A stretch of 64,000 nt of DNA. Source: Candidatus Hebobacterum abditum. Lineage in GTDB: Bacteria; Armatimonadota; Hebobacteria; Hebobacterales; Hebobacteraceae. Under the pieces are notes generated by a model. The model searched no databases. It was given only the letters and a program-made list of their open reading frames with translations, and was not told the origin of the DNA. Below, in pieces: positions 1 through 64,000 of the stretch (positions within the stretch are counted from its first letter, which is position 1; each line of letters begins with the position of its first letter). The stretch spans positions 1-64,000 of the forward strand of contig JALGXW010000031.1 of assembly GCA_029821875.1 (NCBI GenBank), in the 5' to 3' direction. The position numbers and the translations under genes are program-made.

Positions 1-2
1 TA

Positions 3-1082
3 GAGTGCGCGATGTCAGCGCCGATAGGGACCTGTCTCAACAGAGACCACCACAGCATCGTCAAATACAACACCAGTAGGGGGTTGACAGCGCCGCCTTA
101 TAGGGACACCTACAGCCGCGGCGGCGAGAACCACTTCGCGTGGAACTATGAGCATCAGCTCGGGACCACGGGCGCTCTGTACGCAGGGGGCACAGACACA
201 CGCCTCCCCGATGAGCCACACAACCAGGCCTATCAGCTCGGCGGATACTTGCATCGCCAGTTTGAGGGGGGCAACCGCCACGGCCATTTCTCCCGCGCCT
301 GGACGCGCACCGAGGGCGAAGGCGGAGACGACTCGCGTATCAGCGTCGGCGCAAGCACGTGGCGCCTCCAGGGACTCACCTGGCATGCGAACTACTACTC
401 CATCGGTTCTGAGTTCCAGGCCGATGACGGGTACGTTCCCGAGACGGGTGTCAGGAATCTCTCCGCCGGCCTCAGCTACGGCCGCACCTACGACGAGGGG
501 GCGGTCAAGCACTTCGACTGGAACGCACGATTCAACAACGGAGAGTCGGAGGAGGGCGATCGGCGCAGCGCCCAGCTCGACTACTACCGGGAATGGCGAG
601 CCGGACGAGATATGTGGGTCGGAGGCGGCATGGGGGAGCGCGACGGCTTCGACCAGTGGCACGCCTACCTCGGCTCCGGGTGGAACAAGAACGACATGTA
701 CAGAGGCGGGAGACTCGACCTCAGCATTGGCGAGCACTACACCCACCCGTACCGCTACATCTCGATCAGTCAGGCCTTCCACCCGAGTGAGAAGTGGTCG
801 GGCCAGCTTCGCTGGGAGCTGGCGGACTCCGCCGACCTCGACGACGATGGCAATGTCGTGCCGCCGGAGGTGACGCGCCAGGTCGTCCTCACAGCGACCT
901 ACGACATCACGGACGAGCGAAGCGTGAGCAGTCGCCTCGTTCGCAGCAGCGGCAACACGAACGTCTATGCCGCCTACCGCCAGCGCGTCCGCAAGGGCAT
1001 GGATCTGCTCATCGTCGTCGGCGATCCGAATGCCGACGAATGGGTGTCACGGCTGGCGGTGAAGGCGATCTGGTGCTTCTAG
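3..1082 (+). CDS. C-terminal fragment of a DUF5916-like outer-membrane beta-barrel protein (5' truncated)
   Basis: The reading frame is open to the left edge, so this is the C-terminal part of a longer protein and the first in-window ATG (12) is probably internal. The sequence alternates aromatic and polar residues in strand-length stretches (HFAWNYEHQLG, LTWHANYYSIG, WSGQLRWELADSA, NTNVYAAYRQRV) and ends in aromatic WCF, as expected of a transmembrane beta-barrel. The overall pattern resembles the barrel that follows a carbohydrate-binding-like domain in DUF5916 proteins. This is the best sign in the window of an outer membrane. The family assignment is from memory of its look, not a search. 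Confidence 0.55.
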   Translation, partial: ECAMSAPIGTCLNRDHHSIVKYNTSRGLTAPPYRDTYSRGGENHFAWNYEHQLGTTGALYAGGTDTRLPDEPHNQAYQLGGYLHRQFEGGNRHGHFSRAWTRTEGEGGDDSRISVGASTWRLQGLTWHANYYSIGSEFQADDGYVPETGVRNLSAGLSYGRTYDEGAVKHFDWNARFNNGESEEGDRRSAQLDYYREWRAGRDMWVGGGMGERDGFDQWHAYLGSGWNKNDMYRGGRLDLSIGEHYTHPYRYISISQAFHPSEKWSGQLRWELADSADLDDDGNVVPPEVTRQVVLTATYDITDERSVSSRLVRSSGNTNVYAAYRQRVRKGMDLLIVVGDPNADEWVSRLAVKAIWCF

Positions 1083-1189
1083 AGCAGGCCGAGGCGTGAA
1101 CTCCGCCTCTGCGCGGTCGCCGCGAGCGCCTGCGGAGTGCTAGAGGTGAAGGCGTAGGGCCTCCCGAAGGCTGCCAGAGGAGGGGACAC

Positions 1190-2257
1190 ATGAGCCCAGG
1201 ACTTCGGACGAGTCTGCTGCTAGGTGTGCTCGGCCTGGCCCTGTGCGCGGTGGCGGCCGCGGGCTGCGGCAAGGAGCCCCGGCCTGTCCCGCAACGACCC
1301 ACGGCACGTGTGAGCCTCACACTGCGTGCGCAGCCTGAGGGGGTCTTCACGCTGAGGGTCCCCGATCTAGAGGGTGTCACGGGCGACAAGTGGCGCGAAG
1401 ACCGCTACGGCCAGATCGCTCGGAAGCTGACGCCCAGCGACATTGGAACCGATGAGGTCAAGGCCATCAGCCGCCAAGGCCAGCAGATCATCGTGCGCAC
1501 GCAGGTTAAGGACGCTGCCGACTGCCAGCAGCAGGCTGAGCGAGCCGAGCAGCTCCTTTCTGGTCTGTACGAGAAGGCCGAGCTGGTAAATGCGAGCGCC
1601 GGCGAGGTGACGCCGTCAGACCTCGACGAGATCAAACAGATCCTCGAGGCCCGGGCCGAGGCGGCTGGGCTCAGCGATCTGTCCGTACAGCCGCGCCCGC
1701 CTGACTCCCTGCTCGTGGACTTCGCCTGCGCCGGCGACCCAGAGCGGGCGGAGGAACTGCTGACAGACAGGGGCCTCCTCCAGTTCCGCGTGATCCCGCG
1801 GCGATATGCCCACGGGGTGGATAGAGGACCTGAGGTTTCAGCGGCTGGCGAGATGCTCTGGCGAGATGACGCCGGCACGGCAGTGGATGTATCCGACGTC
1901 GTCGTCGAGTCGCCAGTCATCGTGTCCGGCCGGGACTTCGCCCCAGAGTCCCGCGTCGAGGCCGGGGAGGGCCGGCACACTGGCGTGACATTCTCCCTAC
2001 AGAACGAGGCGCGGGAGGTGTTCCACGCCTTCACACGCGATCACGTAGACACCTGGCTTGCGATGGTCATCGACGGCGAGTTGATCTCCTGCCCGGTTAT
2101 CCGGTCGGCCATCCGCGGAAAAGGTGTGATCGTGGCCGACTTCGACGAACCGGGTGGCACGGATAGGGCCGAGAAGCTCGCCATCCTCATCAACTCTGGG
2201 CCGCTGCCGCTGGACGTCGAGTGTGTGGAGAGCGCGACCGAACAGCTACCCCTGTAG
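1190..2257 (+). CDS. Lipoprotein with a SecD P1-head-like domain
   Basis: 355 aa. The start is supported by AGGAGGGG about 5 nt before ATG. An N-terminal hydrophobic segment ends in a lipobox (AAGC, Cys about 26), so export and lipidation are expected. The C-terminal third resembles the periplasmic P1 head of SecD: LAMVIDGELISCPVI, a glycine-rich turn, and EKLAILINSGPLPLDVE, matching SecD's pattern of 'VLDG..IS.PVI' followed by 'LA.LL.SG.LP'. The membrane segments of SecD are absent; full SecD is a polytopic protein of 400-600 aa. It may therefore be a free P1-type domain with an unknown client. Its 3' end overlaps the convergent downstream gene by 12 bp. Confidence 0.7.
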   Translation: MSPGLRTSLLLGVLGLALCAVAAAGCGKEPRPVPQRPTARVSLTLRAQPEGVFTLRVPDLEGVTGDKWREDRYGQIARKLTPSDIGTDEVKAISRQGQQIIVRTQVKDAADCQQQAERAEQLLSGLYEKAELVNASAGEVTPSDLDEIKQILEARAEAAGLSDLSVQPRPPDSLLVDFACAGDPERAEELLTDRGLLQFRVIPRRYAHGVDRGPEVSAAGEMLWRDDAGTAVDVSDVVVESPVIVSGRDFAPESRVEAGEGRHTGVTFSLQNEAREVFHAFTRDHVDTWLAMVIDGELISCPVIRSAIRGKGVIVADFDEPGGTDRAEKLAILINSGPLPLDVECVESATEQLPL

Positions 2258-3541
2258 GGCGGCCTCGACCTGGCTCAGTGTCCCCGTAAGGCCGAACGCG
2301 CGATAGTACCTGTGCATCACATCCGCAATCGCCCGCAGCACGACCTCCTCGCCGGGCTCGCCGGCCGCCTCCAGGTTCGCGTAGAGCCGCTGACGGGCAG
2401 CAACGACTTCGGGCTGTGCCCAGATGTAGCGGCACCCCGTCCTTACCAGCCACCCCTGTCGCTCCGGTGACAGCTCGTCGAACGACTTCCCCTCCTCATC
2501 TGGCTGGCGCCATTTCTCCCAGCGGCCGCTGGCCACGACCGCGGCCGTGAGCGCGTCCATGAGTCCCGAGGCGCCCTTGACCTTGCCAGCCCGGGTCAGC
2601 TCTTGCTCTCGCTCCACGAGATGCTGCAGGGCCTCGTACTCGGCCTCTGTGAACTCGGGGCCAACGTTGGCCCCGCCCATGCCTGCCTCCGGATAGGCCT
2701 CCGGGTTTGAGACCGAGTCCGTATAGTGTCCCTTGATGACCGAACCATATGGCGCCGCCGCCTCGGCCAGTTCCCGCGCTACAGCCGGGTCGAACTCGGT
2801 CGTATGGAGGTCGGTTCCCACCTTGCCCACGACGAAGCACGGCCACACCTCTGACAGCCCCCGCTCGGCGAGGCCCCCCTTCAGCCCGTCGAGGAACTGG
2901 CGGAAGACGCCCATGTCGGCCAGTCCGCCGTGGACCTCCTCCGTACCCACTTCGTAGCTGGCCGGCGGCAGCCCCTTGGACCTCCGATGGCACTCGGCGA
3001 ACTCGATGAGCTCCAACGTCCGCTCTGTCACGAGATCGATCGGCATCGGCTGATCCTCCGGCCGCGTCCTGTCGACGGTGGGATCGACGTGGAGCAGGTC
3101 GTAGCCGGCATCCAGGCAGGCCGCCAGGGAATCCTTGACGCCCTGCATCGCTTTCTCGAGCGGCCACTGCTCTCTCGTCTGAATGTCCTTCAGCCAGGGG
3201 CCGCCGTGGTCCAATCCGACGACAATCGGGCCGCTATACTCTTCGGCAGCCGCCAGCCCGCGGGCGAGCTTGACGAAGTCCTGTTGCGTCCATCCAGTGT
3301 AGCCGCCGTCGAGGTCGACCTGATTCAGAGTGGCCGCGAAGAACAGGGGCGCCTCCGCCTCGCGGGCCGCCAGCATGGAGGCCTTCACCACGGCCTCCGA
3401 GTTGGGGCAGATGGCGAGGACCGTCGGGACCACGCCCTCCTGCCGGCCGCCTTCGCGCAGCCCTCGGAGGATGGCGTCGGCCACGGGGAGGCCCTTCTCT
3501 TCCGCCTTGCGGCGAATCAAGCTATCGTCGGCGCGCATCAT
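2246..3541 (-). CDS. GatZ/KbaZ-like protein (tagatose-bisphosphate aldolase non-catalytic subunit family)
   Basis: 431 aa from ATG 3541, preceded by a purine-rich GAGAGAG; a second in-frame ATG lies at 3538. The protein looks like the TIM-barrel GatZ/KbaZ family: an N-terminal PTVLAICPNSEAVVKASM segment, GLDHGGPW, DLLHVDPTVD, and VGTEEVHGG near the middle, with YIWAQPEV and LQALxxYYRAFG-type helices near the C-terminus. In enterobacteria GatZ stabilises the catalytic GatY aldolase in galactitol use. No GatY-like gene or sugar-uptake system is visible here, so its role is open. The gene is divergent from the DUF6785-type membrane gene, with 199 bp between them. Confidence 0.75.
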   Translation of the reverse strand: MMRADDSLIRRKAEEKGLPVADAILRGLREGGRQEGVVPTVLAICPNSEAVVKASMLAAREAEAPLFFAATLNQVDLDGGYTGWTQQDFVKLARGLAAAEEYSGPIVVGLDHGGPWLKDIQTREQWPLEKAMQGVKDSLAACLDAGYDLLHVDPTVDRTRPEDQPMPIDLVTERTLELIEFAECHRRSKGLPPASYEVGTEEVHGGLADMGVFRQFLDGLKGGLAERGLSEVWPCFVVGKVGTDLHTTEFDPAVARELAEAAAPYGSVIKGHYTDSVSNPEAYPEAGMGGANVGPEFTEAEYEALQHLVEREQELTRAGKVKGASGLMDALTAAVVASGRWEKWRQPDEEGKSFDELSPERQGWLVRTGCRYIWAQPEVVAARQRLYANLEAAGEPGEEVVLRAIADVMHRYYRAFGLTGTLSQVEAALQG

Positions 3542-3740
3542 TCCAAGCTCTCTCGCTACCAGGATCTCTCGCCGCCCGCGTGCGTCGGCTGCCCGAGGCG
3601 CTCCGCCCCGATCGGCCCCGCGCTCAACTGCCTGCCCGTGGGCCGGGCCTTCGTACATAGCCTATCCGCAGGACCGCGGGCCGCTGCGAAGAACCAGATG
3701 CCGGATCGGCGCGGCCTCGGCCGGCGCCTTTGGGAGGAGT

Positions 3741-5699
3741 ATGGCTCGTCCTGCAAAGCAGTCGATCTGGCGCGGTTTCCTCGTCGGCCTCGTGCTGCTT
3801 CCGGTCAATGCTGTGTGGGTGCTGTACATGGAGCACATCGTGGCCTACGGCCCGATACCCTCCACCATTTCTCTCTTCTTCAACGTCGTCTTCATCCTCT
3901 TCTTTCTTGTGCTGGCCAATTCCGCGCTGCGCTCACTGCGGCCGAGCTGGGCGCTCAACCGCGGCGAGCTGATCATCGTATACGTGATGCTCACGACCGG
4001 CACCTCGCTGGCCGGCCTGGACGGCATGCAGGTCCTGCTCCCGGTCATGACCCACGGCTTCTGGTTCGCCACACCGGAGAATCAGTGGGACCAGATGCTC
4101 TCCAACGCGCCCCTGTGGCTCGTGGTTTCCGATCCCGCGATCCTGTACGGCTACTACAACGGTTCGTCGACCCTCTATCAGCCGGCCATCATCTCAGCCT
4201 GGCTCACGCCCGTCCTCGCCTGGACCGGGTTCATCGTCCTCCTCGTCTTCGGGACCATCTGTGTCTCGGTGCTGGTTCGCTCCCAGTGGGCCGACCGCGA
4301 GCGCCTCACGTTCCCCGTCATCCAGCTTCCGCTGGCGATCACCGACCCCCGCACCTCCCTTTTGCGCAGCCCCCTCCTGTGGATCGGGTTCACCGTCGCC
4401 GGCGCCATCGATCTCATCAACGGCCTCCACTACCTCTACCCATCGGTGCCCTATCTCTCCATCGCGCCCACACTCGACAGCTACGGCACCAATGACCTCA
4501 TGCGCTTCCTCCCGGACATGCCCTGGGCCGCCATCGGCTGGCTGCCTGTGACCTTCTACCCGGCCGTCATCGGCCTCGCTTTCCTCGTCCCTCTGGACCT
4601 GCTTTTCGCCTCGGTGTTCTTCTTCTTCTGGTGGAAGGCGATGCTGGTTCTCTCGGCCGCCCTCGGCATCAGTCAGGGCTACAGCGAGCAGCTATCCAGG
4701 AGCGTCTTCCCCTACCAGAACGAGCAGATGTTCGGCGGCTACCTCGCCATCGCCATCGGCCCGCTGCTGGTCGGCAGGCAGTACTTCCGCCAGGTTTGGT
4801 TCCGCATTATCGGGCGCGCGGCGGAGGTCGACGACTCGCAGGAGGGCCTTAGGTACCGCTGGGCGGCAACCGGCCTGATCGTCGTTATCGCCGCGCTGGC
4901 GGCCTTCGCCATGCGGGCCGGCCTCGCCCCCTCCCTCGCCATCCTCTTCTTCATCATGTACTACGTGGTCTCCATCGCCGTCGCCCGGGTGCGCGCTGAG
5001 TTCGGTTCACCGGTCCACGACTTCCACCTCGCCGGCCCCGGGCAGACCATAACCTACATCGGCGGCACCGCCAACCTCCGCCATCGTGACCTCACCGTCC
5101 TCAGCCTGCTCTGGTGGTTCAACCGCGCCTATCGTTCCCACCCCATCGGGAACAACATCGAAGGCCTGCAGATGGCCGCCCAGACGCGCTCCCGAAGCCG
5201 GGCCATCGTGGCCGCCATCGTGGTCGCGTCAGTCGTGGGCGCGCTTGCGGTCTTCTGGGGATGGCTCCACTCCGGCTACAGCCTGGGGGTCGCTTCCAAG
5301 TGGAACGCGGGCGAGCACCGCGGCGTCGAGATGTGCACCAGTCTCCAGTCGTGGCTGGAGAGCCCCACCGATCCCAACTTCATGTCGCTGTTCGCAGTTG
5401 GCGCCGGGTTCGCCATCACCATGCTGCTGGCGGCGGCCCGGACCGCCTACGTCGGCTGGCCGCTCCATCCCGTCGCCTACGCGCTCTCGGCCAGCTGGTC
5501 GATTCACATCGTCTGGCTGCCGATGCTCATCGCGTGGATAGTCAAATCGGCCCTTCTCCGGTACGGCGGCCTGCAGGCCTATCGCAGGGCGCTGCCGCTG
5601 TTCTTCGGGCTCATCCTCGGGGAGTCGGTCGTCGGCTGCGCCTGGCCCATCATCGGCATCATCTTCGACGTGCCGACGTACAGCTTCTGGGGGTTGTAG
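3741..5699 (+). CDS. Multispan membrane protein of the DUF6785/DUF6784 type
   Basis: 652 aa from ATG 3741, with GGGAGGAG immediately upstream; the longer open frame to 3330 overlaps the divergent gene and lacks membrane-protein character. At least a dozen hydrophobic segments are spread over the protein, starting with FLVGLVLLPVNAVW. Features typical of the family include the 'LNRGELIIVYVMLTTGTSLAGLDG' region (residues about 74-98), the SQWADRERLTFPV loop, EQMFGGYLAIAIG, and RAEFGSPVHDFHLAGPGQ. The family resembles oligopeptide-transporter-like proteins from Armatimonadota/Planctomycetota-type genomes, with no known substrate. Family recognition is from memory. Confidence 0.7.
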   Translation: MARPAKQSIWRGFLVGLVLLPVNAVWVLYMEHIVAYGPIPSTISLFFNVVFILFFLVLANSALRSLRPSWALNRGELIIVYVMLTTGTSLAGLDGMQVLLPVMTHGFWFATPENQWDQMLSNAPLWLVVSDPAILYGYYNGSSTLYQPAIISAWLTPVLAWTGFIVLLVFGTICVSVLVRSQWADRERLTFPVIQLPLAITDPRTSLLRSPLLWIGFTVAGAIDLINGLHYLYPSVPYLSIAPTLDSYGTNDLMRFLPDMPWAAIGWLPVTFYPAVIGLAFLVPLDLLFASVFFFFWWKAMLVLSAALGISQGYSEQLSRSVFPYQNEQMFGGYLAIAIGPLLVGRQYFRQVWFRIIGRAAEVDDSQEGLRYRWAATGLIVVIAALAAFAMRAGLAPSLAILFFIMYYVVSIAVARVRAEFGSPVHDFHLAGPGQTITYIGGTANLRHRDLTVLSLLWWFNRAYRSHPIGNNIEGLQMAAQTRSRSRAIVAAIVVASVVGALAVFWGWLHSGYSLGVASKWNAGEHRGVEMCTSLQSWLESPTDPNFMSLFAVGAGFAITMLLAAARTAYVGWPLHPVAYALSASWSIHIVWLPMLIAWIVKSALLRYGGLQAYRRALPLFFGLILGESVVGCAWPIIGIIFDVPTYSFWGL

Positions 5700-5775
5700 C
5701 GGGATCGACCGTCAGACCGTGACGTGCTAAGCTAGGTGGCGAGCGCAGGAGGCCCGTTGCGAGGAGGGGGATGAA

Positions 5776-6558
5776 ATGTTCGGCTTACTGAAGCGTCTCT
5801 TCCGAAGGACACCGCAGCCTACGTGGCACCAGCTGTATGTCATCTACACGAAGGACCCGGACCCGCCTAGATGGGCTGCCAGCATCGGCGCCTCGATGCC
5901 AGTAACAAGCGAGTTCCACACGCGAGAAGAGGACGAAGGCTTGTTCGACTCGGCCGCGGCCGAGTTGGCGCTTCTCGGCGACTCCGAGGCGGACGCCCTC
6001 GCCGCATGTCAGGGGGCAGTGCATCTTGGCGCCTCCTGTCCGGCCGATGAGAAGGCATTCCTCAAGGTGGCGCGCCTCGCCTGCGACCTGGCGTCGCGCG
6101 AGTCCGGCTACCTCTCGAGTGTCGGTGCTTGTGCCACCTACCGCGCGGACGAATGGCGCAAGGAACTGGGCCAGTTTGACATCTTGAAGCTCACAAAGCT
6201 TCATGTTGTCGGAGATAGGGGCCCGGCCTGGGTCCATACCCACGGCCTGCGCCAGTTCGATCTCCCCGAGCTCGAGATCAAGCAAGTCCCACCGGAACTC
6301 ATCGACGCCGCCTCTCGCTGCATCTTGGGAATGGCCGAGTGGATGCGCGCGGGCGAGCGCTTCGAGGACGGCCACACCGTCGAGGTCCCTTGGAATCCCG
6401 GCAACTGGGCCATCTGTCAGTCCATACGAGCCGAAGAGAACGAAGACCACGGCGAGCCGGAGTACGCCCTTCTGCGCCTATCTGACTGCGAACCCGGAGG
6501 TCACCGCACGCACCCAGGCCTCACGCGGTTCCTTCGGGGGCTCACCGAAGCCGAGTAG
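5776..6558 (+). CDS. Uncharacterised cytosolic protein (weak DUF4261-like resemblance)
   Basis: 260 aa with a good ribosome site (GGAGGGGG, 5 nt before ATG). There is no signal peptide or membrane span; the first 12 residues are basic (LLKRLFRRTP). The segment WVHTHGLRQFDLPELEI (about residues 152-168), followed by helices and EDGHTVEVPWNPG, weakly recalls DUF4261-type proteins. Otherwise I do not recognise it. It stands alone on the plus strand between the DUF6785 gene and the convergent DUF166 gene and is followed by a strong hairpin. Confidence 0.6.
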   Translation: MFGLLKRLFRRTPQPTWHQLYVIYTKDPDPPRWAASIGASMPVTSEFHTREEDEGLFDSAAAELALLGDSEADALAACQGAVHLGASCPADEKAFLKVARLACDLASRESGYLSSVGACATYRADEWRKELGQFDILKLTKLHVVGDRGPAWVHTHGLRQFDLPELEIKQVPPELIDAASRCILGMAEWMRAGERFEDGHTVEVPWNPGNWAICQSIRAEENEDHGEPEYALLRLSDCEPGGHRTHPGLTRFLRGLTEAE

Positions 6559-6581
6559 CTCAGACCTACGGACGGCCCCAA

Positions 6582-6612
6582 AGAGCGGCGGCCGAGCCAC
6601 GGCCGCCGCTCT
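6582..6612. terminator. Perfect 13-bp inverted repeat between convergent genes
   Basis: Arms 6582-6594 and 6600-6612 are exact reverse complements (AGAGCGGCGGCCG / CGGCCGCCGCTCT) around a 5-nt loop. The hairpin lies between the stop of the 5776-6558 gene and the stop of DUF166, where a bidirectional terminator is expected. No clear T-run follows on either strand, so it may act as a 3'-end stabiliser or a factor-assisted terminator. Confidence 0.7.
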
Positions 6613-6647
6613 AGTCAAGCACTCATCCAAAGGCCCTTCCCGCGCGG

Positions 6648-7349
6648 CTACGTCGGGCCCGCCTTGCGCGCTGCCTCCAGCGCCTCCTTCACCCGGTCGC
6701 GAATGAGGTAGAGCGATGCGTGCATGATCGTCTCGCCGGTGGACGGGTCGAGAGCCATGGAGCTCAGACACGGGTAGGCGTGATGGAACTGACCCGCCTT
6801 CTCCGGAAGCTCATCATCCGCCGGCAGGCCTACCAGCCTCTGCGCAACGAAGTCCGTGAGGCCGCAAGGCGCGCCCCGAGCCACCTCCACCTCGGCCACT
6901 GTCCCGCCTTCGAGCTTGAACCTGAAGGTTGGCGCCCCCACCTCGTACGCGTCGCAGAACTCGGTGATGGTCGGCGTGCCGGGCTCGAGGGCACAGAACG
7001 GCTTCGGGAACGCAGACTCCATGTCGTTCTGCGCGCAGGCCTGGGTCACTTGTCGCTGGAGGCCGGGCTTGATCCAGTTCGGGTCCTCGACCGGCGCGAT
7101 CAACGCCTTGGTGCTGCCGCCGCCTACCATGTTGGGGATCTCAAGCAGCAACTCCGGATGGATGTTGATGGCGATAATCACGTCCCCCGCACCCAGCTCG
7201 GCCGGCAGATACTCCGCCGCATCGTCGAGCACCGGCGGCAGCGACCGCGGGAGTTGATAGGCGTCCACGAGTCCGGGCGACACCTCCGACAGACGCGCGA
7301 GCACGCGCTCGAAGTACCGCCCCCCCTCGTGCACGATCTCTACACGCAC
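6648..7349 (-). CDS. DUF166-family protein at the distal end of the Wood-Ljungdahl operon
   Basis: 233 aa, starting at GTG 7349 with AGGAGG 8 nt upstream. The sequence matches the DUF166 pattern known mainly from methanogens and acs-bearing bacteria: NIHPELLLEIP, AVIAPVEDPxW-like (ALIAPVEDPNWIKPGL), FPKPFCAL, APCGLTDFVAQRLVG and HHAYPCLSSM. The three Cys-containing motifs (PFC, APCG, YPC) could form a metal or cofactor site; that is inference. The gene follows acsE by 31 bp on the same strand, so it is probably co-transcribed. The family has no established function, and its place after the methyltransferase suggests a role in acetyl-CoA synthase or corrinoid maturation or in C1 metabolism. 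Confidence 0.8.
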   Translation of the reverse strand: MRVEIVHEGGRYFERVLARLSEVSPGLVDAYQLPRSLPPVLDDAAEYLPAELGAGDVIIAINIHPELLLEIPNMVGGGSTKALIAPVEDPNWIKPGLQRQVTQACAQNDMESAFPKPFCALEPGTPTITEFCDAYEVGAPTFRFKLEGGTVAEVEVARGAPCGLTDFVAQRLVGLPADDELPEKAGQFHHAYPCLSSMALDPSTGETIMHASLYLIRDRVKEALEAARKAGPT

Positions 7350-7380
7350 CCGACCATCCTCCTGGCGATGAAAGTTTGAG

Positions 7381-8166
7381 TTACGCCCGATAGGCCTTCA
7401 GGAAGTCGTCCGCGTAGACGGCCTTGTTGAGGAGAACCTCCGACGCTATCATCGCGTCCATGAGTTCCGTATCCAGAACGTCCAGGATCGCTGCGTCCAG
7501 ACCGGCCGCGAGCGCCATCACGAGATAGGTGCGGTTGAGCAGCTCCCGCAGCTGAGTCCCCTGGGAGACGTTGCTCAGGCCGAGCACGGTCTTCGGCGGC
7601 GGGTCAGACAGGACCTTGATGTTCCGGATGGTCTCCAGAACATGGTTCGGCGTTGACTGAGCGACGTTCACCGGAAGGATCACGCCGTCAATCATCAGGC
7701 GGTCCGGGTCGAGCCCCTTCTCCATCGCCGCCGCGACGACGCGGAGGGCGATCTCTCCGCGGCCGTTCGCGTCCCGCGGAATGCCGTTTTCGTCGATCGT
7801 GAGAGCGATCAGCGACGCGTTGTGCTCGACAGCCATCGGTATGAAGATGTCGAGCTGATCCTGTTGGCCCTTCGTCGAGTTGATGACCGAGCCCGGTCCG
7901 GCCAGCTCCAGGCCCTTGCTCATGACGTCCGGTTTCGTCGTGTCGATGGCGAGGGGCGCGTCGGTGACTTCTCGAACGGCCTTCACAAGCCACTCCATCG
8001 CGGCCAGCGGGTCGGCCGCGGCCGGCCCGACATTCACGTCGAGGCAGTTCGCCCCGGCCGCCAGTTGCTGCTTCGCCAGATCGTGGATCGGCTCCGGGTC
8101 CTGCGCTTGGATCGCCTCCCGAACAGCCTTGAACATCCCGTTGATGCGCTCGCCAATGGCGTACAC
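7381..8166 (-). CDS. acsE: Methyltetrahydrofolate:corrinoid/iron-sulfur protein methyltransferase
   Basis: 261 aa from GTG 8166, preceded by GGAGG 9 nt upstream; this matches the usual length of about 262 aa. AcsE moves the methyl group from methyl-THF to the Co(I) centre of the AcsCD corrinoid protein in the cytosol. The TIM-barrel pterin-binding pattern is clear: VYAIGERINGMFK at the N-terminus, LDVNVGP, LAIDTTKPDV, STKG and VLGLSNVSQG, with PxNxVxxS-like NVAQSTPNHVLE. The gene lies 4 bp after acsD. Confidence 0.95.
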   Translation of the reverse strand: MYAIGERINGMFKAVREAIQAQDPEPIHDLAKQQLAAGANCLDVNVGPAAADPLAAMEWLVKAVREVTDAPLAIDTTKPDVMSKGLELAGPGSVINSTKGQQDQLDIFIPMAVEHNASLIALTIDENGIPRDANGRGEIALRVVAAAMEKGLDPDRLMIDGVILPVNVAQSTPNHVLETIRNIKVLSDPPPKTVLGLSNVSQGTQLRELLNRTYLVMALAAGLDAAILDVLDTELMDAMIASEVLLNKAVYADDFLKAYRA

Positions 8167-8170
8167 TAGC

Positions 8171-9142
8171 CTAAGCCTCCTCGCCCATAAGAGAGTCAAT
8201 CGTCTTCCGAAGGAGCGCGACCGCCCGCGGATGCCACATCACCAGTATGTCGGTCCCCCCGTTGAGAAAGCACGTCGCCGTCGTGGTCTCCCACGACACG
8301 CCGCGCTCTTCCGCCGCCCCCCACTCCGGGGCGGCCTCCTCGGGGCTCCTCGCCTCCTTGGCCTTCCACGCCTCCGGCCCGACGACCGACAGCATGGGCA
8401 TGGCGAGCATCCGGTCTCCGCCGAGAGCCGCCAGCCGCGTCCGCTCCATGATGGAGTAGGCGTACTCCATGCCGTACCCAAGCCCGCCCGTCGCCTGGAA
8501 CATGACGATCCGCGACAGGTCGAGCCCCATCTCCGATACGAGGATGTTCGCCTGCTTCTGGATGTTGATGTCGATCGGTGCCTCGGTGATCAGCTTGTGT
8601 CCGTCAGCCATGCAGGCCGCCGTGATCGTCTTGTAGTTATCCTCCGTCGCCGTGCCGAGCAGGCAGTTCTCTCCCGCCGCCACCTCGCTGCACCGGGGCA
8701 TGATCTCGTTGTCCTTGTCCGGCTGCCCGCAGCCCCAGATGATGAGAGGAACGCCAACCGCGCCGAGCACAGACTTCACAGCCTGCGCGCAGTCCTCGGC
8801 CGACTTGTTCTCCTGGTCGGGGTGCGCGCCGGCCAATCGCAGACAGACCATGTCGGCGCCGAATTCCTCCACGCACCGCTTCGCCCACACAGCCGGGTCA
8901 TTCACTGCGTCTCCGAAGGCTGCGGAGAGCGGCTCCGGGTAATTTGGCGGCGGCACGTCGAGCACTTCCATCGCGATGGCCGGGCGATTGGGCGTGTCTC
9001 CCTCGAAGCCAAGGAATGGAAGAGTCGTCTCACCGCCGACCGTCACTGTGGAGGTGCGCGTTCCGCCATCGGCTTCGGCGGCCCCGATGGTGAGTGCACT
9101 CACGGCGGCCGTCCATTTCTCCACGGGAATCTCGAACGCCAT
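8171..9142 (-). CDS. acsD: Corrinoid/iron-sulfur protein small subunit (CODH/ACS delta)
   Basis: 323 aa with GAGGGAG before ATG 9142. AcsD is the TIM-barrel subunit that pairs with AcsC to form the corrinoid methyl carrier between AcsE and acetyl-CoA synthase. Recognisable features are the N-terminal FEIPVEKWT, AIAMEVLDVPP, VCLRLAGAHPDQ, WGCGQPDKDNEI, GENCLLGTATEDNYK, EAPIDINIQKQ and the glycine-rich QATGGLGYGMEYAYSIMERTR. It is sandwiched between the DRTGG gene (2-bp gap) and acsE (4-bp gap), consistent with one transcript. Confidence 0.95.
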   Translation of the reverse strand: MAFEIPVEKWTAAVSALTIGAAEADGGTRTSTVTVGGETTLPFLGFEGDTPNRPAIAMEVLDVPPPNYPEPLSAAFGDAVNDPAVWAKRCVEEFGADMVCLRLAGAHPDQENKSAEDCAQAVKSVLGAVGVPLIIWGCGQPDKDNEIMPRCSEVAAGENCLLGTATEDNYKTITAACMADGHKLITEAPIDINIQKQANILVSEMGLDLSRIVMFQATGGLGYGMEYAYSIMERTRLAALGGDRMLAMPMLSVVGPEAWKAKEARSPEEAAPEWGAAEERGVSWETTTATCFLNGGTDILVMWHPRAVALLRKTIDSLMGEEA

Positions 9143-9144
9143 GT

Positions 9145-10251
9145 CTACGCTCCCTCTCTCACATCGATTGGCTGTGTTCCGGGCGCGCCCCCCAGTCCGG
9201 CGATGGCCGAGATCCTCTTCAGGTCAACATGCTCTCGGAAGAGCACCCGCGCCCGTTCGACCTTCGCGCTCTCCCTCACTCTGAGCCTGCCCGTCACGTG
9301 CTCAATGCGCTCTACCGTCGCCAGGGTGTCGTGCGGCGCGAGCAGCAGCGGCACACCCAGCTGCTGGGCTCGCTTCACTATCGGGCTACTGGGGTAGATG
9401 TTGCCGGTCAGCACGATCGCCTTCGTTGCCGTCTGCAGAGCGGCGAGCTGGATGTCCGCTCGATCGCCGCCTGTGATCACCGCCTTGTCGGCCAGTTGGC
9501 GGAAGTACTTCGCGGCGCTGGCTACCCCCATGGCTCCGATGACGAAGTGCACAACGAGTTCGTCCAGAGCTTTCTCGCAGCACAGCAGCTTCGCCGGCAG
9601 ATGCTCGGAGAGTTCTCTTATCGTAATCGCGCCGAGCAAGTCGTCCGGCGGGAGCGCTCCGAGTACCGGGATCCCGCGTCGCTCCAAGTAGCGTCCCAGC
9701 GTGCCGCGCAGCGCCTCTTGCTCGTCCGGCCCTACGAAGTTGAAGATGACGCCGCCGAACCGATCGCCAAGCAGACGCTTTGCCAGCAGCACCTCCTCAA
9801 CCATCGGCTCTGCAGACAGCTTATCCAGCAGTATGACTCGCGCGTCCAGAAGATCGGCTATCGCGGGAGCCGAAAGCCTCAGCAGCGACCCTCTCGACAA
9901 GTCGCCAACTCCGCCGACGAGCATCACGTCCCGGCCCTGGCACACCCGCTCGTAGCTCTCCCGGATGCGCTCGGGCAGACCTTTCACGTCCCCTTGGAGC
10001 GCGCTTTCCACAAGCTCTGGGCTGAGCAGTACGGGGCAGATGTCCTCAGACGGCGCCTCCGGGTTGAGGAGGCTGCTGATGAAATGTGCGTCCTCGTCGG
10101 TCGTCACGTCTCCGACCGTGTGCGGCAGCGTGCCGAGGGGCTTGAAGTAACCGACTCGGACCCCTCCGTCGCGCAGCGCCAGACCGATCGCAAGCGCAGT
10201 CAGAGACTTGCCTGCGAAGCTGTCGACGGAGGCTATGTAGAGCGGCCTCAT
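9145..10251 (-). CDS. BioD-like ATPase plus DRTGG-domain protein (N-terminal half of phosphotransacetylase type)
   Basis: 368 aa, overlapping the upstream activator gene by 4 nt (ATGA). The N-terminal part is a dethiobiotin-synthetase-like P-loop fold: YIASVDSFAGKSLTALAIG with a modified Walker A (residues about 6-20), then VGYFKPLGT and VMLVGGVGDLSRGS. The C-terminal half has the DRTGG-like segment (KAVITGGDRADIQLAALQTATKAIVLTG) that in Pta proteins precedes the catalytic domain. The catalytic phosphotransacetylase domain is absent. Related genes occur near acs genes in other anaerobes. A nucleotide-sensing or CoFeS-protein-associated role is possible but unproven. Confidence 0.8.
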   Translation of the reverse strand: MRPLYIASVDSFAGKSLTALAIGLALRDGGVRVGYFKPLGTLPHTVGDVTTDEDAHFISSLLNPEAPSEDICPVLLSPELVESALQGDVKGLPERIRESYERVCQGRDVMLVGGVGDLSRGSLLRLSAPAIADLLDARVILLDKLSAEPMVEEVLLAKRLLGDRFGGVIFNFVGPDEQEALRGTLGRYLERRGIPVLGALPPDDLLGAITIRELSEHLPAKLLCCEKALDELVVHFVIGAMGVASAAKYFRQLADKAVITGGDRADIQLAALQTATKAIVLTGNIYPSSPIVKRAQQLGVPLLLAPHDTLATVERIEHVTGRLRVRESAKVERARVLFREHVDLKRISAIAGLGGAPGTQPIDVREGA

Positions 10252-12149
10252 GCCCTCAACTCCAGCCTGCTGGCGACCGATGGGAAGCGCTGTAGGTCGG
10301 TGTGCGGCAGAAAGAGCCCTGACACATATCGATCCATGTAGCCCGGCACAACGCTCAACTCGAAATTAGTCATGCGGCCGGCCAACTCCTCCATGCCTCT
10401 GCGCGCCCCGCGGCCGAGCAAGGCGAGTCGCGCCCCGGCGACCGCCGCGTTGCCCACGAATCGGATCCGCTCCAGCGGCACGTCCGGAAGCAGGCCTATC
10501 GTCACGGCGCTCTCGGCGTCCAAGTAGTTGCCGAAGGCGCCCGCCACCAGGATCTGCTCGACGCGGCCGGCATCCAGCCCGAGCGACTCCAACAGCGTTT
10601 CCGCTCCGGCGTATACCGCAGCCTTCGACCGGATCAGATTCTGTATCCCGTCCTCACCGAGGGAGATGTCGTCCGATCTTCCGACCTCTTCTCCCCAGAC
10701 GAACACGAACTCGGGCCGCTCGTTCCGCACCCGCACTCGCCTGCTCGGAAAGCCGAGGTTGATCCGCCCCGCGCGGTCTATGGCGCCGGCCCGCAGGAGC
10801 GCTGCAAGTGCGTCCACGAGCCCCGACCCACAGATTCCCCGCGGCCTCGCGTCGCCGATCGTCACCCACTCCACCTGATCGGTCTCCCGATCGTAGGAGA
10901 GCCGCTCGATCGCGCCCACCGTGGCGTACATCCCGTACTCGACACCCGAGCCCTCAAAGGCCGGGCCGGCCGAGCAGGAACAGCACATCATCCACTCTTC
11001 GTGGCCGATGACCATCTCGCCGTTGGTGCCCATGTCTATGAACAGCGTCAGTCGAGGAGACTGGTCCAGGGCCGTCGCCAAGACTCCCGCCGTGATATCG
11101 CCGCCGACGTAGCTGCTCACACAGGGCGCGAGGTGAACCGGTGCGCGGGGGTGGATGTCCAGCCCGACCTCCCCCGCCCGCAGGACTGGCGCGGCCTTGA
11201 TCGCCGGCACGTATGGCTCTCGACGTATTGCCGCGGGGTCGATCCCGAGGAAGAGATGGGTCATCACCGTGTTGCCGACACAGGCCGCGCCGATGATCTG
11301 CGTCGGCGCCACGCCGTGCTGCCCGGCGACTTCCCGCGCGCATCGATTGACCGTCGCGCGGACTGCATCGCGGAGCTGATCCAATCCCGCCCCGTCCTCC
11401 TGAGCGTGGATGATCCGAGAGATGACGTCCTCCCCGTACGCGATCTGGTCGTTCAGAGAGGCGCACGCGTCGACGAATCCGTGCGTCGCGAGGTCGATCA
11501 ACTGCACGACAACGGTAGTGGTGCCCACGTCGACGGCCAGCCCGTACGCCTCCCCTGCTTGCGGGGGCTCCAGACCGAATACGCGGCCGTCACCACCGAA
11601 GTCTGCCACCAGCGCATCCACGTGCCAGGAGTTCTCGCGCGCCAGGCGGGGCAGGACCCGCAGCGAGGGCAGGTCGATGTCGAAGTGTTCGAAGCTTTCC
11701 CCGCTCGCCTCCGATAGCCGCTGGAGAAGCCTATCCTCGTCGCTGGCGTCGTCCTCCTGCCCCGGGGGCGCCATCTCCGCGGAGACTCGCGAGGCCAGCG
11801 GGGTGCCGGCCTGCGCCGGCTCGCCCGTGACCTCGGCCCTGCCCATGAGTATCTGCAGTTCACCCCGCTGAGACTCGAGTGGCACCTCGACAACCAGGTC
11901 GTCCGCGACCGTCGCCTGGCAGGCCAGCACGATACCTCTCTCGATCTCCTCCCTGGAGAGAGAATCGCCCGGCCTGCCACCGGGCTGGCCGAGCGATACG
12001 ATGACTCTGCATTTGCCGCACGCCCCCTGGCCCCCGCAGGAGGAGTCAATCGCCACCCCTGCCGCGCTCGCCGCCTCCAGGATGGTCCGGCCGGACTCCA
12101 CATCCAGGCACGCGCCGTCTGGCAGGAACACTACTATGTGGCTACTCAT
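10248..12149 (-). CDS. Reductive activator of the corrinoid protein (2Fe-2S ferredoxin plus ASKHA ATPase, RACo-like, DUF4445)
   Basis: 633 aa. The N-terminal ferredoxin domain has Cys38, Cys44, Cys47 and Cys77 in the plant-type 2Fe-2S spacing (SSCGGQGACGKC ... LACQA). The rest is the ASKHA/DUF4445 region: YGLAVDVGTTTVVVQLIDL (ATP phosphate loop), GEDVISRIIHAQE, CVGNTVMTHLFLGIDP, LFIDMGTNGEMVIG and LVAGAFGNYLDAE. RACo proteins use ATP to return inactive Co(II) corrinoid protein to Co(I). The position between acsC and acsD fits exactly. Residues about 130-180, linking ferredoxin and ATPase, are low-complexity acidic and likely flexible. Confidence 0.93.
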   Translation of the reverse strand: MSSHIVVFLPDGACLDVESGRTILEAASAAGVAIDSSCGGQGACGKCRVIVSLGQPGGRPGDSLSREEIERGIVLACQATVADDLVVEVPLESQRGELQILMGRAEVTGEPAQAGTPLASRVSAEMAPPGQEDDASDEDRLLQRLSEASGESFEHFDIDLPSLRVLPRLARENSWHVDALVADFGGDGRVFGLEPPQAGEAYGLAVDVGTTTVVVQLIDLATHGFVDACASLNDQIAYGEDVISRIIHAQEDGAGLDQLRDAVRATVNRCAREVAGQHGVAPTQIIGAACVGNTVMTHLFLGIDPAAIRREPYVPAIKAAPVLRAGEVGLDIHPRAPVHLAPCVSSYVGGDITAGVLATALDQSPRLTLFIDMGTNGEMVIGHEEWMMCCSCSAGPAFEGSGVEYGMYATVGAIERLSYDRETDQVEWVTIGDARPRGICGSGLVDALAALLRAGAIDRAGRINLGFPSRRVRVRNERPEFVFVWGEEVGRSDDISLGEDGIQNLIRSKAAVYAGAETLLESLGLDAGRVEQILVAGAFGNYLDAESAVTIGLLPDVPLERIRFVGNAAVAGARLALLGRGARRGMEELAGRMTNFELSVVPGYMDRYVSGLFLPHTDLQRFPSVASRLELRA

Positions 12150-12197
12150 GGCAACGTGTCGTCCTCGACCTCCCGCCGGCGCGCCGTGATGATGCGG

Positions 12198-13535
12198 TCA
12201 CGCCTCCCAGGAGGTTCGCAGGAACGTAGGTATGCCGGAGGACTCCCGCGGCCCGACGACGATCTTCCATTCCTGAGACAGTTCGTCCTCAAGCTTCCCA
12301 CTCAGAACAGCTACGTGTCCAGGGATGACCAGCTTCCGATGGTTGACCTTGCTCGCCACGTCGAAGGCCTTCACCTTCTCGGCGATGATCTCGGCGGTGA
12401 ACTTCTCCGCCGCCCAGGCCGTCAGCACAGAGGTCCCTTCGGTGTCGACCACGACCACCCAAGCCGGAACGCGGCTTGCCTCGACATCACCCTCCACGGT
12501 GAAGTACGTCAGTGAGAAGTTGGTCGTCACCAGAACGGGAGAGCTCTCATCGGGCGAGCCGATTTCGTAGAGGCCCTCCTCAATCTGGATCGGCTTCTGC
12601 GGGTCAGTGTAGATGTTCTGCCTGACCGTGACAAGCGTGAGGAGCTCCCATGGCTCCATATTGTTGATGACGACGATGCCCGCGTACTTGGCGATGTACG
12701 TGGCGGCCTGCTGGGTCTCCTCCAACGGATCGGCCCCGTCGGTGAACACTATCGTCGGGAATCCGAGCGGCCGGAATCGCTTCCTCAGGGCCGCCCGCCG
12801 GATCGCGGTCTCGTTGGCCAGCACCGCGGCGGGCTCGCGTGCCCCCGAGTCCAACACCAAGTCAGCAGCGCCGGCCGCCTGCGCCTTCTCCGACAGATCG
12901 GCCAGGGACGACAGATCACTGCCGCGCACGGCCAGTGGGCAGTTGTGCTCTTTGGACAGCGCAGCCATCGCGTCGACGTTCTCGGCCGTGGCCGCGTAGA
13001 TCAGAGGTCGCTTCCCGGCACATGCCTTGAGGGCCTCACCCATGACGGCCGGATCCTCGTTCACCAGTATCAGCGGCACGGCCGACTGCTGGGCCGCGAG
13101 CGCGGCTGCCTTGACGAAGGCTTCCCCCTCTCCCTTCAGCGCGACCGCGTTGAGCGTCAGAGTCTGGCCGACCCGCTCGAAGGAGACGTCGCCTATCGCT
13201 TTGATCCGAGCTGAGAGTTCCGCTTCCGGAAGCGCCGCGTCGACGGCGACGGCGATTCCGGTGGGATGGTAGAAAGTCTCCTCGTGTCGGAACAACACGG
13301 TCTCGTTGCCGACCTCCAGCTTCCTCTCGTCGGCGCCGACCGTGATGAGCTTGATGGGGGGAGCAGCGGCGCCCGAAAGGGCGGCCGTCGCCTCCTCCGA
13401 GACGTGAGGGCACTGGTCCAGGGAGGCCTGCTTCTGCGCCAACTTCATGGCGAAGGCGAGGCAGGTCGGAACTCCGCAGTCCCCGCAGTTGGTCTTAGGT
13501 AGCTGCTTGAAGATATCGAGGCCCGTGAGACCCAC
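12198..13535 (-). CDS. acsC: Corrinoid/iron-sulfur protein large subunit (CODH/ACS gamma)
   Basis: 445 aa from GTG 13535 with GGAGGTGA upstream. The N-terminus carries the 4Fe-4S site of AcsC, Cys17, Cys20, Cys25 and Cys42 (NCGDCGVPTCLAF ... DQC), followed by a TIM barrel and a C-terminal corrinoid-binding region (ATYIAKYAGIVVINNMEP; LVIPGHVAVLSGKLEDEL). The subunit holds the cobamide that accepts the methyl group from AcsE and passes it to AcsB. It lies 41 bp downstream of acsB. Confidence 0.95.
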   Translation of the reverse strand: MGLTGLDIFKQLPKTNCGDCGVPTCLAFAMKLAQKQASLDQCPHVSEEATAALSGAAAPPIKLITVGADERKLEVGNETVLFRHEETFYHPTGIAVAVDAALPEAELSARIKAIGDVSFERVGQTLTLNAVALKGEGEAFVKAAALAAQQSAVPLILVNEDPAVMGEALKACAGKRPLIYAATAENVDAMAALSKEHNCPLAVRGSDLSSLADLSEKAQAAGAADLVLDSGAREPAAVLANETAIRRAALRKRFRPLGFPTIVFTDGADPLEETQQAATYIAKYAGIVVINNMEPWELLTLVTVRQNIYTDPQKPIQIEEGLYEIGSPDESSPVLVTTNFSLTYFTVEGDVEASRVPAWVVVVDTEGTSVLTAWAAEKFTAEIIAEKVKAFDVASKVNHRKLVIPGHVAVLSGKLEDELSQEWKIVVGPRESSGIPTFLRTSWEA

Positions 13536-13576
13536 GGCGTCACCTCCGGATACGTGTTGCCAGTCTGGTTGCCGCG

Positions 13577-15808
13577 CTACATGAGCGACGGCATCTTAAG
13601 GGCTGGATGCTCCTGTTCTTCCAGCCATGGCATGAGCTCTTCCACGGTTGTCGCGACCGTCTCATCGGCGATCTTGTCGAAGAAACCGTCGAGGCCGAGC
13701 TCGGCCGCGCGCTCGTTGATCTGCTCTGCAAGCGCCTCCTTCAGCTCCTTGGGCATCCAGAGGATCCGGGGTAGTCCGCCCTCGGCCGAGATGAACTTCT
13801 TGCTCACAACGTAGAGCCGCCCAATGCCCAGGAAGCCCGGCGTCTGCAGGCCTCCGCCGACGGTGCCGGCCAGGGTGGTGAACGGCATCCCGCAGGGCGT
13901 GTCTCCTGGATATTCTCTGTTCACGATCATGACGCCGTGGACCTCCCCGGTGGGCTCCGGGAGGATGGCCATTATGCACTCAAAGCAGCCGCACGAGGTC
14001 ATGGGGTCTTCCATAAGGGAGTAGGCGTTGAACCTCTCGACAGACTTGTTGGAGGTCTGGTACACGAACTCGTTCACACCCTCCCATTGACCCTTGTCTT
14101 CGTCGATCGTCTGGCCCTTCGCCACCGGTTGGTTGGCGCCAGCGGGGCTGATCTCGTAGGCGGCCTTGCCGTCGAGCCAGTTGTAGGCGCCACACAGGCC
14201 GAGGCGCTCGGGGCTGATGACACACACATGGTTGGGCGCGTAGGACTGACACAGAGTGCAGGAGTAGAAGATGTCCACGCTCTCGTCTGTCATCCCAGCG
14301 ACCCGCGCGTCGCGCGCGGCCCACACCTTCCTGGCATCCTCCAGGATGGGCTGCATGGCCTCTTCCTCGGTGAAGATCGTCACCTGCACCTTGTCGACGA
14401 GCGCCGGGAACCTCTGTATGTACTCGGCCCGCAGCAGCTCGCCGAAGTGCTTGAGCCGCAGGCCGGACTTGAATGCGTCCTTGGAGATGCGGACCCAACT
14501 CATGTCACGCTGTCCCATGTGGAACACGCCCATGGCGTGGTTCAGCAGCGTGTGGACCTGCCGCTCCAGGATGGGCTCGAAGTCCTCCTGCATCTTGCGA
14601 CCGGCCACCTCGATGTAGACCCCGAGTGGCATCGCCCCGCCCTGCTCGACCGCGTCGCAGTCGGCTCCCACCAACTCGATCTTCCCGTCCTGGACCTGGT
14701 CCATCGGCCGCATCCTGAGGAACTCAAACGCAGTGCTGTACTTGCCACCGAACTGGACCTGCATGTCGTCCCGGCGGACCGTCTCGCCTTCGAAGGCCGC
14801 CGCCACCGGGACGGGGATGTCGATCGTGCTGACGCTGACCTTGACCCCGCGGACCTCCACGCACGTTTCCACGATGCGCTTCTGGTCGAGCTCCCTCACC
14901 AGGGCCTCATAGGTCGTGACCCCGCTGGGGCGGATCTCAGGTATCTCGGTGTCGCAGATCACCGGGAAGCCCATGTTGATCGCGCCGGCGCCGCTGGCGT
15001 ACTTGAGGTCGTCGATGTCGCCCAGCCCAAGTCCGAAGGCGAAGATGCGAGCGCGCGTGTAGTCGAGGCATTCCTTCCACTGGCCCTTCTTGTGGCCGCC
15101 GAAGGTCAGCGCGCCGCGAATCGCCCAGTTGAGGGCGTAGATGATCGACTCCGTGTCCGGGCCGAGCGGAACGATGTAGCGGCCCCACCAGGCCTTCCGG
15201 AGGTCACCATCCTCGGTCTCGGAAGCGTCCTTCGGCAGCACGCCGGCCTCGATGAGCTGATCCCTCATCGTCTCGCCGTTGTGGTTGCCGATGAGGAACG
15301 TGAGGATGTTGCGCTTCTGCAGCTCTCGAATCACGTGAACGGCCGTGTCGACATCGGGCGCGGCCCCGACTATCGCGGCGAATCCAGGGAGGCGGCCGTC
15401 TACGAGCTGAATGCCGAGGGTCCGCAGGATCGTGTCCGAGATGAAGCCATGCCACCCCTCGAGTGGCTCATCGCCTTCGAGATAGGCGATTGCCTTGAGC
15501 AACTCCTCCGCCAGGAGCGTGGCGACGCCGGCGTCCAGGGCGGCCGGGAGGTAGGGCAGCCAGATGTGCTCGGAGGGCTCCTCGGACAGAAGTGACTTCG
15601 CCGTGTCCAGCACCTCGCGGGCCTGTCCCAGGGTCGAGACTTCCAGGCCCAGCAGCGCATAGGCCATCGGCAGGAAGAACGCGGTCTCGGGGAACTCCAG
15701 CGCCTGCGACTCGCCATGCTTCTCGATAGCGCCGTTGAGCTTCTCCTCCGCCCGTGCGACGATCTCATTCGATCCCCGTATCGCAGCTGTGGCAACGGTC
15801 TTCGACAT
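13577..15808 (-). CDS. acsB: Acetyl-CoA synthase catalytic subunit (CODH/ACS beta, bacterial type)
   Basis: 743 aa from ATG 15808, chosen because AAGGAG lies 8 nt upstream; an in-frame GTG is 9 nt earlier. AcsB joins the methyl group, CO and CoA at the Ni-Ni-4Fe4S A-cluster. All six A-cluster cysteines are present: 517, 520, 529, 539 (CTLCQSYAPNHVC ... GLCGAYNW), 606 and 608 (SCGCFEC). Their spacing (3, 9, 10, 67, 2) is the same as in Moorella AcsB. The N-terminal CODH-docking domain missing from archaeal CdhC is present, so this is the bacterial form. Confidence 0.97.
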   Translation of the reverse strand: MSKTVATAAIRGSNEIVARAEEKLNGAIEKHGESQALEFPETAFFLPMAYALLGLEVSTLGQAREVLDTAKSLLSEEPSEHIWLPYLPAALDAGVATLLAEELLKAIAYLEGDEPLEGWHGFISDTILRTLGIQLVDGRLPGFAAIVGAAPDVDTAVHVIRELQKRNILTFLIGNHNGETMRDQLIEAGVLPKDASETEDGDLRKAWWGRYIVPLGPDTESIIYALNWAIRGALTFGGHKKGQWKECLDYTRARIFAFGLGLGDIDDLKYASGAGAINMGFPVICDTEIPEIRPSGVTTYEALVRELDQKRIVETCVEVRGVKVSVSTIDIPVPVAAAFEGETVRRDDMQVQFGGKYSTAFEFLRMRPMDQVQDGKIELVGADCDAVEQGGAMPLGVYIEVAGRKMQEDFEPILERQVHTLLNHAMGVFHMGQRDMSWVRISKDAFKSGLRLKHFGELLRAEYIQRFPALVDKVQVTIFTEEEAMQPILEDARKVWAARDARVAGMTDESVDIFYSCTLCQSYAPNHVCVISPERLGLCGAYNWLDGKAAYEISPAGANQPVAKGQTIDEDKGQWEGVNEFVYQTSNKSVERFNAYSLMEDPMTSCGCFECIMAILPEPTGEVHGVMIVNREYPGDTPCGMPFTTLAGTVGGGLQTPGFLGIGRLYVVSKKFISAEGGLPRILWMPKELKEALAEQINERAAELGLDGFFDKIADETVATTVEELMPWLEEQEHPALKMPSLM

Positions 15809-15859
15809 CAGCTCCACTCCTTAGCAACGACTCTCACATCCGACCCGCGCGGCCTCCAG

Positions 15860-16771
15860 TCAGAGGCCTGCGGCCTCCAGCACTGCCGGCACGTGGTGCC
15901 CCCAACCCAGGGGCATCAGGTGTACCCCCGCGCAGTGCGGCCGAAGATCCCGGATCAGCCGCGCGGCTATCTCGATGCTGGTCTTCGTTCTGAAGTCGGC
16001 TTTCTTCCCCTCAGCCCTGGCCGACCTGTCCTTCTCGCCGGCCGCGCTCATCTCCCTGATGAGACTATCGGGCACGAACACGCCGGCGACGTTTGCGTTC
16101 ATGTAGCGCGCCATTCCGGCCGACTTGAGGAGCACGATCCCGGCCAGGATCGGCACGTCAACGTCCGCCACTCGCTCCATGAACTTGGCGAACGTATCTG
16201 CATCGTACATGGCCTGTGTCTGGATGAACCTGGCGCCCGCGCGGACTTTGTTATGAAGCTTGTAGATCTGTGGCTCGACGGGGTCGGCGCGCGGTGTAAC
16301 GATAGCTCCCAGGAACAGGTCCTCGGGTGGGCCCGCCAGTTCGTTCCCACTCAGGTCGCGCCCCTCGATCAACCCCTGGGCTGCCTGCAGCAGGGAAACC
16401 GAATCCAAGTCGAAGACGGGCTTCGACTCCGGATGGTCGCCGAGGACCACGTGATCTCCGGTGAGGCACAGCACATTTCGAATCCCGAGCACATATGCGC
16501 TGAGCAGTTCGCTCTGGAGCGCCAGCCGATTCCGGTCTCGGCACACCATTTGCAGGATGGGCTCGAGGCCTTTCTGCTCGAGGAGCGTACATGTCGCAAG
16601 CGAGCTCACCCGCATGGAGGCGGCCTGAAGATCGGTCACGTTGAGGCCGGCGACGCGCCCGCGGAGGAGTTCGGCCTCCTCCAGCACGTGCTCCATGTTC
16701 ACGCCCTTCGGCGGCGCTACCTCACACGTGATGGTGGAATCCTGCGACTCCAGAGCTTCCCTGAACGTCAT
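15860..16771 (-). CDS. metF: Methylenetetrahydrofolate reductase
   Basis: 303 aa. MetF reduces methylene-THF to methyl-THF, the last methyl-branch step before AcsE. The TIM-barrel family signs are FxxxxEVxPPKG-like (TITCEVAPPKGVNMEH), NVTDLQAASMRVSS, LCLTGDHVVLGDHPESKPVFDLDSV (split by flavin-contacting Asp residues) and GARFIQTQAMYDADTF. It follows metV by 43 bp, the arrangement of the MetVF complexes of acetogens. No NADH-binding domain is fused, so electrons must arrive through a partner. Confidence 0.94.
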   Translation of the reverse strand: MTFREALESQDSTITCEVAPPKGVNMEHVLEEAELLRGRVAGLNVTDLQAASMRVSSLATCTLLEQKGLEPILQMVCRDRNRLALQSELLSAYVLGIRNVLCLTGDHVVLGDHPESKPVFDLDSVSLLQAAQGLIEGRDLSGNELAGPPEDLFLGAIVTPRADPVEPQIYKLHNKVRAGARFIQTQAMYDADTFAKFMERVADVDVPILAGIVLLKSAGMARYMNANVAGVFVPDSLIREMSAAGEKDRSARAEGKKADFRTKTSIEIAARLIRDLRPHCAGVHLMPLGWGHHVPAVLEAAGL

Positions 16772-16814
16772 TCGACTGCCGCCTCCGACTCGATGTCAAT
16801 GGCCGTCATCTCGG

Positions 16815-17510
16815 CTAATCCTTGCCCTCGGCCTTCTCAGGCTCGGCCAGTTCCAGAGCCCAGAGACTGCCGCGCCGCTTGTCGCCCACCGGCAGCATGT
16901 TCTGGAAGTTGCGCAGCGGCGGCATCTCCTGCAGGCGATCCGCCCTGCCCAGGGCGGCCAGCCTCTCGTATATCCTCATCCAGCCGCACTCAACTGAATC
17001 GTCCACCTCGCACTTGCCGTCCTTCGGCCCCCCGCAGCTCCCATAGAGCAGCGACTTCGAGCAGGCCGTGTAGGGGCAGATGCCGCCCGTGTAGTCGAGC
17101 ATGCAGTTCCCGCATTCGGCGCAGCGAGGCTCAGAGCGCCACAGGCCCTGGAAGCCACCGACGTAGACCGAATTGGTCCCCGGGTGCACGGGCTTCTCCA
17201 CGGCGGCTGCGACGGACTGAACGCCGGCACCGCAGGCGAGGACCAGAATGCCGTCTGCAGAGTCCACATCGGCCAGATGCTGCGTGAGCACCAGCGCCGT
17301 CAGTCCCCGGTTGCAGGTCATCTCGACCCGTGCCGTCCCCGTCACGGACTTGCCGTTCGCCTCCAACTCCTTCACCATTTCGGCCGTGTGCTCCGGATCG
17401 GAGACGCCGCATCCGGCCGAGCAGCCGTCACAGGCCACCACGAAGACCTTCTTCTCGGCCTCTAGATAGCCCAAGATCTCCTCAGTGGGCTTGCGTTCGG
17501 ATGCGATCAT
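16815..17510 (-). CDS. metV: MetV, zinc/iron-sulfur partner subunit of methylene-THF reductase
   Basis: 231 aa; its start overlaps the hydrogenase-protease stop by 4 nt (ATGA). An N-terminal Cys cluster (VACDGCSAGCG) and a C-terminal set (CAECGNCMLDYTGGICPYTACSKSLLYGSCGGPKDGKCEV, read in pieces) match the MetV family (methylene-THF reductase C-terminal-like, zinc-finger or FeS-binding). In Moorella, MetV bridges MetF to an HdrABC-MvhD electron module. Here the upstream neighbours are a NiFe hydrogenase and its protease instead, which makes the hydrogenase a candidate electron donor. Confidence 0.9.
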   Translation of the reverse strand: MIASERKPTEEILGYLEAEKKVFVVACDGCSAGCGVSDPEHTAEMVKELEANGKSVTGTARVEMTCNRGLTALVLTQHLADVDSADGILVLACGAGVQSVAAAVEKPVHPGTNSVYVGGFQGLWRSEPRCAECGNCMLDYTGGICPYTACSKSLLYGSCGGPKDGKCEVDDSVECGWMRIYERLAALGRADRLQEMPPLRNFQNMLPVGDKRRGSLWALELAEPEKAEGKD

Positions 17511-17983
17511 ATCAGCGTCTCCTCAGTCGGCATCCACCCGAGTTCTCGCGCCATGTGCACCTCCAACAGCGGGAGGCACTCGGCCACCGCCTCCGACAAC
17601 TCGGTCCCCCACCCGGTCTGCCCAGGCTCCACCCCGTAGATCACGATCTCTCCCACGCGCAGCCCGGCCTGCTGCAGCAGCCCCAACTGATCCAGCAGCC
17701 CGTGCTCGTGAACCGATAGGGCCGGCGCATCCCTGTCGGCCACATCGCGGAGCGAGACCCGGGCGATGCTTCCTGGTTCCTTGCCGGCCCGCAGCGCGTC
17801 GATGACGACGAGCTTGTCTATGTCCTTCCAGTCTGAGAGGGCCTCGAAGACCGCCGTCCCACCGTCCACCATTGCGGCGTGCTCCGCGCAGGGGCCGCTC
17901 GCAAGCGCGCGTACGGCGTGGACCCCAACGCCTTCGTCCTGGCGAAGAAGGTTGCCGACTCCCAGCACGACGACTGTCTTCAT
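17507..17983 (-). CDS. NiFe-hydrogenase maturation protease (HycI/HyaD family)
   Basis: 158 aa from ATG 17983, which overlaps the large-subunit stop in ATGA; an alternative ATG 12 nt upstream would add MSGA. The family signature VVVLGVGNLLRQDEGVGVHAV is at the N-terminus and includes the metal-binding acidic residue in the DEG loop. MVDGGTAVFEAL and KLVVIDALRAG follow, as in HycI/HupD proteases. It should cut the C-terminal peptide after the CxxC-x2-H motif of the adjacent large subunit. It is translationally coupled on both sides (hydrogenase large subunit and metV). Confidence 0.92.
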   Translation of the reverse strand: MKTVVVLGVGNLLRQDEGVGVHAVRALASGPCAEHAAMVDGGTAVFEALSDWKDIDKLVVIDALRAGKEPGSIARVSLRDVADRDAPALSVHEHGLLDQLGLLQQAGLRVGEIVIYGVEPGQTGWGTELSEAVAECLPLLEVHMARELGWMPTEETLI

Positions 17984-19548
17984 AGCACCCGACATCTCCC
18001 GATCTCCCGCCCCTTGGGTGTCAGCATGTGCACCGAGCAGGCCAAGCATGGATCGAACGAGCGCACGATCCGAACGACCTCGAAGGGATTCTCAGGATCC
18101 CTGATCTTCGTGCCGATGATAGCCTGCTCCATGGGTCCCGGGTTGCCTTCATCGTCCTTTGGCGAGGCGTTCCACGTCGTCGGGACGACGAGCTGGTACC
18201 TCGTCAGCTTGTGGTCCTGTATCTCGCACCAGTGACCCAGCGATCCCCGCGGGGCCTCCGTCAGGCCCCTGCCGGTGCCGCTTTCCGGCACCCCTCGCCA
18301 CTCGCACACTGGCTCGCCAGGTTTCAGCGCCATTGCCCAGCCGAGCATGGCGTCGGCGAGCCGACGCGCCTCCAGCGCCCGCGCCGCGTGACGGCCGAGC
18401 ACGGAGAACAGCGCCTCCGGTCCCGCCTCGAGTCGCCCGAGCACCGCCTCTACGTCTCTCTTGACGGCCTCGTCCCCGGCCGCATAGGCGACCAGCGCCC
18501 GGGCCAGGGGCCCGACCTCGTGGGGTTGACCCGCGTAGCGCGGAGCCTTGAGCCACGAGTACCCGGACTCCTTGTCGGGCGCTGGCACGGTGTCGGCCTC
18601 GGCCGGCTTGCGGCCGCTGGTGGCGTCGTCATACCAGGAGTTGCGGACGTACTCGGCGACCTGCTCCGCATCGGCGGCCTCGAGCGTCAGGTCGGCGCCG
18701 ACCCGGCCGGCGGGGAAGAACCGCTCTCGCTTGAGCAGGTTCGTCTCCTTTGTTTCGAGGTCGAGGCCGCCCCAGGACAGGTAGCGCTTCGGGCCCGCGC
18801 CAATCCCAAAGTAGTCGGGATAGGCCGCCGCGACAGCCAGAACGTCGGCGATATACACGTCATCGATGAAACGCCTGAGCCATTCGAGCTTCGACAGAAA
18901 GGCGGCGATCTTGTCCGCCGTCGGCGTCTCCGTACATCCACCCACCACGATGCCCACCTGGTGGGGCATCTTGCCGCCGAAGATGGCGCACATCTCGTGT
19001 GCGATGCGCCGCGCCTCCAGCGCCCGCACGTAGTGGGCGGCCCCCTGCTGATTCGCTTCCTTGGGGAGCCGGTAGTCACCCTCGTAGCGCGGCATGAACG
19101 GCGCCAACTCTCCCCTGCCTATGAACCCGCGGAGGCTCTTCAGCCCATCGTCGGCGCCCTCGTAGTCGGCGGCCGCGCTCACATCCACGAAGTCGAGCGC
19201 GGCCAGGTGGTAGAAGTGCAGGATGTGAGACTGGATGAAGTTGGACCCGAAGATCAGGTTGCGCATGAGGCGCCCGTTGTCCGGTATCTGGCCGTCCACA
19301 CCGAAGGCCGAGTCGAGGCAGAGCGCGGAGGCCATTGCGTGGGCGATGGGGCACACGCCGCACACCCGCTGCGACAGCAGAGCCGCATCCCTCGGGTCGC
19401 GGCCGAGAAGCATCATCTCGAAGCCCCGGAACATCTGTCCCGAGCACTTCGCCTCCTTGACGTCCCCAGCGTCGACGACGACCTCTACCTTGAGATGGCC
19501 TTCGATTCGAGTGATCGGATCTATGCGTATGGTCTGTGTGTCGGCCAT
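17980..19548 (-). CDS. NiFe-hydrogenase large subunit
   Basis: 522 aa. Both Ni-binding motifs are intact: RVCGVCPIAH (Cys63, Cys66, His70) and DPCLACSVH (Cys501, Cys504). They are followed by a 15-residue C-terminal peptide, MLTPKGREIGRCRVL, that the downstream protease should remove after His507. The start RIDPITRIEGHLKVEV is typical of group 1/2 large subunits. The gene is 3 bp after the small subunit. No cytochrome b, Hdr or diaphorase gene is nearby, so the electron acceptor is unknown; MetVF is the natural candidate from context. Confidence 0.95.
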   Translation of the reverse strand: MADTQTIRIDPITRIEGHLKVEVVVDAGDVKEAKCSGQMFRGFEMMLLGRDPRDAALLSQRVCGVCPIAHAMASALCLDSAFGVDGQIPDNGRLMRNLIFGSNFIQSHILHFYHLAALDFVDVSAAADYEGADDGLKSLRGFIGRGELAPFMPRYEGDYRLPKEANQQGAAHYVRALEARRIAHEMCAIFGGKMPHQVGIVVGGCTETPTADKIAAFLSKLEWLRRFIDDVYIADVLAVAAAYPDYFGIGAGPKRYLSWGGLDLETKETNLLKRERFFPAGRVGADLTLEAADAEQVAEYVRNSWYDDATSGRKPAEADTVPAPDKESGYSWLKAPRYAGQPHEVGPLARALVAYAAGDEAVKRDVEAVLGRLEAGPEALFSVLGRHAARALEARRLADAMLGWAMALKPGEPVCEWRGVPESGTGRGLTEAPRGSLGHWCEIQDHKLTRYQLVVPTTWNASPKDDEGNPGPMEQAIIGTKIRDPENPFEVVRIVRSFDPCLACSVHMLTPKGREIGRCRVL

Positions 19549-19551
19549 CGA

Positions 19552-20484
19552 CTACTCATCCTCCGCAGGCTGGGGCCGCATAACCACGGCGAGTCTCCCC
19601 GACCCCGTGTCCAGTGCCACCCGCGGCAGCTCCGGCAGTCCGATCTTCCGGTAGATCGGGCTGGCGACATCGGGGAAGAAGGGCTCGACGCACCCGTGGC
19701 AGGGAGAGCCGGCCTTCACGCACCAGTTGAGGCCCCCGTTGAACTCTCTCTCCGGACAGTCGGCATGTGTCCAGGGTCCCTTGCATCCCAACTCGTAGAG
19801 GCAGCCGGGCTCGCCGACGGACTTGGCAAACCTGTTGGCCTCGAAGTCACCCCGCCGCTGGCAGAGATCATGCAGCAGGTGCCCGAAGAAGCGCTTCGGC
19901 CGGCCGGCCGAGTCCACCTCATCCGCCGTCGGCAATCCGAACAGGAGCACGTGCCCCACGGTGCCGGTGAACCAATCGGGATGGGGCGGGCAGCCAGCGA
20001 CGTTCACTATCGGCTTCTCGATCCCCGCCTCTGCCAGCGCATCGGTCACGCTCACGCAGCCGGTCGGATTGGGGGAGGCGGCATGCATGCCGCCATAGGC
20101 CGCGCACGTTCCCATCGCAACGACAGCCGCCGCCTTCTCCGCCAGCTCCAGCGCCCGCTCGTGCATGGTCGACTCGCCGCCCCTTCCGGCCGCGCGGCCG
20201 AACAGGCCGCCGGCGGCAGTCGGGAGCGCCCCGTCGATCACGAGCAGGTAGCCTTCTCCAGCCTCCTCGGTGGCGCCGAGTATGTCCACGGCCACCGTGC
20301 CGGAGCCGGCCATGATCGTCGGCTGGAACTTCAGGCTCACATGATGCCCGGGGGCGATCTGGTCGACGATCAGATCGCGGACGGTGGGCGCGACGCCGTT
20401 GAGCGCCGCCACCACGCACCCGGAGCAGGCCGAGGCCTGGAACCACACCGCCGCATGCTCTTCGACGGGTTCGGAATTCGCCAT
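19552..20484 (-). CDS. NiFe-hydrogenase small subunit without Tat signal
   Basis: 310 aa with GGGAG 7 nt before ATG. The proximal-cluster motif ACSGC (Cys20, Cys23) lies close to the N-terminus and the first 15 residues are acidic (MANSEPVEEHAA), so the twin-arginine signal of periplasmic uptake enzymes is missing and the enzyme should be cytosolic. GTCAAYGG and NVAGCPPHPDW are conserved. The C-terminal medial/distal cluster region (CLYELGCKGPWTHADC, WCVKAGSPCHGC, EPFFPD) is of the group 1/2 type, not the short F420/NAD group 3 type. Confidence 0.93.
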   Translation of the reverse strand: MANSEPVEEHAAVWFQASACSGCVVAALNGVAPTVRDLIVDQIAPGHHVSLKFQPTIMAGSGTVAVDILGATEEAGEGYLLVIDGALPTAAGGLFGRAAGRGGESTMHERALELAEKAAAVVAMGTCAAYGGMHAASPNPTGCVSVTDALAEAGIEKPIVNVAGCPPHPDWFTGTVGHVLLFGLPTADEVDSAGRPKRFFGHLLHDLCQRRGDFEANRFAKSVGEPGCLYELGCKGPWTHADCPEREFNGGLNWCVKAGSPCHGCVEPFFPDVASPIYRKIGLPELPRVALDTGSGRLAVVMRPQPAEDE

Positions 20485-20517
20485 TACTTCACTCCCACAG
20501 AATCACCGAAGGAACGA

Positions 20518-21441
20518 CTAACCCTCGGTCTGCCACTTCGCTGCTTCGAGGGTGTTGCGCAAGAGAATCGCCGTCGTCACCACCCCGACCCCGCCTGGAA
20601 CCGGCGTGATCGCCGCCGCCTTCTCCTTGGCGGCTTCGAAGTCCACATCGCCGTAGGTCTTCGTCTTGCCGGTCTCCTCGTCTTTCACGCGGATCGTCGC
20701 CACGTCGATCACGATCGCGCCCGGCTTCACCATGTCCCCCGATACAAGGCCCGGCTTCACTCCGACCGCAGTGACGAGGATATCGGCCCGACTCGTGTGC
20801 GCGGCCAGATCGCCGCGCTCGCTGGTGCCGATGTGGCAGACGGTCACAGTTGCCCCGGCGAGCTTGTCGGTCTTGCCGTCGCTGTCGGCGGTGATGTACT
20901 TGTCGACGAGGAGGAGGGCGACGGGCTTGCCGACGATCTCGCTGCTGCCCACCACCACTGCTTCCTTGCCGTAGGCGTCGACGCCCGAGGCGCGAAGCAG
21001 CTCGATGACACTCATCGCCGTGCAGGGCGCCAGCCGCGGCTGTCCCAATACGACTCGGCCGAGATTGGCAGGGCTCACCCCGTCAACGTCTTTGCGCGGG
21101 TCGATGAGCGCCTGCGCTGTGGCGCCATCCAGCCCCTTGGGCAACGGCATGAGCAGCAGGATGCCGTGCACAGAGGCGTCGGCATTGAGCTTGGCGATGG
21201 CCGCCTCGAGGTCAGACTGGCCGATGTCGGCTGGATGCTGCTGCAGCTCGTAGGCGATGCCGACCTGCCCGCACGCCTTCTCCTGGGCGCCGGCGTAGAA
21301 CTTCGCCCCCGGATTGTCGCCTGCCAACACGGCCACCAGCTTCGGCGTCACTCCCTTGGCCTGAAGGCTCTCGACCTCGGCCTTCACGCCGGCTCGCATC
21401 TCCTCCGAGATTGGCTTCCCTTCGAGCAGTTTCGCGCTCAC
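20518..21441 (-). CDS. folD: Bifunctional methylene-THF dehydrogenase/methenyl-THF cyclohydrolase
   Basis: 307 aa from GTG 21441, which overlaps the fchA stop (GTGA) and has GGAGG 4 nt upstream. FolD motifs are KFYAGAQEKACGQVGI (substrate Tyr/Lys region), ILLLMPLPKGLD, KDVDGVSPANLG, PCTAMSVIELL, VVVGSSEIVGKPVALLL (nucleotide-binding) and the C-terminal PGGVGVVTTAILLRNTLEAA. It catalyses the NAD(P)-linked step between methenyl- and methylene-THF. fchA next door makes the cyclohydrolase activity partly redundant, as in many acetogens. Confidence 0.95.
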   Translation of the reverse strand: MSAKLLEGKPISEEMRAGVKAEVESLQAKGVTPKLVAVLAGDNPGAKFYAGAQEKACGQVGIAYELQQHPADIGQSDLEAAIAKLNADASVHGILLLMPLPKGLDGATAQALIDPRKDVDGVSPANLGRVVLGQPRLAPCTAMSVIELLRASGVDAYGKEAVVVGSSEIVGKPVALLLVDKYITADSDGKTDKLAGATVTVCHIGTSERGDLAAHTSRADILVTAVGVKPGLVSGDMVKPGAIVIDVATIRVKDEETGKTKTYGDVDFEAAKEKAAAITPVPGGVGVVTTAILLRNTLEAAKWQTEG

Positions 21442-22079
21442 TTTGCCTCCCCTCGCATGATGGCTTGGACCTTCTCCCAAACCTCCTGGCCGAGCCTGCC
21501 ACCCTCTTCGAGCAGCGGCGCCATCTCCTTGCGGCATTCCTCGACGTATGACTCGTCCCTGATATAGGCGAGATTGATCTCCACGTTGAGGGCCGCGCAC
21601 TCCATCGCCGCCACGGCGAACTTCGCCGCCACACCGACGTCGGTGATGAGATTCGGATTCCCCTTCCCGACCAGTTCAGCAGCTATCTCGATGACCCCGT
21701 GGGCCGCCTTCACCGCCTCCCGCGGCACCTCGGCGGCGGCCTTCAGCGCCTTCTGCATCGCCTCCCGCCGGGCGGCCTTCTCCTCGTCGGTTTCGCGCGG
21801 CATCTTCTGGGCCGCGGCCACCTGGCCGTAGGCCTCGGTGTCCGCCTGGGTGAGCCGCTCCAGCGCAGCGCGCAGCTCCTCCGACCGGGACAGCAGGCGT
21901 TGCACCTCCTCCTCGACGGCCGCGAACTTCTCTTTGCCCACAGTGAAGTTCGCCACCATGCTGTTGAGCGCCGCGCCGAGCGCGCCGACCAGCGCGGCCG
22001 CGCTGCCGCCTCCGGGAGCGGGCCGCCCGGAGGCCAGGGCGTCGGTATATCCTTTCAGCGGATTGTCGAGGTAGCTCAT
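21438..22079 (-). CDS. fchA: Methenyltetrahydrofolate cyclohydrolase
   Basis: 213 aa, mostly helical, with the FTCD-C/FchA signature: PAPGGGSAAALVGALGAALNSMVANFT near residues 20-46, then AMQKALKAAAEVP, a central GNPNLITDVGVAAKFAVAAMECAALNVEINL and a C-terminal DESYVEECR. FchA hydrolyses methenyl-THF from formyl-THF in the methyl branch. It begins 1 bp after the fhs stop and overlaps folD, so the three folate genes form a tightly coupled block. Confidence 0.95.
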   Translation of the reverse strand: MSYLDNPLKGYTDALASGRPAPGGGSAAALVGALGAALNSMVANFTVGKEKFAAVEEEVQRLLSRSEELRAALERLTQADTEAYGQVAAAQKMPRETDEEKAARREAMQKALKAAAEVPREAVKAAHGVIEIAAELVGKGNPNLITDVGVAAKFAVAAMECAALNVEINLAYIRDESYVEECRKEMAPLLEEGGRLGQEVWEKVQAIMRGEAK

Positions 22080-22080
22080 C

Positions 22081-23775
22081 TCAGAACAACCCTACGATCT
22101 TCCCGTCCTCGTCGATGTCAACGTTCAGCGCGGCCGGCTTGCTCGGCAGACCGGGCATCGTCGAGAACGTCCCGAGCAGCGGGAAGAGAAACCCCGCGCC
22201 CGCGCTCGGCCGAATGTCGCGCACGGGAACGCGGAAGCCGGTGGGCCGGCCCTTGAGGGTGCCGTCGTGTGAGAGCGAGAGGTGCGTCTTCGCCATGCAG
22301 ATCGGGAGCTTGTCGAGGCCCCACTTGGTGAAGGCCTCTATCTTCCGCTCGGCGGCCCGGGCGTAGTCCACGCCATCCGCGCCGTACACTTTCGTGGCGA
22401 TGGCCTCGATCTTCTCCTTGATAGATGCATCATCGGGATACAGCAGATTGAAGTCCGACGGCTTCTCGGCGGCCGCGACGACGGCCTCCGCGAGCTCGCG
22501 GCCGCCCTCTCCTCCCTTCGCCCAGACATCGGAGAGGTAGGCGCCCTCGGCGCCGGCCGCCACGGCCTGCTCCTGGATGAGCTTGACCTCGGCGTCGGTG
22601 TCCTGCGTGAAGCGGTTGACGGCAACCACGACCGGAACGCCGAAGAGCTTCGCGTTTTCGATATGCTTGGCGAGGTTGGCGCTGCCTTTCTCGAGCGCGG
22701 GCAGGTTTTCCTCAATGATCTCCGGCGGCAGCGGCCTGCCGGGGCGTATGTTGCCCACCCCGCCATGCATCTTCAGCGCTCTGACCGTCGCGACGATCAC
22801 GACACAGTCAGGCTGGAGGCCGCTGATGCGGCACTTGATGTTGAAGAACTTCTCCATCCCGCAGTCGGCGCCGAAGCCAGACTCCGTCACGACGTAGTCC
22901 GCAAGCTTCAGCGCGATCTGGTCGGCGATGATGGAAGAGTTGCCGTGGGCGATGTTGGCGAAGGGCCCCGCGTGCACGAAGACCGGCGTGTTCTCCAGTG
23001 TCTGCATCAGGTTCGGCATGAGCGCGTCCTTCATGAGAACGCACATCGCGCCCGCAGCATCCAGGTCTTCGGCAGTCACCGGTTCGCCGTCCCGCGTCTG
23101 GCCGAAGATGATCCGGCCCAGCCTCTGGCGGAGGTCTTGCAGACTCGTGGCGAGCGCCAGGATGGCCATCACCTCGCTGGCGACCGAGATGTCGAAGCCG
23201 GTTTCCCGCACGCTGCGGTTCTCCCCGCCGAGCCCGGAGACGATATTGTAGACGCCCCACTTGTCGTTCAAGTCAATGACACGACGCCACGAGATCGTGC
23301 GGGGATCTATGCCGAGCTGGTTTCCGTGCTTGATGTGGGCGTCGATCATCGCCGCCAGCAAGTTGTTCGTGATGCTCACGGCGTGGACGTCGCCGGTGAG
23401 ATGGAGGTTGAAGTCCTCCATCGGCACGACCTGGGAATGGCCGCCGCCGGCCGCGCCGCCCTTGATCCCGAAGACGGGCCCAAGGCTGGGCTGGCGGATG
23501 CAGGTCATGACCTTCTTGCCGATCACCCCGAGCGCCTGAGAGAGCCCGATGGTCGTGACCGTCTTCCCCTCGCCCAGGGGCGTCGGCGTGATAGCCGTGA
23601 CGTCGATGTACCTTCCGTTCGGGCGGTCCTTGAGCCGCTCCAAGATGTCGAGGTGGACTTTCGCCTTCCACTTCCCATAGAGGTCGAGGTCGTCCTCGCC
23701 GATGTCGGCCCCCTCGGCTATCTCCAGAATCGGCTTCATCTTCGCAGCTTGTGCGATCTCAAGGTCGCTCTTCAT
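22081..23775 (-). CDS. fhs: Formate-tetrahydrofolate ligase
   Basis: 564 aa, the usual Fhs length. The ATP-binding loop TPTPLGEGKTVTTIGLSQAL is at residues about 62-81. Other family signs are RQPSLGPVFGIKGGAAGGGHSQV, MEDFNLHLTGD, TPVFVHAGPFANIAHGNSS and the C-terminal GFRVPVRDI and PSAGAGFLFPLLG. It attaches formate to THF with ATP and starts the methyl branch. No formate dehydrogenase lies in the window, so formate must come from a gene elsewhere or from outside. GGAGGGG lies just before the start. Confidence 0.97.
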   Translation of the reverse strand: MKSDLEIAQAAKMKPILEIAEGADIGEDDLDLYGKWKAKVHLDILERLKDRPNGRYIDVTAITPTPLGEGKTVTTIGLSQALGVIGKKVMTCIRQPSLGPVFGIKGGAAGGGHSQVVPMEDFNLHLTGDVHAVSITNNLLAAMIDAHIKHGNQLGIDPRTISWRRVIDLNDKWGVYNIVSGLGGENRSVRETGFDISVASEVMAILALATSLQDLRQRLGRIIFGQTRDGEPVTAEDLDAAGAMCVLMKDALMPNLMQTLENTPVFVHAGPFANIAHGNSSIIADQIALKLADYVVTESGFGADCGMEKFFNIKCRISGLQPDCVVIVATVRALKMHGGVGNIRPGRPLPPEIIEENLPALEKGSANLAKHIENAKLFGVPVVVAVNRFTQDTDAEVKLIQEQAVAAGAEGAYLSDVWAKGGEGGRELAEAVVAAAEKPSDFNLLYPDDASIKEKIEAIATKVYGADGVDYARAAERKIEAFTKWGLDKLPICMAKTHLSLSHDGTLKGRPTGFRVPVRDIRPSAGAGFLFPLLGTFSTMPGLPSKPAALNVDIDEDGKIVGLF

Positions 23776-23830
23776 TCATGCCCCTCCTCGGGTGGGTAGC
23801 ACGGCCAGACTGGAAGGAGAACGGCGCCCC

Positions 23831-25768
23831 TCAGCTGGCGGGCGCCGCCGCTTCCTCGGCCTCATACATCATCGGGCGAAGCTTGAGCGCCGCCCGCTTC
23901 TCGTTCATATGCTCGATCATCATTCTTGCGGCGGCGACGGGATCTGCCTCGAAGGCCCAGGTGGCCCCGAAGTCCTCCTCCATCCCCTTGGTGAGGTAGT
24001 CGTGGACGGCCGGGGAGCCCTCCACCGGCAGCGAGTTGCCGAACACGGTGAAGATGCCGGAGCCGACGACGTACATGCCGATGGCCACCGCCTTCTCGGA
24101 CATCCACTCGGGGGCCGCGCCCGCGACGGGGAGATCGCTGAGATCCTCGCCGAGGCCACCCTCTTTGATCATCTCACAGCAGGCGACGAGGATGCGGCTG
24201 TTGTCTACGCAGGCTCCTACGTGGAGCACCGGCGGGATGCCCACCGCCTCGCAGATCTCCTGGAGGCCGCGTCCCGCGTACTTGGCGGCGGCCTCGGGGG
24301 CGAGGAGACCCTCCTTGGCGCAGGCAATGGCCGCGCAGCCGGTCTGCACCACGAGCACGTCGTTGCGGATCAGCTCCTTGACCATGTCGACGTGGCCCTG
24401 CTCGACGGGCTGGAAGTTCGGGTTGCAGCAGCCGACCACCCCGGCGACGCCGCGCAGCCGTCCCTCAATGATGCCGTTGTTGAGGGGGCGGTAGGAGGGG
24501 CGGAAGCTGCCGCCCAGCATCCGGAATACGTACTCGGTGGTGAACCCGGCGACCAGGTCCATCGGGTGCTGCGGGATGCTGACGGTCTCTGGGTCCCGGT
24601 CCGGGAACTTCTCGATGGCAACGCGAATGATCTCGCGCGCCACGTCCAGCGCGCGCTCTTCGTCGAACTCAATGTGCCGGACGCCCGGCATGCGCGCCTT
24701 TGGCGAAGTTGTGACCAGCTCGGTGTGAAAGCACTTCGCCACCTCGGGCAGCGAGGGCATGAGGCACTGGACGTCCACCACCATCGCCTCCACCGCGCCG
24801 GTGGCGATGGCGAGCTCCTGCTCCAGGAACTGGCCGGCGGAGGGAATGCCCTGTCGCATGAGGACCTCGTTGGCCGTGCAGCAGACGCCGCTGAGCTGAA
24901 TGCCCTTCGCGCCCTTCTCCTCGGCGAGCTTGATGAGCTCCGGATCGCGGGAGGCCTCCACGATCATGTCCGAGAGAATGGGCTCGTGGCCGTGGACCAG
25001 GACGTTCACTTTGTCGTTGCTGATGACGCCGAGGTTGACCTTGCCGCGGACGGGCAGGGGGGAGCCGAGCATGATGTCCTGGAGGTCGGTGCCGATCATG
25101 GAGCCGCCCCAGCCGTCGGCGAGCGCGGTGCGGACGCCGTGACGTATGATGTTCTTGTAGTCGGTGTCGACGCCCATTGTGGTGCGGTGCATGCACTCGA
25201 CGACTTCGCGGTCTATGCCGCGGGGGGTCACGCCCTGCTTCTGCCAGACCTCTTGCCGCGTCTCGGGGGCGCGCTTGAGAAGGCGCAACTGCCCCTCTTG
25301 CTGGCCGAACTCCGAGAGTGCGGCGGCGGCGAGTTCACGGGCGATCTCTTGGGAGGGCTTGCCGTCGGTCTCCAGCCCATACTCCGCGGCGACGCGGCGC
25401 AGCTTCACCTCATCTTTGACGGAGTAGTCCTTGGCCTTGCCCTCCCCCATCAGCAGCAGCGTGTGGGCGACGCTGCGGCCGTGGTCGGAGTGGGCGGCGG
25501 TGCCGGCGGCAACCATCCTGCTTACGTTTCGTGCGACGACAGTGTCGGCGGTGGCGCCGCAGACTCCAATCCTCTCGCCCCTCGCCGAGGTGCCGACCCG
25601 GCAGGGGCCCATGCTGCAGATTCGGCAGCAGATTCCTTCTCTGCCAAAGCGGCAGGAAGGCTGCTGAGACTCGAAGCGATCCAGCGCCGTCAGCACACCC
25701 CGCTCCTCGGCCGTCTGTAGGGCCGCCTGGCTGGCCGGATCTCTCATCCGCTTTCCGTTGTCACCCAT
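23831..25768 (-). CDS. cooS: Anaerobic (nickel) carbon monoxide dehydrogenase catalytic subunit
   Basis: 645 aa with AAGGAG 9 nt before ATG. The enzyme interconverts CO2 and CO for AcsB. The D/B-cluster cysteines 39, 47, 48, 51, 56 and 70 fall at the same residue numbers as in Carboxydothermus CODH-II. The C-cluster ligands are present: His261 (VHGHEP), Cys297, Cys335, Cys448, Cys478 and Cys520 (GACVDNSR). The gene heads the Wood-Ljungdahl block after cooT. No cooC nickel ATPase gene is seen; CooT may take part in nickel delivery. Confidence 0.97.
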   Translation of the reverse strand: MGDNGKRMRDPASQAALQTAEERGVLTALDRFESQQPSCRFGREGICCRICSMGPCRVGTSARGERIGVCGATADTVVARNVSRMVAAGTAAHSDHGRSVAHTLLLMGEGKAKDYSVKDEVKLRRVAAEYGLETDGKPSQEIARELAAAALSEFGQQEGQLRLLKRAPETRQEVWQKQGVTPRGIDREVVECMHRTTMGVDTDYKNIIRHGVRTALADGWGGSMIGTDLQDIMLGSPLPVRGKVNLGVISNDKVNVLVHGHEPILSDMIVEASRDPELIKLAEEKGAKGIQLSGVCCTANEVLMRQGIPSAGQFLEQELAIATGAVEAMVVDVQCLMPSLPEVAKCFHTELVTTSPKARMPGVRHIEFDEERALDVAREIIRVAIEKFPDRDPETVSIPQHPMDLVAGFTTEYVFRMLGGSFRPSYRPLNNGIIEGRLRGVAGVVGCCNPNFQPVEQGHVDMVKELIRNDVLVVQTGCAAIACAKEGLLAPEAAAKYAGRGLQEICEAVGIPPVLHVGACVDNSRILVACCEMIKEGGLGEDLSDLPVAGAAPEWMSEKAVAIGMYVVGSGIFTVFGNSLPVEGSPAVHDYLTKGMEEDFGATWAFEADPVAAARMMIEHMNEKRAALKLRPMMYEAEEAAAPAS

Positions 25769-25954
25769 CTTCAGTCACTCCTTGAGAACAGCGCCCTTCC
25801 CCAGCACACGTTGGTCGAGCGCCTTCGGCGCCCGGCCCACACACGCAAATTGAGCGCACCTGGCCCCCAGGCACGCCCACGCCTCATCACTCTTCCCCTT
25901 CGACCGCGGCCATCCTCTAGCAGACGTGCGGCCGACCCCATCAAGCAGACAGCT

Positions 25955-26146
25955 TCAGGAAGCAGGCTCCACGATGACGCGGTGCTTCAGCAGGTCAATC
26001 TCTTTGATGCGCCCGCGCACGTGAGCCTGTTGGCCAAAAAGGTTGACGAGCAGGTAGCCGTCCCCCTCCGGCCTGATGGAGATGACATCCTCCAGTACCA
26101 GCTCTTCGCCTTCATCCGTGGCCAGATAGACCTTAGACTCGCACAT
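25955..26146 (-). CDS. cooT: CooT-family small nickel-binding protein
   Basis: 63 aa starting at ATG 26146. The N-terminus MCESKVYL with Cys2 is the signature of CooT, a small dimeric beta protein that binds nickel through its N-terminal Cys and supports CODH maturation. LVLEDVISIRPEGDGYLLVNLFG and the C-terminal VRGRIKEIDLLKHRVIVE also match the family. A longer open frame upstream to 26389 is low-complexity and lacks family features. The gene sits between hypE (281 bp upstream) and cooS (186 bp downstream), the right place for a CODH nickel helper. Neither gap shows a convincing promoter. Confidence 0.88.
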   Translation of the reverse strand: MCESKVYLATDEGEELVLEDVISIRPEGDGYLLVNLFGQQAHVRGRIKEIDLLKHRVIVEPAS

Positions 26147-26427
26147 CGCTTTCGCGACCCACGGGGCCGGCCACGGTGAACTCATCTGTAGTGACAGACT
26201 GCCGCGCCGACTCCGACAGAGAACTCCTGAGCGGGTGCGTCCTGCCGCCGGTCGAGCCCCACGCGCTCCCGCGCCGGGGGGCACAGAGAACTGCGGCTGC
26301 ACGGATCGGGATTCCCCGGATCCGCCCGCCCATCCTACCAGCGAACACTTCTTCGGAGCACTTCTTTCTGGCCCGCTATTTCCCTTCACGATACGACGGC
26401 CCGGGCCGCCGCAGACGCGCCCTGCAC

Positions 26428-27432
26428 TCAGCAGATGCGCGGCAGCTGGTCGCCTACGTGACGGTCGAGAATACGATGGGTACCCAGGGCCGTCTTCAGC
26501 AGAACCTGCCCCGTCGACTCCTCCAACACGCCGCCCACGGCGGCCGCTTCGGCTCCATATCCATGTGACCGCAGTGCTCGCAGCGCGCTCTCGGCCTCCG
26601 ATTCAGAGACTGCCACTATCATCTTACCCTCGTTCGCCGAGTACAATGGGTCCAGCCCTAACAACTCACAGGCCGCCGCGACCGACTCCCGCACCGGTAC
26701 GAGAGACTCGTCGATCTCAATCGTCACGCCCGACTGCCGGGCGATCTCGTTGAGAGCCGTCGCCAGGCCGCCCCGCGTCGGGTCGCGCAGCACGTGCACG
26801 TCGGGCGCTGCCGTCAGCAGGGCTTGAACCAGTCCGGCCAGCGGCGCACAGTCGCTCACTATCTCTGAATCGAATTCGAGCCCCTCGCGGCGGGAGAGAA
26901 CCGCCAGGCCGTGATCCCCGACCGGCCCGCTGATGAGCAGCACGTCGCCCGGCCGCGCGCCGGCGCCGCTGACATTGACCCCATCCGGCACCGCGCCCAC
27001 CCCTGACGTCGAGATGTAGACGCGGTCCGCGCGGCCGCGGGGCACGACTTTCGTGTCTCCACAGATCACCTTGACCTCGGCCTCCTCGGCGGCCTCCGCC
27101 ATGGAGCCGACGACGCGTTCGAGGTCAGAGATGAGGAGGCCCTCTTCGAGGATGAAGCTGGCGCTGAGGGCCAGCGGCCCAGCCCCGGCCGCGGCGAGGT
27201 CGTTGATGGTCCCGCACACTGCCAGCTTGCCGATGTCGCCGCCGGGGAAGAAGATCGGATCCACCACGAAGGCGTCGGTGGTGAAGACGAATCGGCCGCC
27301 TCCTTCCAGCCGAGCCGCGTCGTCGCCGGGGGGCTCACCCGTGCCCAGCCGAGACATGAACACGCTCTCGATCAGCTCGGCCATGAGCTGCCCCCCGTCC
27401 CCGTGCGCGAGCAGCACCCGGTCGTCGCTCAC
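26428..27432 (-). CDS. hypE: Hydrogenase maturation protein HypE (thiocarbamate dehydratase)
   Basis: 334 aa from GTG 27432, overlapping the hypD stop (GTGA). HypE is the AIR-synthase-fold enzyme that converts the carbamoyl group delivered by HypF on its C-terminal Cys to cyanide for the NiFe site. The C-terminus LPRIC with terminal Cys334 is intact. LLAHGDGGQLMAELI, DDAARLEG, RFVFTTDAFVVDPIFFPGGDIGKLAVCGTINDLA (in parts) and VLRDPTRGGLATALNE are conserved. Confidence 0.95.
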   Translation of the reverse strand: MSDDRVLLAHGDGGQLMAELIESVFMSRLGTGEPPGDDAARLEGGGRFVFTTDAFVVDPIFFPGGDIGKLAVCGTINDLAAAGAGPLALSASFILEEGLLISDLERVVGSMAEAAEEAEVKVICGDTKVVPRGRADRVYISTSGVGAVPDGVNVSGAGARPGDVLLISGPVGDHGLAVLSRREGLEFDSEIVSDCAPLAGLVQALLTAAPDVHVLRDPTRGGLATALNEIARQSGVTIEIDESLVPVRESVAAACELLGLDPLYSANEGKMIVAVSESEAESALRALRSHGYGAEAAAVGGVLEESTGQVLLKTALGTHRILDRHVGDQLPRIC

Positions 27433-28520
27433 CGCTCGACCTCCCGGGTTCGATAGCGATAGTGGGCCTGACAGGCGCCTTCGCTCGAAACCATGCACGA
27501 TCCAACTGGCTTGCGCGGTGTGCACGACTTCCCATAGAGAGGGCACTCCGGCGGCTCAATCGCCCCTCTGAGCACATCCCCGCATCGACACCCCGCGGGC
27601 TCCCGCGATTCCGGCGGCTCGACGCCGAATCGTTGCTCCGCGTCGAGTTCCTGGAACTCCTCTGCCAGCTCGTATCCGCTCTGCGGGATCGTCCCGAGCC
27701 CGCGCCAGCGCGCATCTGAAACCCGGAACACCTGCCGCAGCAGTGCCTGAGCCTTCGGATTGCCCTCCGGCCGCACCGCTCGGGTGTATTCGAGCTCCAC
27801 CTCAGAGCGGCCGTCTTTGACCTGAAGCAGCAGCATCCTCACCGCGGCCAGCACATCGGCCGGCTCGAATCCCGTCACGACACATGGCTTCCCTCGTTCG
27901 GCGACCGGCTGGTACGCATCGCTCCCGATGATCACGCTCACATGCCCAGGGCAGATGAAGCCATCGACTCGCACCTCGGAGTCGAGCAGGGCCATCATCG
28001 CGGGCGGGATCAGCTTGTGCGCACAGAGCACTGAGAAGTTGCCCAGCCCGCGCCGCTTCGCTTCGAGGATCGCGAGCGCCACCGCCGGGGCCGTTGTTTC
28101 GAAGCCGATCCCGAAGAACACGACCTGCTCTTCAGGCCGGCGCGCGGCGGCCTCCAGCGCGTCCATCGGCGAGTATACGATGAGGAGTTCTACCCCCTCG
28201 GCCCTCGCCTCCTCAAGGCTCTTGTCCGTGCCCGGAACCCGAACCATGTCGCCGAAGGTCGCAAGAGTGACGCCTCCGATGCCACCGAGAGCGATGAAGA
28301 GATCGATCTGGTCCTGAGGGGTGACGCACACAGGGCATCCTGGACCCGAGATGAGTCGCACTCCCTCGGGAAGAGCTTGCCGCAGGCCGTAGCGCGCGAT
28401 GGCCACCGTGTGGGTTCCGCAGACTTCCATCAAAGTGGCCGGCGGCACGGCCATGCCGCGAAGCTGCTCGGACAGCCTGGTGAGAAGTACCGGGTCTCTA
28501 AGCTCGTCGAGGTTCGTCAC
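27429..28520 (-). CDS. hypD: Hydrogenase maturation protein HypD (FeS scaffold)
   Basis: 363 aa from GTG 28520, which has GGAG 7 nt upstream and overlaps the end of hypC by 23 nt. HypD is the 4Fe-4S scaffold that binds Fe with its CN and CO ligands together with HypC. Conserved motifs are MEVCGTHTVAIARYGL, ISGPGCPVCVTPQ, VFFGIGFETTAPA, GFICPGHVSVIIG, and the cysteine set CRCGDVLRG / ECPLYGKSCTP / GSCMVSSEGACQAHY. All appear intact. Confidence 0.95.
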   Translation of the reverse strand: MTNLDELRDPVLLTRLSEQLRGMAVPPATLMEVCGTHTVAIARYGLRQALPEGVRLISGPGCPVCVTPQDQIDLFIALGGIGGVTLATFGDMVRVPGTDKSLEEARAEGVELLIVYSPMDALEAAARRPEEQVVFFGIGFETTAPAVALAILEAKRRGLGNFSVLCAHKLIPPAMMALLDSEVRVDGFICPGHVSVIIGSDAYQPVAERGKPCVVTGFEPADVLAAVRMLLLQVKDGRSEVELEYTRAVRPEGNPKAQALLRQVFRVSDARWRGLGTIPQSGYELAEEFQELDAEQRFGVEPPESREPAGCRCGDVLRGAIEPPECPLYGKSCTPRKPVGSCMVSSEGACQAHYRYRTREVER

Positions 28521-28728
28521 CGAGCATCTCCGCGAAGAGCCGTAGCGTTTCCTCCGCTTCCTCGGGGTCGAGCCGGTCAATGGCCACGCCGGCGTGGATG
28601 ATCACATAGTCGCCGATCTTGATCCCCTCGACGAGATCGACGCGGGCCTGCCTGCGCACACCGCCCTGCTCGACCTGCGCGATGGGCCCGTCGATCTCAG
28701 TCACCTTCATGGGGACGGCCAGACACAT
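28498..28728 (-). CDS. hypC: Hydrogenase maturation chaperone HypC
   Basis: 76 aa. The N-terminal MCLAVPMKV, with the essential Cys2 exposed after Met removal, defines the HypC/HybG family. VRRQARVDLVEGIKIGDYVIIHAGVAIDRLDPEEAEETL follows the family consensus (quoted in part in the sequence order). HypC shuttles the Fe(CN)2CO unit with HypD to the hydrogenase large subunit. It begins the hypCDE overlap block, downstream of the propeller gene. HypA and HypB are not in the window. Confidence 0.95.
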   Translation of the reverse strand: MCLAVPMKVTEIDGPIAQVEQGGVRRQARVDLVEGIKIGDYVIIHAGVAIDRLDPEEAEETLRLFAEMLGDEPRRA

Positions 28729-28865
28729 TGCTCGTCAACACCTCTCGGCGGGGGAACCGCTCTGCTGTTCTTCTTCGGAGCCGCGGGTGCACAATCCCGC
28801 CACTCGGCACACTGACTTCAGTCTACCCCTGGCCGAGCATCGTGATCCGCCGAAATGGTCACCTT

Positions 28866-28901
28866 CGCCGACGGCGCGCCCGCGCGGGCGGTGCGTCGGC
28901 G
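28866..28901 (-). terminator. Strong GC hairpin directly after the beta-propeller gene
   Basis: CGCCGAC (28866-28872) pairs with GTCGGCG (28895-28901), enclosing a further palindromic GCCCGCGCGGGC. The hairpin starts at the base after the propeller stop codon (28902). There is no T-run on the minus strand, so it may attenuate rather than end transcription into hypC, 137 bp further on. Confidence 0.45.
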
Positions 28902-30041
28902 TTACTGATCGAACGCGCGCTCCGCGGCCCGCATCAGTAGCTCGACAATTGGGGACCGTGTGGGCTCCGAGATGACCGCCCCGCCGATATCCTCTGAAGT
29001 CCCACTTCCCTTGACGCCTCCCGACCAGACAACCGTGCTTCCCGAGATGGCTGCCCCGGCCACCCACCGTCTGCGGCTGTTACGCCGCACCAGGAACTCG
29101 CTTTGAGTCGACAGGTCATACGCGTAGAGGTCGGCGCGGACCCTCCTGTTGTGCTCATCATAATACGCGCGGTCCCACAGCACGAATCCGTCCGAGACAG
29201 CGGGACTGCAACTCAGCCTAGCCTGTTCGGAGATCAGGAACTCCTTACGCGTACGAAGATCGTAACCATGAATGGCGGCGGACCCTCTCCGTCCTTCATG
29301 CCGTCGGTCCGACCACACCACGACGCTTCCCGCGATGGCAGGGAACTCCTGAAGATGAAATGCCGTGCAGATCGGGAACTCGCGGCCAGTGGACAGATCG
29401 CATCCGTAGATGTCTGCTTCCCACGAGACGTCACCCGAATGCTCATCGTGGCGATGATCCATCCAGACCACGATGTTCCCTGAGATGTCTGGCGCAAGCT
29501 GATCCCGCGGGGCGGTGCAGACTGCGAACTCCCGTCCAGTTGACAGATCGTAGCCATATATGTCGCAACCGGTCTCGTCGTGGTTCCGAGCGTCCGCCCA
29601 GACGACGATACTGCCGGAGATGGCGGGCGAGCCCTGGTATCCCGGAGCGGCGCACACTGGGAATTCTCGCCTGATGACGAGATCATATGCGTAGATGTCC
29701 TCCTCCTGGTAACGCTCGTGCGGATGGTCACGGCAGTCCGCCCACACGACCATGCGGCCGGAGACCGCCGCCCCCCCCTGGTCGCCGTCGGCCGTGCATA
29801 TTGGGAACTCATCCCCTGTGGACAGATCTAACGCGTAGATGTCTGATTCCCACGTGACGTCACTCGACTGTTCGTGATGGCGATCATCCGCCCAAACGAC
29901 TATGCTGCCAGAGATAGCTGGCGCGTGTTGCCTGCCCGGATCAGCGCACACAGCGAACTCACGGATGGTCGGCTCGAGAGTGGGTCCGGGCAGGAGCGGC
30001 AGCACTGACACAAGAGGACTCAGCAAGACGACCAGGTTCAT
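28902..30041 (-). CDS. Secreted seven-bladed beta-propeller (TolB/PD40-like repeats)
   Basis: 379 aa with an N-terminal hydrophobic signal (LVVLLSPLVSVLPLLPG). Seven repeats of roughly 45-55 residues carry the same core: AISGSIVVWADDR, AVSGRMVVWADCR, AISGSIVVWADAR, DISGNIVVWMDHR, AIAGSVVVWSDRR, AVSDGFVLWDRAY and AISGSTVVWSG, each followed by DIYAYDLSTGxEFxVC-like strands. Seven blades would make a closed propeller. Such proteins are usually exported and bind partners or polymers; no active site is visible. Its position between hypF and hypC on the same strand is unexpected. Confidence 0.8.
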   Translation of the reverse strand: MNLVVLLSPLVSVLPLLPGPTLEPTIREFAVCADPGRQHAPAISGSIVVWADDRHHEQSSDVTWESDIYALDLSTGDEFPICTADGDQGGAAVSGRMVVWADCRDHPHERYQEEDIYAYDLVIRREFPVCAAPGYQGSPAISGSIVVWADARNHDETGCDIYGYDLSTGREFAVCTAPRDQLAPDISGNIVVWMDHRHDEHSGDVSWEADIYGCDLSTGREFPICTAFHLQEFPAIAGSVVVWSDRRHEGRRGSAAIHGYDLRTRKEFLISEQARLSCSPAVSDGFVLWDRAYYDEHNRRVRADLYAYDLSTQSEFLVRRNSRRRWVAGAAISGSTVVWSGGVKGSGTSEDIGGAVISEPTRSPIVELLMRAAERAFDQ

Positions 30042-30086
30042 CTTGTTTCCCCCCGGGCTCAGCTTCGGCGTCGGCCTCGCGTCAGT

Positions 30087-32342
30087 TTACCTGCCAGTGC
30101 TCTCCGAGGCAACCACTGCCTGCCCCAGGCTCATGCCGCCGTCGTTGGGTGGGACTTCTTTGTGGATGTGCGGGTGGAGTCCGGCCTCCGATAGCAGTTC
30201 GAGCAGTCTCGCGAGGAGGCGGGCATTCTGCATCACGCCGCCCGCGAGGACGACGTCGGGCGGGCCGCCCTGATCGTGCAGCAGGCGGCAGGCGTCACAC
30301 GTGAAAGCAGCGACCGTCTCGTGGAAGCAGGCCGCGATGGTCGCGCGCTCGACCCCGTGCTCGAGGTCGGCGACAATCGCCCGGACAATAGGGCGCGTGT
30401 CGATGACGCCGTTCTCGACCTCGTATCCGTAGGGCAGGAGCGTGTCCCCTGCCCAGGCAGTCGCCATGGCCTCTAGCTCCATCGCGGGCTGTCCTTCGTA
30501 GGTCGCCTCCGGCGTCGCGCCGAGCAGGGCTGCGATCGCGTCGAAGAAGCGGCCCATGCTCGAGGTGGGCGGGCAGTTGACGCCGCGCTCGATCTGGCGG
30601 GACACAACCCGCAGCTCGGCATCCGTGAGGTCCGGCAGGAGCCGTCGCGCCTTCGCAAGACCCTCTTCCCGGCCGAAGGTAGCGATCAAGTGGCTGAGCG
30701 CCATCCGCCCCGGCCGCTCGATGGCGGCCTCGCCGCCCGGCAGCGGCACCTGCAGGAGGTGAAATGCCCGCTCGTACCCGCTCCGATCCGCAGCCAATAC
30801 TTCCCCGCCCCAGGCGGTCCCGTCCGGGCCATAGCCCGTGCCGTCGTATGACACACCTATTACGGGCTCCATCAACCCCAGCTCGGCCATCACGCTCACC
30901 ACGTGCGCGTGGTGGTGCTGCACTCCCACGAGCCGCACCCCCTCCAGCGACTTTGCCCACTGGGTCGAGAGGTAGCCGGGGTGGAGGTCGTGAGCCACGA
31001 CGTCCGGCGTCACTTCGAAGAGCTGCTCGAAGTGGCGCACCGCGCGGCCGAAGTAGTCGAGCACCTCCGCCGTATCCAGGTCGCCGATGTGCTGGCTGAG
31101 TATCGCTTCGCCCTTGCGAAGAAGGCAGAAGGTGTTCTTGTGGTATCCGCCCACAGCCAATACTGGTGGGCCTTCTACATCGACGGGCACCGACCGCGGC
31201 ACGTATCCCCGCGCCCGTCGGACCGGGATCACGAGATCGCCGTCAACCCGGACCACTGAGTCGTCACAGGGCACAGCTATCTCGCGATTGTGCGCGAGAA
31301 TATGATCGGCTATCGGCCCCAGCTTCTGCTTCGCCTCCTCGTCTGTGTGGACGATGGGCTCCTCCGCCAGGTTGCCGCTGGTCATGACGAGGGCCGGCGG
31401 CGCCCGGTCGAGCAACAGCCGGTGCAGCGGTGTATAAGGAAGCATGACGCCAACCGTGCGCTGGCGCGGCGCGATGCCCTCGGCCAGGCCGCTGCCGGGG
31501 ACGGCGGGCATGATCACGACGGGGCTCTCCGGCGAAGAGAGGAGCGCGGCGGCTCGGTCGCTGACCTCCGCCACCCGTCGCGCTTCCTCGAGATCGCGCA
31601 CCATGATGGCGAACGGCTTCTGGCCCCGGCCCTTGCGAGTTCGAAGAGTCTCTACGGCGTCCGCGCTGCGCGCGTCGCAGGCGAGATGGTACCCACCGAG
31701 GCCTTTGATTGCCACCACCTTCCCATCGGTCAGCATCTCCGCGACCTGCTCGATGGCGTCCGGCACTTCGCGCTCGTCGAGGCGCAGCCGCGGCCCGCAC
31801 TTAGGACAGGCCACGGGCTCCGCGTGAAACCGCCGATCTCGCGGCTCGCGGTATTCCCGGGCGCAGTCCTCACACATCTCGAAGGCCGCCATCGTCGTCT
31901 GCTGGCGGTCATAGGGGATGCCGCGCACGATGGAGAAGCGCGGCCCGCAATTGGTGCAGTTCGTGAAGGGGTAGCCGTGTCTGCGGTCCTGTGAGTCGCC
32001 AATCTCCCGCTGGCAGTCCGCGCACAGGGCCACGTCCGGTGGGGTGAGCGCAGTGGGGCGCGGCGCGGCCTGGCTCTCGATGATACGAAAGCCGGGCTCG
32101 CCTGTGGGCTCAAGCTCGCGTGTGGCGACCGAGCCGATCCGCGCAAGGGGTGGCGCATCCTCTCGGAGACGCCGCTGGAACTCCTCGATGTGCTCCTCCT
32201 CTCCCTCGACCTCGATCACGACCCCGGCCGGCGTGTTTCGGACCGAGCCGGCAAGGCCCAGCTCGGTCGCGAGACGGTAGACGAAGGGCCGGAAGCCCAC
32301 GCCCTGCACTGTTCCCGTGACTCGAATCTCCAGGCGGGTCAT
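30087..32342 (-). CDS. hypF: Carbamoyltransferase HypF
   Basis: 751 aa, the usual HypF length. The domain order is complete: an acylphosphatase-like domain (RVTGTVQGVGFRPFVYRLA, residues about 7-25), two zinc fingers (CADCQREI ... CTNCGPRFS and CEDCAREY ... CPKCGPRL), a YrdC-like domain (VVAIKGLGGYHLACDARS, PFAIMVRD) and a Kae1-like domain with HHHAHV metal ligands and VIGVSYDGTGYGPDG. HypF makes thiocarbamate on HypE from carbamoyl phosphate and ATP. It lies 42 bp after comF. Confidence 0.96.
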   Translation of the reverse strand: MTRLEIRVTGTVQGVGFRPFVYRLATELGLAGSVRNTPAGVVIEVEGEEEHIEEFQRRLREDAPPLARIGSVATRELEPTGEPGFRIIESQAAPRPTALTPPDVALCADCQREIGDSQDRRHGYPFTNCTNCGPRFSIVRGIPYDRQQTTMAAFEMCEDCAREYREPRDRRFHAEPVACPKCGPRLRLDEREVPDAIEQVAEMLTDGKVVAIKGLGGYHLACDARSADAVETLRTRKGRGQKPFAIMVRDLEEARRVAEVSDRAAALLSSPESPVVIMPAVPGSGLAEGIAPRQRTVGVMLPYTPLHRLLLDRAPPALVMTSGNLAEEPIVHTDEEAKQKLGPIADHILAHNREIAVPCDDSVVRVDGDLVIPVRRARGYVPRSVPVDVEGPPVLAVGGYHKNTFCLLRKGEAILSQHIGDLDTAEVLDYFGRAVRHFEQLFEVTPDVVAHDLHPGYLSTQWAKSLEGVRLVGVQHHHAHVVSVMAELGLMEPVIGVSYDGTGYGPDGTAWGGEVLAADRSGYERAFHLLQVPLPGGEAAIERPGRMALSHLIATFGREEGLAKARRLLPDLTDAELRVVSRQIERGVNCPPTSSMGRFFDAIAALLGATPEATYEGQPAMELEAMATAWAGDTLLPYGYEVENGVIDTRPIVRAIVADLEHGVERATIAACFHETVAAFTCDACRLLHDQGGPPDVVLAGGVMQNARLLARLLELLSEAGLHPHIHKEVPPNDGGMSLGQAVVASESTGR

Positions 32343-32384
32343 GTCCTCAGTCTACCCGGGGAAGTGCCCCACCGCCAAGCCGCA

Positions 32385-33137
32385 CTACTCCGCCGTGCTT
32401 CGAACCCGGCGCCAGCGGGGGAGCGCGCGGGCGAGCGTAAAGGCGCGGACCTCGGCCGCTCCCGCCCTTCGAAGCACGCGTGCGCACTCCGCAAGGGTGG
32501 CTCCGGTGGTGAACAGGTCGTCGATCAGCAGCACTCGCTTGTCCTCGACGACCTCCTGCAGCCTGGCCTGGAAGGCACCGCGGACATTTGCCGCTCGCGA
32601 CTGCACCGGCAGGCCGACCTGTGGGAGCGTGGGCCGAGTGCGCGCCAGAAACGGCCGCAGCGGCCTGCCTATGCTGTCGGCGACGACCTCCGCGATGAGT
32701 TCCGACTGATCGAAGCCGCGCTCTCGCAGCCTCGACTCGTGCAGTGGCACTGGGCACACGACCTCTATCGACTCCGGAGCCAGGCCATTCGCCGCGCCAC
32801 TGCACAGCGCCTCGACCATCAACTCCCCCAGCGGCCGCCACAGCACCATCTGGCACTGATACTTGAACCGGCCTATCGCATCGATCAGCGGCCCCTGATA
32901 GTAGGCCGCGCTTCGCGCCACAGAGAACGGACGTCGCCGGCCGCGGCAGTCGGCGCAGGTCGGCGCCGACTGTGCGCTGGGATCGAACGGCTCCCCGCAC
33001 ACCTCGCAGAGCGGCGGCCGAACACGTTCGACGGCACCCAGGCACTCAGCGCACATCACCTCTCGGCGCAAGCCGCCACAGGCCTCGCACCGCGGCGGAT
33101 AGAGCAGGTCTAGGGCCCCGTGCCAGAAGGGATGCAT
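32385..33137 (-). CDS. ComF-family phosphoribosyltransferase-like protein
   Basis: 250 aa. The N-terminal zinc ribbons (PPRCEACGGL, CAECLGAV, CEVCGEPF, CADCRG) are followed by a phosphoribosyltransferase fold: FKYQCQMVLWRPLGELM, VVCPVPLHESRLRERGFDQSELIA and the PRPP loop VLLIDDLFTTGATLAECA. ComF proteins support DNA uptake in some bacteria and are conserved well beyond competent species. The gene precedes hypF on the same strand without an evident functional link. Confidence 0.93.
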   Translation of the reverse strand: MHPFWHGALDLLYPPRCEACGGLRREVMCAECLGAVERVRPPLCEVCGEPFDPSAQSAPTCADCRGRRRPFSVARSAAYYQGPLIDAIGRFKYQCQMVLWRPLGELMVEALCSGAANGLAPESIEVVCPVPLHESRLRERGFDQSELIAEVVADSIGRPLRPFLARTRPTLPQVGLPVQSRAANVRGAFQARLQEVVEDKRVLLIDDLFTTGATLAECARVLRRAGAAEVRAFTLARALPRWRRVRSTAE

Positions 33138-33191
33138 GGGTTTCCTTACTCGACAGGGATTCGGCTGAAGCGAACGTGCTCCTGCCAGCCG

Positions 33192-34394
33192 CTAAGAGGG
33201 CGCTGGGCCCTCGCTCTGTTCCGACGGCGAGGCCGCGGACTCGGGCACGAGGAGCATGCGAAGAAGTGAGGGGGCGAAGAGGCTGGTCAGGATCGACATC
33301 ATGATAACCTGTGAGTAGACATCGGTTGATATGACGCCCTTCGAGAGGCCGATGACGGCGACGACGATGCCCACCTCGCCGCGGGGGGTCATGCCGACGC
33401 CCACCGCCAGCGCATCCCGCCTGCCCAGGCGATAGGCGCCGAGCCCACATCCTACGAGCTTCCCGATCACTGCCACCACGGTGATGAGCAGGCCGACCGG
33501 CAAGACCTCCATGCTGAGGAGGCGCGGAGTATCGACCCGCGCGCCCATCAGCACGAAGAATATCGGCACCAGAATGGCGTAGATCGGATCCATCGAACGG
33601 CGCAGCTCTCTGGACTCTGGGATCTCGGCGAAGATGATGCCGGCGAAGAAGGCACCGATGATCGCGGCCAGGCCGATCTGGTCCGCGAGCGCAGACAGCG
33701 CGTAGCAGAGCGCGATGGCGATGGCGAACAGGGGGCTGCGGCTCGTGCCGCCTGCGCGGCTGGAGAGCCGCGGGCTGATACGCCGCACAGCCAGCCGCCC
33801 CACCAGCAGGGCGGCCGCGATGAAGGCCACGGCCTCCAGCGCCAACAGCTCGATCTCGATCAGAGACAGGCGTCCTGCGGCCAGCCCGGAGACGGCGGCG
33901 AGCAGGAGGATGCCGAGAATGTCGTCGATCACCGCCGCGCCGAGGATAATGCGAGCCACTCTGGTGCCGGCATACCCGAGGTCGCTGATGACGCGGGCGG
34001 TGATGCCAACACTGGTGGCCGTGAGGGCGGCCCCCACGAAGAGCGCCTCGACAAGCTCGCGTTGGAGAGCCTGCATCAGCAGCACGCCGAGCCCAAACGG
34101 AACGGCGATCCCGAACACGGCCACGATTCCCGCCTGGCGCCCCACTCGCCAGAGACCAGAGGGCTGTGTCTCCAGCCCAACCATGAACAGGAGAAAGACC
34201 ACCCCCAACTCGGCAAAGATGGTGTGGAATTCCGACTCGCCGACCAGGCCGAGTAAGTGCGGCCCGATGATCATTCCGGCCAGAATCTCGCCCACGACCG
34301 CTGGCTGACGGAGGCGCTGCAAGATCGCGCCACCTATGCGGGCCGAAGCGAACAGAACGAACAGGTCGAAGAATATGCGGCTCGTGTCGGTCAT
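33192..34394 (-). CDS. CPA2-family cation:proton antiporter
   Basis: 400 aa with about 12 hydrophobic segments. Family signs are LRQPAVVGEILAGMIIGPHLLG at the N-terminus, FLLFMVGLET, ALTATSVGITARVISDLG, ARIILGAAVIDDILGILLL (the membrane Asp pair region) and a C-terminal RGEVGIVVAVIGLSKG. It would exchange Na+ or K+ for H+ across the inner membrane. There is no fused TrkA-N domain. It lies between the NhaD-like transporter and comF in the minus-strand run. Confidence 0.92.
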   Translation of the reverse strand: MTDTSRIFFDLFVLFASARIGGAILQRLRQPAVVGEILAGMIIGPHLLGLVGESEFHTIFAELGVVFLLFMVGLETQPSGLWRVGRQAGIVAVFGIAVPFGLGVLLMQALQRELVEALFVGAALTATSVGITARVISDLGYAGTRVARIILGAAVIDDILGILLLAAVSGLAAGRLSLIEIELLALEAVAFIAAALLVGRLAVRRISPRLSSRAGGTSRSPLFAIAIALCYALSALADQIGLAAIIGAFFAGIIFAEIPESRELRRSMDPIYAILVPIFFVLMGARVDTPRLLSMEVLPVGLLITVVAVIGKLVGCGLGAYRLGRRDALAVGVGMTPRGEVGIVVAVIGLSKGVISTDVYSQVIMMSILTSLFAPSLLRMLLVPESAASPSEQSEGPAPS

Positions 34395-34539
34395 TCGGCG
34401 CCTATCTTAGCACAACCCTATGACCTGTCGCGGGAACATGTGGCCATTCGAGACCACGGCTGCGGGGGGACGGAAGCGAGAGCAAAGGGACGGCCGCGCG
34501 AACGGCTACTCCGTGGAGATATGGGCGACGCTTCCTGAT

Positions 34540-35871
34540 CTAGAGATAGCGAAACCAGACGTAGACAGTTGACAGGGCTATCGTGATGAAGGTGATCGGT
34601 ATGCCGTAGCGCAGGAAGTGCATGAACCCTATCGGGTGTCCGTTGCGTTCCGCGATGCCGGCCACGACGACGTTGGCGGAGGCCCCAATCAGAGTCGCGT
34701 TCCCGCCGAGACAAGCTCCCAGGGCCAGGCACCACCAGAACGGCATCATTGCGGTCGACTGCAGATGAGCGACTGTGAGATGCTCTGGATTCCCGGCGAA
34801 GCCGCGCGCCAGCTCCACCAGCATCGGGTTGACGGTGGCGACAAAGGGGATGTTGTCCACGACGCCAGAGGCGCCGGCTGATATCCAGAGGAGTGCGATT
34901 GCGGTCCCGGCCGGGCTGTCTTCCGCTCTGGTGATGAGCCAGCCAGCCGCCTCACCGATGATGCCGGTCTCGATGAGCGCGCCGACCATGATGAACAGCC
35001 CTACGAAGAAGAGCAGCGTCGCCCATTCGACTTCGTGGAGCACCTCATTGATCTCGACTCGCGCGCAGAGCAGCAACAGGGCGGCGCCGGTCATGGCGAT
35101 GGTCGCGGGCGGCACGTGCAGGGCCTCATGAGCGAAGAAACCCACAAACGTGAGGAGCAGGACGGCAATGCATCGCTTGCAGAGACTGAAGTTCTGGATC
35201 GCGCGCGACTCGTCGAAGCCGGCCATTCTCTCGTGAACATCGGGTGGGGCCTGCAGCTGGCCTCGGAACATCCAGAGATAGCTGGGGACAAATGCAATGA
35301 AGGCAACCACAGCAATGGGGGTGAGGTTGACTATGAAGCTGAGGAAGCCCAGTTCGGCCGCGCTGCCAACCATGATGTTGGGCGGATCGCCTATGAGCGT
35401 GGCCGTGCCGCCGATATTGGAGGCGAAGATCTGCGCGATGAGTAACGGCAGCGGCCGTATGCCGAGGCCGTCGGCAATGAGCAGGGTGACAGGGGCCATG
35501 AAGAGGACCGTCGTGACGTTGTCCAGCAACGCCGAAAGCACGGCCGTCACGGCCGACAGGAGTATGACGACGCGTATAGGCTCGCCCCTGGCTATCTTCG
35601 CCGACTTGATGGCGAGCCACTGGAAGATGCCTGTGCGGCGCGTGATACTGACGATGATCATCATGCCGAGGAGAAGGAAGATGACGTTCCAGTCGACGCC
35701 CCCGTGACCGGTGCCAAAGGCAACCTTCTGCTCGACCAGCCGGAAAATGAGAACCGCGGCCGCCCCGGCGAGCGCAACTATGGTGCGGTGTATCTTCTCG
35801 CTCGCTATGAGGGCATAGGCTATGACGAAGATGAGCCCGGCCGCGATCGCGTGATTGGCGTTCTCGATCAT
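34540..35871 (-). CDS. ArsB/NhaD-type anion or Na+/H+ transporter (ion transporter superfamily)
   Basis: 443 aa, about 11-12 membrane spans. It starts with ATG 35871, overlapping the CBS gene's stop (ATGA). Repeated half-site motifs of the superfamily are SALLDNVTTVLFMAPV, GGTATLIGDPPNIMVG, ASGVVDNIPFVATVNP and GGNATLIGASANVVVAG. The closest families by appearance are COG1055 (ArsB/NhaD, P protein). Sodium/proton exchange is the simplest reading. Arsenite export is possible given the arsenic-like island 4 kb away, but sequence alone does not decide. Confidence 0.85.
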   Translation of the reverse strand: MIENANHAIAAGLIFVIAYALIASEKIHRTIVALAGAAAVLIFRLVEQKVAFGTGHGGVDWNVIFLLLGMMIIVSITRRTGIFQWLAIKSAKIARGEPIRVVILLSAVTAVLSALLDNVTTVLFMAPVTLLIADGLGIRPLPLLIAQIFASNIGGTATLIGDPPNIMVGSAAELGFLSFIVNLTPIAVVAFIAFVPSYLWMFRGQLQAPPDVHERMAGFDESRAIQNFSLCKRCIAVLLLTFVGFFAHEALHVPPATIAMTGAALLLLCARVEINEVLHEVEWATLLFFVGLFIMVGALIETGIIGEAAGWLITRAEDSPAGTAIALLWISAGASGVVDNIPFVATVNPMLVELARGFAGNPEHLTVAHLQSTAMMPFWWCLALGACLGGNATLIGASANVVVAGIAERNGHPIGFMHFLRYGIPITFITIALSTVYVWFRYL

Positions 35872-36329
35872 GGATCGCTGATGCTCTCCCTCTCCGGCCA
35901 GGCAATCATATCCACTATGTCTTGCATGCCGACGACCCCTATCAGACGGTCTTCCTCGACGATAAGCACCTGCCGCGCGTCGTGCATTATCATCATGGAG
36001 GCCACTTCGGCCAGTGGCGTATCCTCGCTGGCCGTCAGGGGCTTGGGGTCCATGAGGTCGCTCACCGGGAGGAGTGCCACCTCCGCCACCTTGTCCTGGA
36101 ACGGCTTGAACTCGCCGGTGCGATAGAGATCGCCCACTTGCTCCAGGTACTTGGGAAGGAGTCGCCGGACCAATGGGAACTTGGTGATCAACCCGAGGAG
36201 CTTTCCGTCCTCGTCCACCACCGGCAGCGCCCCGTGGCCGCTCGATCGCATCAGCAGTGCGGCCTCGCCGACCGTCGCATCGGGGCTTAGCGTGTGAAGC
36301 TCGCGCGTCATGGCGTCTCTGGCTCTCAT
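35868..36329 (-). CDS. Two-CBS-domain protein
   Basis: 153 aa from ATG 36329; the open frame continues upstream but without family features. Two CBS modules are visible: RARDAMTRELHTLSPDATVGEAALLM ... ALPVVDEDGKLLGLIT, and VSDLMDPKPLTASEDTPLAEVASMM ... VLIVEEDRLIGVVGMQDIV (read in parts). CBS pairs bind adenine nucleotides and often control transporters. The 4-nt overlap with the downstream transporter suggests that it regulates that protein. Confidence 0.88.
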   Translation of the reverse strand: MRARDAMTRELHTLSPDATVGEAALLMRSSGHGALPVVDEDGKLLGLITKFPLVRRLLPKYLEQVGDLYRTGEFKPFQDKVAEVALLPVSDLMDPKPLTASEDTPLAEVASMMIMHDARQVLIVEEDRLIGVVGMQDIVDMIAWPERESISDP

Positions 36330-36624
36330 GGCTCGTATCGCTCCCGGTCCAGGCAGGGGCGCCGCGGCCCGCTCCATGGGTGGTCGCCGCGTGTATTCAC
36401 CATCGGAGCGCCAGGCTCCTCGTGGAATCTGGCGCTTTGCTCGCGCCCGAGGCGAAGCGCGTCCCCATGTATCAGCCAGCTTTACCAGCGGCCACAGTTC
36501 GTGATAGAATGCGCCGCCGGGGCCGCCACATGGTGGGCGAGCGCCGTCTCTCTGCACCTGGCGAGAATCGCCAGCCATAGTCTCTGTCTGACCGACTGGT
36601 GGACCTGCGAGGCGAGGCCTGACG

Positions 36625-38547
36625 ATGATAACCTTGACCGAGGCCGATTACCGAGACAGAGTGCATGGAGGATGGCTGGGAAAGCTCATCGGGGCCAGTG
36701 TGGGGGGAGCCTCAGACGGACAGAAGCGAACGCATGAGACGCCAGGCCTGCCCGAGACGCTGTCCCGCACCCGAGCCGCGCTGAACGAGGGAACCGATCT
36801 GCAGGTCGTATGGCTCCGGGCGCTCCAGACCTTCGGACCAGGCGTCACCACAGAGGACCTCACGGGAGCATGGCTGCGCCATGTCGTCCATACCCATGGG
36901 GAGTACCCCTACGCCCGCGCGAACTTCCGAAGGGACACGCCGCCCCCCATCTCGGGTGCATTCGACAATCCCTTCCGCGATGCGCTGGGGGGGCTCGCCC
37001 GGGCCGAGCTCTGGGGGATGCTTGCCCCAGGGGATCCCGAGCAGGCGGCCTGGTTCGCCCGCCGGGACGCCATGCTCGACCACGCCATCGCGGGCCTCGA
37101 GGCGGCCATCTGGCTGGCCGGCATGGCGAGTGCGGCCTTCGTGGAAGCGGACACTTCCGGACTCATCGAAGTCGGCCTGAGTCTGATTCCGGAGGAGGGA
37201 AGACTCGCCCGAGCAGTCCGCGACGTGCTCCGCTGGCACGGAGAGCATGCCGACTGGAGCCGGACACGCGAGATGCTCCTTCGATCATACAGCTCGGAGG
37301 ACGTTCGGGACAGCGTGGTCGCAGCCGGGCTGATTGCCCTCGCGCTCCTGCACGGCCGCGGCGACTTCGCCGCCTCCATAGTCACGGCTGCGAACTCCGG
37401 ATGGAGTTCGGGTTGCACCTGCGCGGCGACCGGCGCCCTACTCGGGCTCACCCTTGGCGCCAATGAGATGCCGGAGGACTGGCGAAGCGCAGCCCGGGAA
37501 GAGGTCGTTGCCGGCTGGGGCGTTGTGGGCCTGCCCCGGAGATGGCCGGCCGCGATGCTCGCCGATCAGACGTGTGAAGTGGGCCGTCTCGTCATACGGT
37601 CCGAGTGTTCGGGGCGGGTGCAGCTTGTCGAGGAGCCGCCCGAAGAGGTGTCCCAACTGCCGAGCCTGGAGGCCTCCGCGCTGCGGCGACAACTCGCCAT
37701 CGGCTCCTACGTCGCCTCCTATCGGCGCGGCCCGCTCCGGATCCAGATCGACTACGACGGCCGCCCGACCATTGGGTACGGTGCGCCGCGCCGGCTGGCA
37801 GTTGCCCTCTCGAACACTGTGAACCGCAGTCTCGAGGTCCGCGCCCGACTCTCAGCGCCGGCAGGTTTCGTGGTAACCACCACGTCGGATTCGATTACGC
37901 TGGCCGAGAGCACGACCGTCTCCTTCCTGTTGACCTGCAGCGCTCCCAGGGAACACGCTCAAACAGCAGTCATCAACCCGTGCACGCTGTTCCTGTCGGT
38001 GGATGATGGATCTGAGGTGACCATCCCCATAACGCTGGTCGGCGAGGCCCTATGGTACGCGGCCGGGCCCTATGGGGATTTCGAGGAGGCGCATGCGCCC
38101 GAGCAGCCCGGGATTCTCTCGGGCGACATGCCGCTCGAGGCAGAAGGCTGGGAGCGCCTCTCGGTCCCGGAGCCGATGACGAACATCCTCACCGATCTGG
38201 AAGGAGAGCAAGGCACCTACTACCTGGGCACGGATATCTCGGCCCCCCGGACCCAGCGCGCACGCCTGCGCCTCGGGTGCAATGACGGCACCAAAGTGTG
38301 GCTCAACGGGCAGGAGGTCTTCTTCCAGCACGAGCACCATCCGGTCTCGCCGCTCAGCGCAGACGAGTTCGAGGTCGAGCTGCGCGACGGCTGGAACCGG
38401 CTTGTCGTGAAGATGGCCCAGTGTTCGCCGCGCCGGTTTCTCTCGCTGGCCATAAAGGACAGCCAGGGCCAGATGCTGATAGAGGCGGTGAACACGATGC
38501 CGCGGACTTCGTGGACTGCCCCGTCACCAGAGGTCGCCGCCGAGTGA
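36625..38547 (+). CDS. ADP-ribosylglycohydrolase-fold protein with degenerate metal site plus C-terminal beta-sandwich domain
   Basis: 640 aa. The N-terminal ~310 residues follow the DraG-like family seen in Planctomycetota/Armatimonadota: DRVHGGWLGKLIGASVGG, TTEDLTGAWLRHV, SGAFDNPFRDALGGLARAELWG, ARRDAMLDHAIAGLEAAIWLAGM. The metal-binding motifs look changed. The usual (N)DDTDL reads NEGTDL, and the usual GWDTDC reads GWSSGC (about residues 265-270). The C-terminal ~200 residues resemble a PA14/galactose-binding sandwich (TYYLGTDISAP, DGTKVWLNGQEVFFQHEHH, GWNRLVVKM). It may be a binding protein rather than an enzyme; family patterns are recalled, not searched. Confidence 0.75.
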   Translation: MITLTEADYRDRVHGGWLGKLIGASVGGASDGQKRTHETPGLPETLSRTRAALNEGTDLQVVWLRALQTFGPGVTTEDLTGAWLRHVVHTHGEYPYARANFRRDTPPPISGAFDNPFRDALGGLARAELWGMLAPGDPEQAAWFARRDAMLDHAIAGLEAAIWLAGMASAAFVEADTSGLIEVGLSLIPEEGRLARAVRDVLRWHGEHADWSRTREMLLRSYSSEDVRDSVVAAGLIALALLHGRGDFAASIVTAANSGWSSGCTCAATGALLGLTLGANEMPEDWRSAAREEVVAGWGVVGLPRRWPAAMLADQTCEVGRLVIRSECSGRVQLVEEPPEEVSQLPSLEASALRRQLAIGSYVASYRRGPLRIQIDYDGRPTIGYGAPRRLAVALSNTVNRSLEVRARLSAPAGFVVTTTSDSITLAESTTVSFLLTCSAPREHAQTAVINPCTLFLSVDDGSEVTIPITLVGEALWYAAGPYGDFEEAHAPEQPGILSGDMPLEAEGWERLSVPEPMTNILTDLEGEQGTYYLGTDISAPRTQRARLRLGCNDGTKVWLNGQEVFFQHEHHPVSPLSADEFEVELRDGWNRLVVKMAQCSPRRFLSLAIKDSQGQMLIEAVNTMPRTSWTAPSPEVAAE

Positions 38548-38657
38548 GGGGGCTGTGCTCTCCGCCCCACGGCAGGCGAGATGATGCGGCCGGCCGGCGA
38601 GCGGGCCTGCCGGGGCGGCCTACCACACCGGACTTACTGGGACTGCTGGGCGGCGGA

Positions 38658-39347
38658 CTACCTCTCGCTCCCCTTCTCGGATGGCTTCTCGGCGAGGTGC
38701 CGCTCGAGTAGCTGCTCCAGGCGGTTGGCCGAGAGGCCTTTCCCGCTTGCCACGACCTCTCCGTCCACCACCACGGTTGGTGTCATCATGACGCCATGGC
38801 GATCCGCTTCCGCCGAGAGGATGTCGTGCTTGCGTACGACGACTCGGCCTGGGTGTCGCTCCGCCAGCCTCCGCGCGATGCGTTCCGCCTGGATACACTT
38901 CAGACAGGGAAAGATGGCACCGAACTCCTTGATGCCGTAGAAGATCTTGACCTCCACCGCGCCCTCGTCGGCGCTCCCCTCCTCCTCCACGGTCTGTCCC
39001 TCGGAGCGCGGCCGCGCGGGGGTCCGCACGGCCATGTCAGGGATGTTGAGGTGCGGCGCGCACCTGGACGCGATGTCCTCGGGGCAGCGCTTCACCTCCC
39101 AGCAAGGGATCAGATCCAGCAGCCGCCGTATGCCCGCCGTGGTCAGGCTGTGGCCATGAATCAGCTCCGAGATGCAGCGAATCCATATCAGGTCCTGATC
39201 GCTGTAGAGACGCTGGTCCGATCCCGGCTTCCGAGCGGGCCGAATGAGGCCCTCGCCCTCATAGACACGCAGAGTACGAGCGCTAAGCCCAACTTGCTGT
39301 GCCGCCATGCCGATCTGGTAGACCGGCGCACCGCGGTCTCTCTCCAC
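38658..39347 (-). CDS. MerR-type regulator fused to a thioredoxin-like domain
   Basis: 229 aa from GTG 39347 (AGGAGGT about 7 nt upstream; another GTG is 9 nt earlier). The N-terminal winged-helix MerR domain reads YQIGMAAQQVGLSARTLRVYEGEGLIRPAR, with a Cys-rich effector segment LIPCWEVKRCPEDIASRC (about residues 78-95). After a charged linker, the C-terminal ~90 residues form a thioredoxin/glutaredoxin-like fold: VKIFYG, redox motif CLKC, and cis-Pro loop MMTPTVVVDG. The fusion suggests sensing of a thiol-reactive metal(loid) or redox state. It is divergent from the DGC genes it may control. Confidence 0.85.
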   Translation of the reverse strand: MERDRGAPVYQIGMAAQQVGLSARTLRVYEGEGLIRPARKPGSDQRLYSDQDLIWIRCISELIHGHSLTTAGIRRLLDLIPCWEVKRCPEDIASRCAPHLNIPDMAVRTPARPRSEGQTVEEEGSADEGAVEVKIFYGIKEFGAIFPCLKCIQAERIARRLAERHPGRVVVRKHDILSAEADRHGVMMTPTVVVDGEVVASGKGLSANRLEQLLERHLAEKPSEKGSER

Positions 39348-39377
39348 TCGACTCACCTCCTCGCGAGTCCCTGCCTG

Positions 39378-39405
39378 AGTTTACCCTGGAAGGAATTGTT
39401 GTCAA
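39378..39405 (-). promoter_or_regulatory. Candidate sigma70-type promoter of the MerR-thioredoxin gene, overlapping a palindrome
   Basis: On the minus strand TTGACA (39405-39400) is followed after 16 nt by TAAACT (39383-39378), 31 nt upstream of the GTG start. The -35 box lies inside the short palindrome GTTGTCAAC (39398-39406), a possible regulator site in the divergent intergenic region. Confidence 0.5.
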
Positions 39406-39531
39406 CTAAATTCACAGAAATGTCATGCGGTTGACCCCCCACCGCGCCCGGGTCGTGGACATAATCAGCATGGCACCCCGCTAGATGCAGTGTCGGCGGG
39501 TGCGAGAAGCCTGACCAATGGGAGGCTCGGG

Positions 39532-39960
39532 ATGGCTGAGGAGCAGGACTTCAAGGTGGCGGTGTTGGGGTGCAATGGGATCGGCCGGCTGGTGTCCACC
39601 GTTGTGCGAATGGCGGGCTATAAGATCAAGGAGATGCGGCCGGACCAGGTAGAGCTCCTGAGTTGCGGCCGCCTAGCGGTGAAGGAGCCGGAGCACATGA
39701 AGCTGCTCGAGAACTACCCGTTGCTCGTGATAGACGGTTGCCGCCCTCACTGCGCGAGCTTCATGGCCGACGAGCTGGGGAAGCCGCCTGCGGCGCGGAT
39801 CTACGTGGCCGACGTGATGGCCGAGAGCAAGCTCAACGTCGCTGGCGAGAAGCGGCGCGGCCTCACCGAGAAGGGCGAGAAGCTCGTGGACGCCGTCGCG
39901 CAGAAGGCGGTCGAGGAGATCGACCGCATTGTCGCCGATGAGATGTTGAGCACCCTATAG
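39532..39960 (+). CDS. DGC-domain putative zinc-binding protein (first copy)
   Basis: 142 aa from ATG 39532 with GGGAGG 6 nt upstream. It belongs by pattern to the DGC family (PF08859-like): AVLGCNGIGRLVSTVVRMAGY, LLSCGRLAVKEPEHMKLLENYPLLVIDGCRPHCASFMADELG (key residues: the Asp-Gly-Cys triplet and two following Cys). The family is thought to bind zinc or another soft metal and is often found near arsenic or redox genes; its function is not established. It is the first gene downstream of the divergent MerR-thioredoxin promoter region and precedes a second DGC copy by 22 bp. Confidence 0.82.
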   Translation: MAEEQDFKVAVLGCNGIGRLVSTVVRMAGYKIKEMRPDQVELLSCGRLAVKEPEHMKLLENYPLLVIDGCRPHCASFMADELGKPPAARIYVADVMAESKLNVAGEKRRGLTEKGEKLVDAVAQKAVEEIDRIVADEMLSTL

Positions 39961-39982
39961 GGTGACTGAGGAGAGAGCCAGA

Positions 39983-40381
39983 ATGGCCGATAAGGTTTGT
40001 CTTCAGCCCTGTCTGGGACTTCGCAAAGAGGCGGTGTTGTGCCGACAGGCATTCTACGTCGTCCACGAAGAGATGCGGCCCGATCAGACTGTGCTCGGGT
40101 GCGGGCCGGCGCTAAATGCGAACGTCCAGGAAGACCTGGACTTCATCGAGATGTACCCCGTGATGGCAGTAGAGGCCTGCGACCTGGACTGCGCCACGAA
40201 GCTGGTTGACAAGAAGGGAAAGAAGGCTGCGCGCACCGTGCGAGTCACAGAGCTAGCCAAGGAGCTAGACGTGGACCTGGAGGGCCTGCCTGAGGGCAGG
40301 AGCATCGACACCGACCATCCCGCCGTTCGGGCGATGGCCGACCGCATCGCCGCGATGGTGGACGAGATGCTCGCCGCCTAG
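39983..40381 (+). CDS. DGC-domain-like putative zinc-binding protein (second copy)
   Basis: 132 aa from ATG 39983 with GAGGAGAGAG upstream. It is a paralogue of the preceding gene with CLQPCLGLRKEAVLCRQAFYVV, VLGCGPALNANVQEDLDFIEMYPVMAVEACDLDCATKLV and a C-terminal helix. The DGC triplet is replaced by EAC, but the second Cys (DLDC) is kept, giving a Cys-rich candidate soft-metal site. Pairing of two variants suggests they may act as a heterodimer; that is inference. Confidence 0.75.
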   Translation: MADKVCLQPCLGLRKEAVLCRQAFYVVHEEMRPDQTVLGCGPALNANVQEDLDFIEMYPVMAVEACDLDCATKLVDKKGKKAARTVRVTELAKELDVDLEGLPEGRSIDTDHPAVRAMADRIAAMVDEMLAA

Positions 40382-40413
40382 CGGCAGAGCTCAACGGGCA
40401 GGAGGGGTCAACA

Positions 40414-41256
40414 GTGAGAAGAGGGAGTCTTCTCGGGGAGTGCCTGAGCGAATACCTCGGCACCCTCATACTTGTGTTCTTCGGCGTAGGCGCGGTCAAT
40501 GCAGCCGTACTGACCGGCGCGCAGACTGGCATGTGGCAGGTTGCGGTGGTGTGGGGAGTGGGCATTGCCCTCGCCATCTACACCACCGGCGCTGTCAGCG
40601 GATGCCACATCAACCCCGCCATCACGGTCGCGATGGCGGCCTGGCGCGGTTTTCCCAAGGCCAAGATCGGGCCCTACATCCTGGCGCAGTTGGCAGGAGC
40701 CTTCTCCGGCTCGCTCATCCTCTACGGGCTCTTCCACGGCATCATCCCCGCCTTCGAGGCCTCGCATAGCATCATGCGAGGGCAGGCCGGCAGTCAGCTC
40801 TCTGCCATGGTCTTTGGCGAGTACTTCCCGAACCCGGCGATCTTCGGAACGACCCCAAAGGCCTTCGCACAGGTCTCCCACCTCACGGCCATGTTCGCCG
40901 AGGCGATCGGCACCGCGTTCCTCGCCTGCTTCATCTTCTCGCTGACGGAGCCCCGCAACACAGAAGCGCCTCGGTTCATGACTCCCCTGTTCATCGGCCT
41001 AGCCGTATCCATCATCATCTCGATCATCGCGCCCCTCACCCAGGCCGGCATCAACCCCGCCCGCGATTTCGGGCCGCGCCTCGTCGCCCTTCTCTTCGGC
41101 TGGGGCGACATCGCGATCCCAGGGCCCCGAGGCGGCTTCTTTAGCGTCTACATTCTCTCGCCCGTGATCGGCGCGGTCTTCGGCGCGGGCGTCTACCAAG
41201 GGCTGGTACGTCGGTATCTGCCGTCCGCGGGGGGATCGTCCGTGCAGACGACATAA
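40414..41256 (+). CDS. Aquaglyceroporin (MIP family)
   Basis: 280 aa from GTG 40414 with GGAGGGG 6 nt upstream. Six membrane segments and two pore half-helices are visible with both NPA motifs: SGCHINPAITVAMA and INPARDFGPRL (the NPARD form of glycerol channels). Aquaglyceroporins also pass arsenite, and in Sinorhizobium an aquaporin next to ArsC acts as the arsenite exit. Here it lies in the same run as an ArsC gene, so arsenite conduction is a reasonable but untested role. Confidence 0.92.
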   Translation: MRRGSLLGECLSEYLGTLILVFFGVGAVNAAVLTGAQTGMWQVAVVWGVGIALAIYTTGAVSGCHINPAITVAMAAWRGFPKAKIGPYILAQLAGAFSGSLILYGLFHGIIPAFEASHSIMRGQAGSQLSAMVFGEYFPNPAIFGTTPKAFAQVSHLTAMFAEAIGTAFLACFIFSLTEPRNTEAPRFMTPLFIGLAVSIIISIIAPLTQAGINPARDFGPRLVALLFGWGDIAIPGPRGGFFSVYILSPVIGAVFGAGVYQGLVRRYLPSAGGSSVQTT

Positions 41257-41277
41257 CGTGCGCGGGAGTGGGTCAAG

Positions 41278-42387
41278 ATGAGAACGAAGGGGTTCTGGTT
41301 GTGGGTGGCTTTGACAGTGGCGGGCCTACTGAGCCTGCCGGCGGTGGTCGCGTCCGCCGCCCCGGAGGCGGGCGTGGCGCAGACCAAGCTCGGCGCAGGA
41401 TGGCTGGCCGGGATAGCCATTCTGGCCGGCCTCGCGGCGGCCTTTCTGGGCTACGGGAATGGCGCGAACGACATCTCCAAGACCATAGCGACGCTTGTGG
41501 GAACGGGGCTGGCCAACTACCGGACCGCGGTGAAATGGGGGGCAATCGCCAGCGCGGTTGGTGGCTTCGCAGCGGCCTTCCTGGCCGCCAAGATGGTGGA
41601 CACCTTCTCGACGGGACTGGTGCTGGCCGACCCCACCATGCGGTTCTCCCTGGCGGTCATCATCGGCGCTGTCGTGTGGGTGCTGGTGGCGACGCGTATC
41701 GGCATGCCGGTTTCCACCACGCACTCCATCACCGGGGCCGTGGTGTTGACAGCAGTCGGTGCATTTGGCGCCAGCGAGGTGGCCTGGTCGGCGCTCTCGA
41801 AGAAGATCGTGCTGCCATTGCTCCTCAGCCCCGTGGTGGCAATGGGCCTTGCTCTGGCGATGCTGGGAGTTGTGCGCCTCGTCTTCAGGGCCTGCCGCGG
41901 CGGCCAGTGTCAGGCCTGTCACTGGATCTCTGCCATGGCCTCGTCCTTCGCCCGAGCGTTCAACGACATCCCCAAGATCGTCGCACTCCTCTTCACCTTC
42001 GGCGTGGCAGCAGGGCTGTGCGGCGGACGTGCCCCCCTGTGGATGTTCTTCGTGATAGGCGGCGCGGCCGCGCTGGGCGCTCTCATCGCAGGCCTTCGCG
42101 TGACTGAGACGCTCGCCTATAAAGTCACCGACCTCGACCACGAGGAGGGCCTGACCGCAAACCTCACCACCGCTGCTGTTGTGATAGGAACAGCGATTCA
42201 CGGATTCCCCGTCTCCACCACCCACGTGAGCTCGTTCGCGATCATGGGGGGGGGCATCAGGGACGGCGTTAACGCCATCCGCTGGGGAAAGGTCGCCGAA
42301 ATGGCCGCCGCCTGGGTCATCACCCTCCCTCTGTCTGGAGTGCTGGGCTACGGGGCCTATCTGTTGCTGTCTCGGATATACGCGTGA
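41278..42387 (+). CDS. PiT-family inorganic phosphate transporter
   Basis: 369 aa. There is a cleavable-looking N-terminal hydrophobic segment, then the two PiT signature repeats: GYGNGANDISKTIATLVGTG and SSFARAFNDIPKIVAL. Both VSTTHS (GMPVSTTHSITGAVV) and VSTTHVSS motifs are intact. PiT proteins import phosphate (and arsenate) with H+ or Na+. The location between an aquaglyceroporin and arsC ties it to arsenate/phosphate handling. A short Cys pair in the middle loop (CRGGQCQAC) is unusual for the family. Confidence 0.93.
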   Translation: MRTKGFWLWVALTVAGLLSLPAVVASAAPEAGVAQTKLGAGWLAGIAILAGLAAAFLGYGNGANDISKTIATLVGTGLANYRTAVKWGAIASAVGGFAAAFLAAKMVDTFSTGLVLADPTMRFSLAVIIGAVVWVLVATRIGMPVSTTHSITGAVVLTAVGAFGASEVAWSALSKKIVLPLLLSPVVAMGLALAMLGVVRLVFRACRGGQCQACHWISAMASSFARAFNDIPKIVALLFTFGVAAGLCGGRAPLWMFFVIGGAAALGALIAGLRVTETLAYKVTDLDHEEGLTANLTTAAVVIGTAIHGFPVSTTHVSSFAIMGGGIRDGVNAIRWGKVAEMAAAWVITLPLSGVLGYGAYLLLSRIYA

Positions 42388-42421
42388 TGTGCGCGTCGCG
42401 GGGGAGTGGGGGAGATCTAGC

Positions 42422-42870
42422 GTGAAACGAGTGCTGTTCGTTTGCATACACAACTCCGGGCGGAGCCAGATGGCGGAGGCCTTCGGCAACGCGGTGCCCC
42501 GTGCCGACTTCTCCGCTGTCTCTGCGGGCACCGCCCCGGCGGAGCGGTTGAACCCGACCGTGGTGAAAGCAATGGAGGAGGTCGGGATCGATATGACCAG
42601 TCACTCGCCGAAGCTGCTCACGCCGGCGATGCTCGAGTCTGCGAACCTCGTCATCTCCATGGGCTGTGGCGTTGAGGAAAGCTGTCCGATAGCTGTCCGA
42701 TAGCGCTTGTCGGCGCCCGGGACTGGGCACTGAAGGACCCGGCGTGCCAACCGATCGAGAAGGTCCGTGAGATAAGGGACGAGATCAAGCGTAGAGTCCA
42801 GGATCTTGTCCGGTCCTTCTCCGGCGATCGAGATCCCGGCCGGGGCGAGCCCGCGAGCGGGGCCGGCTGA
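42422..42870 (+). pseudogene. arsC: Arsenate reductase (ArsC, LMW-PTP type) frameshifted by an 11-bp duplication
   Basis: The frame starts at GTG 42422 with GGGGGAG upstream. VLFVCIHNSGRSQMAEAF is the PTP-loop signature (CIHNSGRS) of thioredoxin-coupled arsenate reductases. The frame runs to GCGVEESCPIAVR and stops at 42703. Removing one copy of the tandem 11-mer at 42680-42701 restores GVEESCPIALVGARDWALKD and the C-terminal QPIEKVREIRDEIKRR in frame to a TGA at 42868, 145 codons in all, the family's normal size. The break lies after both the P-loop Cys and the second Cys. Real inactivation, a phase-variable tract or an assembly error are all possible. Confidence 0.88.
42680..42701 (+). repeat. 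11-bp perfect tandem duplication inside arsC
   Basis: AGCTGTCCGAT occurs at 42680-42690 and again at 42691-42701 with no spacer. Eleven extra bases shift the frame, and deleting either copy restores the normal ArsC sequence to its expected stop. Confidence 0.95.
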
Positions 42871-42900
42871 GCCATGACCGCACCCGAGGAGGTGAGTGCG

Positions 42901-43632
42901 ATGGAAGACAGCGCGAAGACGAGGGCCGACACGGAGATCATCCTCGTGCCGTGCGCCTATACCGATCGCATAGGCTGCCGCATCGTCCAGCGCGCGGTGG
43001 AGCTGGCCGCTGCCGACACGCCCGAGGTGGCGACGGCGGAACCCGCCGACTGCCCGAAGGGGCCAGGGAAGTTTGTCATCGCCGTCGACGCCTCCAGCGC
43101 ATGCAAGGCCTCTGAGGAACTCGAGAAATGCGGCGCGCGCCCGTCAGCGACGGTTTCCGCACCCGAAGTGCTGGCCCGGGAAGGGCTCGTGCGGCCGGGC
43201 GTCGACGTCCGCGGCCGAGTTGACGAGCTGGCGGAGGCGCTCGCCGACGCCATCAGGGAGTCGCTGACCGAGGTGCTGGAAGAAGTCCGGGAGCGCGGCC
43301 GCTACCGCGAGGAGATGGCGCCGGTGATGAAGCGGTTCCAGGGAATCTGGGGCAAGGTGGAGTCTCTTCCATCACCCAATGGTGTGCCGGAGGCGAAGGA
43401 GCAATCGGCTGCCGAATTGCTGGCCAAGAGGGCTCGGAACCTCTTCGTTCGGTTCGACGAGGTCGTGCCTCCGTCGCGGTGGGCAGAGCCGCACGACCTC
43501 TTCCAGGACGCACTGCTCTGCATCGCCTACGCGTCCGAGGGGTGGGCCGCGGGCGACAGCGATCGCTGGGAGCAGAACATGGAGAAGGCGCGCGTTCAGG
43601 TCAAGCCACTGCTCCGACGTCTGGAGGCCTGA
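42901..43632 (+). CDS. DGC-like protein with C-terminal helical domain (third, divergent copy)
   Basis: 243 aa from ATG 42901, preceded by a near-ideal AGGAGGTGA. The N-terminal ~110 residues resemble a DGC fold: VPCAYTDRIGCRIVQRAVELAA, ADCPKGPGKFVIAVDASSACKASEELEKCGARPS. The DGC triplet itself reads DAS, so the metal site is altered, though nearby Cys remain. The C-terminal ~130 residues are predicted helical and I do not recognise them (ALLCIAYASEGW, a Trp-rich helix pair). It follows arsC directly. Confidence 0.6.
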   Translation: MEDSAKTRADTEIILVPCAYTDRIGCRIVQRAVELAAADTPEVATAEPADCPKGPGKFVIAVDASSACKASEELEKCGARPSATVSAPEVLAREGLVRPGVDVRGRVDELAEALADAIRESLTEVLEEVRERGRYREEMAPVMKRFQGIWGKVESLPSPNGVPEAKEQSAAELLAKRARNLFVRFDEVVPPSRWAEPHDLFQDALLCIAYASEGWAAGDSDRWEQNMEKARVQVKPLLRRLEA

Positions 43633-43752
43633 CCTCGGCCGCGACTCATCGGCCTCGCGCCATCCCACATGCCGCTGGGGCAGGTGAGCCCCAGCGCGCC
43701 CCCGAATCTCCACGCCCGGTGAAGCGCCCGTAAGCGTTTCTTGGAGGACCCC

Positions 43753-44508
43753 GTGCGAGTCATCAACTGCCACGCCCATTTCCACGGACGCAACGAGGTC
43801 GAGGAGAAGAGGGCTCTGTGGGATTCGCTGGGCTATATCAAGGTATGTATGAGCTTTCAGAACGAAGAGGTGCTGAAGCTCGCACAGCGCTACCCGGACT
43901 ACATCATCCCCTTCTACCACCTGAATCTGGATGCCGAAGGGGCGGATGATGTGGCGCGAGCCCGAGAGCAGGGCTTCGTCGGCCTGAAACTCATCGGGCC
44001 CAAGCTCCCGTACTCGCACGAGTCATACTTCCCGGTCTACGAGCGCGCGCAGGATCTCAACATGCCGATGCTGCTGCACACGGGCTTCCTGTCATTCGAA
44101 GGCGGGCGCGGCGTCAGGCAGGAGAACCTGCAGCCGACCCATCTGATCACGATGGCGACGTACTTCCCGGAGCTTCGGATGGTCGGCGCCCACCTCGGCA
44201 ACCAGTGGCCCATGGAGGCCGTGGCCGCCATGGAGTACTGCCCGAACATCTGGTATGACATGTCAGGTGGCACCATCCGCAACTACCCGGCCTCCTGGTT
44301 CCGCTGGCTGTTCGAACGGGTGGACCGGAATGAAACCGGGCAGCGGCCCAAGGTAAGCTTGGAACTCGTAGGGAAGCTCGTGTTCGGATCAGACAACCCC
44401 GACGACACGATGGACTTCTATCGGAACTTCATGGCGGCCCTTGAGATCCCGGCGGAGGTGCAGCAGAAGGTGTACTACGACAACGCCGTCGAGTGGCTCG
44501 GCATGTAG
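43753..44508 (+). CDS. Amidohydrolase (PF04909 type)
   Basis: 251 aa from GTG 43753, with GGAGG 5 nt upstream. It is a TIM-barrel metal-dependent hydrolase: the N-terminal metal motif HAHFHG, YIIPFYHLNLD, GFVGLKLIGP, MLLHTGF, MVGAHLGNQWP and the C-terminal GSDNPDDTMDFYRNF with the catalytic Asp. The substrate cannot be told. The cupin gene starts 34 bp further on the same strand and may belong to the same transcript. Confidence 0.85.
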   Translation: MRVINCHAHFHGRNEVEEKRALWDSLGYIKVCMSFQNEEVLKLAQRYPDYIIPFYHLNLDAEGADDVARAREQGFVGLKLIGPKLPYSHESYFPVYERAQDLNMPMLLHTGFLSFEGGRGVRQENLQPTHLITMATYFPELRMVGAHLGNQWPMEAVAAMEYCPNIWYDMSGGTIRNYPASWFRWLFERVDRNETGQRPKVSLELVGKLVFGSDNPDDTMDFYRNFMAALEIPAEVQQKVYYDNAVEWLGM

Positions 44509-44542
44509 CAGCCGCACAGCTTCTTCCCAGGAGGTGGTACTC

Positions 44543-44890
44543 GTGAAGGTGGTTCGTTCCGGCGAGGTAGCGGCCCAACCCGTAGAAGAGCAGGGAGCGA
44601 AGGGGACTACGGTACGGTGGTTGATCGGCCGGCCCGATGGCGCGCCGAACTTCGCCATGCGGGTGTTCGAGCTGGAGCCGGGTGGCAGCACGCCCCTCCA
44701 CGCGCATGCATGGGAACACGAGGCTTACATTCTCGAGGGCGCGGCCGAGGTCGTTACAGACTCGGGCCCCACGGCCGTCTCCCAGGGCGACGCGGTGCTC
44801 GTGCTGCCCGAAGAGCGGCACCGGTTTCGGAATGCAGGAGCTGGCACCGCGAGGTTCCTCTGTATGGTGCCGCTGCCCCCGGAAGACTGA
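44543..44890 (+). CDS. Small cupin-domain protein
   Basis: 115 aa from GTG 44543 with CAGGAGGTG upstream. It is a single-domain beta-barrel cupin: the metal-binding set HAHAWEHEAYILEG (His, His, Glu) and the second motif PEERHRFRNAG with the fourth ligand His. Small cupins bind a divalent metal and act as isomerases, dioxygenases or sensors; no specific role is visible. It is convergent with the sulfatase-like gene. Confidence 0.88.
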   Translation: MKVVRSGEVAAQPVEEQGAKGTTVRWLIGRPDGAPNFAMRVFELEPGGSTPLHAHAWEHEAYILEGAAEVVTDSGPTAVSQGDAVLVLPEERHRFRNAGAGTARFLCMVPLPPED

Positions 44891-44946
44891 GGCCCGCCGC
44901 TGCCTGGGAAGGAGGGTCACGCCAGGTCGCGCAGGGCCGGCGCGGG

Positions 44947-46410
44947 CTATCTGACGTAGCCGAGCGCGCGGAGTTGCCGCTCGACCTCGGCGTCCAGTTC
45001 CAGTGTCCCCTCCCCTGGCACCGGCAATGGCTCCACGTCGGGATCGAGGAATTCCAGCGGCGGCCGCCTCTGGTTGAGAGCGAACCTGCGGAACTCGGCC
45101 AGCATCTGTTCGCCCACAGCCGGATGGTCTTCGATGACGTTGTGCCGTTGCCCCGGATCTGACCGGAGATCGTACAGCCCCCGCCACTCGCCGTTTCCCC
45201 AGAGCATGAGGGCCCAGTCTTCGCCGCGGACGACGTAGCTCGGGGGATCTCCATCCGAGCCCGCGATGATGACGTCGTGCGCCCTTTCCTGAAGGCCTGC
45301 CATCAGCGGCAACAGCGACGTGCCCTGCGTCTCGCCCGCCGGGTATGGCACCCCGAGTACATCGAACACGGTTGGCAGCAGGTCGATGGTCTGCGTCAGG
45401 CCCGCGATCTCGCCAGCCCCAGTGCCGCCCGGAAGCCTGACCAGCAGTGGCACGTGGAGCAGCTCGTCGTAGACTCCTCGCTCGTGCCATAGATAGCCGT
45501 GCTCGCCGAAGGCCTCCCCATGGTCGGAGGTCACCACGAGAACCGTCTCCTCCAGAAGATCCGCCTCCGCCAGAAGGCGCACCAGCTCCGCCACCGCCCA
45601 GTCGGCGAACCTCAAGTTCGCGTCGTAGAGGTTGATCCACTCAGGCAGAGGCGGATGGAGGGATCTTGCGAGCAGCTCTCGGTCCCCGACGGGGAACTCG
45701 AAGCGGCCCCGCTCGAAGGCCGGAGGCTCTTGGCCTGCGAACATCTCCGTCATCTCGTCCGGCTGCAAGTATGGCTGGTGAGGCGGATCGAAGTGAACGT
45801 AGGCGAAGAATCGCTTGCGAGCGTTCTTCTCCAGCCACGACTCGATCAGCGAAAGCAGTGGCCGCGGCAGCGTGAACTCCTCCCAGTTCTTCACGAGGGG
45901 CTCGACGTGTGTCTGGTCGTAGACCTCCTGGAAGTCTGACCCGAGGCCGGTCGCCGGCGCGGCGTTCGGGTTGGAGCTGAACATGACCGTTGCGAACCCG
46001 GCGGCCTGCAGGCCGCCGGCGAGCGTGAACGCCCCCTCCAACAGGGGCCGGCTCCCATACGCGAGATGCGTGTCCGCATGTTGGGAGGTGAAGAGGGACG
46101 CCGTCGATGGCTTGGTCATGGCGTACTGAGCGAAGTGCCGGCGGAAGACGAGCGACTCTCTGGCCAGTTCGTCGATGTTCGGCGTCGTCTCCCGTGGATA
46201 CCCGTAGCAGCCGACGTGATCGGCACGCGCGGCGTCGATGACGACGAGGACGATGCTAGCGTCACGCACGCTCTCCCGAAGGACGTCGACAACGGGGTCG
46301 CCGGGTGTGAGCTCACCCGGCTCGAACCGTTCGGACAACTTGTGCCGCAGGACCCAGTAGAGCCCGGCCACAAGCACGAGCCCGCCGAGCACCCACAGAA
46401 GACGTCTCAT
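44947..46410 (-). CDS. Membrane-anchored sulfatase-superfamily protein ending in the LGY tail
   Basis: 487 aa. An N-terminal anchor (LLWVLGGLVLVAGLYWVL) is followed by the sulfatase fold: SIVLVVIDAARADHVGCYGYPRETTPNIDELA, the nucleophile region AMTKPSTASLFTSQ, and TSDHGEAFGEHGYLWHERGVYDELLHVPLLVR (in parts). At the position of the formylglycine Cys/Ser (C/S-x-P-x-R) this protein has Thr (T-K-P-S-T), as in Thr-nucleophile phosphotransferases, so true sulfatase activity is doubtful. The last residues, QLRALGYVR, share the tail found on other proteins of this locus. It is divergent from the phosphodiesterase operon. Confidence 0.85.
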   Translation of the reverse strand: MRRLLWVLGGLVLVAGLYWVLRHKLSERFEPGELTPGDPVVDVLRESVRDASIVLVVIDAARADHVGCYGYPRETTPNIDELARESLVFRRHFAQYAMTKPSTASLFTSQHADTHLAYGSRPLLEGAFTLAGGLQAAGFATVMFSSNPNAAPATGLGSDFQEVYDQTHVEPLVKNWEEFTLPRPLLSLIESWLEKNARKRFFAYVHFDPPHQPYLQPDEMTEMFAGQEPPAFERGRFEFPVGDRELLARSLHPPLPEWINLYDANLRFADWAVAELVRLLAEADLLEETVLVVTSDHGEAFGEHGYLWHERGVYDELLHVPLLVRLPGGTGAGEIAGLTQTIDLLPTVFDVLGVPYPAGETQGTSLLPLMAGLQERAHDVIIAGSDGDPPSYVVRGEDWALMLWGNGEWRGLYDLRSDPGQRHNVIEDHPAVGEQMLAEFRRFALNQRRPPLEFLDPDVEPLPVPGEGTLELDAEVERQLRALGYVR

Positions 46411-46724
46411 CTGGCCTGCCTGCTCTCGTCCAGCCTTCGTTCAGACTCTACCCGACGGAGTTCCGAGTGTAAAGGACAGGTGACCGGCGCGCCCGGGGCT
46501 CCGGTGACCGGCTACATATGCGAGCAGGCCGACCACACGCCGTATCCTCGCAGTTGCGTCTCCTGCTCGGCGGGGGTAGTAGTCGGCAGCCTCCGCCAAC
46601 GCAGGACTTTGCGGTCTGTTCGACGAATTGCTGCTCGCGAAAGCGGGAACACTGGGTGCAGTGTGAATCCTCGCCGCGCGGCTGCGAGCCGCGCTGAGTC
46701 CATTCCTTGCCAGACAGTGGTGTC
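46411..46724. other. 314-bp divergent intergenic region
   Basis: This lies between the sulfatase-like gene (minus) and the first phosphodiesterase gene (plus). I see no gene in it. It contains a perfect hairpin at 46676-46694 and, at 46465-46474, GAGTGTAAAG, the reverse complement of the 10-mer CTTTACACTC that overlaps the RHH operator at 59198. No convincing -35/-10 pair stands out. Confidence 0.6.
46676..46694. repeat. Perfect 8-bp inverted repeat upstream of the phosphodiesterase operon
   Basis: GCGCGGCT (46676-46683) and AGCCGCGC (46687-46694) pair perfectly around a 3-nt loop, 30 bp before the likely start of the first phosphodiesterase gene. It could be an operator, an attenuating hairpin in the leader, or chance in GC-rich DNA. 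Confidence 0.5.
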
Positions 46725-48923
46725 ATGCCTTGTCCTTGTGTGCAGAAGCGCTCCGCAGACTGCCGTAGCCGCGCCCGAGCGCGGCACACGCGGGCGCGGC
46801 TGGCGCGATCCGGCTCGGCCCTGGCGGCCGCCTTCGCGACAGGGCTACTTCTGCTGTTAGCCGCCCCGCGGGCCCATGCCTACATCGGCCCCGGCGCTGG
46901 CTTTGCCGTGCTCGGATCCTTCCTCGTCGTTCTGGCCGCAGTCGCTCTTGGCGGCCTGGTGCTGATCACCTGGCCGCTGCGGTTCTTGCTCCGCTCGCGC
47001 CGGCGTCGCAGAGCCTACGCGAAGAGCCAGGTTGATCGCGTGGTCATTCTCGGCTTCGACGGCGTGGACCCCGAGATCGCCGAGGCGATGATGGCGGCCG
47101 GCCGGCTGCCCAACCTGGCCAGGCTGCGAGAGAGCGGGGCCTTCGCGCGGTTGGCGACGAGCTGCCCGGCGATGTCGCCTGTCGCTTGGTCGTCGTTCAT
47201 GACCGGCACGAGTCCCGGTCGCCACGGGATATTCGACTTCCTGCACCGTGACCCGAGGACGTACCTCCCCGATCTGTCTTCGGCAGAGATCAGACCGCCT
47301 CGCCGACGACTGAAGCTCGGCGGGTTGACGATTCCGTTGGGCCGACCGACCATCCGGCTGCTCCGCAGGAGCAAGCCCTTCTGGGCTGTGCTCGGCGAGC
47401 ACGGGATATTCTCCGCCGTGCTTCGCGTGCCGATAACCTTCCCTCCGGAGCGGTTCAACGGACTGCTGCTCTCGGGAATGTGTGTGCCCGACCTGCGAGG
47501 GACTCAGGGATCCTTCACCTTCTTCACGACCCGACAGGAGGAGAGCCTTGAGCACATCGGCGGCGAGCGCCTGTCACTCACAAACGAGAACGGGCGCCTG
47601 CACGGAGAGCTACCGGGGCCGCCGCTCGTCTCCTCTGATTCGGGAGAGGCGTCGAAGGCGCCCTTCCGCCTCCGACCCGGCGGAGACGACGGGGCGCAGC
47701 TGGAGATCGGGGGCGAGCATATCGATCTCCATGTCGGCCAGTACAGCGACTGGGTGCCTGTGGGCTTCCGCCTGGGCCCGGGCATGCGGGCCAACGGCAT
47801 CTGCCGCTTCTACCTGAGGCAGCTGGCGCCCGACGCCGAGCTGTACGTCTCGCCGATCAACATCGACCCCGAGAGGCCGGCACTGCCAGTGTCGCATCCG
47901 CCCGCCTACTCGATCTATCTGTCCAAGAGGCTGGGCCGCTACGCGACCCTCGGGCTGGCCGAGGACACGTGGGCACTGAACGAGTCGGTGCTGGATGACG
48001 CCAGCTTCCTGGAGCAGTGCGCACTGCTGTTCGATGAGCGGAAGCGGATGCTGTGGAACGCCCTGGAAACCACGCGCAGCGGGTGCGTCGTCTGCGTGTT
48101 CGACACAACCGACCGCATCCAGCACATGTTCTGGCGCTACCGGGAGAGCGGGCATCCGGCGCCCGTGGAGGAGGACGCCAGTCCGTTCACGGAGGCAGTC
48201 GAGCAATCATACGAACAGGCCGATGAGGTCGTCGGCGAACTCATGTCTCGCCTGGGTGACCGCGATGCTCTGTTCGTGATGTCTGACCACGGGTTCAAGT
48301 CCTTCCGCCGCGGTGTCAACCTCAACGTGTGGCTCCAGCAGGAGGGCTACCTACACCTGAAGGATGGCGCCTCCGGCGAGGCCGAGTGGCTCCGGGATGT
48401 GGACTGGGAGAGGACCCGGGCCTATGCCATCGGGCTCGGCGGGCTCTACCTGAATATCAGAGGGCGAGAGGCCCAGGGCAGCGTCGCACCGGACGAAGCG
48501 CCGCAACTCAGGGCTGAACTCATCGAGAAGCTGACCGGGCTGCGCGATGAAGCGAACGGCGCGGTGGCGATCGAGCGCGCGCTCGACACCGCCGCTGTGA
48601 ATCCCGGGCCGTACGCAGACAGCGGGCCCGATCTGACGATTGGCTACGGCGTCGGCTATCGCGCTTCGTGGGGTGCGGCCCAGGGCCAGGTATGTGGAGC
48701 GGCTATTGAGGACAACGAGCGACGCTGGAGCGGCGACCACTGCCTCGATCCCGCTCTCGTGCCCGGAGTCCTGTTCTCGAGCCTCCGGCTGGGTTCCGAC
48801 GATCCGTCGATCACGGACCTGGCTCCGACTGTGTTGGAGTTGTTCGGAGTGGCGGCCCCTGCCTATATGCAGGGACGATCACTATTGGCGGGCGAGGAGA
48901 AAGGGACCGCTCTCAGTGACTGA
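46725..48923 (+). CDS. Membrane-anchored type I phosphodiesterase/nucleotide-pyrophosphatase-family protein (1)
   Basis: About 732 aa; the start is uncertain (ATG 46725 or GTG 46740, no clear ribosome site). A signal segment (AAAFATGLLLLLAAPRAHA) is followed by AYIGPGAGFAVLGSF and a second membrane span, then basic residues. The alkaline-phosphatase-superfamily core then appears: VVILGFDGVDPE (metal Asp), nucleophile region AMSPVAWSSFMTG, DTTDRIQHMFW (Asp/His), MSDHGFKSF, and WSGDHCLDPALVPG (late His). It would act at the membrane on phospho- or sulfo-esters. It begins the plus-strand operon of three such genes. Confidence 0.85.
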   Translation: MPCPCVQKRSADCRSRARARHTRARLARSGSALAAAFATGLLLLLAAPRAHAYIGPGAGFAVLGSFLVVLAAVALGGLVLITWPLRFLLRSRRRRRAYAKSQVDRVVILGFDGVDPEIAEAMMAAGRLPNLARLRESGAFARLATSCPAMSPVAWSSFMTGTSPGRHGIFDFLHRDPRTYLPDLSSAEIRPPRRRLKLGGLTIPLGRPTIRLLRRSKPFWAVLGEHGIFSAVLRVPITFPPERFNGLLLSGMCVPDLRGTQGSFTFFTTRQEESLEHIGGERLSLTNENGRLHGELPGPPLVSSDSGEASKAPFRLRPGGDDGAQLEIGGEHIDLHVGQYSDWVPVGFRLGPGMRANGICRFYLRQLAPDAELYVSPINIDPERPALPVSHPPAYSIYLSKRLGRYATLGLAEDTWALNESVLDDASFLEQCALLFDERKRMLWNALETTRSGCVVCVFDTTDRIQHMFWRYRESGHPAPVEEDASPFTEAVEQSYEQADEVVGELMSRLGDRDALFVMSDHGFKSFRRGVNLNVWLQQEGYLHLKDGASGEAEWLRDVDWERTRAYAIGLGGLYLNIRGREAQGSVAPDEAPQLRAELIEKLTGLRDEANGAVAIERALDTAAVNPGPYADSGPDLTIGYGVGYRASWGAAQGQVCGAAIEDNERRWSGDHCLDPALVPGVLFSSLRLGSDDPSITDLAPTVLELFGVAAPAYMQGRSLLAGEEKGTALSD

Positions 48924-50961
48924 CGACCGCGTTGACGCTCGCCGCGTCACATCTCCACCCGAGGCCCCAGCGGACTCAGGAAAGCGAGAGACGCTGAAGA
49001 AACTCGCGGCCCTCGGCGCGCTTGCCCTCACCGACGTGGCGGCGCTGTCGTCCTGCGGTCGGCGCGTGGCGCCTTCGCTGAACCGCGAACGTAGGGTCAT
49101 CGTCCTGGGGCTGGACGGCTTGGACCCGCACGGGGTCGAGCGCCTCATGTCAAAGGGGAAGCTGCCGAACATGAGGCGCCTGATGCAGCTCGGCGGCTTC
49201 AGACGCCTCGCCAGCAGCATCCCGCCTCAGAGCCCGGTCGCCTGGGCCACCTTCATAACTGGGCGAGATCCCGGCGGCCACGGCCTCTACGATTTCATTC
49301 AGCGCGACCCGAAGACGTATATCCCTTATCTCTCGATCGCTCGGACCGAGGCGCCGGAGAAGTCCCTGTCGATCGGCCAATGGCGCGTGCCGCTCTCGGC
49401 GGGGAAGGTAGAGCTCCTGCGGAGGGGTCGAGCGTTCTGGGACGTCCTGGCAGAGCAGGGGGTGCCCGCCAGCGCCTACCGCGTGCCGGCGAACTTCCCC
49501 CCGCAGGACAGCGGCGTCAAGCAGCTCGCGGGTCTTGGGGCGCCTGACCTCCGCGGGACATACGGTGAGTTCTCCTTCTACACCGACGCGCCACCCAAGC
49601 CGGGGAGGGACATCTCAGGCGGCGCCATCTGCCAGGTGCAGGTCCTGAAGGGGCGCGCCAGAGCTCAACTCATGGGACCCGACAACACGCTTCGCGAGGG
49701 CGAGCCGCAGTCCGCGGTCGACTTCGACATCCTCGTCGATCGCGACCACAAGCTCGTCAAGATCGTCCTGCAGGATGAGGAGGTCCTGCTGCGTGAGGGC
49801 GAGTGGAGCGACTGGACCACCGTCCGGTTCGAGATGATCCCACACCTCCGGCATGTGAGCGGCATCTGTCGCTTCTACCTGAAAGCAGTGCGGCCCTATC
49901 TGAAGCTCTACGTGACGCCGATCAACGTCGACCCAAGAGACCCGGCGCTTCCGATCAGCGCGCCAAGCGACTTCTCGGCCAAACTGGCGAGGAAGCTCGG
50001 GCTGTTCTACACCCAGGGCTTCCCCCATGACGTGAAAGCACTGCGGCACGAGATACTCGACGATGAGGAGTACCTCCAGCAGTCCGACATCGCATTCGGG
50101 GAAGAGAAGCGGATGTACGAGATGGCCCTTGACGAATTCGAGCGCGGGCTGTTGTTCTACTACTTCGCCACCAGCGACCGCACCCAGCACATGTTCTGGC
50201 GGACTATGGACCGGCGCCATCCGGCTTACGACCGCCGGCTCGCGAAGAAGCTCGGCCCGGTGATTGAGGAGTGCTACCGCGCGTCGGATGATCTCGTGGG
50301 ACAGGCGATGGAGGCGTGCGACGGAGACACCACGCTGATCGTGCTGTCCGATCATGGATTCGCTCCCTACTACCGCTCCTTCAACCTGAACACATGGCTG
50401 GCGCAGAATGAATACCTGCTGGGAATAGACCGGTGGGGATCGGGTGCCGACATCTTCGGGAATGCCGACTGGCAGAACACGCTCGCTTACGGGCTGGGCT
50501 TCAACTCGCTCTACTTCAACATGCAGGGCCGGGAGCCGTACGGAATGGTCGGCCGCCAGGAGCGCCCGCTGCTGGCAGCCCAGCTGGCGGAGGAGCTGAC
50601 TCAAGTGCGCGATCCGGAAACAGGTGATCGCGTCATCGACCACGTCTACCTGGCCGAAGAGATATACTCCCCCGACCAGGCCGAGCACGCTCCCGATATG
50701 ATCATCGGGTACGCTAGTGGCTACCGATGCTCGGACGACTCGGTTCTCGGAGAGGTGTCGGAGAAGTTGACCGAGGACAACCTCGACAAGTGGAGCGGGG
50801 ACCACTGCATCGATCGCTCTCGCGTGCCAGGCATTCTCCTGACAAACCGTCGGATCGCCGCCGACGCGCCAGCACTGACGGACCTCACCGCGACCGTCCT
50901 GGAGGAGTTCGGCGCCGAGCGCCCTGACGAGATGGCCGGTCGCCCGATCCTCTCGCCATGA
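48916..50961 (+). CDS. Lipoprotein-like type I phosphodiesterase-family protein (2)
   Basis: 681 aa from GTG 48916, overlapping the previous stop by 8 nt. The N-terminus KRETLKKLAALGALALTDVAALSSCG looks like a Tat-type lipoprotein signal with a lipobox ending at Cys (LSSC). The core has VIVLGLDGLDPHG, PQSPVAWATFITGRDPGGHG (Ser nucleophile region), TSDRTQHMFW, LSDHGFAPYY and WSGDHCIDRSRVPG. It is a close paralogue of the next gene (same motifs and nearly equal length), so the pair arose by tandem duplication. Confidence 0.87.
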   Translation: MTDDRVDARRVTSPPEAPADSGKRETLKKLAALGALALTDVAALSSCGRRVAPSLNRERRVIVLGLDGLDPHGVERLMSKGKLPNMRRLMQLGGFRRLASSIPPQSPVAWATFITGRDPGGHGLYDFIQRDPKTYIPYLSIARTEAPEKSLSIGQWRVPLSAGKVELLRRGRAFWDVLAEQGVPASAYRVPANFPPQDSGVKQLAGLGAPDLRGTYGEFSFYTDAPPKPGRDISGGAICQVQVLKGRARAQLMGPDNTLREGEPQSAVDFDILVDRDHKLVKIVLQDEEVLLREGEWSDWTTVRFEMIPHLRHVSGICRFYLKAVRPYLKLYVTPINVDPRDPALPISAPSDFSAKLARKLGLFYTQGFPHDVKALRHEILDDEEYLQQSDIAFGEEKRMYEMALDEFERGLLFYYFATSDRTQHMFWRTMDRRHPAYDRRLAKKLGPVIEECYRASDDLVGQAMEACDGDTTLIVLSDHGFAPYYRSFNLNTWLAQNEYLLGIDRWGSGADIFGNADWQNTLAYGLGFNSLYFNMQGREPYGMVGRQERPLLAAQLAEELTQVRDPETGDRVIDHVYLAEEIYSPDQAEHAPDMIIGYASGYRCSDDSVLGEVSEKLTEDNLDKWSGDHCIDRSRVPGILLTNRRIAADAPALTDLTATVLEEFGAERPDEMAGRPILSP

Positions 50962-52991
50962 GTGGGAAGCGCTCAGACAAGAGGAGCCAGCGCGCGGCCC
51001 CGGGCGATGCTCCGCGTGACCCCGGTCGGCGCAGGACACTCAAGAGGCTGGGTGGGCTGGCCGGGCTCGCCCTACTCGACGCGGGCGCTCTCGCGTCCTG
51101 CGGCCGACGCCGTTTGCCGGCCCGGACGAGCCGCGAACGGAAGCTCCTCATGCTGGGGATCGACGGACTCGATGCTCGCATCACGCGCCGCATGATGGAG
51201 CGCGGAGAGCTGCCGAACTTGCGGCGACTGCGCGACATGGGCGGCTTCCGGCCCCTTACCAGCACGATTCCTCCACAAAGCCCGTCCGCCTGGGCCTCCC
51301 TCGTCACGGGCCGCGACCCGGGTGGGCACGGGATCTTCGACTTCGTCCACCGCGACCCGCAGACCTATGGCAACGTCTCGTCGGGCGCGGCCACGGCCCC
51401 GCCGGAGTACACTCTGCCGTTCGGCCAGTGGCGCCTGCCGCTGTCCGGCTCCCGAGTCGAATCCCTCCGGCAGGGCACCGCCTTCTGGGATCGGCTCGCG
51501 CAGCGCGGCATCCCCTGTGAGGTGCATCGCGTACCTGCCAACTTCCCGCCCACTGACAGCGGCGCGAGACAGATCGCGGGCCTGGGCGTGCCCGATCTTC
51601 GCGGGAGTCTAGGGACCTGCTCGTACTACTCCGACGCGCCTCCTCAGTCCAGCCAGCGGGTTGAGACCCATGCCGTCAGGGTCGCCAACGACCTGGTGCG
51701 GGCGCGGCTGACCGGCCCGCGGAACACACTTCGTGCCGGATGGCCCATGACGTCCGTCGACTTCACTGTCTACCTCGACCGGCGCAGCCGCGTGGGGAAG
51801 GTTATCATCCAGGATCGGGAGATCATCCTCCGTCAGGGCGAGTGGAGCGACTGGGTTCCCGTGCGCTTCGTCATGGTTCCTCAGGTGAAGAGCGTCACCG
51901 GCATCTGCCGGTTGTATCTCAAAGAGGTCTCGCCTCACTTCAAGCTGTATGTGAGCCCCCTGCAATTCGACCCGCTCGGCCCTGCGCTGCCCATTGCGGC
52001 CCCTGGCGACTTCGCGCCCAAGCTCGCGGAGCGCCACGGCCGGTTCCACACTCTCGGCATTCCCGAGGATACATCGGCCCTCGGCGACGGAGCGCTGGAC
52101 GACGACGAGTACCTGCACCAGGCCGGTCTCTGCCTCCAGGAGGCGCGGCGCATCTGGGAATCCGCCCTCGGTGAGCTCGATCGCGGCCTCCTCTTCTATT
52201 ACTTCGGCTACACCGACCGTAACCAGCACGTGTTCTGGCGGGCCACAGACCCGCGCCATCCGACCTTCGACGCTCGACTCGGGCGGGAGTACGGGGCGGT
52301 GGTCGAGGACTGCTACCGGCTGAGCGATGAGCTGGCGGGCGAGGCGCTCGACGCATGTGACGACGACACCACGCTCATCGTCGTCTCCGACCACGGGTTC
52401 GCGCCCTTCTATCGGAAGTTCCACCTCAACACCTGGCTCGCGAGCAACGGCTACCTGGCGATGCGCGACACTTCTGCTGGCGCCGCCATCGCTACCCGCG
52501 CCGATTGGCGTCAGACGCTCGCCTACGGGCTCGGCCTCAACAGCCTCTATGTCAACCTCGAGGGGCGGGAACGTGAGGGCATCGTCTCCCGACGCCAGAG
52601 GAAGTCACTTCTCCGGAGACTCGTGAAGGAACTTCATGCCATCCGCGACCCGGAGACGGGAGATGCGGTCCTCTCTCACGTAGCGGTTGCCGACGAGGTG
52701 TACTCATCCGCTCAGCCGGACTTGACCCCCGACCTTATCCTCGGCTATGCCTCAGGCTACCGCTGCGGCATCCCGTCGACCATCGGGCTGATCACCGACG
52801 AGGAGTTCCAGGACAACGAGGGTAAGTGGAGCGGCGATCACTGTATCGACCGGGACGCAGTGCCGGGGATCATGCTGTCGAATCGCCCCATCCGCAGCGA
52901 CCATGTGAGCCTGCCCGACATCACTGCTACCGCGCTGGCCGAGTTCGACATCAACCGGCCCGACGACGTCCTGGGGCAGTCGATTCTGTGA
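50958..52991 (+). CDS. Tat/lipoprotein-like type I phosphodiesterase-family protein (3)
   Basis: 677 aa; its ATG overlaps the previous stop (ATGA). The N-terminus RRRTLKRLGGLAGLALLDAGALASCG combines a twin-arginine-type motif with a lipobox (LASC). The core motifs are LMLGIDGLDAR, PQSPSAWASLVTGRDPGGHG, YTDRNQHVFW, VSDHGFAPFY and WSGDHCIDRDAVPG; all metal ligands appear present. It is coupled to the paralogue upstream and followed 9 bp later by a small RHH-like gene. Confidence 0.88.
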   Translation: MSGKRSDKRSQRAAPGDAPRDPGRRRTLKRLGGLAGLALLDAGALASCGRRRLPARTSRERKLLMLGIDGLDARITRRMMERGELPNLRRLRDMGGFRPLTSTIPPQSPSAWASLVTGRDPGGHGIFDFVHRDPQTYGNVSSGAATAPPEYTLPFGQWRLPLSGSRVESLRQGTAFWDRLAQRGIPCEVHRVPANFPPTDSGARQIAGLGVPDLRGSLGTCSYYSDAPPQSSQRVETHAVRVANDLVRARLTGPRNTLRAGWPMTSVDFTVYLDRRSRVGKVIIQDREIILRQGEWSDWVPVRFVMVPQVKSVTGICRLYLKEVSPHFKLYVSPLQFDPLGPALPIAAPGDFAPKLAERHGRFHTLGIPEDTSALGDGALDDDEYLHQAGLCLQEARRIWESALGELDRGLLFYYFGYTDRNQHVFWRATDPRHPTFDARLGREYGAVVEDCYRLSDELAGEALDACDDDTTLIVVSDHGFAPFYRKFHLNTWLASNGYLAMRDTSAGAAIATRADWRQTLAYGLGLNSLYVNLEGREREGIVSRRQRKSLLRRLVKELHAIRDPETGDAVLSHVAVADEVYSSAQPDLTPDLILGYASGYRCGIPSTIGLITDEEFQDNEGKWSGDHCIDRDAVPGIMLSNRPIRSDHVSLPDITATALAEFDINRPDDVLGQSIL

Positions 52992-53000
52992 GGAGGGAGC

Positions 53001-53192
53001 ATGTTTGGGCCGAAGATAAAGGTGGATAAGGACCTCTACGAGCGCCTGAAGCGATGCGCCGAGGCCGCCGGATACTCATCTGTGGACGAATTCATCCGCC
53101 ACACCCTCGAGAGGGCCGCGGCCGCCATCGAGGAGGCTGACTCGGAAGAGGAAGTGAAGAAACGCCTGCAGGGTCTGGGCTACCTGGACTAA
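53001..53192 (+). CDS. Small ribbon-helix-helix-like protein with LGY tail (1)
   Basis: 63 aa with GAGGAGGG upstream. The first ~40 residues fit a CopG/Arc-type ribbon-helix-helix: IKVDKDLYERLKRCAEAAG (strand and helix 1), then YSSVDEFIRHTLERAA (helix 2). An acidic linker leads to the C-terminal KKRLQGLGYLD, which matches the tails of APS kinase, the DUF2061 protein, the other RHH protein and the sulfatase-like protein. It lies between the phosphodiesterase genes and an unknown membrane gene (3-bp gap). A transcriptional role is likely by fold but unproven. Confidence 0.75.
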   Translation: MFGPKIKVDKDLYERLKRCAEAAGYSSVDEFIRHTLERAAAAIEEADSEEEVKKRLQGLGYLD

Positions 53193-53195
53193 GGG

Positions 53196-54014
53196 ATGAT
53201 GGGAGTCGTCAACTCCGTAATCACGCGGTTCTTCGATCTGGTCTTCGCGCCCTCCGCATGGAGCGCCTGGGCGGCGCTCGTGTTCGTCTCTGTGATAACA
53301 GGCGCGGTGCTGCTGATGGTCTTCCGTTACACCTCGAACCAGCGCGGCATCCGCGCCGCGAAGGACCAGATCATATCCCACCTTCTCGAAGTTCTGCTCT
53401 ATCGAGACGATATCCGAGTCGTCCTCCGAGCCCAGGCGCGCCTGGCGAGAGACAACCTGCGATACCTGGGCTACGCGCTCGTGCCCCTCGCGTTCATGAT
53501 CGTCCCCGTCGGCTTCCTGCTGATCCAGACGGACCTGCGCTTCGGCCACCGGCCGCTGGAGGAGGGAGAGAGCGCGATAGTGGCGGTGGCGGTCGATCCC
53601 GGCGTGGACTTGGACGAGGTCTCGCTGTCGGCGTCGTCGGGGATCGCGGTGGAAACGCTGCCACTCCGCATACCTGCTCTCGATGAGGTTGACTGGCGAG
53701 TGCGGGCAGTGGCTCCGGGAAGACAGGAACTTCGCATCAGCGTGGGGGGCAGGGAGTTCACGAAGGAGATAGTGGTGGGCAGTGTCGGGGGCCGGGTCTC
53801 GGCGGCGCGGGTCGCCAGCGGCCTCTGGCCGCAGTTCCTGCACCCCGGCGAGCAGCCGATCCCCCAGGAGGTCCGGGCGAAGTCAGCCACTGTCTCCTAT
53901 CCGAGCGCTGAGATGAGCCTTTTCGGCTGGCGGATTCACTGGGTGTGGCCCTGGCTGATCATCTCCATGGCCTTCGGCTATGCGCTCAAAGGACCCCTGA
54001 GGGTACAGGTCTAG
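53196..54014 (+). CDS. Uncharacterised membrane protein with extracytoplasmic beta domain
   Basis: 272 aa, unrecognised. A first membrane span (about 25-44, AALVFVSVITGAVLLMVF) is followed by a basic helical stretch (TSNQRGIRAAKDQ ... LLYRDDIRVVLRAQARLARDNLRY), a second span (about 92-112, ALVPLAFMIVPVGFLLIQ), a beta-rich domain (about 120-235) and a C-terminal span (WPWLIISMAFGYALKG). Span, charged coiled helix, span loosely recalls Oxa1-superfamily proteins, but I would not assign it. It is the last gene of the plus-strand phosphodiesterase operon. Confidence 0.65.
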   Translation: MMGVVNSVITRFFDLVFAPSAWSAWAALVFVSVITGAVLLMVFRYTSNQRGIRAAKDQIISHLLEVLLYRDDIRVVLRAQARLARDNLRYLGYALVPLAFMIVPVGFLLIQTDLRFGHRPLEEGESAIVAVAVDPGVDLDEVSLSASSGIAVETLPLRIPALDEVDWRVRAVAPGRQELRISVGGREFTKEIVVGSVGGRVSAARVASGLWPQFLHPGEQPIPQEVRAKSATVSYPSAEMSLFGWRIHWVWPWLIISMAFGYALKGPLRVQV

Positions 54015-54071
54015 AGCGGCCGTCCGAAGGCACAGACATTTGGCGCGGCCGCGCGTGGCCCGCGGGTGCGA

Positions 54072-54368
54072 CTACAGGTACCCGAGGTCCTCTAACCGTG
54101 CACGGATCTCGTCAAGGTGCGCGGGCTCCAGCTCCCTGCTCACGGCGAGGCCCGACAACGGATGCTGCAGCTTCCCCCAGGGGATCCAGTGCCACAGACG
54201 TTCGTGGAGGTAGTAGAAGAGGAGCTTCGCAACGACCTCCACGGCGCCGACCCCAACTGCCAGCGCGATCTCCCTGGTGAACCCATACACGACGAGCATG
54301 GTCGTCACGGTGGCCACGACGCGCCAGGAGATCGCCTTCGCGACGCTGCGCTTGTGGTACTCCCGCAC
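54072..54368 (-). CDS. DUF2061 membrane protein with LGY tail
   Basis: 98 aa. Residues 1-66 match DUF2061: KRSVAKAISWRVVATVTTMLVVYGFT, two hydrophobic helices, then VEVVAKLLFYYLHERLWHWIPWG. DUF2061 is known to occur next to or fused with APS kinase/sulfate-activation genes. An extra ~32 residues end in IRARLEDLGYL, matching the tail of the APS kinase encoded two genes upstream. It is the last gene of the minus-strand sulfate-activation operon. Confidence 0.88.
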   Translation of the reverse strand: MREYHKRSVAKAISWRVVATVTTMLVVYGFTREIALAVGVGAVEVVAKLLFYYLHERLWHWIPWGKLQHPLSGLAVSRELEPAHLDEIRARLEDLGYL

Positions 54369-54425
54369 GTTAGTCTTCCTCCTCCATGGTCGGACTGAGG
54401 CCGCGATGCCAGCGGCCCGGGGGCC

Positions 54426-55720
54426 TCAGCCGGAAAGCCATTCGACGATTGCTCCGGCTGGCTCTGATATGTCAGGATCATCGGGCACCGGCAGGAGGCT
54501 CCACAGGAAGGCGTCGTCCCAGGTGTGCATTCCCTGGAAGTGAGACTGACCGAAGACGTGCCCTTGAGATCGAAGCCATCGTGGCCTATGGCCACCAGGT
54601 CGGCCGCGAGGGTGGCCTTCGGGCCGTGGAATGCCTCCTCGCGGGTGAAGACGCGAGCTATCACCGGCCGCCCCCCGAACTCCAGAGATCCCAGCCGCTC
54701 GGCCAGCTCTTGGCGAAGGGCGGGCGCGTCGTCGGGATCGACACAGCCCTGCGAGAAGCGCCCCCGCGTGTTGATGTGAATGCGGCCCGGGTCGAGCGCG
54801 AAGGCGCGTGTGTCAGGTGAGATATCGGCTACGGAGGTCGGATCCTCCTTCTCGTAGCTCAAGTAACCACTCTCGCGGAGCCAGGAATTCAGCCGGACAT
54901 CCTGTTGCAGGCGCGTGAATCCGTGGTCGGAGAGCAACAGGAACCCCTCTCCCTCTCGGTCGCCTGGCCGCCCCTGGTGGAGCCTGTCCCAGAGATCACC
55001 GACGAGATCATCCACAGCTCGATAGTAGGTCATCGCACGGTCATGGCGCGGGTCGTCGGCGTCATCGACCGCACTCCACAGGAAATGATGCAGGCGGTCG
55101 GTGCCGGTTACGACGACCTGGAAGTAGTCCCAGGCTTCGCGCTCCCAGAAGTACCTGACCGCCTCCGCCCGGGCCTTGAGCGTTGCGTCGAGATCGTCGA
55201 GGAGGCCGTCGGGGTCTTCCCGTGCCTTCTGCGTGTTGACATCTATGCGGTAGCCCATTCGCTCCAGTGCAGGCAGATGGTCGCGGGGCCACACGCTCTT
55301 CTCAAGCTGCAGCGCGACGAACCCCGAGACGAGTGCGCCAGCTATGTCTCGCGCGGGATAGGTGGCCGGCTGGTTGATGACGGCCGAGCGGCGGCCCTGC
55401 TTGCCGAGCGTATCCCAGAACGTCGGCACGGCCAGGTCAGTGAACGTGGGGAAGCGAAGTTGATAGCTGTCGGCCGATACGTCGGTGAAGCCGAAGATGC
55501 CATGCTCAGCCGGGTTGGCGCCGGTCATGAAGCAGGACCAGCTTACCGAGGAAACGGGTGGCAGGGACGCCCGCATCTCCCGCAGGCCCCCGCTCCCGAT
55601 GATGGCGGCCACGCGGGGCATGACGGACTCACCGGCCAGGCGCTGGAGCAGCCCGTGGGGCACCCCGTCAAGTCCCACCGCGCACACCCGTCTCTTCCTG
55701 CGGTCCCGGAAGAAGAGCAT
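54426..55720 (-). pseudogene. Type I phosphodiesterase-family protein (4), frameshifted near the C-terminus
   Basis: The frame from ATG 55720 (no signal peptide, likely cytosolic) shows VCAVGLDGVPHG, nucleophile region PPVSSVSWSCFMTGANPAEHGIFGF, TGTDRLHHFLW and LSDHGFTRL. After GHDGFDLKG, near 54558-54559, the frame is lost. In the next frame the sequence continues VFGQSHFQGMHTWDDAFLW ... AIVEWLSG and stops at 54426, 58 bp before DUF2061. One missing base explains it: the restored gene would be exactly 432 codons. Unrepaired, the frame runs into the DUF2061 gene in nonsense sequence and loses the late metal-binding His (GMHT). It could be a sequencing indel. Confidence 0.85.
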
Positions 55721-55733
55721 ATTCGCTGCAGCC

Positions 55734-56336
55734 CTAGATGTAGCCCAGGTCCTTCAGCCGCTGCTTGATGCTCTCTTCTTCGTCATCACTGTAGCCGCGG
55801 CCATCCCCGGCCGGGATGTAGCTGAGCTGTTCGAGAGTGGCGACTATCCGCTGGACACAGGTCTCGATGTCTTCGTTGCCCGTATCGACAACAACCTCGG
55901 CGTTCTCCGGCGGCTCGTAGGGGTCGCTCACGCCGGTGAAGTTCTGAATCTCGCCCTTCAGAGCTTTGTCGTAGAGGCCCTTCGGATCGCGGCCCTTCAG
56001 GGTATCGATATCACACTTGCAGTAGACCTCTACGAAGCGGCCGATAAGCTCGCGGTTCTCGTCTCGGATCTCCTTGTAGGGCGAGATGGCAGCCGATATG
56101 GCCACCACGTCGTTGCGCGTCAGCAAGTGGCACACCCACCCGATCCGCCGGATGTTCGTATCGCGATCCTCCTTCGAGAAGCCCAGGCCCTTGCTGAGGT
56201 TCGTACGCACTTGGTCGCCGTCGAGCACCTCGACCTTCATCCCGCGTTCGAGCAATATGTCTCGCACGCGCTCCGCGAGTGTACTCTTGCCAGATCCCGA
56301 AAGACCTGTGAACCACAGTGTGAATCCCTTCGCCAT
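55734..56336 (-). CDS. cysC: APS kinase with an added C-terminal LGY tail
   Basis: 200 aa. CysC phosphorylates APS to PAPS, the universal sulfate donor. The P-loop GLSGSGKST (residues about 10-18), [45 protein letters not shown] and [22 protein letters not shown] are all typical. The canonical domain ends near residue 173; a further ~27 residues, acidic then basic ([18 protein letters not shown]), are an added tail shared with other proteins of the locus. Sat is encoded upstream on the same strand, beyond phosphodiesterase 5. Confidence 0.95.
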
Positions 56337-56380
56337 CTCTCACCTTTCCTGCACGGATTGCACCAGGGCCGAGGCCCTTC

Positions 56381-57760
56381 CTAGATGATGGATTCCCCGA
56401 TCATGTCCTCCGGCACGTCCAATCCGAAGAAGCCCAGGATAGTCGGAGCCACGTCGTATATCTGATAGCGGTCGGCCCGGCGAAGCTGTCCGGCCCCGCC
56501 TCCGTCCCAGGCGAAGACGCCGTCCGGCAGGTGGTTGGCGTCGTCGGGGCCGGTGTCGTTCTCTCTCAGGTGAATCGACCCAACGCCGACCGAGCCGGCT
56601 GACCGCCAGTCGAGATCTCCGAAGTACACGATCATGTCCGGCGCGATGTTGTTGATCTCCCGGTACACGTCCTCTGGCTTGAAGACCCGGGTGCCGATCG
56701 GCTTGCCGTCTTCATCCCCGAGCGCCTCCAGGGCCGAGATCAGCTCGCCCCTCACAGACTCGTAGGCGCCCGGCGGTATGATTCCCTGGGGCTCGCGGCC
56801 GGCGAGGTTGAGGAAAAGCCGCCCATAGTATCCGCCCTCGCCCCAGGCCTTCGTCTTCTCCCAATCGATCATGTCAGGTGTGAGCCCAGTGCGGTCGGCG
56901 GGCCGTTCCTTGAGCTTCAGGTATCCCTCTTGCTGGAGCCATTCGTTGATACAGATCGCGCCATCCATGGCCTTCGCACCGTGATCTGACACCACCATGA
57001 ACGAGGCGCCCTCCCCGGCCGCCTCGACAGTGCGGCCGATCTCCTCGTCGATGCTCACGTAGTAGTCGTGGAGGACGTTCTCGTAGGGATTGCCCTTCTC
57101 GAAGAGCCTGTGGGAGGGGTCGCAGTAGCGCCAGAAGCCATGCTGGAGGCGATCGGGCCCCATCTCCACCATCATCGCGAAGTCGAAGTCGTCAACTCGA
57201 AGCAGCGCTCGGAAGGCGCGGAAGCGGGCCGCGGTCATCTCCTTGACGGAGTCGAGCAGCGCATCCTTATCGTCGGTCCGGAAGTCCTTCACATCGATGA
57301 TGTACTCCCCGCCCGCCGCCTGGTCGAGGACGCCCTTCACCCCATCGGGATACGTGAAGCTCACCTCTTTGCCAGGGGTCATGAAGCCCGACACCATGAT
57401 GCCGTTCAGCGGCTTGGGCGGATAGGTCTGGGGGATGCCGACGACGAGCGACTTCAGCCGGTTGCGCGAGAGGTAGTTCCAGACGGTCCGCGCGGTGATG
57501 GCGCTCGCGTTCGCTACCTTCAGCGAGTCGTATTCGTAGGAAGCGCGATTCCGGAACCCGTAGACCCCGAGCATGCCGGGGTCCTTGGAGGTCAGCATCG
57601 ACGTCCAGGCCGGAACCGTGATGGGCGGCACGGTCGAATGCAGCCGCGCCCCCACGCCCTGCTCGACGATCGCCCTCAAGTTCGGCATCTCGTCGAGCCA
57701 CTCTTCGAGGGCCCATTGAGGGGTGAAGCAGTCCAAACCGATGACAGCAAGACGCTTCAT
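56381..57760 (-). CDS. Type I phosphodiesterase-family protein (5), between sat and cysC
   Basis: 459 aa from ATG 57760; the open frame extends further upstream into the sat region but without homology. There is no signal peptide. The superfamily core is LAVIGLDCFTPQW, nucleophile region PPITVPAWTSMLTSKDPGMLGVYGF with Thr as probable nucleophile, MGPDRLQHGFW, VSDHGAKAMDGAICINEWL and a late His (GSIHLRE, DDANHLPDGVFAW). Placement between ATP sulfurylase and APS kinase suggests a substrate related to activated sulfate nucleotides or a sulfated/phosphorylated product; that is inference. Confidence 0.88.
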   Translation of the reverse strand: MKRLAVIGLDCFTPQWALEEWLDEMPNLRAIVEQGVGARLHSTVPPITVPAWTSMLTSKDPGMLGVYGFRNRASYEYDSLKVANASAITARTVWNYLSRNRLKSLVVGIPQTYPPKPLNGIMVSGFMTPGKEVSFTYPDGVKGVLDQAAGGEYIIDVKDFRTDDKDALLDSVKEMTAARFRAFRALLRVDDFDFAMMVEMGPDRLQHGFWRYCDPSHRLFEKGNPYENVLHDYYVSIDEEIGRTVEAAGEGASFMVVSDHGAKAMDGAICINEWLQQEGYLKLKERPADRTGLTPDMIDWEKTKAWGEGGYYGRLFLNLAGREPQGIIPPGAYESVRGELISALEALGDEDGKPIGTRVFKPEDVYREINNIAPDMIVYFGDLDWRSAGSVGVGSIHLRENDTGPDDANHLPDGVFAWDGGGAGQLRRADRYQIYDVAPTILGFFGLDVPEDMIGESII

Positions 57761-57770
57761 TCTCGGCCTC

Positions 57771-58916
57771 TCAGCCGCTGGCCTCGGCGAGGAGCTTCGC
57801 CACCTCGGGCCGGGTGAACTCCGCCGGCGGCAACTCTCCCTTGCCCAGCATCTCGCGGACCTTCGTTCCGCTGAGAAACACGTGCTCGTCCTTCCCGTGC
57901 GGGCAGGTCTTCGTGGTCGCCATGTTGCCGCACACCCGGCAGAAGAAGGCGTGATCGAAGAACAACGGCGTGATGTCGATCTCCTGTGGCTCGAACTCCC
58001 CGAAGATGGCGTGCGCGTCATAGGTTCCGTAGTAGCTGCCGACGCCGGCGTGGTCTCGCCCGACGATGAAGTGCGTGCAGCCATAGTTCTTTCGCACCAG
58101 CGCGTGGAAGATCGCCTCCCTCGGGCCCGCATAGCGCATGGCGGCGGGGAACACGGACAACACGACTCGATCGCTCGGGTAATACTTCGAGATCAGCTCC
58201 TCGTAGCACCGCATCCGCACGTCGGCCGGGATGTCGTCGCTCTTGGTCTCTCCCACCAACGGGTGGATCAGCAGCCCGTCGGTGACTTCGAGCGCGCACT
58301 TCTGGAGGTACTCGTGTGCCCGGTGTATCGGGTTGCGGGTCTGGAAAGCCGCGATGCGATTCCATCCCCTCGTCGAGAACAGGACCCGAGTCTCCTTCGG
58401 CTCCAGCCTATGCCGCACGAAGTCCTTGTGCTCCGGCCGGCGGATCATTGTTATCGTGCCGCCGATATACACAGGGGATATGCTCTGCAAGTACTGAACG
58501 CCGGGGTGCCCGTCGTCGTTGGTGCGCAGCACCATCTGAGCTTCGTAGTCGTGGTCGACCTCATAGCAGTCATCGACCGCCATCACCGCAAGGGCGCGGC
58601 CCGCCTCGTCCACCAGGGCCACCTCATCCCCGCTCTTCAGCTGCCTGTGATCGTCGCTCTTGGCGGAGAGGGCCACCGGGATGCTCCACACCATCCCGTT
58701 CGCGAGCCGCATCGAGTTGACCACGCTGCGATAGTCCGACTCCGTCAGGAAGCCCTCAAGCGGGCTCATCGCTCCCGCCGCGATCATCTCGAGATCGGCC
58801 AGCTCCCTCTGGTTCAGGGCGAGCTTCGGCAGCTGGTCACACCTCTTCGCGAGCTGCTCTCGCGCTTCGCCCGAGACCATGCGATTGACAAGCCTTCCGC
58901 CGTGGGGGTGGATCAT
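57771..58916 (-). CDS. sat: ATP sulfurylase
   Basis: 381 aa, the usual dissimilatory/bacterial Sat length. Active-site motifs are intact: AFQTRNPIHRAHEYLQK (QTRN and HxxH), LIHPLVGETKSDDIPADVR, the GRDHAGVG loop, and a zinc-binding C-terminal segment (CRVCGNMATTKTCPHGKD). It makes APS from sulfate and ATP. The operon continues with CysC and lacks APS/PAPS reductases, so the product is probably PAPS for sulfation. It starts 27 bp after the small RHH gene. Confidence 0.96.
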   Translation of the reverse strand: MIHPHGGRLVNRMVSGEAREQLAKRCDQLPKLALNQRELADLEMIAAGAMSPLEGFLTESDYRSVVNSMRLANGMVWSIPVALSAKSDDHRQLKSGDEVALVDEAGRALAVMAVDDCYEVDHDYEAQMVLRTNDDGHPGVQYLQSISPVYIGGTITMIRRPEHKDFVRHRLEPKETRVLFSTRGWNRIAAFQTRNPIHRAHEYLQKCALEVTDGLLIHPLVGETKSDDIPADVRMRCYEELISKYYPSDRVVLSVFPAAMRYAGPREAIFHALVRKNYGCTHFIVGRDHAGVGSYYGTYDAHAIFGEFEPQEIDITPLFFDHAFFCRVCGNMATTKTCPHGKDEHVFLSGTKVREMLGKGELPPAEFTRPEVAKLLAEASG

Positions 58917-58943
58917 CAGTGGACCTCAACTCCTCAGGGGTGG

Positions 58944-59192
58944 CTACAGGTACCCCAGCTCACGCAGCCGCTCCCGCGCGGCCGCCAACTCTGCATCGGT
59001 CATCCGGCCGGTCGCCAGCTCCTTCTCCGGTCGCTGCGCCGGCGGCGGGTGGGAGGCCAGATCTCGCAGTACATAGGTAGCGAACTCTGTGACAGATCGG
59101 AACCCCGTCCCCTCTATCAGCTGCCCGAGACGCTCGTAGAGCGGGCGAGGTATCTTCAGCGTGACCATTTCTGACGGATCACGGGCCACCAT
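58944..59192 (-). CDS. Small ribbon-helix-helix-like protein with LGY tail (2), probable operon regulator
   Basis: 82 aa from ATG 59192 with AGGAG 9 nt upstream. The strand and helices VTLKIPRPLYERLGQLIEGTG and RSVTEFATYVLRDLASHP fit a CopG/Arc-type DNA-binding fold. A Pro-rich linker leads to MTDAELAAARERLRELGYL, the tail shared across this locus. It is the first gene of the sat-cysC operon, and its own promoter carries an inverted repeat over the -10 box, so autoregulation is likely. Confidence 0.82.
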   Translation of the reverse strand: MVARDPSEMVTLKIPRPLYERLGQLIEGTGFRSVTEFATYVLRDLASHPPPAQRPEKELATGRMTDAELAAARERLRELGYL

Positions 59193-59197
59193 CACTT

Positions 59198-59240
59198 TAC
59201 ACTCCTAACAGAGTGTACCGCATTCCGACGGTCACGTCAA
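59198..59240 (-). promoter_or_regulatory. Promoter and overlapping inverted-repeat operator of the sulfate-activation operon
   Basis: On the minus strand TTGACG (59240-59235) and TACACT (59217-59212) are separated by exactly 17 nt, close to sigma70 consensus. The -10 box is part of a 7-bp inverted repeat TACACTC-N6-GAGTGTA (59198-59217) that runs into the ribosome site of the RHH gene. A bound dimeric RHH protein would block both RNA polymerase and the ribosome site, a typical autorepressor layout. Confidence 0.7.
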
Positions 59241-59326
59241 GCCTCAGGGGCACGATGCAGGCCCTGCCCACCAGAAGCTCGAAAATGGACCTGGGGATGC
59301 AGGGAGGCCGACCGAGAGGGAATGCC

Positions 59327-59794
59327 ATGGAGGTCTACTTCTTCAGACATGGGGAGGCCGAGCCGGCCGCCCCGGGTGGCTCGGACGAGTCCCGTCGCCT
59401 GACCGACCGCGGGAAGCGGGACGTCCAGGCCGTCGGGGAGCGGCTGCAGGCCGCTGGCGTGAAGCCCGGGGCGATCCTCACGAGCCCGCTCGTCCGGGCC
59501 CGTCAAACCGGCGAGATCCTGCAGCAGGTCTTCGGCGTGACGGCTCAAGCCGACGAGAGGCTGCGCTCCGGCGCGACACTCGGTTCCCTTCAGATCCTTC
59601 TGTCGGACTGTTCGAAAGAGCGCGTGATGCTGGTGGGACACGAGCCCGACCTCAGCACCATCGTCGGGCAACTCACCGGCGGCCACGTGAAGCTCAGCAC
59701 GAGCGGAGTGGCCCGGGTGGACGTCGAGACGTTCGAACCGGGACACGGGATGCTGATGTGGCTCCTCTCCCCGGGCCTGCTCGCCGCCGACTAA
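59327..59794 (+). CDS. sixA: Phosphohistidine phosphatase SixA
   Basis: 155 aa from ATG 59327 with GAGAGGG 6 nt upstream. It is a short histidine-phosphatase of the SixA type: the catalytic RHGEAEP at residues about 7-13, LTDRGKRDV, ILTSPLVRARQTGEIL and VGHEPDLS with the second catalytic His. SixA removes phosphate from phosphohistidine proteins such as PTS or HPt domains. It is followed 28 bp later by the ABC-class ATPase. Confidence 0.92.
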   Translation: MEVYFFRHGEAEPAAPGGSDESRRLTDRGKRDVQAVGERLQAAGVKPGAILTSPLVRARQTGEILQQVFGVTAQADERLRSGATLGSLQILLSDCSKERVMLVGHEPDLSTIVGQLTGGHVKLSTSGVARVDVETFEPGHGMLMWLLSPGLLAAD

Positions 59795-59822
59795 CCCGGA
59801 ACCAGGGGAACGGCCAAGCACG

Positions 59823-61538
59823 ATGTCTCTGCGCACTCAGAACAGCCTTCGGGACTCCTTGCGCCGGATCGACGGCCGGGGATACAAGGCCTACAAGGAC
59901 CTCCGAGGGGCGTACGACTTCGGCCGATACGCCCTTTTCATAGACCATGTGCAAGGCGACCCGTTTGCCTCGCCGAGCCGTCTGCGCGTCCGAGTGCCCG
60001 CGGCCGTGGCTCAGTTCGCCCCCGCGCTCTTTTCGAACCGGGCGCGGAAGACGGCTCTCGAGGACTACCTCACGCGAGGCTTCGGCGCGGCCTGCGGGGC
60101 CCGCGCCCGGCGCGATCGCGGGTCGGGCAAGAGCGGACAGATCTATACCGCCGACTGCGCGCAGGAGGTGCTCGAGCGGACGTCGGCGCGAGTCACGAGC
60201 GAACACGTCGAGGCCCGCTTCTTCCTCGGGCTCCCCGCCTTCGGCCGTCGTATCGCCGGCAGGCAGGCTGAGGAGATGCTCTTCCACGACGTGCCCGCCA
60301 TCGTGACGGCGTCGCTGCTGTACGGCAGTCTGCCGGCGGCAGAGGTCCTGCGGCACGTCGAGACAGTGGAGGACGCGCAGGCTCTGCGCGGCCAACTCGA
60401 GCCAAGCAAGCTGGTGGCGTTCGTCCGCGAAGGAGCAGTGCTGCCACGGGAGAGCGGGGTCAGCGACCGTCCCCTGCAGGGCCAGGTCGTGCCCTTCGAG
60501 TCGCCCGACTCGCTGCGAGTCGAGATGGAAGGGCCGAACTGTGGGCGGGTGGCAGGCATGGGAATCCCGGAGGGAGTGACGCTGATCGTCGGAGGGGGCT
60601 ACCACGGGAAGTCCACGGTGCTTAACGCCATCTCGCGCGGCGCCTACGACCACCTCCCCGGCGACGGGCGGGAGTATGTCGTCGCGCACGAAGATGCCGT
60701 GAAGATCCGTGCCGAAGATGGGCGATTCATCGAGAAGGTCGATATCTCGCCCTTCATCAGCAACCTGCCCTTCGGGAGAGACACCACGGCGTTCTCGACG
60801 CCGAACGCCTCCGGCTCCACCTCCCAGGCGGCGAACATCATCGAGGCGCTCGAGTCGGGAGCGAAGGTGCTGCTGCTCGACGAAGACACCTCGGCCACCA
60901 ACTTCATGATCCGCGATGAGCGAATGCAGGCTCTCGTCGCCAAGGAGAAGGAGCCGATCACACCGCTGATCGATACGATTCGTACCCTCTACGAGGAGCG
61001 CGGCGTCTCGTCGGTCCTGGTCATGGGTGGATCGGGCGACTACTTCGATGTGGCCGACACCGTGATCATGCTCGACGGCTATCGGCCGCACGACGCGACC
61101 GAGGCGGCCCAAGCGATTGCGGAGGAGCACCGCACGGGGAGACGAGTTGAGTTCGCCGGCCATTTCACCGATCGGCGTGCACGGGTTCCGCTCGCGCAGG
61201 GCGTGCAGGCGCGCCGCGGCCGCCGCGTAAGGATCAGGGCGCGGGGCGAAGAGGCGATCTCATTCGGCCGTGAGGAGATCGATCTCTCCGCAGTCGAGCA
61301 CATCGTCGAGCAGTCACAGGTGAGAGCGTGTGGGTGGATCATCCATGAAGCGGCCGACCGGCTCTTCGACGGCAAGCGCGGCCTGCCGGAGATCCTCGAC
61401 CTGATCGAGCGCGAGCTCGATGGAGAAGGTCTGGAAGCGATGGTGCCGGACCTCGCAGCCGACTACGCCCGGCCGCGGCGCCACGAGCTGGCCGCGGCGC
61501 TCAATCGGCTGCGGACACTGCGGGTGGCCCAGCGTTGA
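59823..61538 (+). CDS. ABC-class ATPase (PF09818/COG3044 type)
   Basis: 571 aa, single polypeptide, no membrane spans. Its N-terminal domain (DSLRRIDGRGYKAYKDLRGAY, residues about 9-29) is typical of the family. The ATPase core has Walker A GGGYHGKST, DISPFISNLPFGRDTTAFST, the signature-like ASGSTSQAANIIEALE, and Walker B VLLLDEDTSATNFMIRDERM. The family is widespread in bacteria and archaea with no settled function that I know. Confidence 0.9.
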   Translation: MSLRTQNSLRDSLRRIDGRGYKAYKDLRGAYDFGRYALFIDHVQGDPFASPSRLRVRVPAAVAQFAPALFSNRARKTALEDYLTRGFGAACGARARRDRGSGKSGQIYTADCAQEVLERTSARVTSEHVEARFFLGLPAFGRRIAGRQAEEMLFHDVPAIVTASLLYGSLPAAEVLRHVETVEDAQALRGQLEPSKLVAFVREGAVLPRESGVSDRPLQGQVVPFESPDSLRVEMEGPNCGRVAGMGIPEGVTLIVGGGYHGKSTVLNAISRGAYDHLPGDGREYVVAHEDAVKIRAEDGRFIEKVDISPFISNLPFGRDTTAFSTPNASGSTSQAANIIEALESGAKVLLLDEDTSATNFMIRDERMQALVAKEKEPITPLIDTIRTLYEERGVSSVLVMGGSGDYFDVADTVIMLDGYRPHDATEAAQAIAEEHRTGRRVEFAGHFTDRRARVPLAQGVQARRGRRVRIRARGEEAISFGREEIDLSAVEHIVEQSQVRACGWIIHEAADRLFDGKRGLPEILDLIERELDGEGLEAMVPDLAADYARPRRHELAAALNRLRTLRVAQR

Positions 61539-61608
61539 TTCTCGGGGCGGCGCTCGGGCCCGGCGTTGTCGCCTGGCCGTGGCACACGTTCGGGTGCACG
61601 TCGGGCAA

Positions 61609-64000
61609 CTAGTCCGGCACGCCGGTTTCCTTGATCTCGTAGAAGATGGTCGCCGCGGCGGCGTTCAGATCGAGCGTCATCCCCTCTTCGCTCACGGCCG
61701 GGGCGCCGAGCGTCGTCCGTGAGCCATCCGGACCGACGGCGTAGACGGCGAGGCCGGCGTTGGCGTTGCGGATCGTCACTTGCCCAGTGATCGGCTCGAC
61801 GAGGATGGGTCCGCTTCCCGATTCCCGCAGCGTCGTGTGGGTCAGATTGTAGACCATGCCCGTGTTCTCGGCCCTCCCGACGGCCGTGACCAGCAGGTGC
61901 GCCGAGGCCGAGATCGGCTCCCCGTCGAGCGAGGTGACCGCGATGGCCGCGAAGTCATTGCTAACGGTGAGCGACACATCTGTCAGATCGATTTGGCCCG
62001 CCGCACCGAGGAAGCCGTAGGCGGCCTGCGATCGAGGGCTGTCGATCGTGCCGACGCCCTGCCTCCAATCACGCCTGAGTTGCCCCGTGTCGGATTCGGT
62101 ATGGGTCGGGCCGGCCGTTCCGGGGAAGTCCGCAGGTGCGACGACGGCCTTCCCACCTGAGGGTGTGCTGAGCGCTGTCACCACTGAGGTCTCTTCGACG
62201 AGCGACCGGTAGGAGGGCTGTCCACCCCAGGCAGAGAGCTGCGGCAGGCCGAAGATGTCGCTGTCTGACCACCGGACAGCGGTCGGGGGCACGGAGTGGG
62301 CCACATCTCCGCGCCTGAACATGAGCGCCGACGCCGGGAACAGCCCGAACACGGCAGGATCGTTGAAGACGTCGAAGGCCCCGCTTATGCGGTCCACGGG
62401 CACATCGCAGTTGTGACGATAGGTATAGGCCAGCACGCCGTCCCACCCCTGGAGCGCGGCGACGGCCGCGGTCGGCAGGCAGCCTTCCGCACGCCACTCG
62501 TTGGGCCACGGGTGGCCCCACTCGGAGCACACGTAGGGCATCCCGTGAACCCGGCTCATCGACAGGCAGGCGAAGTTGTTGCCCTGTCCGTTCGGATCGA
62601 CGTGTACCTGCGCGCGGTTATGCCAGCGCGAGTAGTCGTCATATGGGTGATCCCAGTAGGCATGCGCGTCCATGTAGTCCATAGTGGCCTGGGAGGGGAG
62701 ATTCGCCCCCCTGACCAGCCACGTGTTGCCCGTGATGGGCACTCGCACGCCGATCCCGCGCAGATAGGAGTACATGTCCGCGTAGTACCGCTGCTGCAGT
62801 TCGTCCATGAACTGGAGGACATCCGAACTCCGCTCTCCGACGAGTCGCACCGGCTGGTTCGGGTCGACCGAATGTGCGGCCGCCCATGCCTGCCACATCT
62901 GCTCGAGGTTCGTGGCGTATGGCTCGACCGTCACGTCGAAGCTCAGAATGTCGTTCTCGTTCGTGAACTCCATCAGCGCGATGGCCGGATCGTCGGTGTA
63001 GGCGAGGCCGGTGTACGGGTTGACGTGCGGCCAGAGGTCGCAGCTGAACTGCTTCTGGAGGGCGATGAGCGTCGGATCGAAGATCGTGTAGGGCTTCGCC
63101 GCGTGGTCGAGCTCGTTCGCGTTCATGACCCCGTCGCCTTCGGTGAACTTGCGGTGGACGAGCTGGTCGAGGTAGACGTAAATGCCCTGCTGCTTCAGGC
63201 AATACAGGAAGTAGTCGAACCGGTCCAGGGCATCCGCGTCGAAGTGCTGTGTGTCGCCGTGGCTCTCGTCGAAGAAGTTGGGACGACTCCACCCCGCGTC
63301 GGCATGGTGAGTTCGCACCATGTTCACGCCGAACTTCGCGATTCGCTCCGCGATCTTCTCCGACTGCTCGTGGGTGGGGAAGTTGGCGCCCGCGCTGACA
63401 CACACGCCCCAGAACCTGGCCTCGGCCTCATCCTCGAAGACGAACCGGCCGTCTCGGACCGTCAAGAAGCCGTGCGTCCCCGCCGGCTTCTCATTCAGCC
63501 ATGAAAGGTCGAGCGGCGCGACATCCCACGGCATCACGAACGGAACCCAGCCCGTCGTGTCGGTCCGCGACGTCGCTGTGTTCGGATCGAGTTGGAAGTC
63601 CACCGACTCGGAGAAGGCGACGGAGAAGGGGCAGGAGAACTGCGTGCCCGCGGGCACGGGCGAGCCAGAGTAGGCGCCGAGCAGGTTGATCCGCAACTCG
63701 AAGTCGTTCCCACCCCACGTTCGATTGTCCTGAAGCTGCACGTTGGCGAAGGACAACGTGATCTCGTACCCGATATCGCCTCCGAGCGCCACCTCAATCC
63801 GCGCCACCCCGCTCTGCGAGAGAAGCTGAGTGTCTGCGAGCGTTGCCGGCAGCGGCACCGACTGCAGGACCTGGTTCCCCGAGTCATACGCCGTCACCGT
63901 CCGGCCGGCATAGAGATCGCAGGGAAGGTAGAACGACACATAAAGGCTGTTGAATTCCGCGGTGTCATTGATCGTGAAGTCGTACTGCCCCGCGAACACC
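61609..64000 (-). CDS. Glycoside hydrolase (clan GH-A-like), N-terminus beyond the window
   Basis: About 797 codons remain; the frame is open at the right edge. An N-terminal beta-sandwich region (to about residue 190) is followed by a TIM-barrel hydrolase: RFWGVCVSAGANFPTHEQSEKIAERIAKFGVNMVRTHHAD, DALDRFDYFLYCLKQQGIYVYLD, the acid/base motif LMEFTNEND, and VCSEWGHPWPNEW as the candidate nucleophile segment. A C-terminal beta domain (SLTVSNDFAAIAVTSLDG ... ATIFYEI) follows. It is a probable extracellular polysaccharide-degrading enzyme. No signal peptide can be judged because the start is missing. Confidence 0.82.
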   Translation of the reverse strand, partial: VFAGQYDFTINDTAEFNSLYVSFYLPCDLYAGRTVTAYDSGNQVLQSVPLPATLADTQLLSQSGVARIEVALGGDIGYEITLSFANVQLQDNRTWGGNDFELRINLLGAYSGSPVPAGTQFSCPFSVAFSESVDFQLDPNTATSRTDTTGWVPFVMPWDVAPLDLSWLNEKPAGTHGFLTVRDGRFVFEDEAEARFWGVCVSAGANFPTHEQSEKIAERIAKFGVNMVRTHHADAGWSRPNFFDESHGDTQHFDADALDRFDYFLYCLKQQGIYVYLDQLVHRKFTEGDGVMNANELDHAAKPYTIFDPTLIALQKQFSCDLWPHVNPYTGLAYTDDPAIALMEFTNENDILSFDVTVEPYATNLEQMWQAWAAAHSVDPNQPVRLVGERSSDVLQFMDELQQRYYADMYSYLRGIGVRVPITGNTWLVRGANLPSQATMDYMDAHAYWDHPYDDYSRWHNRAQVHVDPNGQGNNFACLSMSRVHGMPYVCSEWGHPWPNEWRAEGCLPTAAVAALQGWDGVLAYTYRHNCDVPVDRISGAFDVFNDPAVFGLFPASALMFRRGDVAHSVPPTAVRWSDSDIFGLPQLSAWGGQPSYRSLVEETSVVTALSTPSGGKAVVAPADFPGTAGPTHTESDTGQLRRDWRQGVGTIDSPRSQAAYGFLGAAGQIDLTDVSLTVSNDFAAIAVTSLDGEPISASAHLLVTAVGRAENTGMVYNLTHTTLRESGSGPILVEPITGQVTIRNANAGLAVYAVGPDGSRTTLGAPAVSEEGMTLDLNAAAATIFYEIKETGVPD

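Follow-up and report, generated by a model that had tools for sequence, protein, structure and literature searches.

DUF166, the last gene of an acs cluster in Candidatus Hebobacterum abditum, as a putative accessory protein of CO dehydrogenase

What might a DUF166 protein contribute when its gene lies at the end of a gene cluster for CO dehydrogenase/acetyl-CoA synthase (CODH/ACS)? The question is raised by a contig of Candidatus Hebobacterum abditum (Armatimonadota), whose first 64,000 nucleotides were analysed as a whole and are called the window here. The DUF166 gene closes a same-strand cluster that includes CooS, AcsB, AcsC, AcsV, an AAA_26-DRTGG protein, AcsD and AcsE (Table 1). Its placement agrees with the preliminary description of this DNA: it is the final gene of the minus-strand operon run, 31 bp after acsE (start codon from 7349, end of the acsE ORF at 7381), and the ORF that comes next, 5776..6558, is oriented convergently. 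A good Shine-Dalgarno site, CAGGAGGATGGTCGG, was read by eye ahead of the GTG codon, and no promoter- or terminator-like sites were found on the minus strand between 5500 and 9500. The family assignment is not due to chance, since the protein matches PF02593 at E = 2.1e-50, far over the cut-off (171.8 bits against a gathering score of 24.4, profile positions 5-220 of 221, Pfam). The gene is single-copy in the source genome, which is 95% complete. The names Fhs, FchA, FolD, MetF, MetV and hydrogenase are putative and were given to genes of the window from their sequences. The AAA_26-DRTGG protein (9145-10251, minus strand) resembles the regulatory N-terminal region of certain phosphate acetyltransferases, and it lies between acsV and acsD in the window as well as in relatives L022-L026 and L030-L032.

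Table 1. Coordinates of the DUF166 gene, its predicted domains and conserved codons, and the acs gene cluster in the window (residue numbers count the start Met).
Feature	Position	Strand	Basis or remark
DUF166 (PF02593) gene	6648..7349	minus	GTG start, 233 aa
N-terminal Rossmann-like domain, predicted (residues 1-134)	6948..7349	minus	AF2 model, VIA-align
C-terminal IscU/SufU-like domain, predicted (residues 135-233 and stop)	6648..6947	minus	AF2, VIA-align, hhalign
Cys119 codon (PFC)	6993..6995	minus	invariant, 71/71
Cys162 codon (APCG)	6864..6866	minus	invariant, 71/71; pairs with IscU Cys63
Cys194 codon (YPC)	6768..6770	minus	invariant, 71/71
His210 codon	6720..6722	minus	69/71; pairs with IscU His105
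acsE-like methyltransferase (Pterin_bind)	7381..8199	minus	ORF as listed, family scan
acsD (CODH/ACS delta)	8171..9142	minus	family scan
AAA_26-DRTGG protein, within the acs operon	9145..10251	minus	family scan
acsV (corrinoid reductive activator)	10248..12149	minus	family scan
acsC (gamma)	12198..13535	minus	family scan
acsB (acetyl-CoA synthase)	13577..15817	minus	family scan
metF-like ORF	15860..16771	minus	putative name, from sequence; homologues occupy the corresponding position in relatives
cooS (Ni-CODH), upstream end of the same-strand cluster	23831..25768	minus	alignment with other CooS, C-cluster motifs

The gene had been proposed to encode a Wood-Ljungdahl accessory protein, and a phylogenetic profile against CdhC/AcsB bears this out, excluding an independent distribution in three phylum samples. 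DUF166 and CdhC/AcsB were found, respectively, in 9 and 18 of 101 genomes from Armatimonadota, the phylum of the window (both in 8; Fisher p = 2e-6), in 131 and 156 of 236 genomes from the phylum to which an Archaeoglobus genome belongs (both in 126; p = 2e-30), and in 14 and 80 of 259 genomes from the Thermosediminibacter phylum (both in 13; p = 1e-6), with p values that ignore shared ancestry. In a sample of mixed phyla, made of the 40 genomes behind 40 of the 80 DUF166 loci described below and overlapping in part with the other sets, CdhC was present in 36 of the 40. The ninth Armatimonadota genome with DUF166 (G097), which has no CdhC match, carries the operon on a contig that ends inside acsB. 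Across these sets, ten genomes have DUF166 and no CdhC match; six of these encode CooS above the curated cut-off, one (G172) has only weak CdhA-like matches, inside an 816-codon frame that we read as CdhA, and three small genomes (G118, G366, G377) have neither CdhC nor a CODH above the cut-off.

The converse does not hold. DUF166 is missing from 10 of 18 CdhC-bearing genomes in the window's phylum (three of the 10 on cut contigs), from 30 of 156 in the Archaeoglobus phylum and from 67 of 80 in the Thermosediminibacter phylum. Since the sequence continues past acsE in some of these genomes of the window's phylum (G008, G083, G090, G010, G033), DUF166 is not universal among CODH/ACS genomes and is not a general requirement for CODH/ACS. 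A genome of the same genus as the window (G023), in which no DUF166 was seen, has a contig that ends inside acsD. The remark that the family is best known from methanogens was right in part: it is frequent in the Archaeoglobus phylum, as the counts above indicate, and is not confined there, being also present in Bathyarchaeota, Asgard archaea, Nitrospirota, Actinomycetota, Bacillota and Armatimonadota. Records of near relatives carry the titles Candidatus Hebobacteria, Zipacnadia and Armatimonadota. We take COG1810 to be the same family as DUF166. Passages of a 2007 study (PMC1852104) give MMP0976 (COG1810), together with MMP0984 (a CO dehydrogenase protein), as specific to all methanogens and A. 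fulgidus.

Gene neighbourhoods were compared across 80 DUF166 loci, 21 of Armatimonadota type and 59 others. DUF166 directly follows acsE in all nine DUF166 genomes of the window's phylum (eight relatives and the window). CooC-like P-loop ATPases adjoin it in 14 of the 21 Armatimonadota-type loci, mostly at positions +1 and +2, with 4-bp overlaps in L050, L052, L053 and L057; for the three CooC-like proteins tested, the best solved relative was CooC (3kje; E = 1e-37, 7e-14 and 2e-50). No CooC was found in the window, and relatives from the window's own family have none at that position. In Bacillota, the order CooS-CooC-Fhs-DUF166-FchA-FolD-MetV-MetF is preserved in whole or part (L099, L112, L167, L169, L171-L174 and the short contig L168), with CooC checked against solved structures in L112 and grouped by BLAST in L099; the succession fhs-DUF166-fchA recurs in eight Bacillota loci and one short contig. 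Within the fetched stretches, CODH/ACS or methyl-branch genes lie near DUF166 in 8 of the 59 other loci (L063, L067, L099, L111-L113, L116, L117). Most archaeal loci are without linked cdh genes, and the neighbours there are thioredoxin-like, OsmC, ODP-flavodoxin, AsnC, NrdJ or PcrA genes.

Some of these neighbours recur. In the Bathyarchaeota (L071-L110), DUF166 repeatedly adjoins the gene of a protein of about 214 aa with a thioredoxin domain, and genes for OsmC, ODP-flavodoxin and P-type ATPases lie nearby. In L089 (6569-9745), the gene directly upstream of DUF166 encodes an intein-bearing PcrA helicase. At two Actinomycetota loci, L062 (7595-9736, family-scanned) and L066 (grouped by BLAST), the gene of a B12-dependent ribonucleotide reductase (NrdJ) is followed by DUF166, and CdhC is encoded elsewhere in both genomes. 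A divergent second DUF166 subfamily of about 240-260 aa, unlinked to CODH genes, was observed in Bacillota (L155, L162-L165).

The Bacillota order fhs-DUF166-fchA-folD, the NrdJ neighbours at the two Actinomycetota loci and a Rossmann-like N-terminal domain (see below) would all suit an enzyme of the methyl branch or of nucleotide metabolism, for instance a folate-linked one or one resembling thymidylate synthase, which we take to be an old annotation of DUF166. We nevertheless consider such a role improbable: ThyX is also present in 17 of the 35 DUF166 genomes included in the ThyX search, fusion to CooS and adjacency to CooC are ill-suited to a folate enzyme, and among the hosts of DUF166 are archaea with other C1 carriers.

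The link to CODH is also physical: DUF166 is fused to the N-terminus of Ni-CODH (CooS) in seven Bacillota genomes (G410, G587, G674, G710, G707, G708 and G692), the fusion being complete in six and cut by a contig end in G692. The fusion protein has about 900 aa (in G410, DUF166 at 20-263 and Prismane/CODH at 309-877, Pfam), and the genes upstream of the six complete fusions are AcsE-AcsD-CdhA-CdhB-CdhC-CdhE. An alignment with the CooS of the window indicates that the B- and D-cluster cysteines and the motifs that we take to be those of the C-cluster ligands are kept in all seven. No further fusion was found among the three genomes of the order of G410 except in G410 itself. At the place that the fusion holds in those genomes, G658 has cdhE followed by a free DUF166 of 255 aa and a CooC-like gene (CooC2), and G709 has a free DUF166 of 265 aa, near a contig end. 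The divergent Bacillota subfamily mentioned above sometimes shares a genome with the fusion. In L166 and L202, a single gene run contains CdhA, CdhB, CdhC and CdhE of archaeal type next to AcsB, AcsC and AcsV of bacterial type, and the fusion lies between the two sets.

Operon linkage occupies several separate positions in a quick tree of 117 DUF166 sequences (from 73 of the 80 relative loci and others): the label 'linked to CODH/ACS/WLP' changes seven times, six of them forced by well-supported branches, in a count that includes losses and on a tree where long branches are a warning sign of error. Each of four groups is a single clade: the Armatimonadota, the sequences next to fhs, the fusions and the cdh-linked Clostridia. 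Linked archaeal cases are scattered. The fusion clade and that of the cdh-linked Clostridia fall together, and a single event may account for the fusion and its closest linked relatives. DUF166 shows what is expected of an accessory protein of CODH/ACS, namely co-occurrence with CODH/ACS and operon linkage or fusion with its genes, the latter lacking at most archaeal loci. We put the probability that DUF166 partners CODH at about 0.85, and its tie to CODH (CooS/CdhA) and CooC is at least as close as that to ACS.

As to what DUF166 would do for CODH, the PFC, APCG and YPC motifs pointed out previously are present (residues 117-119, 160-163 and 192-194). In an alignment of 71 sequences (67 of the 79 translatable loci, the window protein and three from Bacillota), their cysteines are invariant, as are Gly138, Pro161 and Gly163, and His64 (68/71), Glu88 (70/71) and His190 (65/71) are strongly conserved. 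Residues that could serve as ligands of a metal or an Fe-S cluster are thus conserved (Cys119, Cys162, Cys194, His210, His64 and His190). The suggestion that these motifs bind a metal or an FeS/Ni centre gains indirect support from the three invariant cysteines and from the IscU-like fold predicted for the C-terminal half. At the N-terminus, 48 of the 71 aligned relatives and all six complete fusions carry an additional four-Cys motif of Fe-S type, which is missing in the clade of the window protein and in the Clostridial fhs clade.

The four-Cys motif, and the attachment of the fusion at the N-terminus of CooS, the site of the D-cluster cysteines, bring in the main rival to cluster delivery by DUF166. 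DUF166 would here be an electron-transfer or docking module of CODH, comparable to CooF, with an Fe-S cluster of its own that takes electrons at the D-cluster end of CooS. Like CooF and ferredoxin partners, it would be a small Cys-rich partner of CooS; unlike them, the window protein has no match to Fer4-type Pfam families. Moreover, the two clades named above as having no four-Cys motif are nevertheless linked to CODH/ACS, the invariant core cysteines are not spaced as in ferredoxins and two of them lie inside the IscU-like domain, and the closest kin have CooC as a neighbour. We therefore regard electron transfer as unlikely. A metal or CO sensor or regulator that is co-inherited with CODH and has no maturation role would be compatible with a Rossmann-like fold, conserved Cys and His residues and the many unlinked archaeal copies. 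Against it, Pfam detects no DNA-binding or signalling domain in DUF166, and fusion to an enzyme and gene overlap with CooC would be unusual for a regulator, which leaves this reading little credit.

The structural argument comes from models. The AF2 model of the window protein has a mean pLDDT of 96.9, and its residues 1-139 match Rossmann domains with a VIA-align Z of about 10. The C-terminal 99 residues, for which a separate model was built with 63 of the 71 aligned sequences (pLDDT 92.9), gave best rows against IscU/ISCU2 with Z of 7.0-7.5, rmsd of 2.7-3.4 and 82-87 residues aligned, a range that can reflect a common arrangement and that ties with CoxM-type domains, since the C-terminal domains of CoxM/xanthine dehydrogenase FAD subunits reached Z of about 5-7.8. 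For neither model did Foldseek return a match with E of 1e-3 or lower (0.076 or worse for the C-terminal domain); the absence of a family from its results excludes nothing.

Profile comparison separates the two likenesses. With hhalign, the C-terminal domain of DUF166 against 16 IscU/NifU/SufU sequences gave P = 0.0018 locally and 0.00025 globally over 85 columns; the best of 65 decoy segments reached 0.058 and 0.087, and reversed profiles 0.58-0.6. Three CoxM-type sequences together gave P = 0.19, and CoxM-type comparisons were at 0.19 or worse; this domain equals IscU in VIA-align Z and differs in having no profile similarity to DUF166. The Armatimonadota rows alone reached a local P of 0.00035 over 78 columns against the IscU set, and the remaining rows 0.0053. 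However, hhalign probabilities were low (the whole profile scored 15-20%, the Armatimonadota rows by themselves 23-37% and the others 6-7%), local P against single IscU sequences spread from 0.004 to 0.35, and a HMMER search of PDB sequences found no relative of the window protein or of profiles A2 and A3. Kinship of the C-terminal domain with IscU is therefore suggested by sequence profiles and models. PF01592 (NifU_N) gave no match in DUF166 up to E = 10, and E. coli IscU, the positive control, was recovered at 2.4e-55.

The hhalign alignment pairs Cys162 with Cys63 of IscU and His210 with His105. Among the three residues that we take to be the ligand cysteines of E. coli IscU (Cys37, Cys63 and Cys106), the other two have no counterpart, as Cys37 falls in a gap and Cys106 pairs with Ala211, a variable position. 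DUF166 would thus share with the IscU/SufU/NifU scaffolds the predicted fold of its C-terminal domain, an alignment over 85 columns and counterparts of Cys63 and His105, and would differ by its missing Cys37 loop (PACGD) and Cys106-position cysteine, by an added N-terminal Rossmann-like domain and by the invariant Cys119 and Cys194, as well as by the lack of a PF01592 match.

Our best reading of these data is that DUF166 is a metallocluster maturation or delivery factor dedicated to CODH/ACS. In this role as an accessory protein that serves specifically Ni-CODH and CODH/ACS, it would hold a labile iron-sulphur (or Ni-Fe-S precursor) cluster, with Cys162 and His210 at the positions of IscU Cys63 and His105 and with Cys119 and Cys194 probably completing a three-Cys/one-His site. 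It would then pass this cluster to the apo form of CODH (CooS or CdhA), either before CooC inserts nickel or along with that step; in one Bacillota group, DUF166 and CODH would have merged into one polypeptide. We infer cluster binding, its transfer and its order relative to CooC from the IscU-like domain, the three invariant cysteines and histidine, and the company of CooC. Action as a cluster scaffold is accordingly a candidate mechanism to which we give slightly less than even odds. A new type of scaffold, in which an IscU-like domain is borne on a Rossmann-like domain and serves the Fe-S part of CODH or the A-cluster of ACS ahead of CooC, is more doubtful and put forward tentatively. DUF166 resembles the CODH nickel maturases CooC, CooJ and CooT in genomic company, CooC adjoining it in many relatives, and likely in purpose; it differs from CooC, a P-loop ATPase, in its predicted fold and in having no match to P-loop Pfam families in the window protein.

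Another reading concerns sulphur chemistry. DUF166 might be a sulphur- or thiol-handling enzyme that protects CODH/ACS and other anaerobic enzymes, or regenerates them, by SufU-like sulphur transfer or by thiol/selenol redox repair. SufU, a relative with the IscU fold, is annotated as a sulphur-transfer protein, the Bathyarchaeal neighbours are thioredoxin-like, OsmC and ODP-flavodoxin genes, and relatives containing Sec have been reported, DUF166 being tabulated as a selenoprotein family in portions of PMC9312934 and PMC13188914. The existence of such selenoprotein relatives suits redox chemistry better than it suits scaffolding. We found no selenocysteine position in DUF166, and no in-frame stop among the DUF166 matches listed. 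The window protein shares its superfamily with DfsP (NF041372), a DUF166 family (seleno)protein, as a partial match of 55.1 bits indicates, and differs from it by scoring well under the curated cut-off of 200 bits and by having Cys codons only, with no in-frame stop. Co-distribution with CODH is narrower than general redox repair would predict, and the observed fusions are to CooS only, so that we hold sulphur or thiol handling to be even less likely than electron transfer. A maturation or delivery factor remains the preferred reading.

To our knowledge, little is understood of how the CODH C-cluster acquires its iron-sulphur framework ahead of nickel, and a naturally CODH-fused, Cys-rich helper would offer a direct handle on its assembly. 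Co-expression of DUF166 with CODH/ACS may raise the active yield, which is relevant to CO2-reducing biocatalysts. The proposed role would also give a function to a family found in methanogens, ANME, Asgard archaea and several bacterial phyla. Beyond the preliminary description, the present analysis adds the CooS fusions, the placement beside CooC and between fhs and fchA, and the IscU-like C-terminal half. In the portions covered, the text of reviews and surveys of CODH maturation (PMC6006190, PMC6344411, PMC13056359) does not name DUF166; the first gives as CODH accessory proteins only the nickel-handling helpers CooC, CooJ and CooT, and the main text of the last, a 2026 eLife survey, contains neither 'DUF' nor 'fusion'. 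The supplements of Inoue et al., 2019 (PMC6344411) contain tables of enriched COGs and of fused Ni-CODHs, in which the DUF166 link or fusion may already appear. A literature search returned nothing for PF02593 or for MMP0976, although PMC1852104 prints the latter tag with a superscript, which makes such zeros weak.

Two further features of the window were observed away from the acs cluster. A MerR regulator is fused to a Thioredoxin_3 domain (38658-39356, minus strand, Pfam). At 54305-58916, APS kinase and ATP sulfurylase genes lie amid genes resembling type I phosphodiesterase/nucleotide pyrophosphatase, three of them family-scanned, and further phosphodiesterase/pyrophosphatase-like ORFs were recognized by eye at about 46-58 kb.

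Follow-up and report, generated by a model that had tools for sequence, protein, structure and literature searches.

A soluble NiFe hydrogenase encoded with MetVF: a probable hydrogen-coupled methylene-THF reductase in Candidatus Hebobacterum abditum

Background

Published reviews describe four types of methylene-THF reductase (MTHFR types I-IV), none of which includes a hydrogenase, and which electron donor serves MetVF is an unsettled matter in the bioenergetics of acetogens (PMC8760232, PMC9430772). Purification of the type II enzyme of C. ljungdahlii and C. formicoaceticum yields MetVF alone, which can be supplied with electrons by Fe-S donors (reduced ferredoxin in vitro) but not by NAD(P)H (PMC8760232). 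The locus analysed here shares with type II the MetV and MetF families, where the Fe-S clusters of MetV feed the flavin of MetF, but differs in that a hydrogenase is co-encoded with a distinct MetV subtype. It also differs from the type III enzyme (MetVF-RnfC2) because its metVF genes have no adjacent RnfC-like subunit. The Hdr-type MTHFR (type IV; HdrCBA-MvhD-MetVF of Moorella and Sporomusa; PMC9430772) resembles our locus in that MetVF is coupled to a dedicated redox module and, in Sporomusa, in that H2 reaches methylene-THF. In Sporomusa, however, this occurs by way of a periplasmic cytochrome-b hydrogenase, the membrane and Hdr, whereas here a hydrogenase predicted to be soluble and cytoplasmic adjoins MetV without Hdr or MvhD.

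Two reports bear directly on the hydrogenase. HysAB was described in 2024 to adjoin MetVF in Ca. Bipolaricaulia and was suggested to supply electrons for methylene-THF reduction (PMC11287216). The adjacency and the suggestion are the same as ours, but in the accessible part of that article they take up one sentence on two MAG groups, and an analysis of distribution, MetV subtype or export signals was not found in that part. In Hebobacteria, a group 1a hydrogenase was taken to be respiratory, serving sulfate, metal or organohalide reduction (PMC10290634), and a term search of this paper returned no mention of MetVF adjacency.

Organization of the operon

The window, which is the whole stretch of 64,000 nucleotides analysed, belongs to a 4.31 Mb assembly of 103 contigs. 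The genes that concern us are all located on the minus strand and are given below in order of their coordinates.

7381-8199, minus strand: acsE, CODH/ACS cluster
8171-9142, minus strand: acsD, CODH/ACS cluster (name from sequence)
9145-10251, minus strand: DRTGG/AAA_26 protein, CODH/ACS cluster
10248-12149, minus strand: RACo-type activator, CODH/ACS cluster
12198-13535, minus strand: acsC, CODH/ACS cluster
13577-15817, minus strand: acsB, acetyl-CoA synthase (NF040764, 988 bits)
15860-16771, minus strand: metF, flavin subunit of methylene-THF reductase, 303 aa (PF02219)
16815-17510, minus strand: metV, Fe-S subunit of methylene-THF reductase, 231 aa (PF12225)
17507-17983, minus strand: hydrogenase maturation protease, 158 aa (TIGR00072, PF01750)
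17980-19548, minus strand: hydL, NiFe hydrogenase large subunit, 522 aa (NF033181)
19552-20484, minus strand: hydS, NiFe hydrogenase small subunit, 310 aa (TIGR00391)
20518-21441 (start approximate), minus strand: folD, methylene-THF dehydrogenase/cyclohydrolase
21438-22079, minus strand: fchA, upstream methyl-branch gene (name from sequence and conserved neighbourhood)
22081-23775, minus strand: fhs, upstream methyl-branch gene (name from sequence and conserved neighbourhood)
23831-25768, minus strand: cooS, CO dehydrogenase catalytic subunit (TIGR01702, 650 bits)

The order of transcription is folD, hydS, hydL, protease, metV and metF, which is exactly the order given by an earlier sequence-only reading of this DNA. 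The ATGA overlaps that it described were found at the hydL/protease and protease/metV junctions, while hydS and hydL are separated by 3 nt and metV and metF by 43 nt. Genes located upstream of the hydrogenase genes are fhs, fchA, cooS, CooT, hypE and hypD, and those downstream of metF are acsB, acsC, the RACo-type activator, acsD and acsE.

Three further features of the neighbourhood were also observed. A CooT-like protein of 63 residues (PF10133; 25955-26146) sits between hypE and cooS, the DRTGG/AAA_26 protein between the RACo-type activator and acsD is related to the N-terminal part of phosphate acetyltransferase, and a DUF166 protein (PF02593; 6648-7349) comes after acsE.

The hydrogenase and its protease

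Both subunits score above the cut-offs of their families, with hydL at 687 bits against NF033181 (cut-off 600) and hydS at 211 bits against TIGR00391 (cut-off 179.5). The NiFe ligand motifs of hydL (RxCGxC and DPCxxCxxH) are present as RVCGVC and DPCLACSVH, with cysteine instead of selenocysteine. The C-terminal tail after the histidine is 15 residues long and would be cleaved off by the protease, a step that would close the active site. All the expected ligand positions for three Fe-S clusters were found in hydS, with a cysteine at the fourth position of the medial cluster (NWC); we take the cluster assignment by analogy with NiFe and NiFeSe structures.

The nearest solved relatives of hydS (E 1.6e-67) and of hydL are NiFeSe hydrogenases, namely the periplasmic HysAB enzymes (group 1a) of Desulfovibrio and Desulfomicrobium. 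Unlike HysAB, the HydSL of the window has no Tat signal, carries Cys in place of Sec and is paired with MetVF. Judged by its motifs and relatives, HydSL is a NiFeSe-like hydrogenase with Cys replacing Sec. The nearest match of hydS in the collection is a MAG labelled 'Candidatus Hebobacteria' with 96% identity.

Gene order in relatives

We searched about 85,000 genomes with hydS alone, so that the test for pairing with metV is not circular, and surveyed the best 80 of 117 relatives. Within this set metV was found to be next, directly or after the protease, in all 66 relatives with at least 700 nt after hydL, and metF was also present in all 57 with at least 2500 nt. The same gene order, which the sequence-only reading had proposed to look for in related genomes, therefore recurs and is not a product of chance. 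That reading had also named a hydrogenase clustered with a membrane or Hdr partner as evidence against it; no partner other than metV was observed in any of the 66 testable loci among these best 80 of 117 relatives.

By record title the carriers span about ten phyla, including Chloroflexota, Aerophobota, Armatimonadota, Desulfobacterota-type lineages, Actinomycetota, Elusimicrobiota, Planctomycetota, Bipolaricaulota, Bacillota, Nitrospirota, Poribacteria and others, where single phylum names are soft because nearly all relatives are MAGs whose titles and binning may be wrong. A distribution across phyla, a hydrogenase-specific MetV clade with marker residues and a link to export loss were not found in the open-licence PMC literature. 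One locus (L082:1978-4513) was observed to have hydS followed directly by metV and metF, with hydL absent between them and elsewhere on its 5 kb contig.

Distances among 61 complete operons, in which shared descent is included, were found to correlate at 0.78 for hydS-metV and 0.77 for hydL-metV, compared with 0.65 for metV-metF and 0.39 for hydS-metF. This suggests a tighter association of MetV than of MetF with the hydrogenase within these operons. The poor tracking of metF with hydS looks as if MetF had been replaced while HydSL and MetV stayed together. The identity of MetF to the copy in the window is variable, being about 40% in some loci and 55% in others (e.g. L013, L032 and L049).

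A hydrogenase-linked MetV subtype

Each of 48 carrier genomes holds between one and five copies of PF12225, and most of the non-hydrogenase metV copies whose neighbourhoods were inspected adjoin GltD/FlpD-type flavoproteins. In a first tree of 133 MetVs, nearly all the hydrogenase-linked ones fell to the same side of a branch (SH-aLRT 98). A second tree, to which 30 MetVs from Bacillota were added, gave a clade of 69 hydrogenase-linked MetVs with nothing else inside (SH-aLRT 99). Two long-branch sequences, L209_8324 (which lay inside in the first tree) and L219_4701, were removed before the second tree and the exclusivity of the clade holds after their removal.

The clade of 69 leaves out L076_3701 and L220_4662. 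These were not retained as hydrogenase-linked MetVs since each adjoins another metV in the same operon and is better read as a tandem second copy. A tandem metV pair indeed follows the hydrogenase at L076:3099-4561 and at L220, with the second copy coming from a different MetV branch. In a careful tree of 93 sequences without all four of these entries, the hydrogenase-linked clade was recovered with support of 100/99. The flavoprotein-linked MetVs, including the second copy in the same genome as the window, were found to fall outside it.

Residue W124 is present in 69 of 69 hydrogenase-linked MetVs as opposed to 0 of 44 flavoprotein-linked ones, while L70 and G29 are fixed in the former and rare in the latter. 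The metV of the window carries all three residues and thus belongs to the hydrogenase-linked subtype. W124 and the other marker residues provide a signature for sorting MetVs by partner. A hydrogenase-coupled type would be defined by a physical complex with H2-dependent methylene-THF reduction and, at the level of sequence, by a conserved gene order and a partner-specific MetV clade. The two sequence features were found for this locus, and HydSL-MetVF is best read from these sequences as a fifth, hydrogenase-coupled type of MetVF beside the published types I-IV.

A search of the PDB by sequence found no relative of MetV. The MetV model alone has a pLDDT of 85 and gave only partial, low-TM matches in Foldseek. 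As a larger AlphaFold input we used a natural in-frame read-through of hydS, hydL and metV from one relative (L011), with stops read as Gly and with the read-through rows sharing hydL aligned. The resulting model has a pTM of 0.61, a score that carries no inter-chain confidence, with a poor HydS C-domain, and Foldseek re-found only the hydrogenase large subunit with it.

Export signals and cellular location

The small subunit was claimed to lack a Tat signal, and this holds: none was found in hydS, whose open frame runs just six codons upstream of the chosen start (316 versus 310 aa). HydSL is therefore not expected to be periplasmic. No cytochrome b/c partner or membrane anchor was found near the hydrogenase genes in the operon of the window. 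A loose RR pattern was observed in three of 81 hydS sequences of this type (L010, L020 and L050), all in short N-termini that show no sign of a full signal peptide.

More distant hydrogenases were compared in two lineages. The scores of hydS matches in Armatimonadota drop from 334 to 212 bits. Three outgroup loci from this phylum (L106-L108) carry Tat sequences, beginning MQINRRDFVRYC. In the sample from Desulfobacterota the matches drop from 314 to 250 bits, and 20 neighbourhoods were compared. Three of them (L284-L286) have the present hydrogenase type, with hydL, metV and metF all present and the Tat match absent. The other 17 are more distant. No metV was seen in any of these 17, where L294 ends inside hydL and so cannot tell and L293 extends about 1 kb beyond hydL, and a scripted test of the first 60 residues matched the Tat motif in 16. 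The one locus without a match in those residues (L301) has a 70-residue stretch ending in ISRR. A Tat motif may begin with these residues if the start codon was called too early. Export signal and metV linkage sort together in the lineages compared, Armatimonadota and Desulfobacterota.

Proposed function and alternatives

The five genes very probably encode a soluble cytoplasmic H2:methylene-THF oxidoreductase, HydSL-MetVF, in which electron transfer would be direct and is probably simple. A cytoplasmic hydrogenase and metVF pair that recurs in distant bacteria with a matched MetV suggests that H2 probably drives the methyl-group step directly. The sequence-only reading had proposed that H2 could feed methylene-THF reduction in this way, and the proposal gains support from the linkage to metV at every testable locus, from the fixed residues of the hydrogenase-specific MetV clade and from the 17 Desulfobacterota outliers, in which no metV was seen and 16 of which matched a Tat motif. 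Its description as a new electron route is only partly right because HysAB was already suggested to supply MetVF in Bipolaricaulia (PMC11287216), so that adjacency and idea are in print, whereas the breadth, the partner-specific MetV and the reassignment of the hydrogenase appear to be new. A hydrogenase-specific MetV lineage over many uncultured sediment phyla would offer a concrete, testable answer on the electron donor for those organisms.

In the proposed mechanism, H2 would be split at the NiFe site of HydL and the electrons would pass through the three clusters of HydS to the Fe-S clusters of MetV, which is presumed to dock at the distal HydS cluster. From there they would reach the flavin of MetF, where methylene-THF would be reduced to methyl-THF. 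As no second acceptor or bifurcating flavin subunit was found in the operon, a simple two-electron transfer is probable. With the potentials used in PMC9430772 (-414 mV for H2, -200 mV for methylene-THF) and under standard assumptions, we computed a strongly exergonic yield of about -41 kJ/mol at 1 bar H2, but only about -13 kJ/mol at 1 Pa and about -7 kJ/mol at 0.1 Pa. The driving force at low H2 is small and the reaction could therefore be near-reversible in H2-poor sediments, where it could run towards acetate formation or, at low methylene-THF, backwards.

The small yield at 0.1 Pa is also what would favour the same complex working mainly as a methyl-THF oxidase that releases H2 in acetate or methyl-group oxidation. 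We consider this main direction unlikely. Oxidation of organic matter is conceivable for some of the carriers, which belong to Desulfobacterota or Chloroflexota, but at all the H2 pressures for which we computed yields the standard potentials are in favour of reduction, and direction is not something that sequence can reveal.

A second alternative is that HydSL acts as a cytoplasmic H2:ferredoxin oxidoreductase and that MetVF draws on this ferredoxin, with the genes being adjacent only through their shared role in the methyl branch. The use of reduced ferredoxin by purified type II MetVF in vitro (PMC8760232) is consistent with such a carrier, and shared operons can reflect shared regulation. 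It is nevertheless improbable, since a free carrier does not fit the separate clade and fixed diagnostic residues of the hydrogenase-adjacent MetVs, the closer tracking of hydS-metV than of metV-metF distances, or the absence of any other hydrogenase partner in the 66 testable loci.

The direct route wastes energy at high H2 relative to bifurcation, which counts against the direct reading. A self-contained bifurcating H2:methylene-THF/ferredoxin oxidoreductase, made of HydSL-MetVF without an Hdr or Rnf-like flavoprotein, would regain this energy, and MetVF-based bifurcation has been considered as an explanation for the ATP yields of acetogens (PMC8760232). If true, this would give acetogens a bifurcating architecture of a new kind. 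We regard it as very improbable: a second flavin protein, HdrA and RnfC are all absent from the operon of the window, the driving force shrinks at low H2, and the purified type II enzyme did not bifurcate when given NAD(P)H and ferredoxin (PMC8760232).

A respiratory role of HydSL in the reduction of sulfate, metals or organohalides, as a HydDB-based classification of the enzyme into group 1a in 11 of 13 Hebobacteria might indicate (PMC10290634), is hardly credible and was rejected given the Tat-less hydS, the lack of a membrane or cytochrome partner in the operon and the exclusive MetVF linkage among testable relatives. The common label 'group 1a hydrogenase' needs to be re-read, as the enzyme analysed here seems to belong, in soluble form, to CO2 fixation and not to respiration.

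Other redox modules in the genome

The sequence-only reading had stated that no cytochrome b, Hdr or NAD-reducing module is present. This is true of the operon but not of the genome, which elsewhere has an NAD(P)H-type flavoprotein-FlpD fusion with a second MetVF, and RnfC. The second metV-metF pair is located on contig C58 (L090:5777-9542), directly downstream of the fusion, a protein of 691 residues with Fer4 and a C-terminal FlpD/MvhD domain. This is the sole FlpD match of the genome, and no hdrABC-mvhD was found beside the metVF of the window. Likewise no RnfC-like subunit was found there, the sole RnfC match of the genome being on contig C100. Flavoprotein-linked MetVs resembling the C58 copy were observed to recur in many carrier genomes. 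In addition, contig C4 (L091:7034-11157) encodes another NiFe hydrogenase, which includes an FAD/NAD-binding subunit and has a group-3b-like gene content. A complex I/Mrp-like cluster was likewise found (entry L091 on contig C4 and entry L092 on contig C102).
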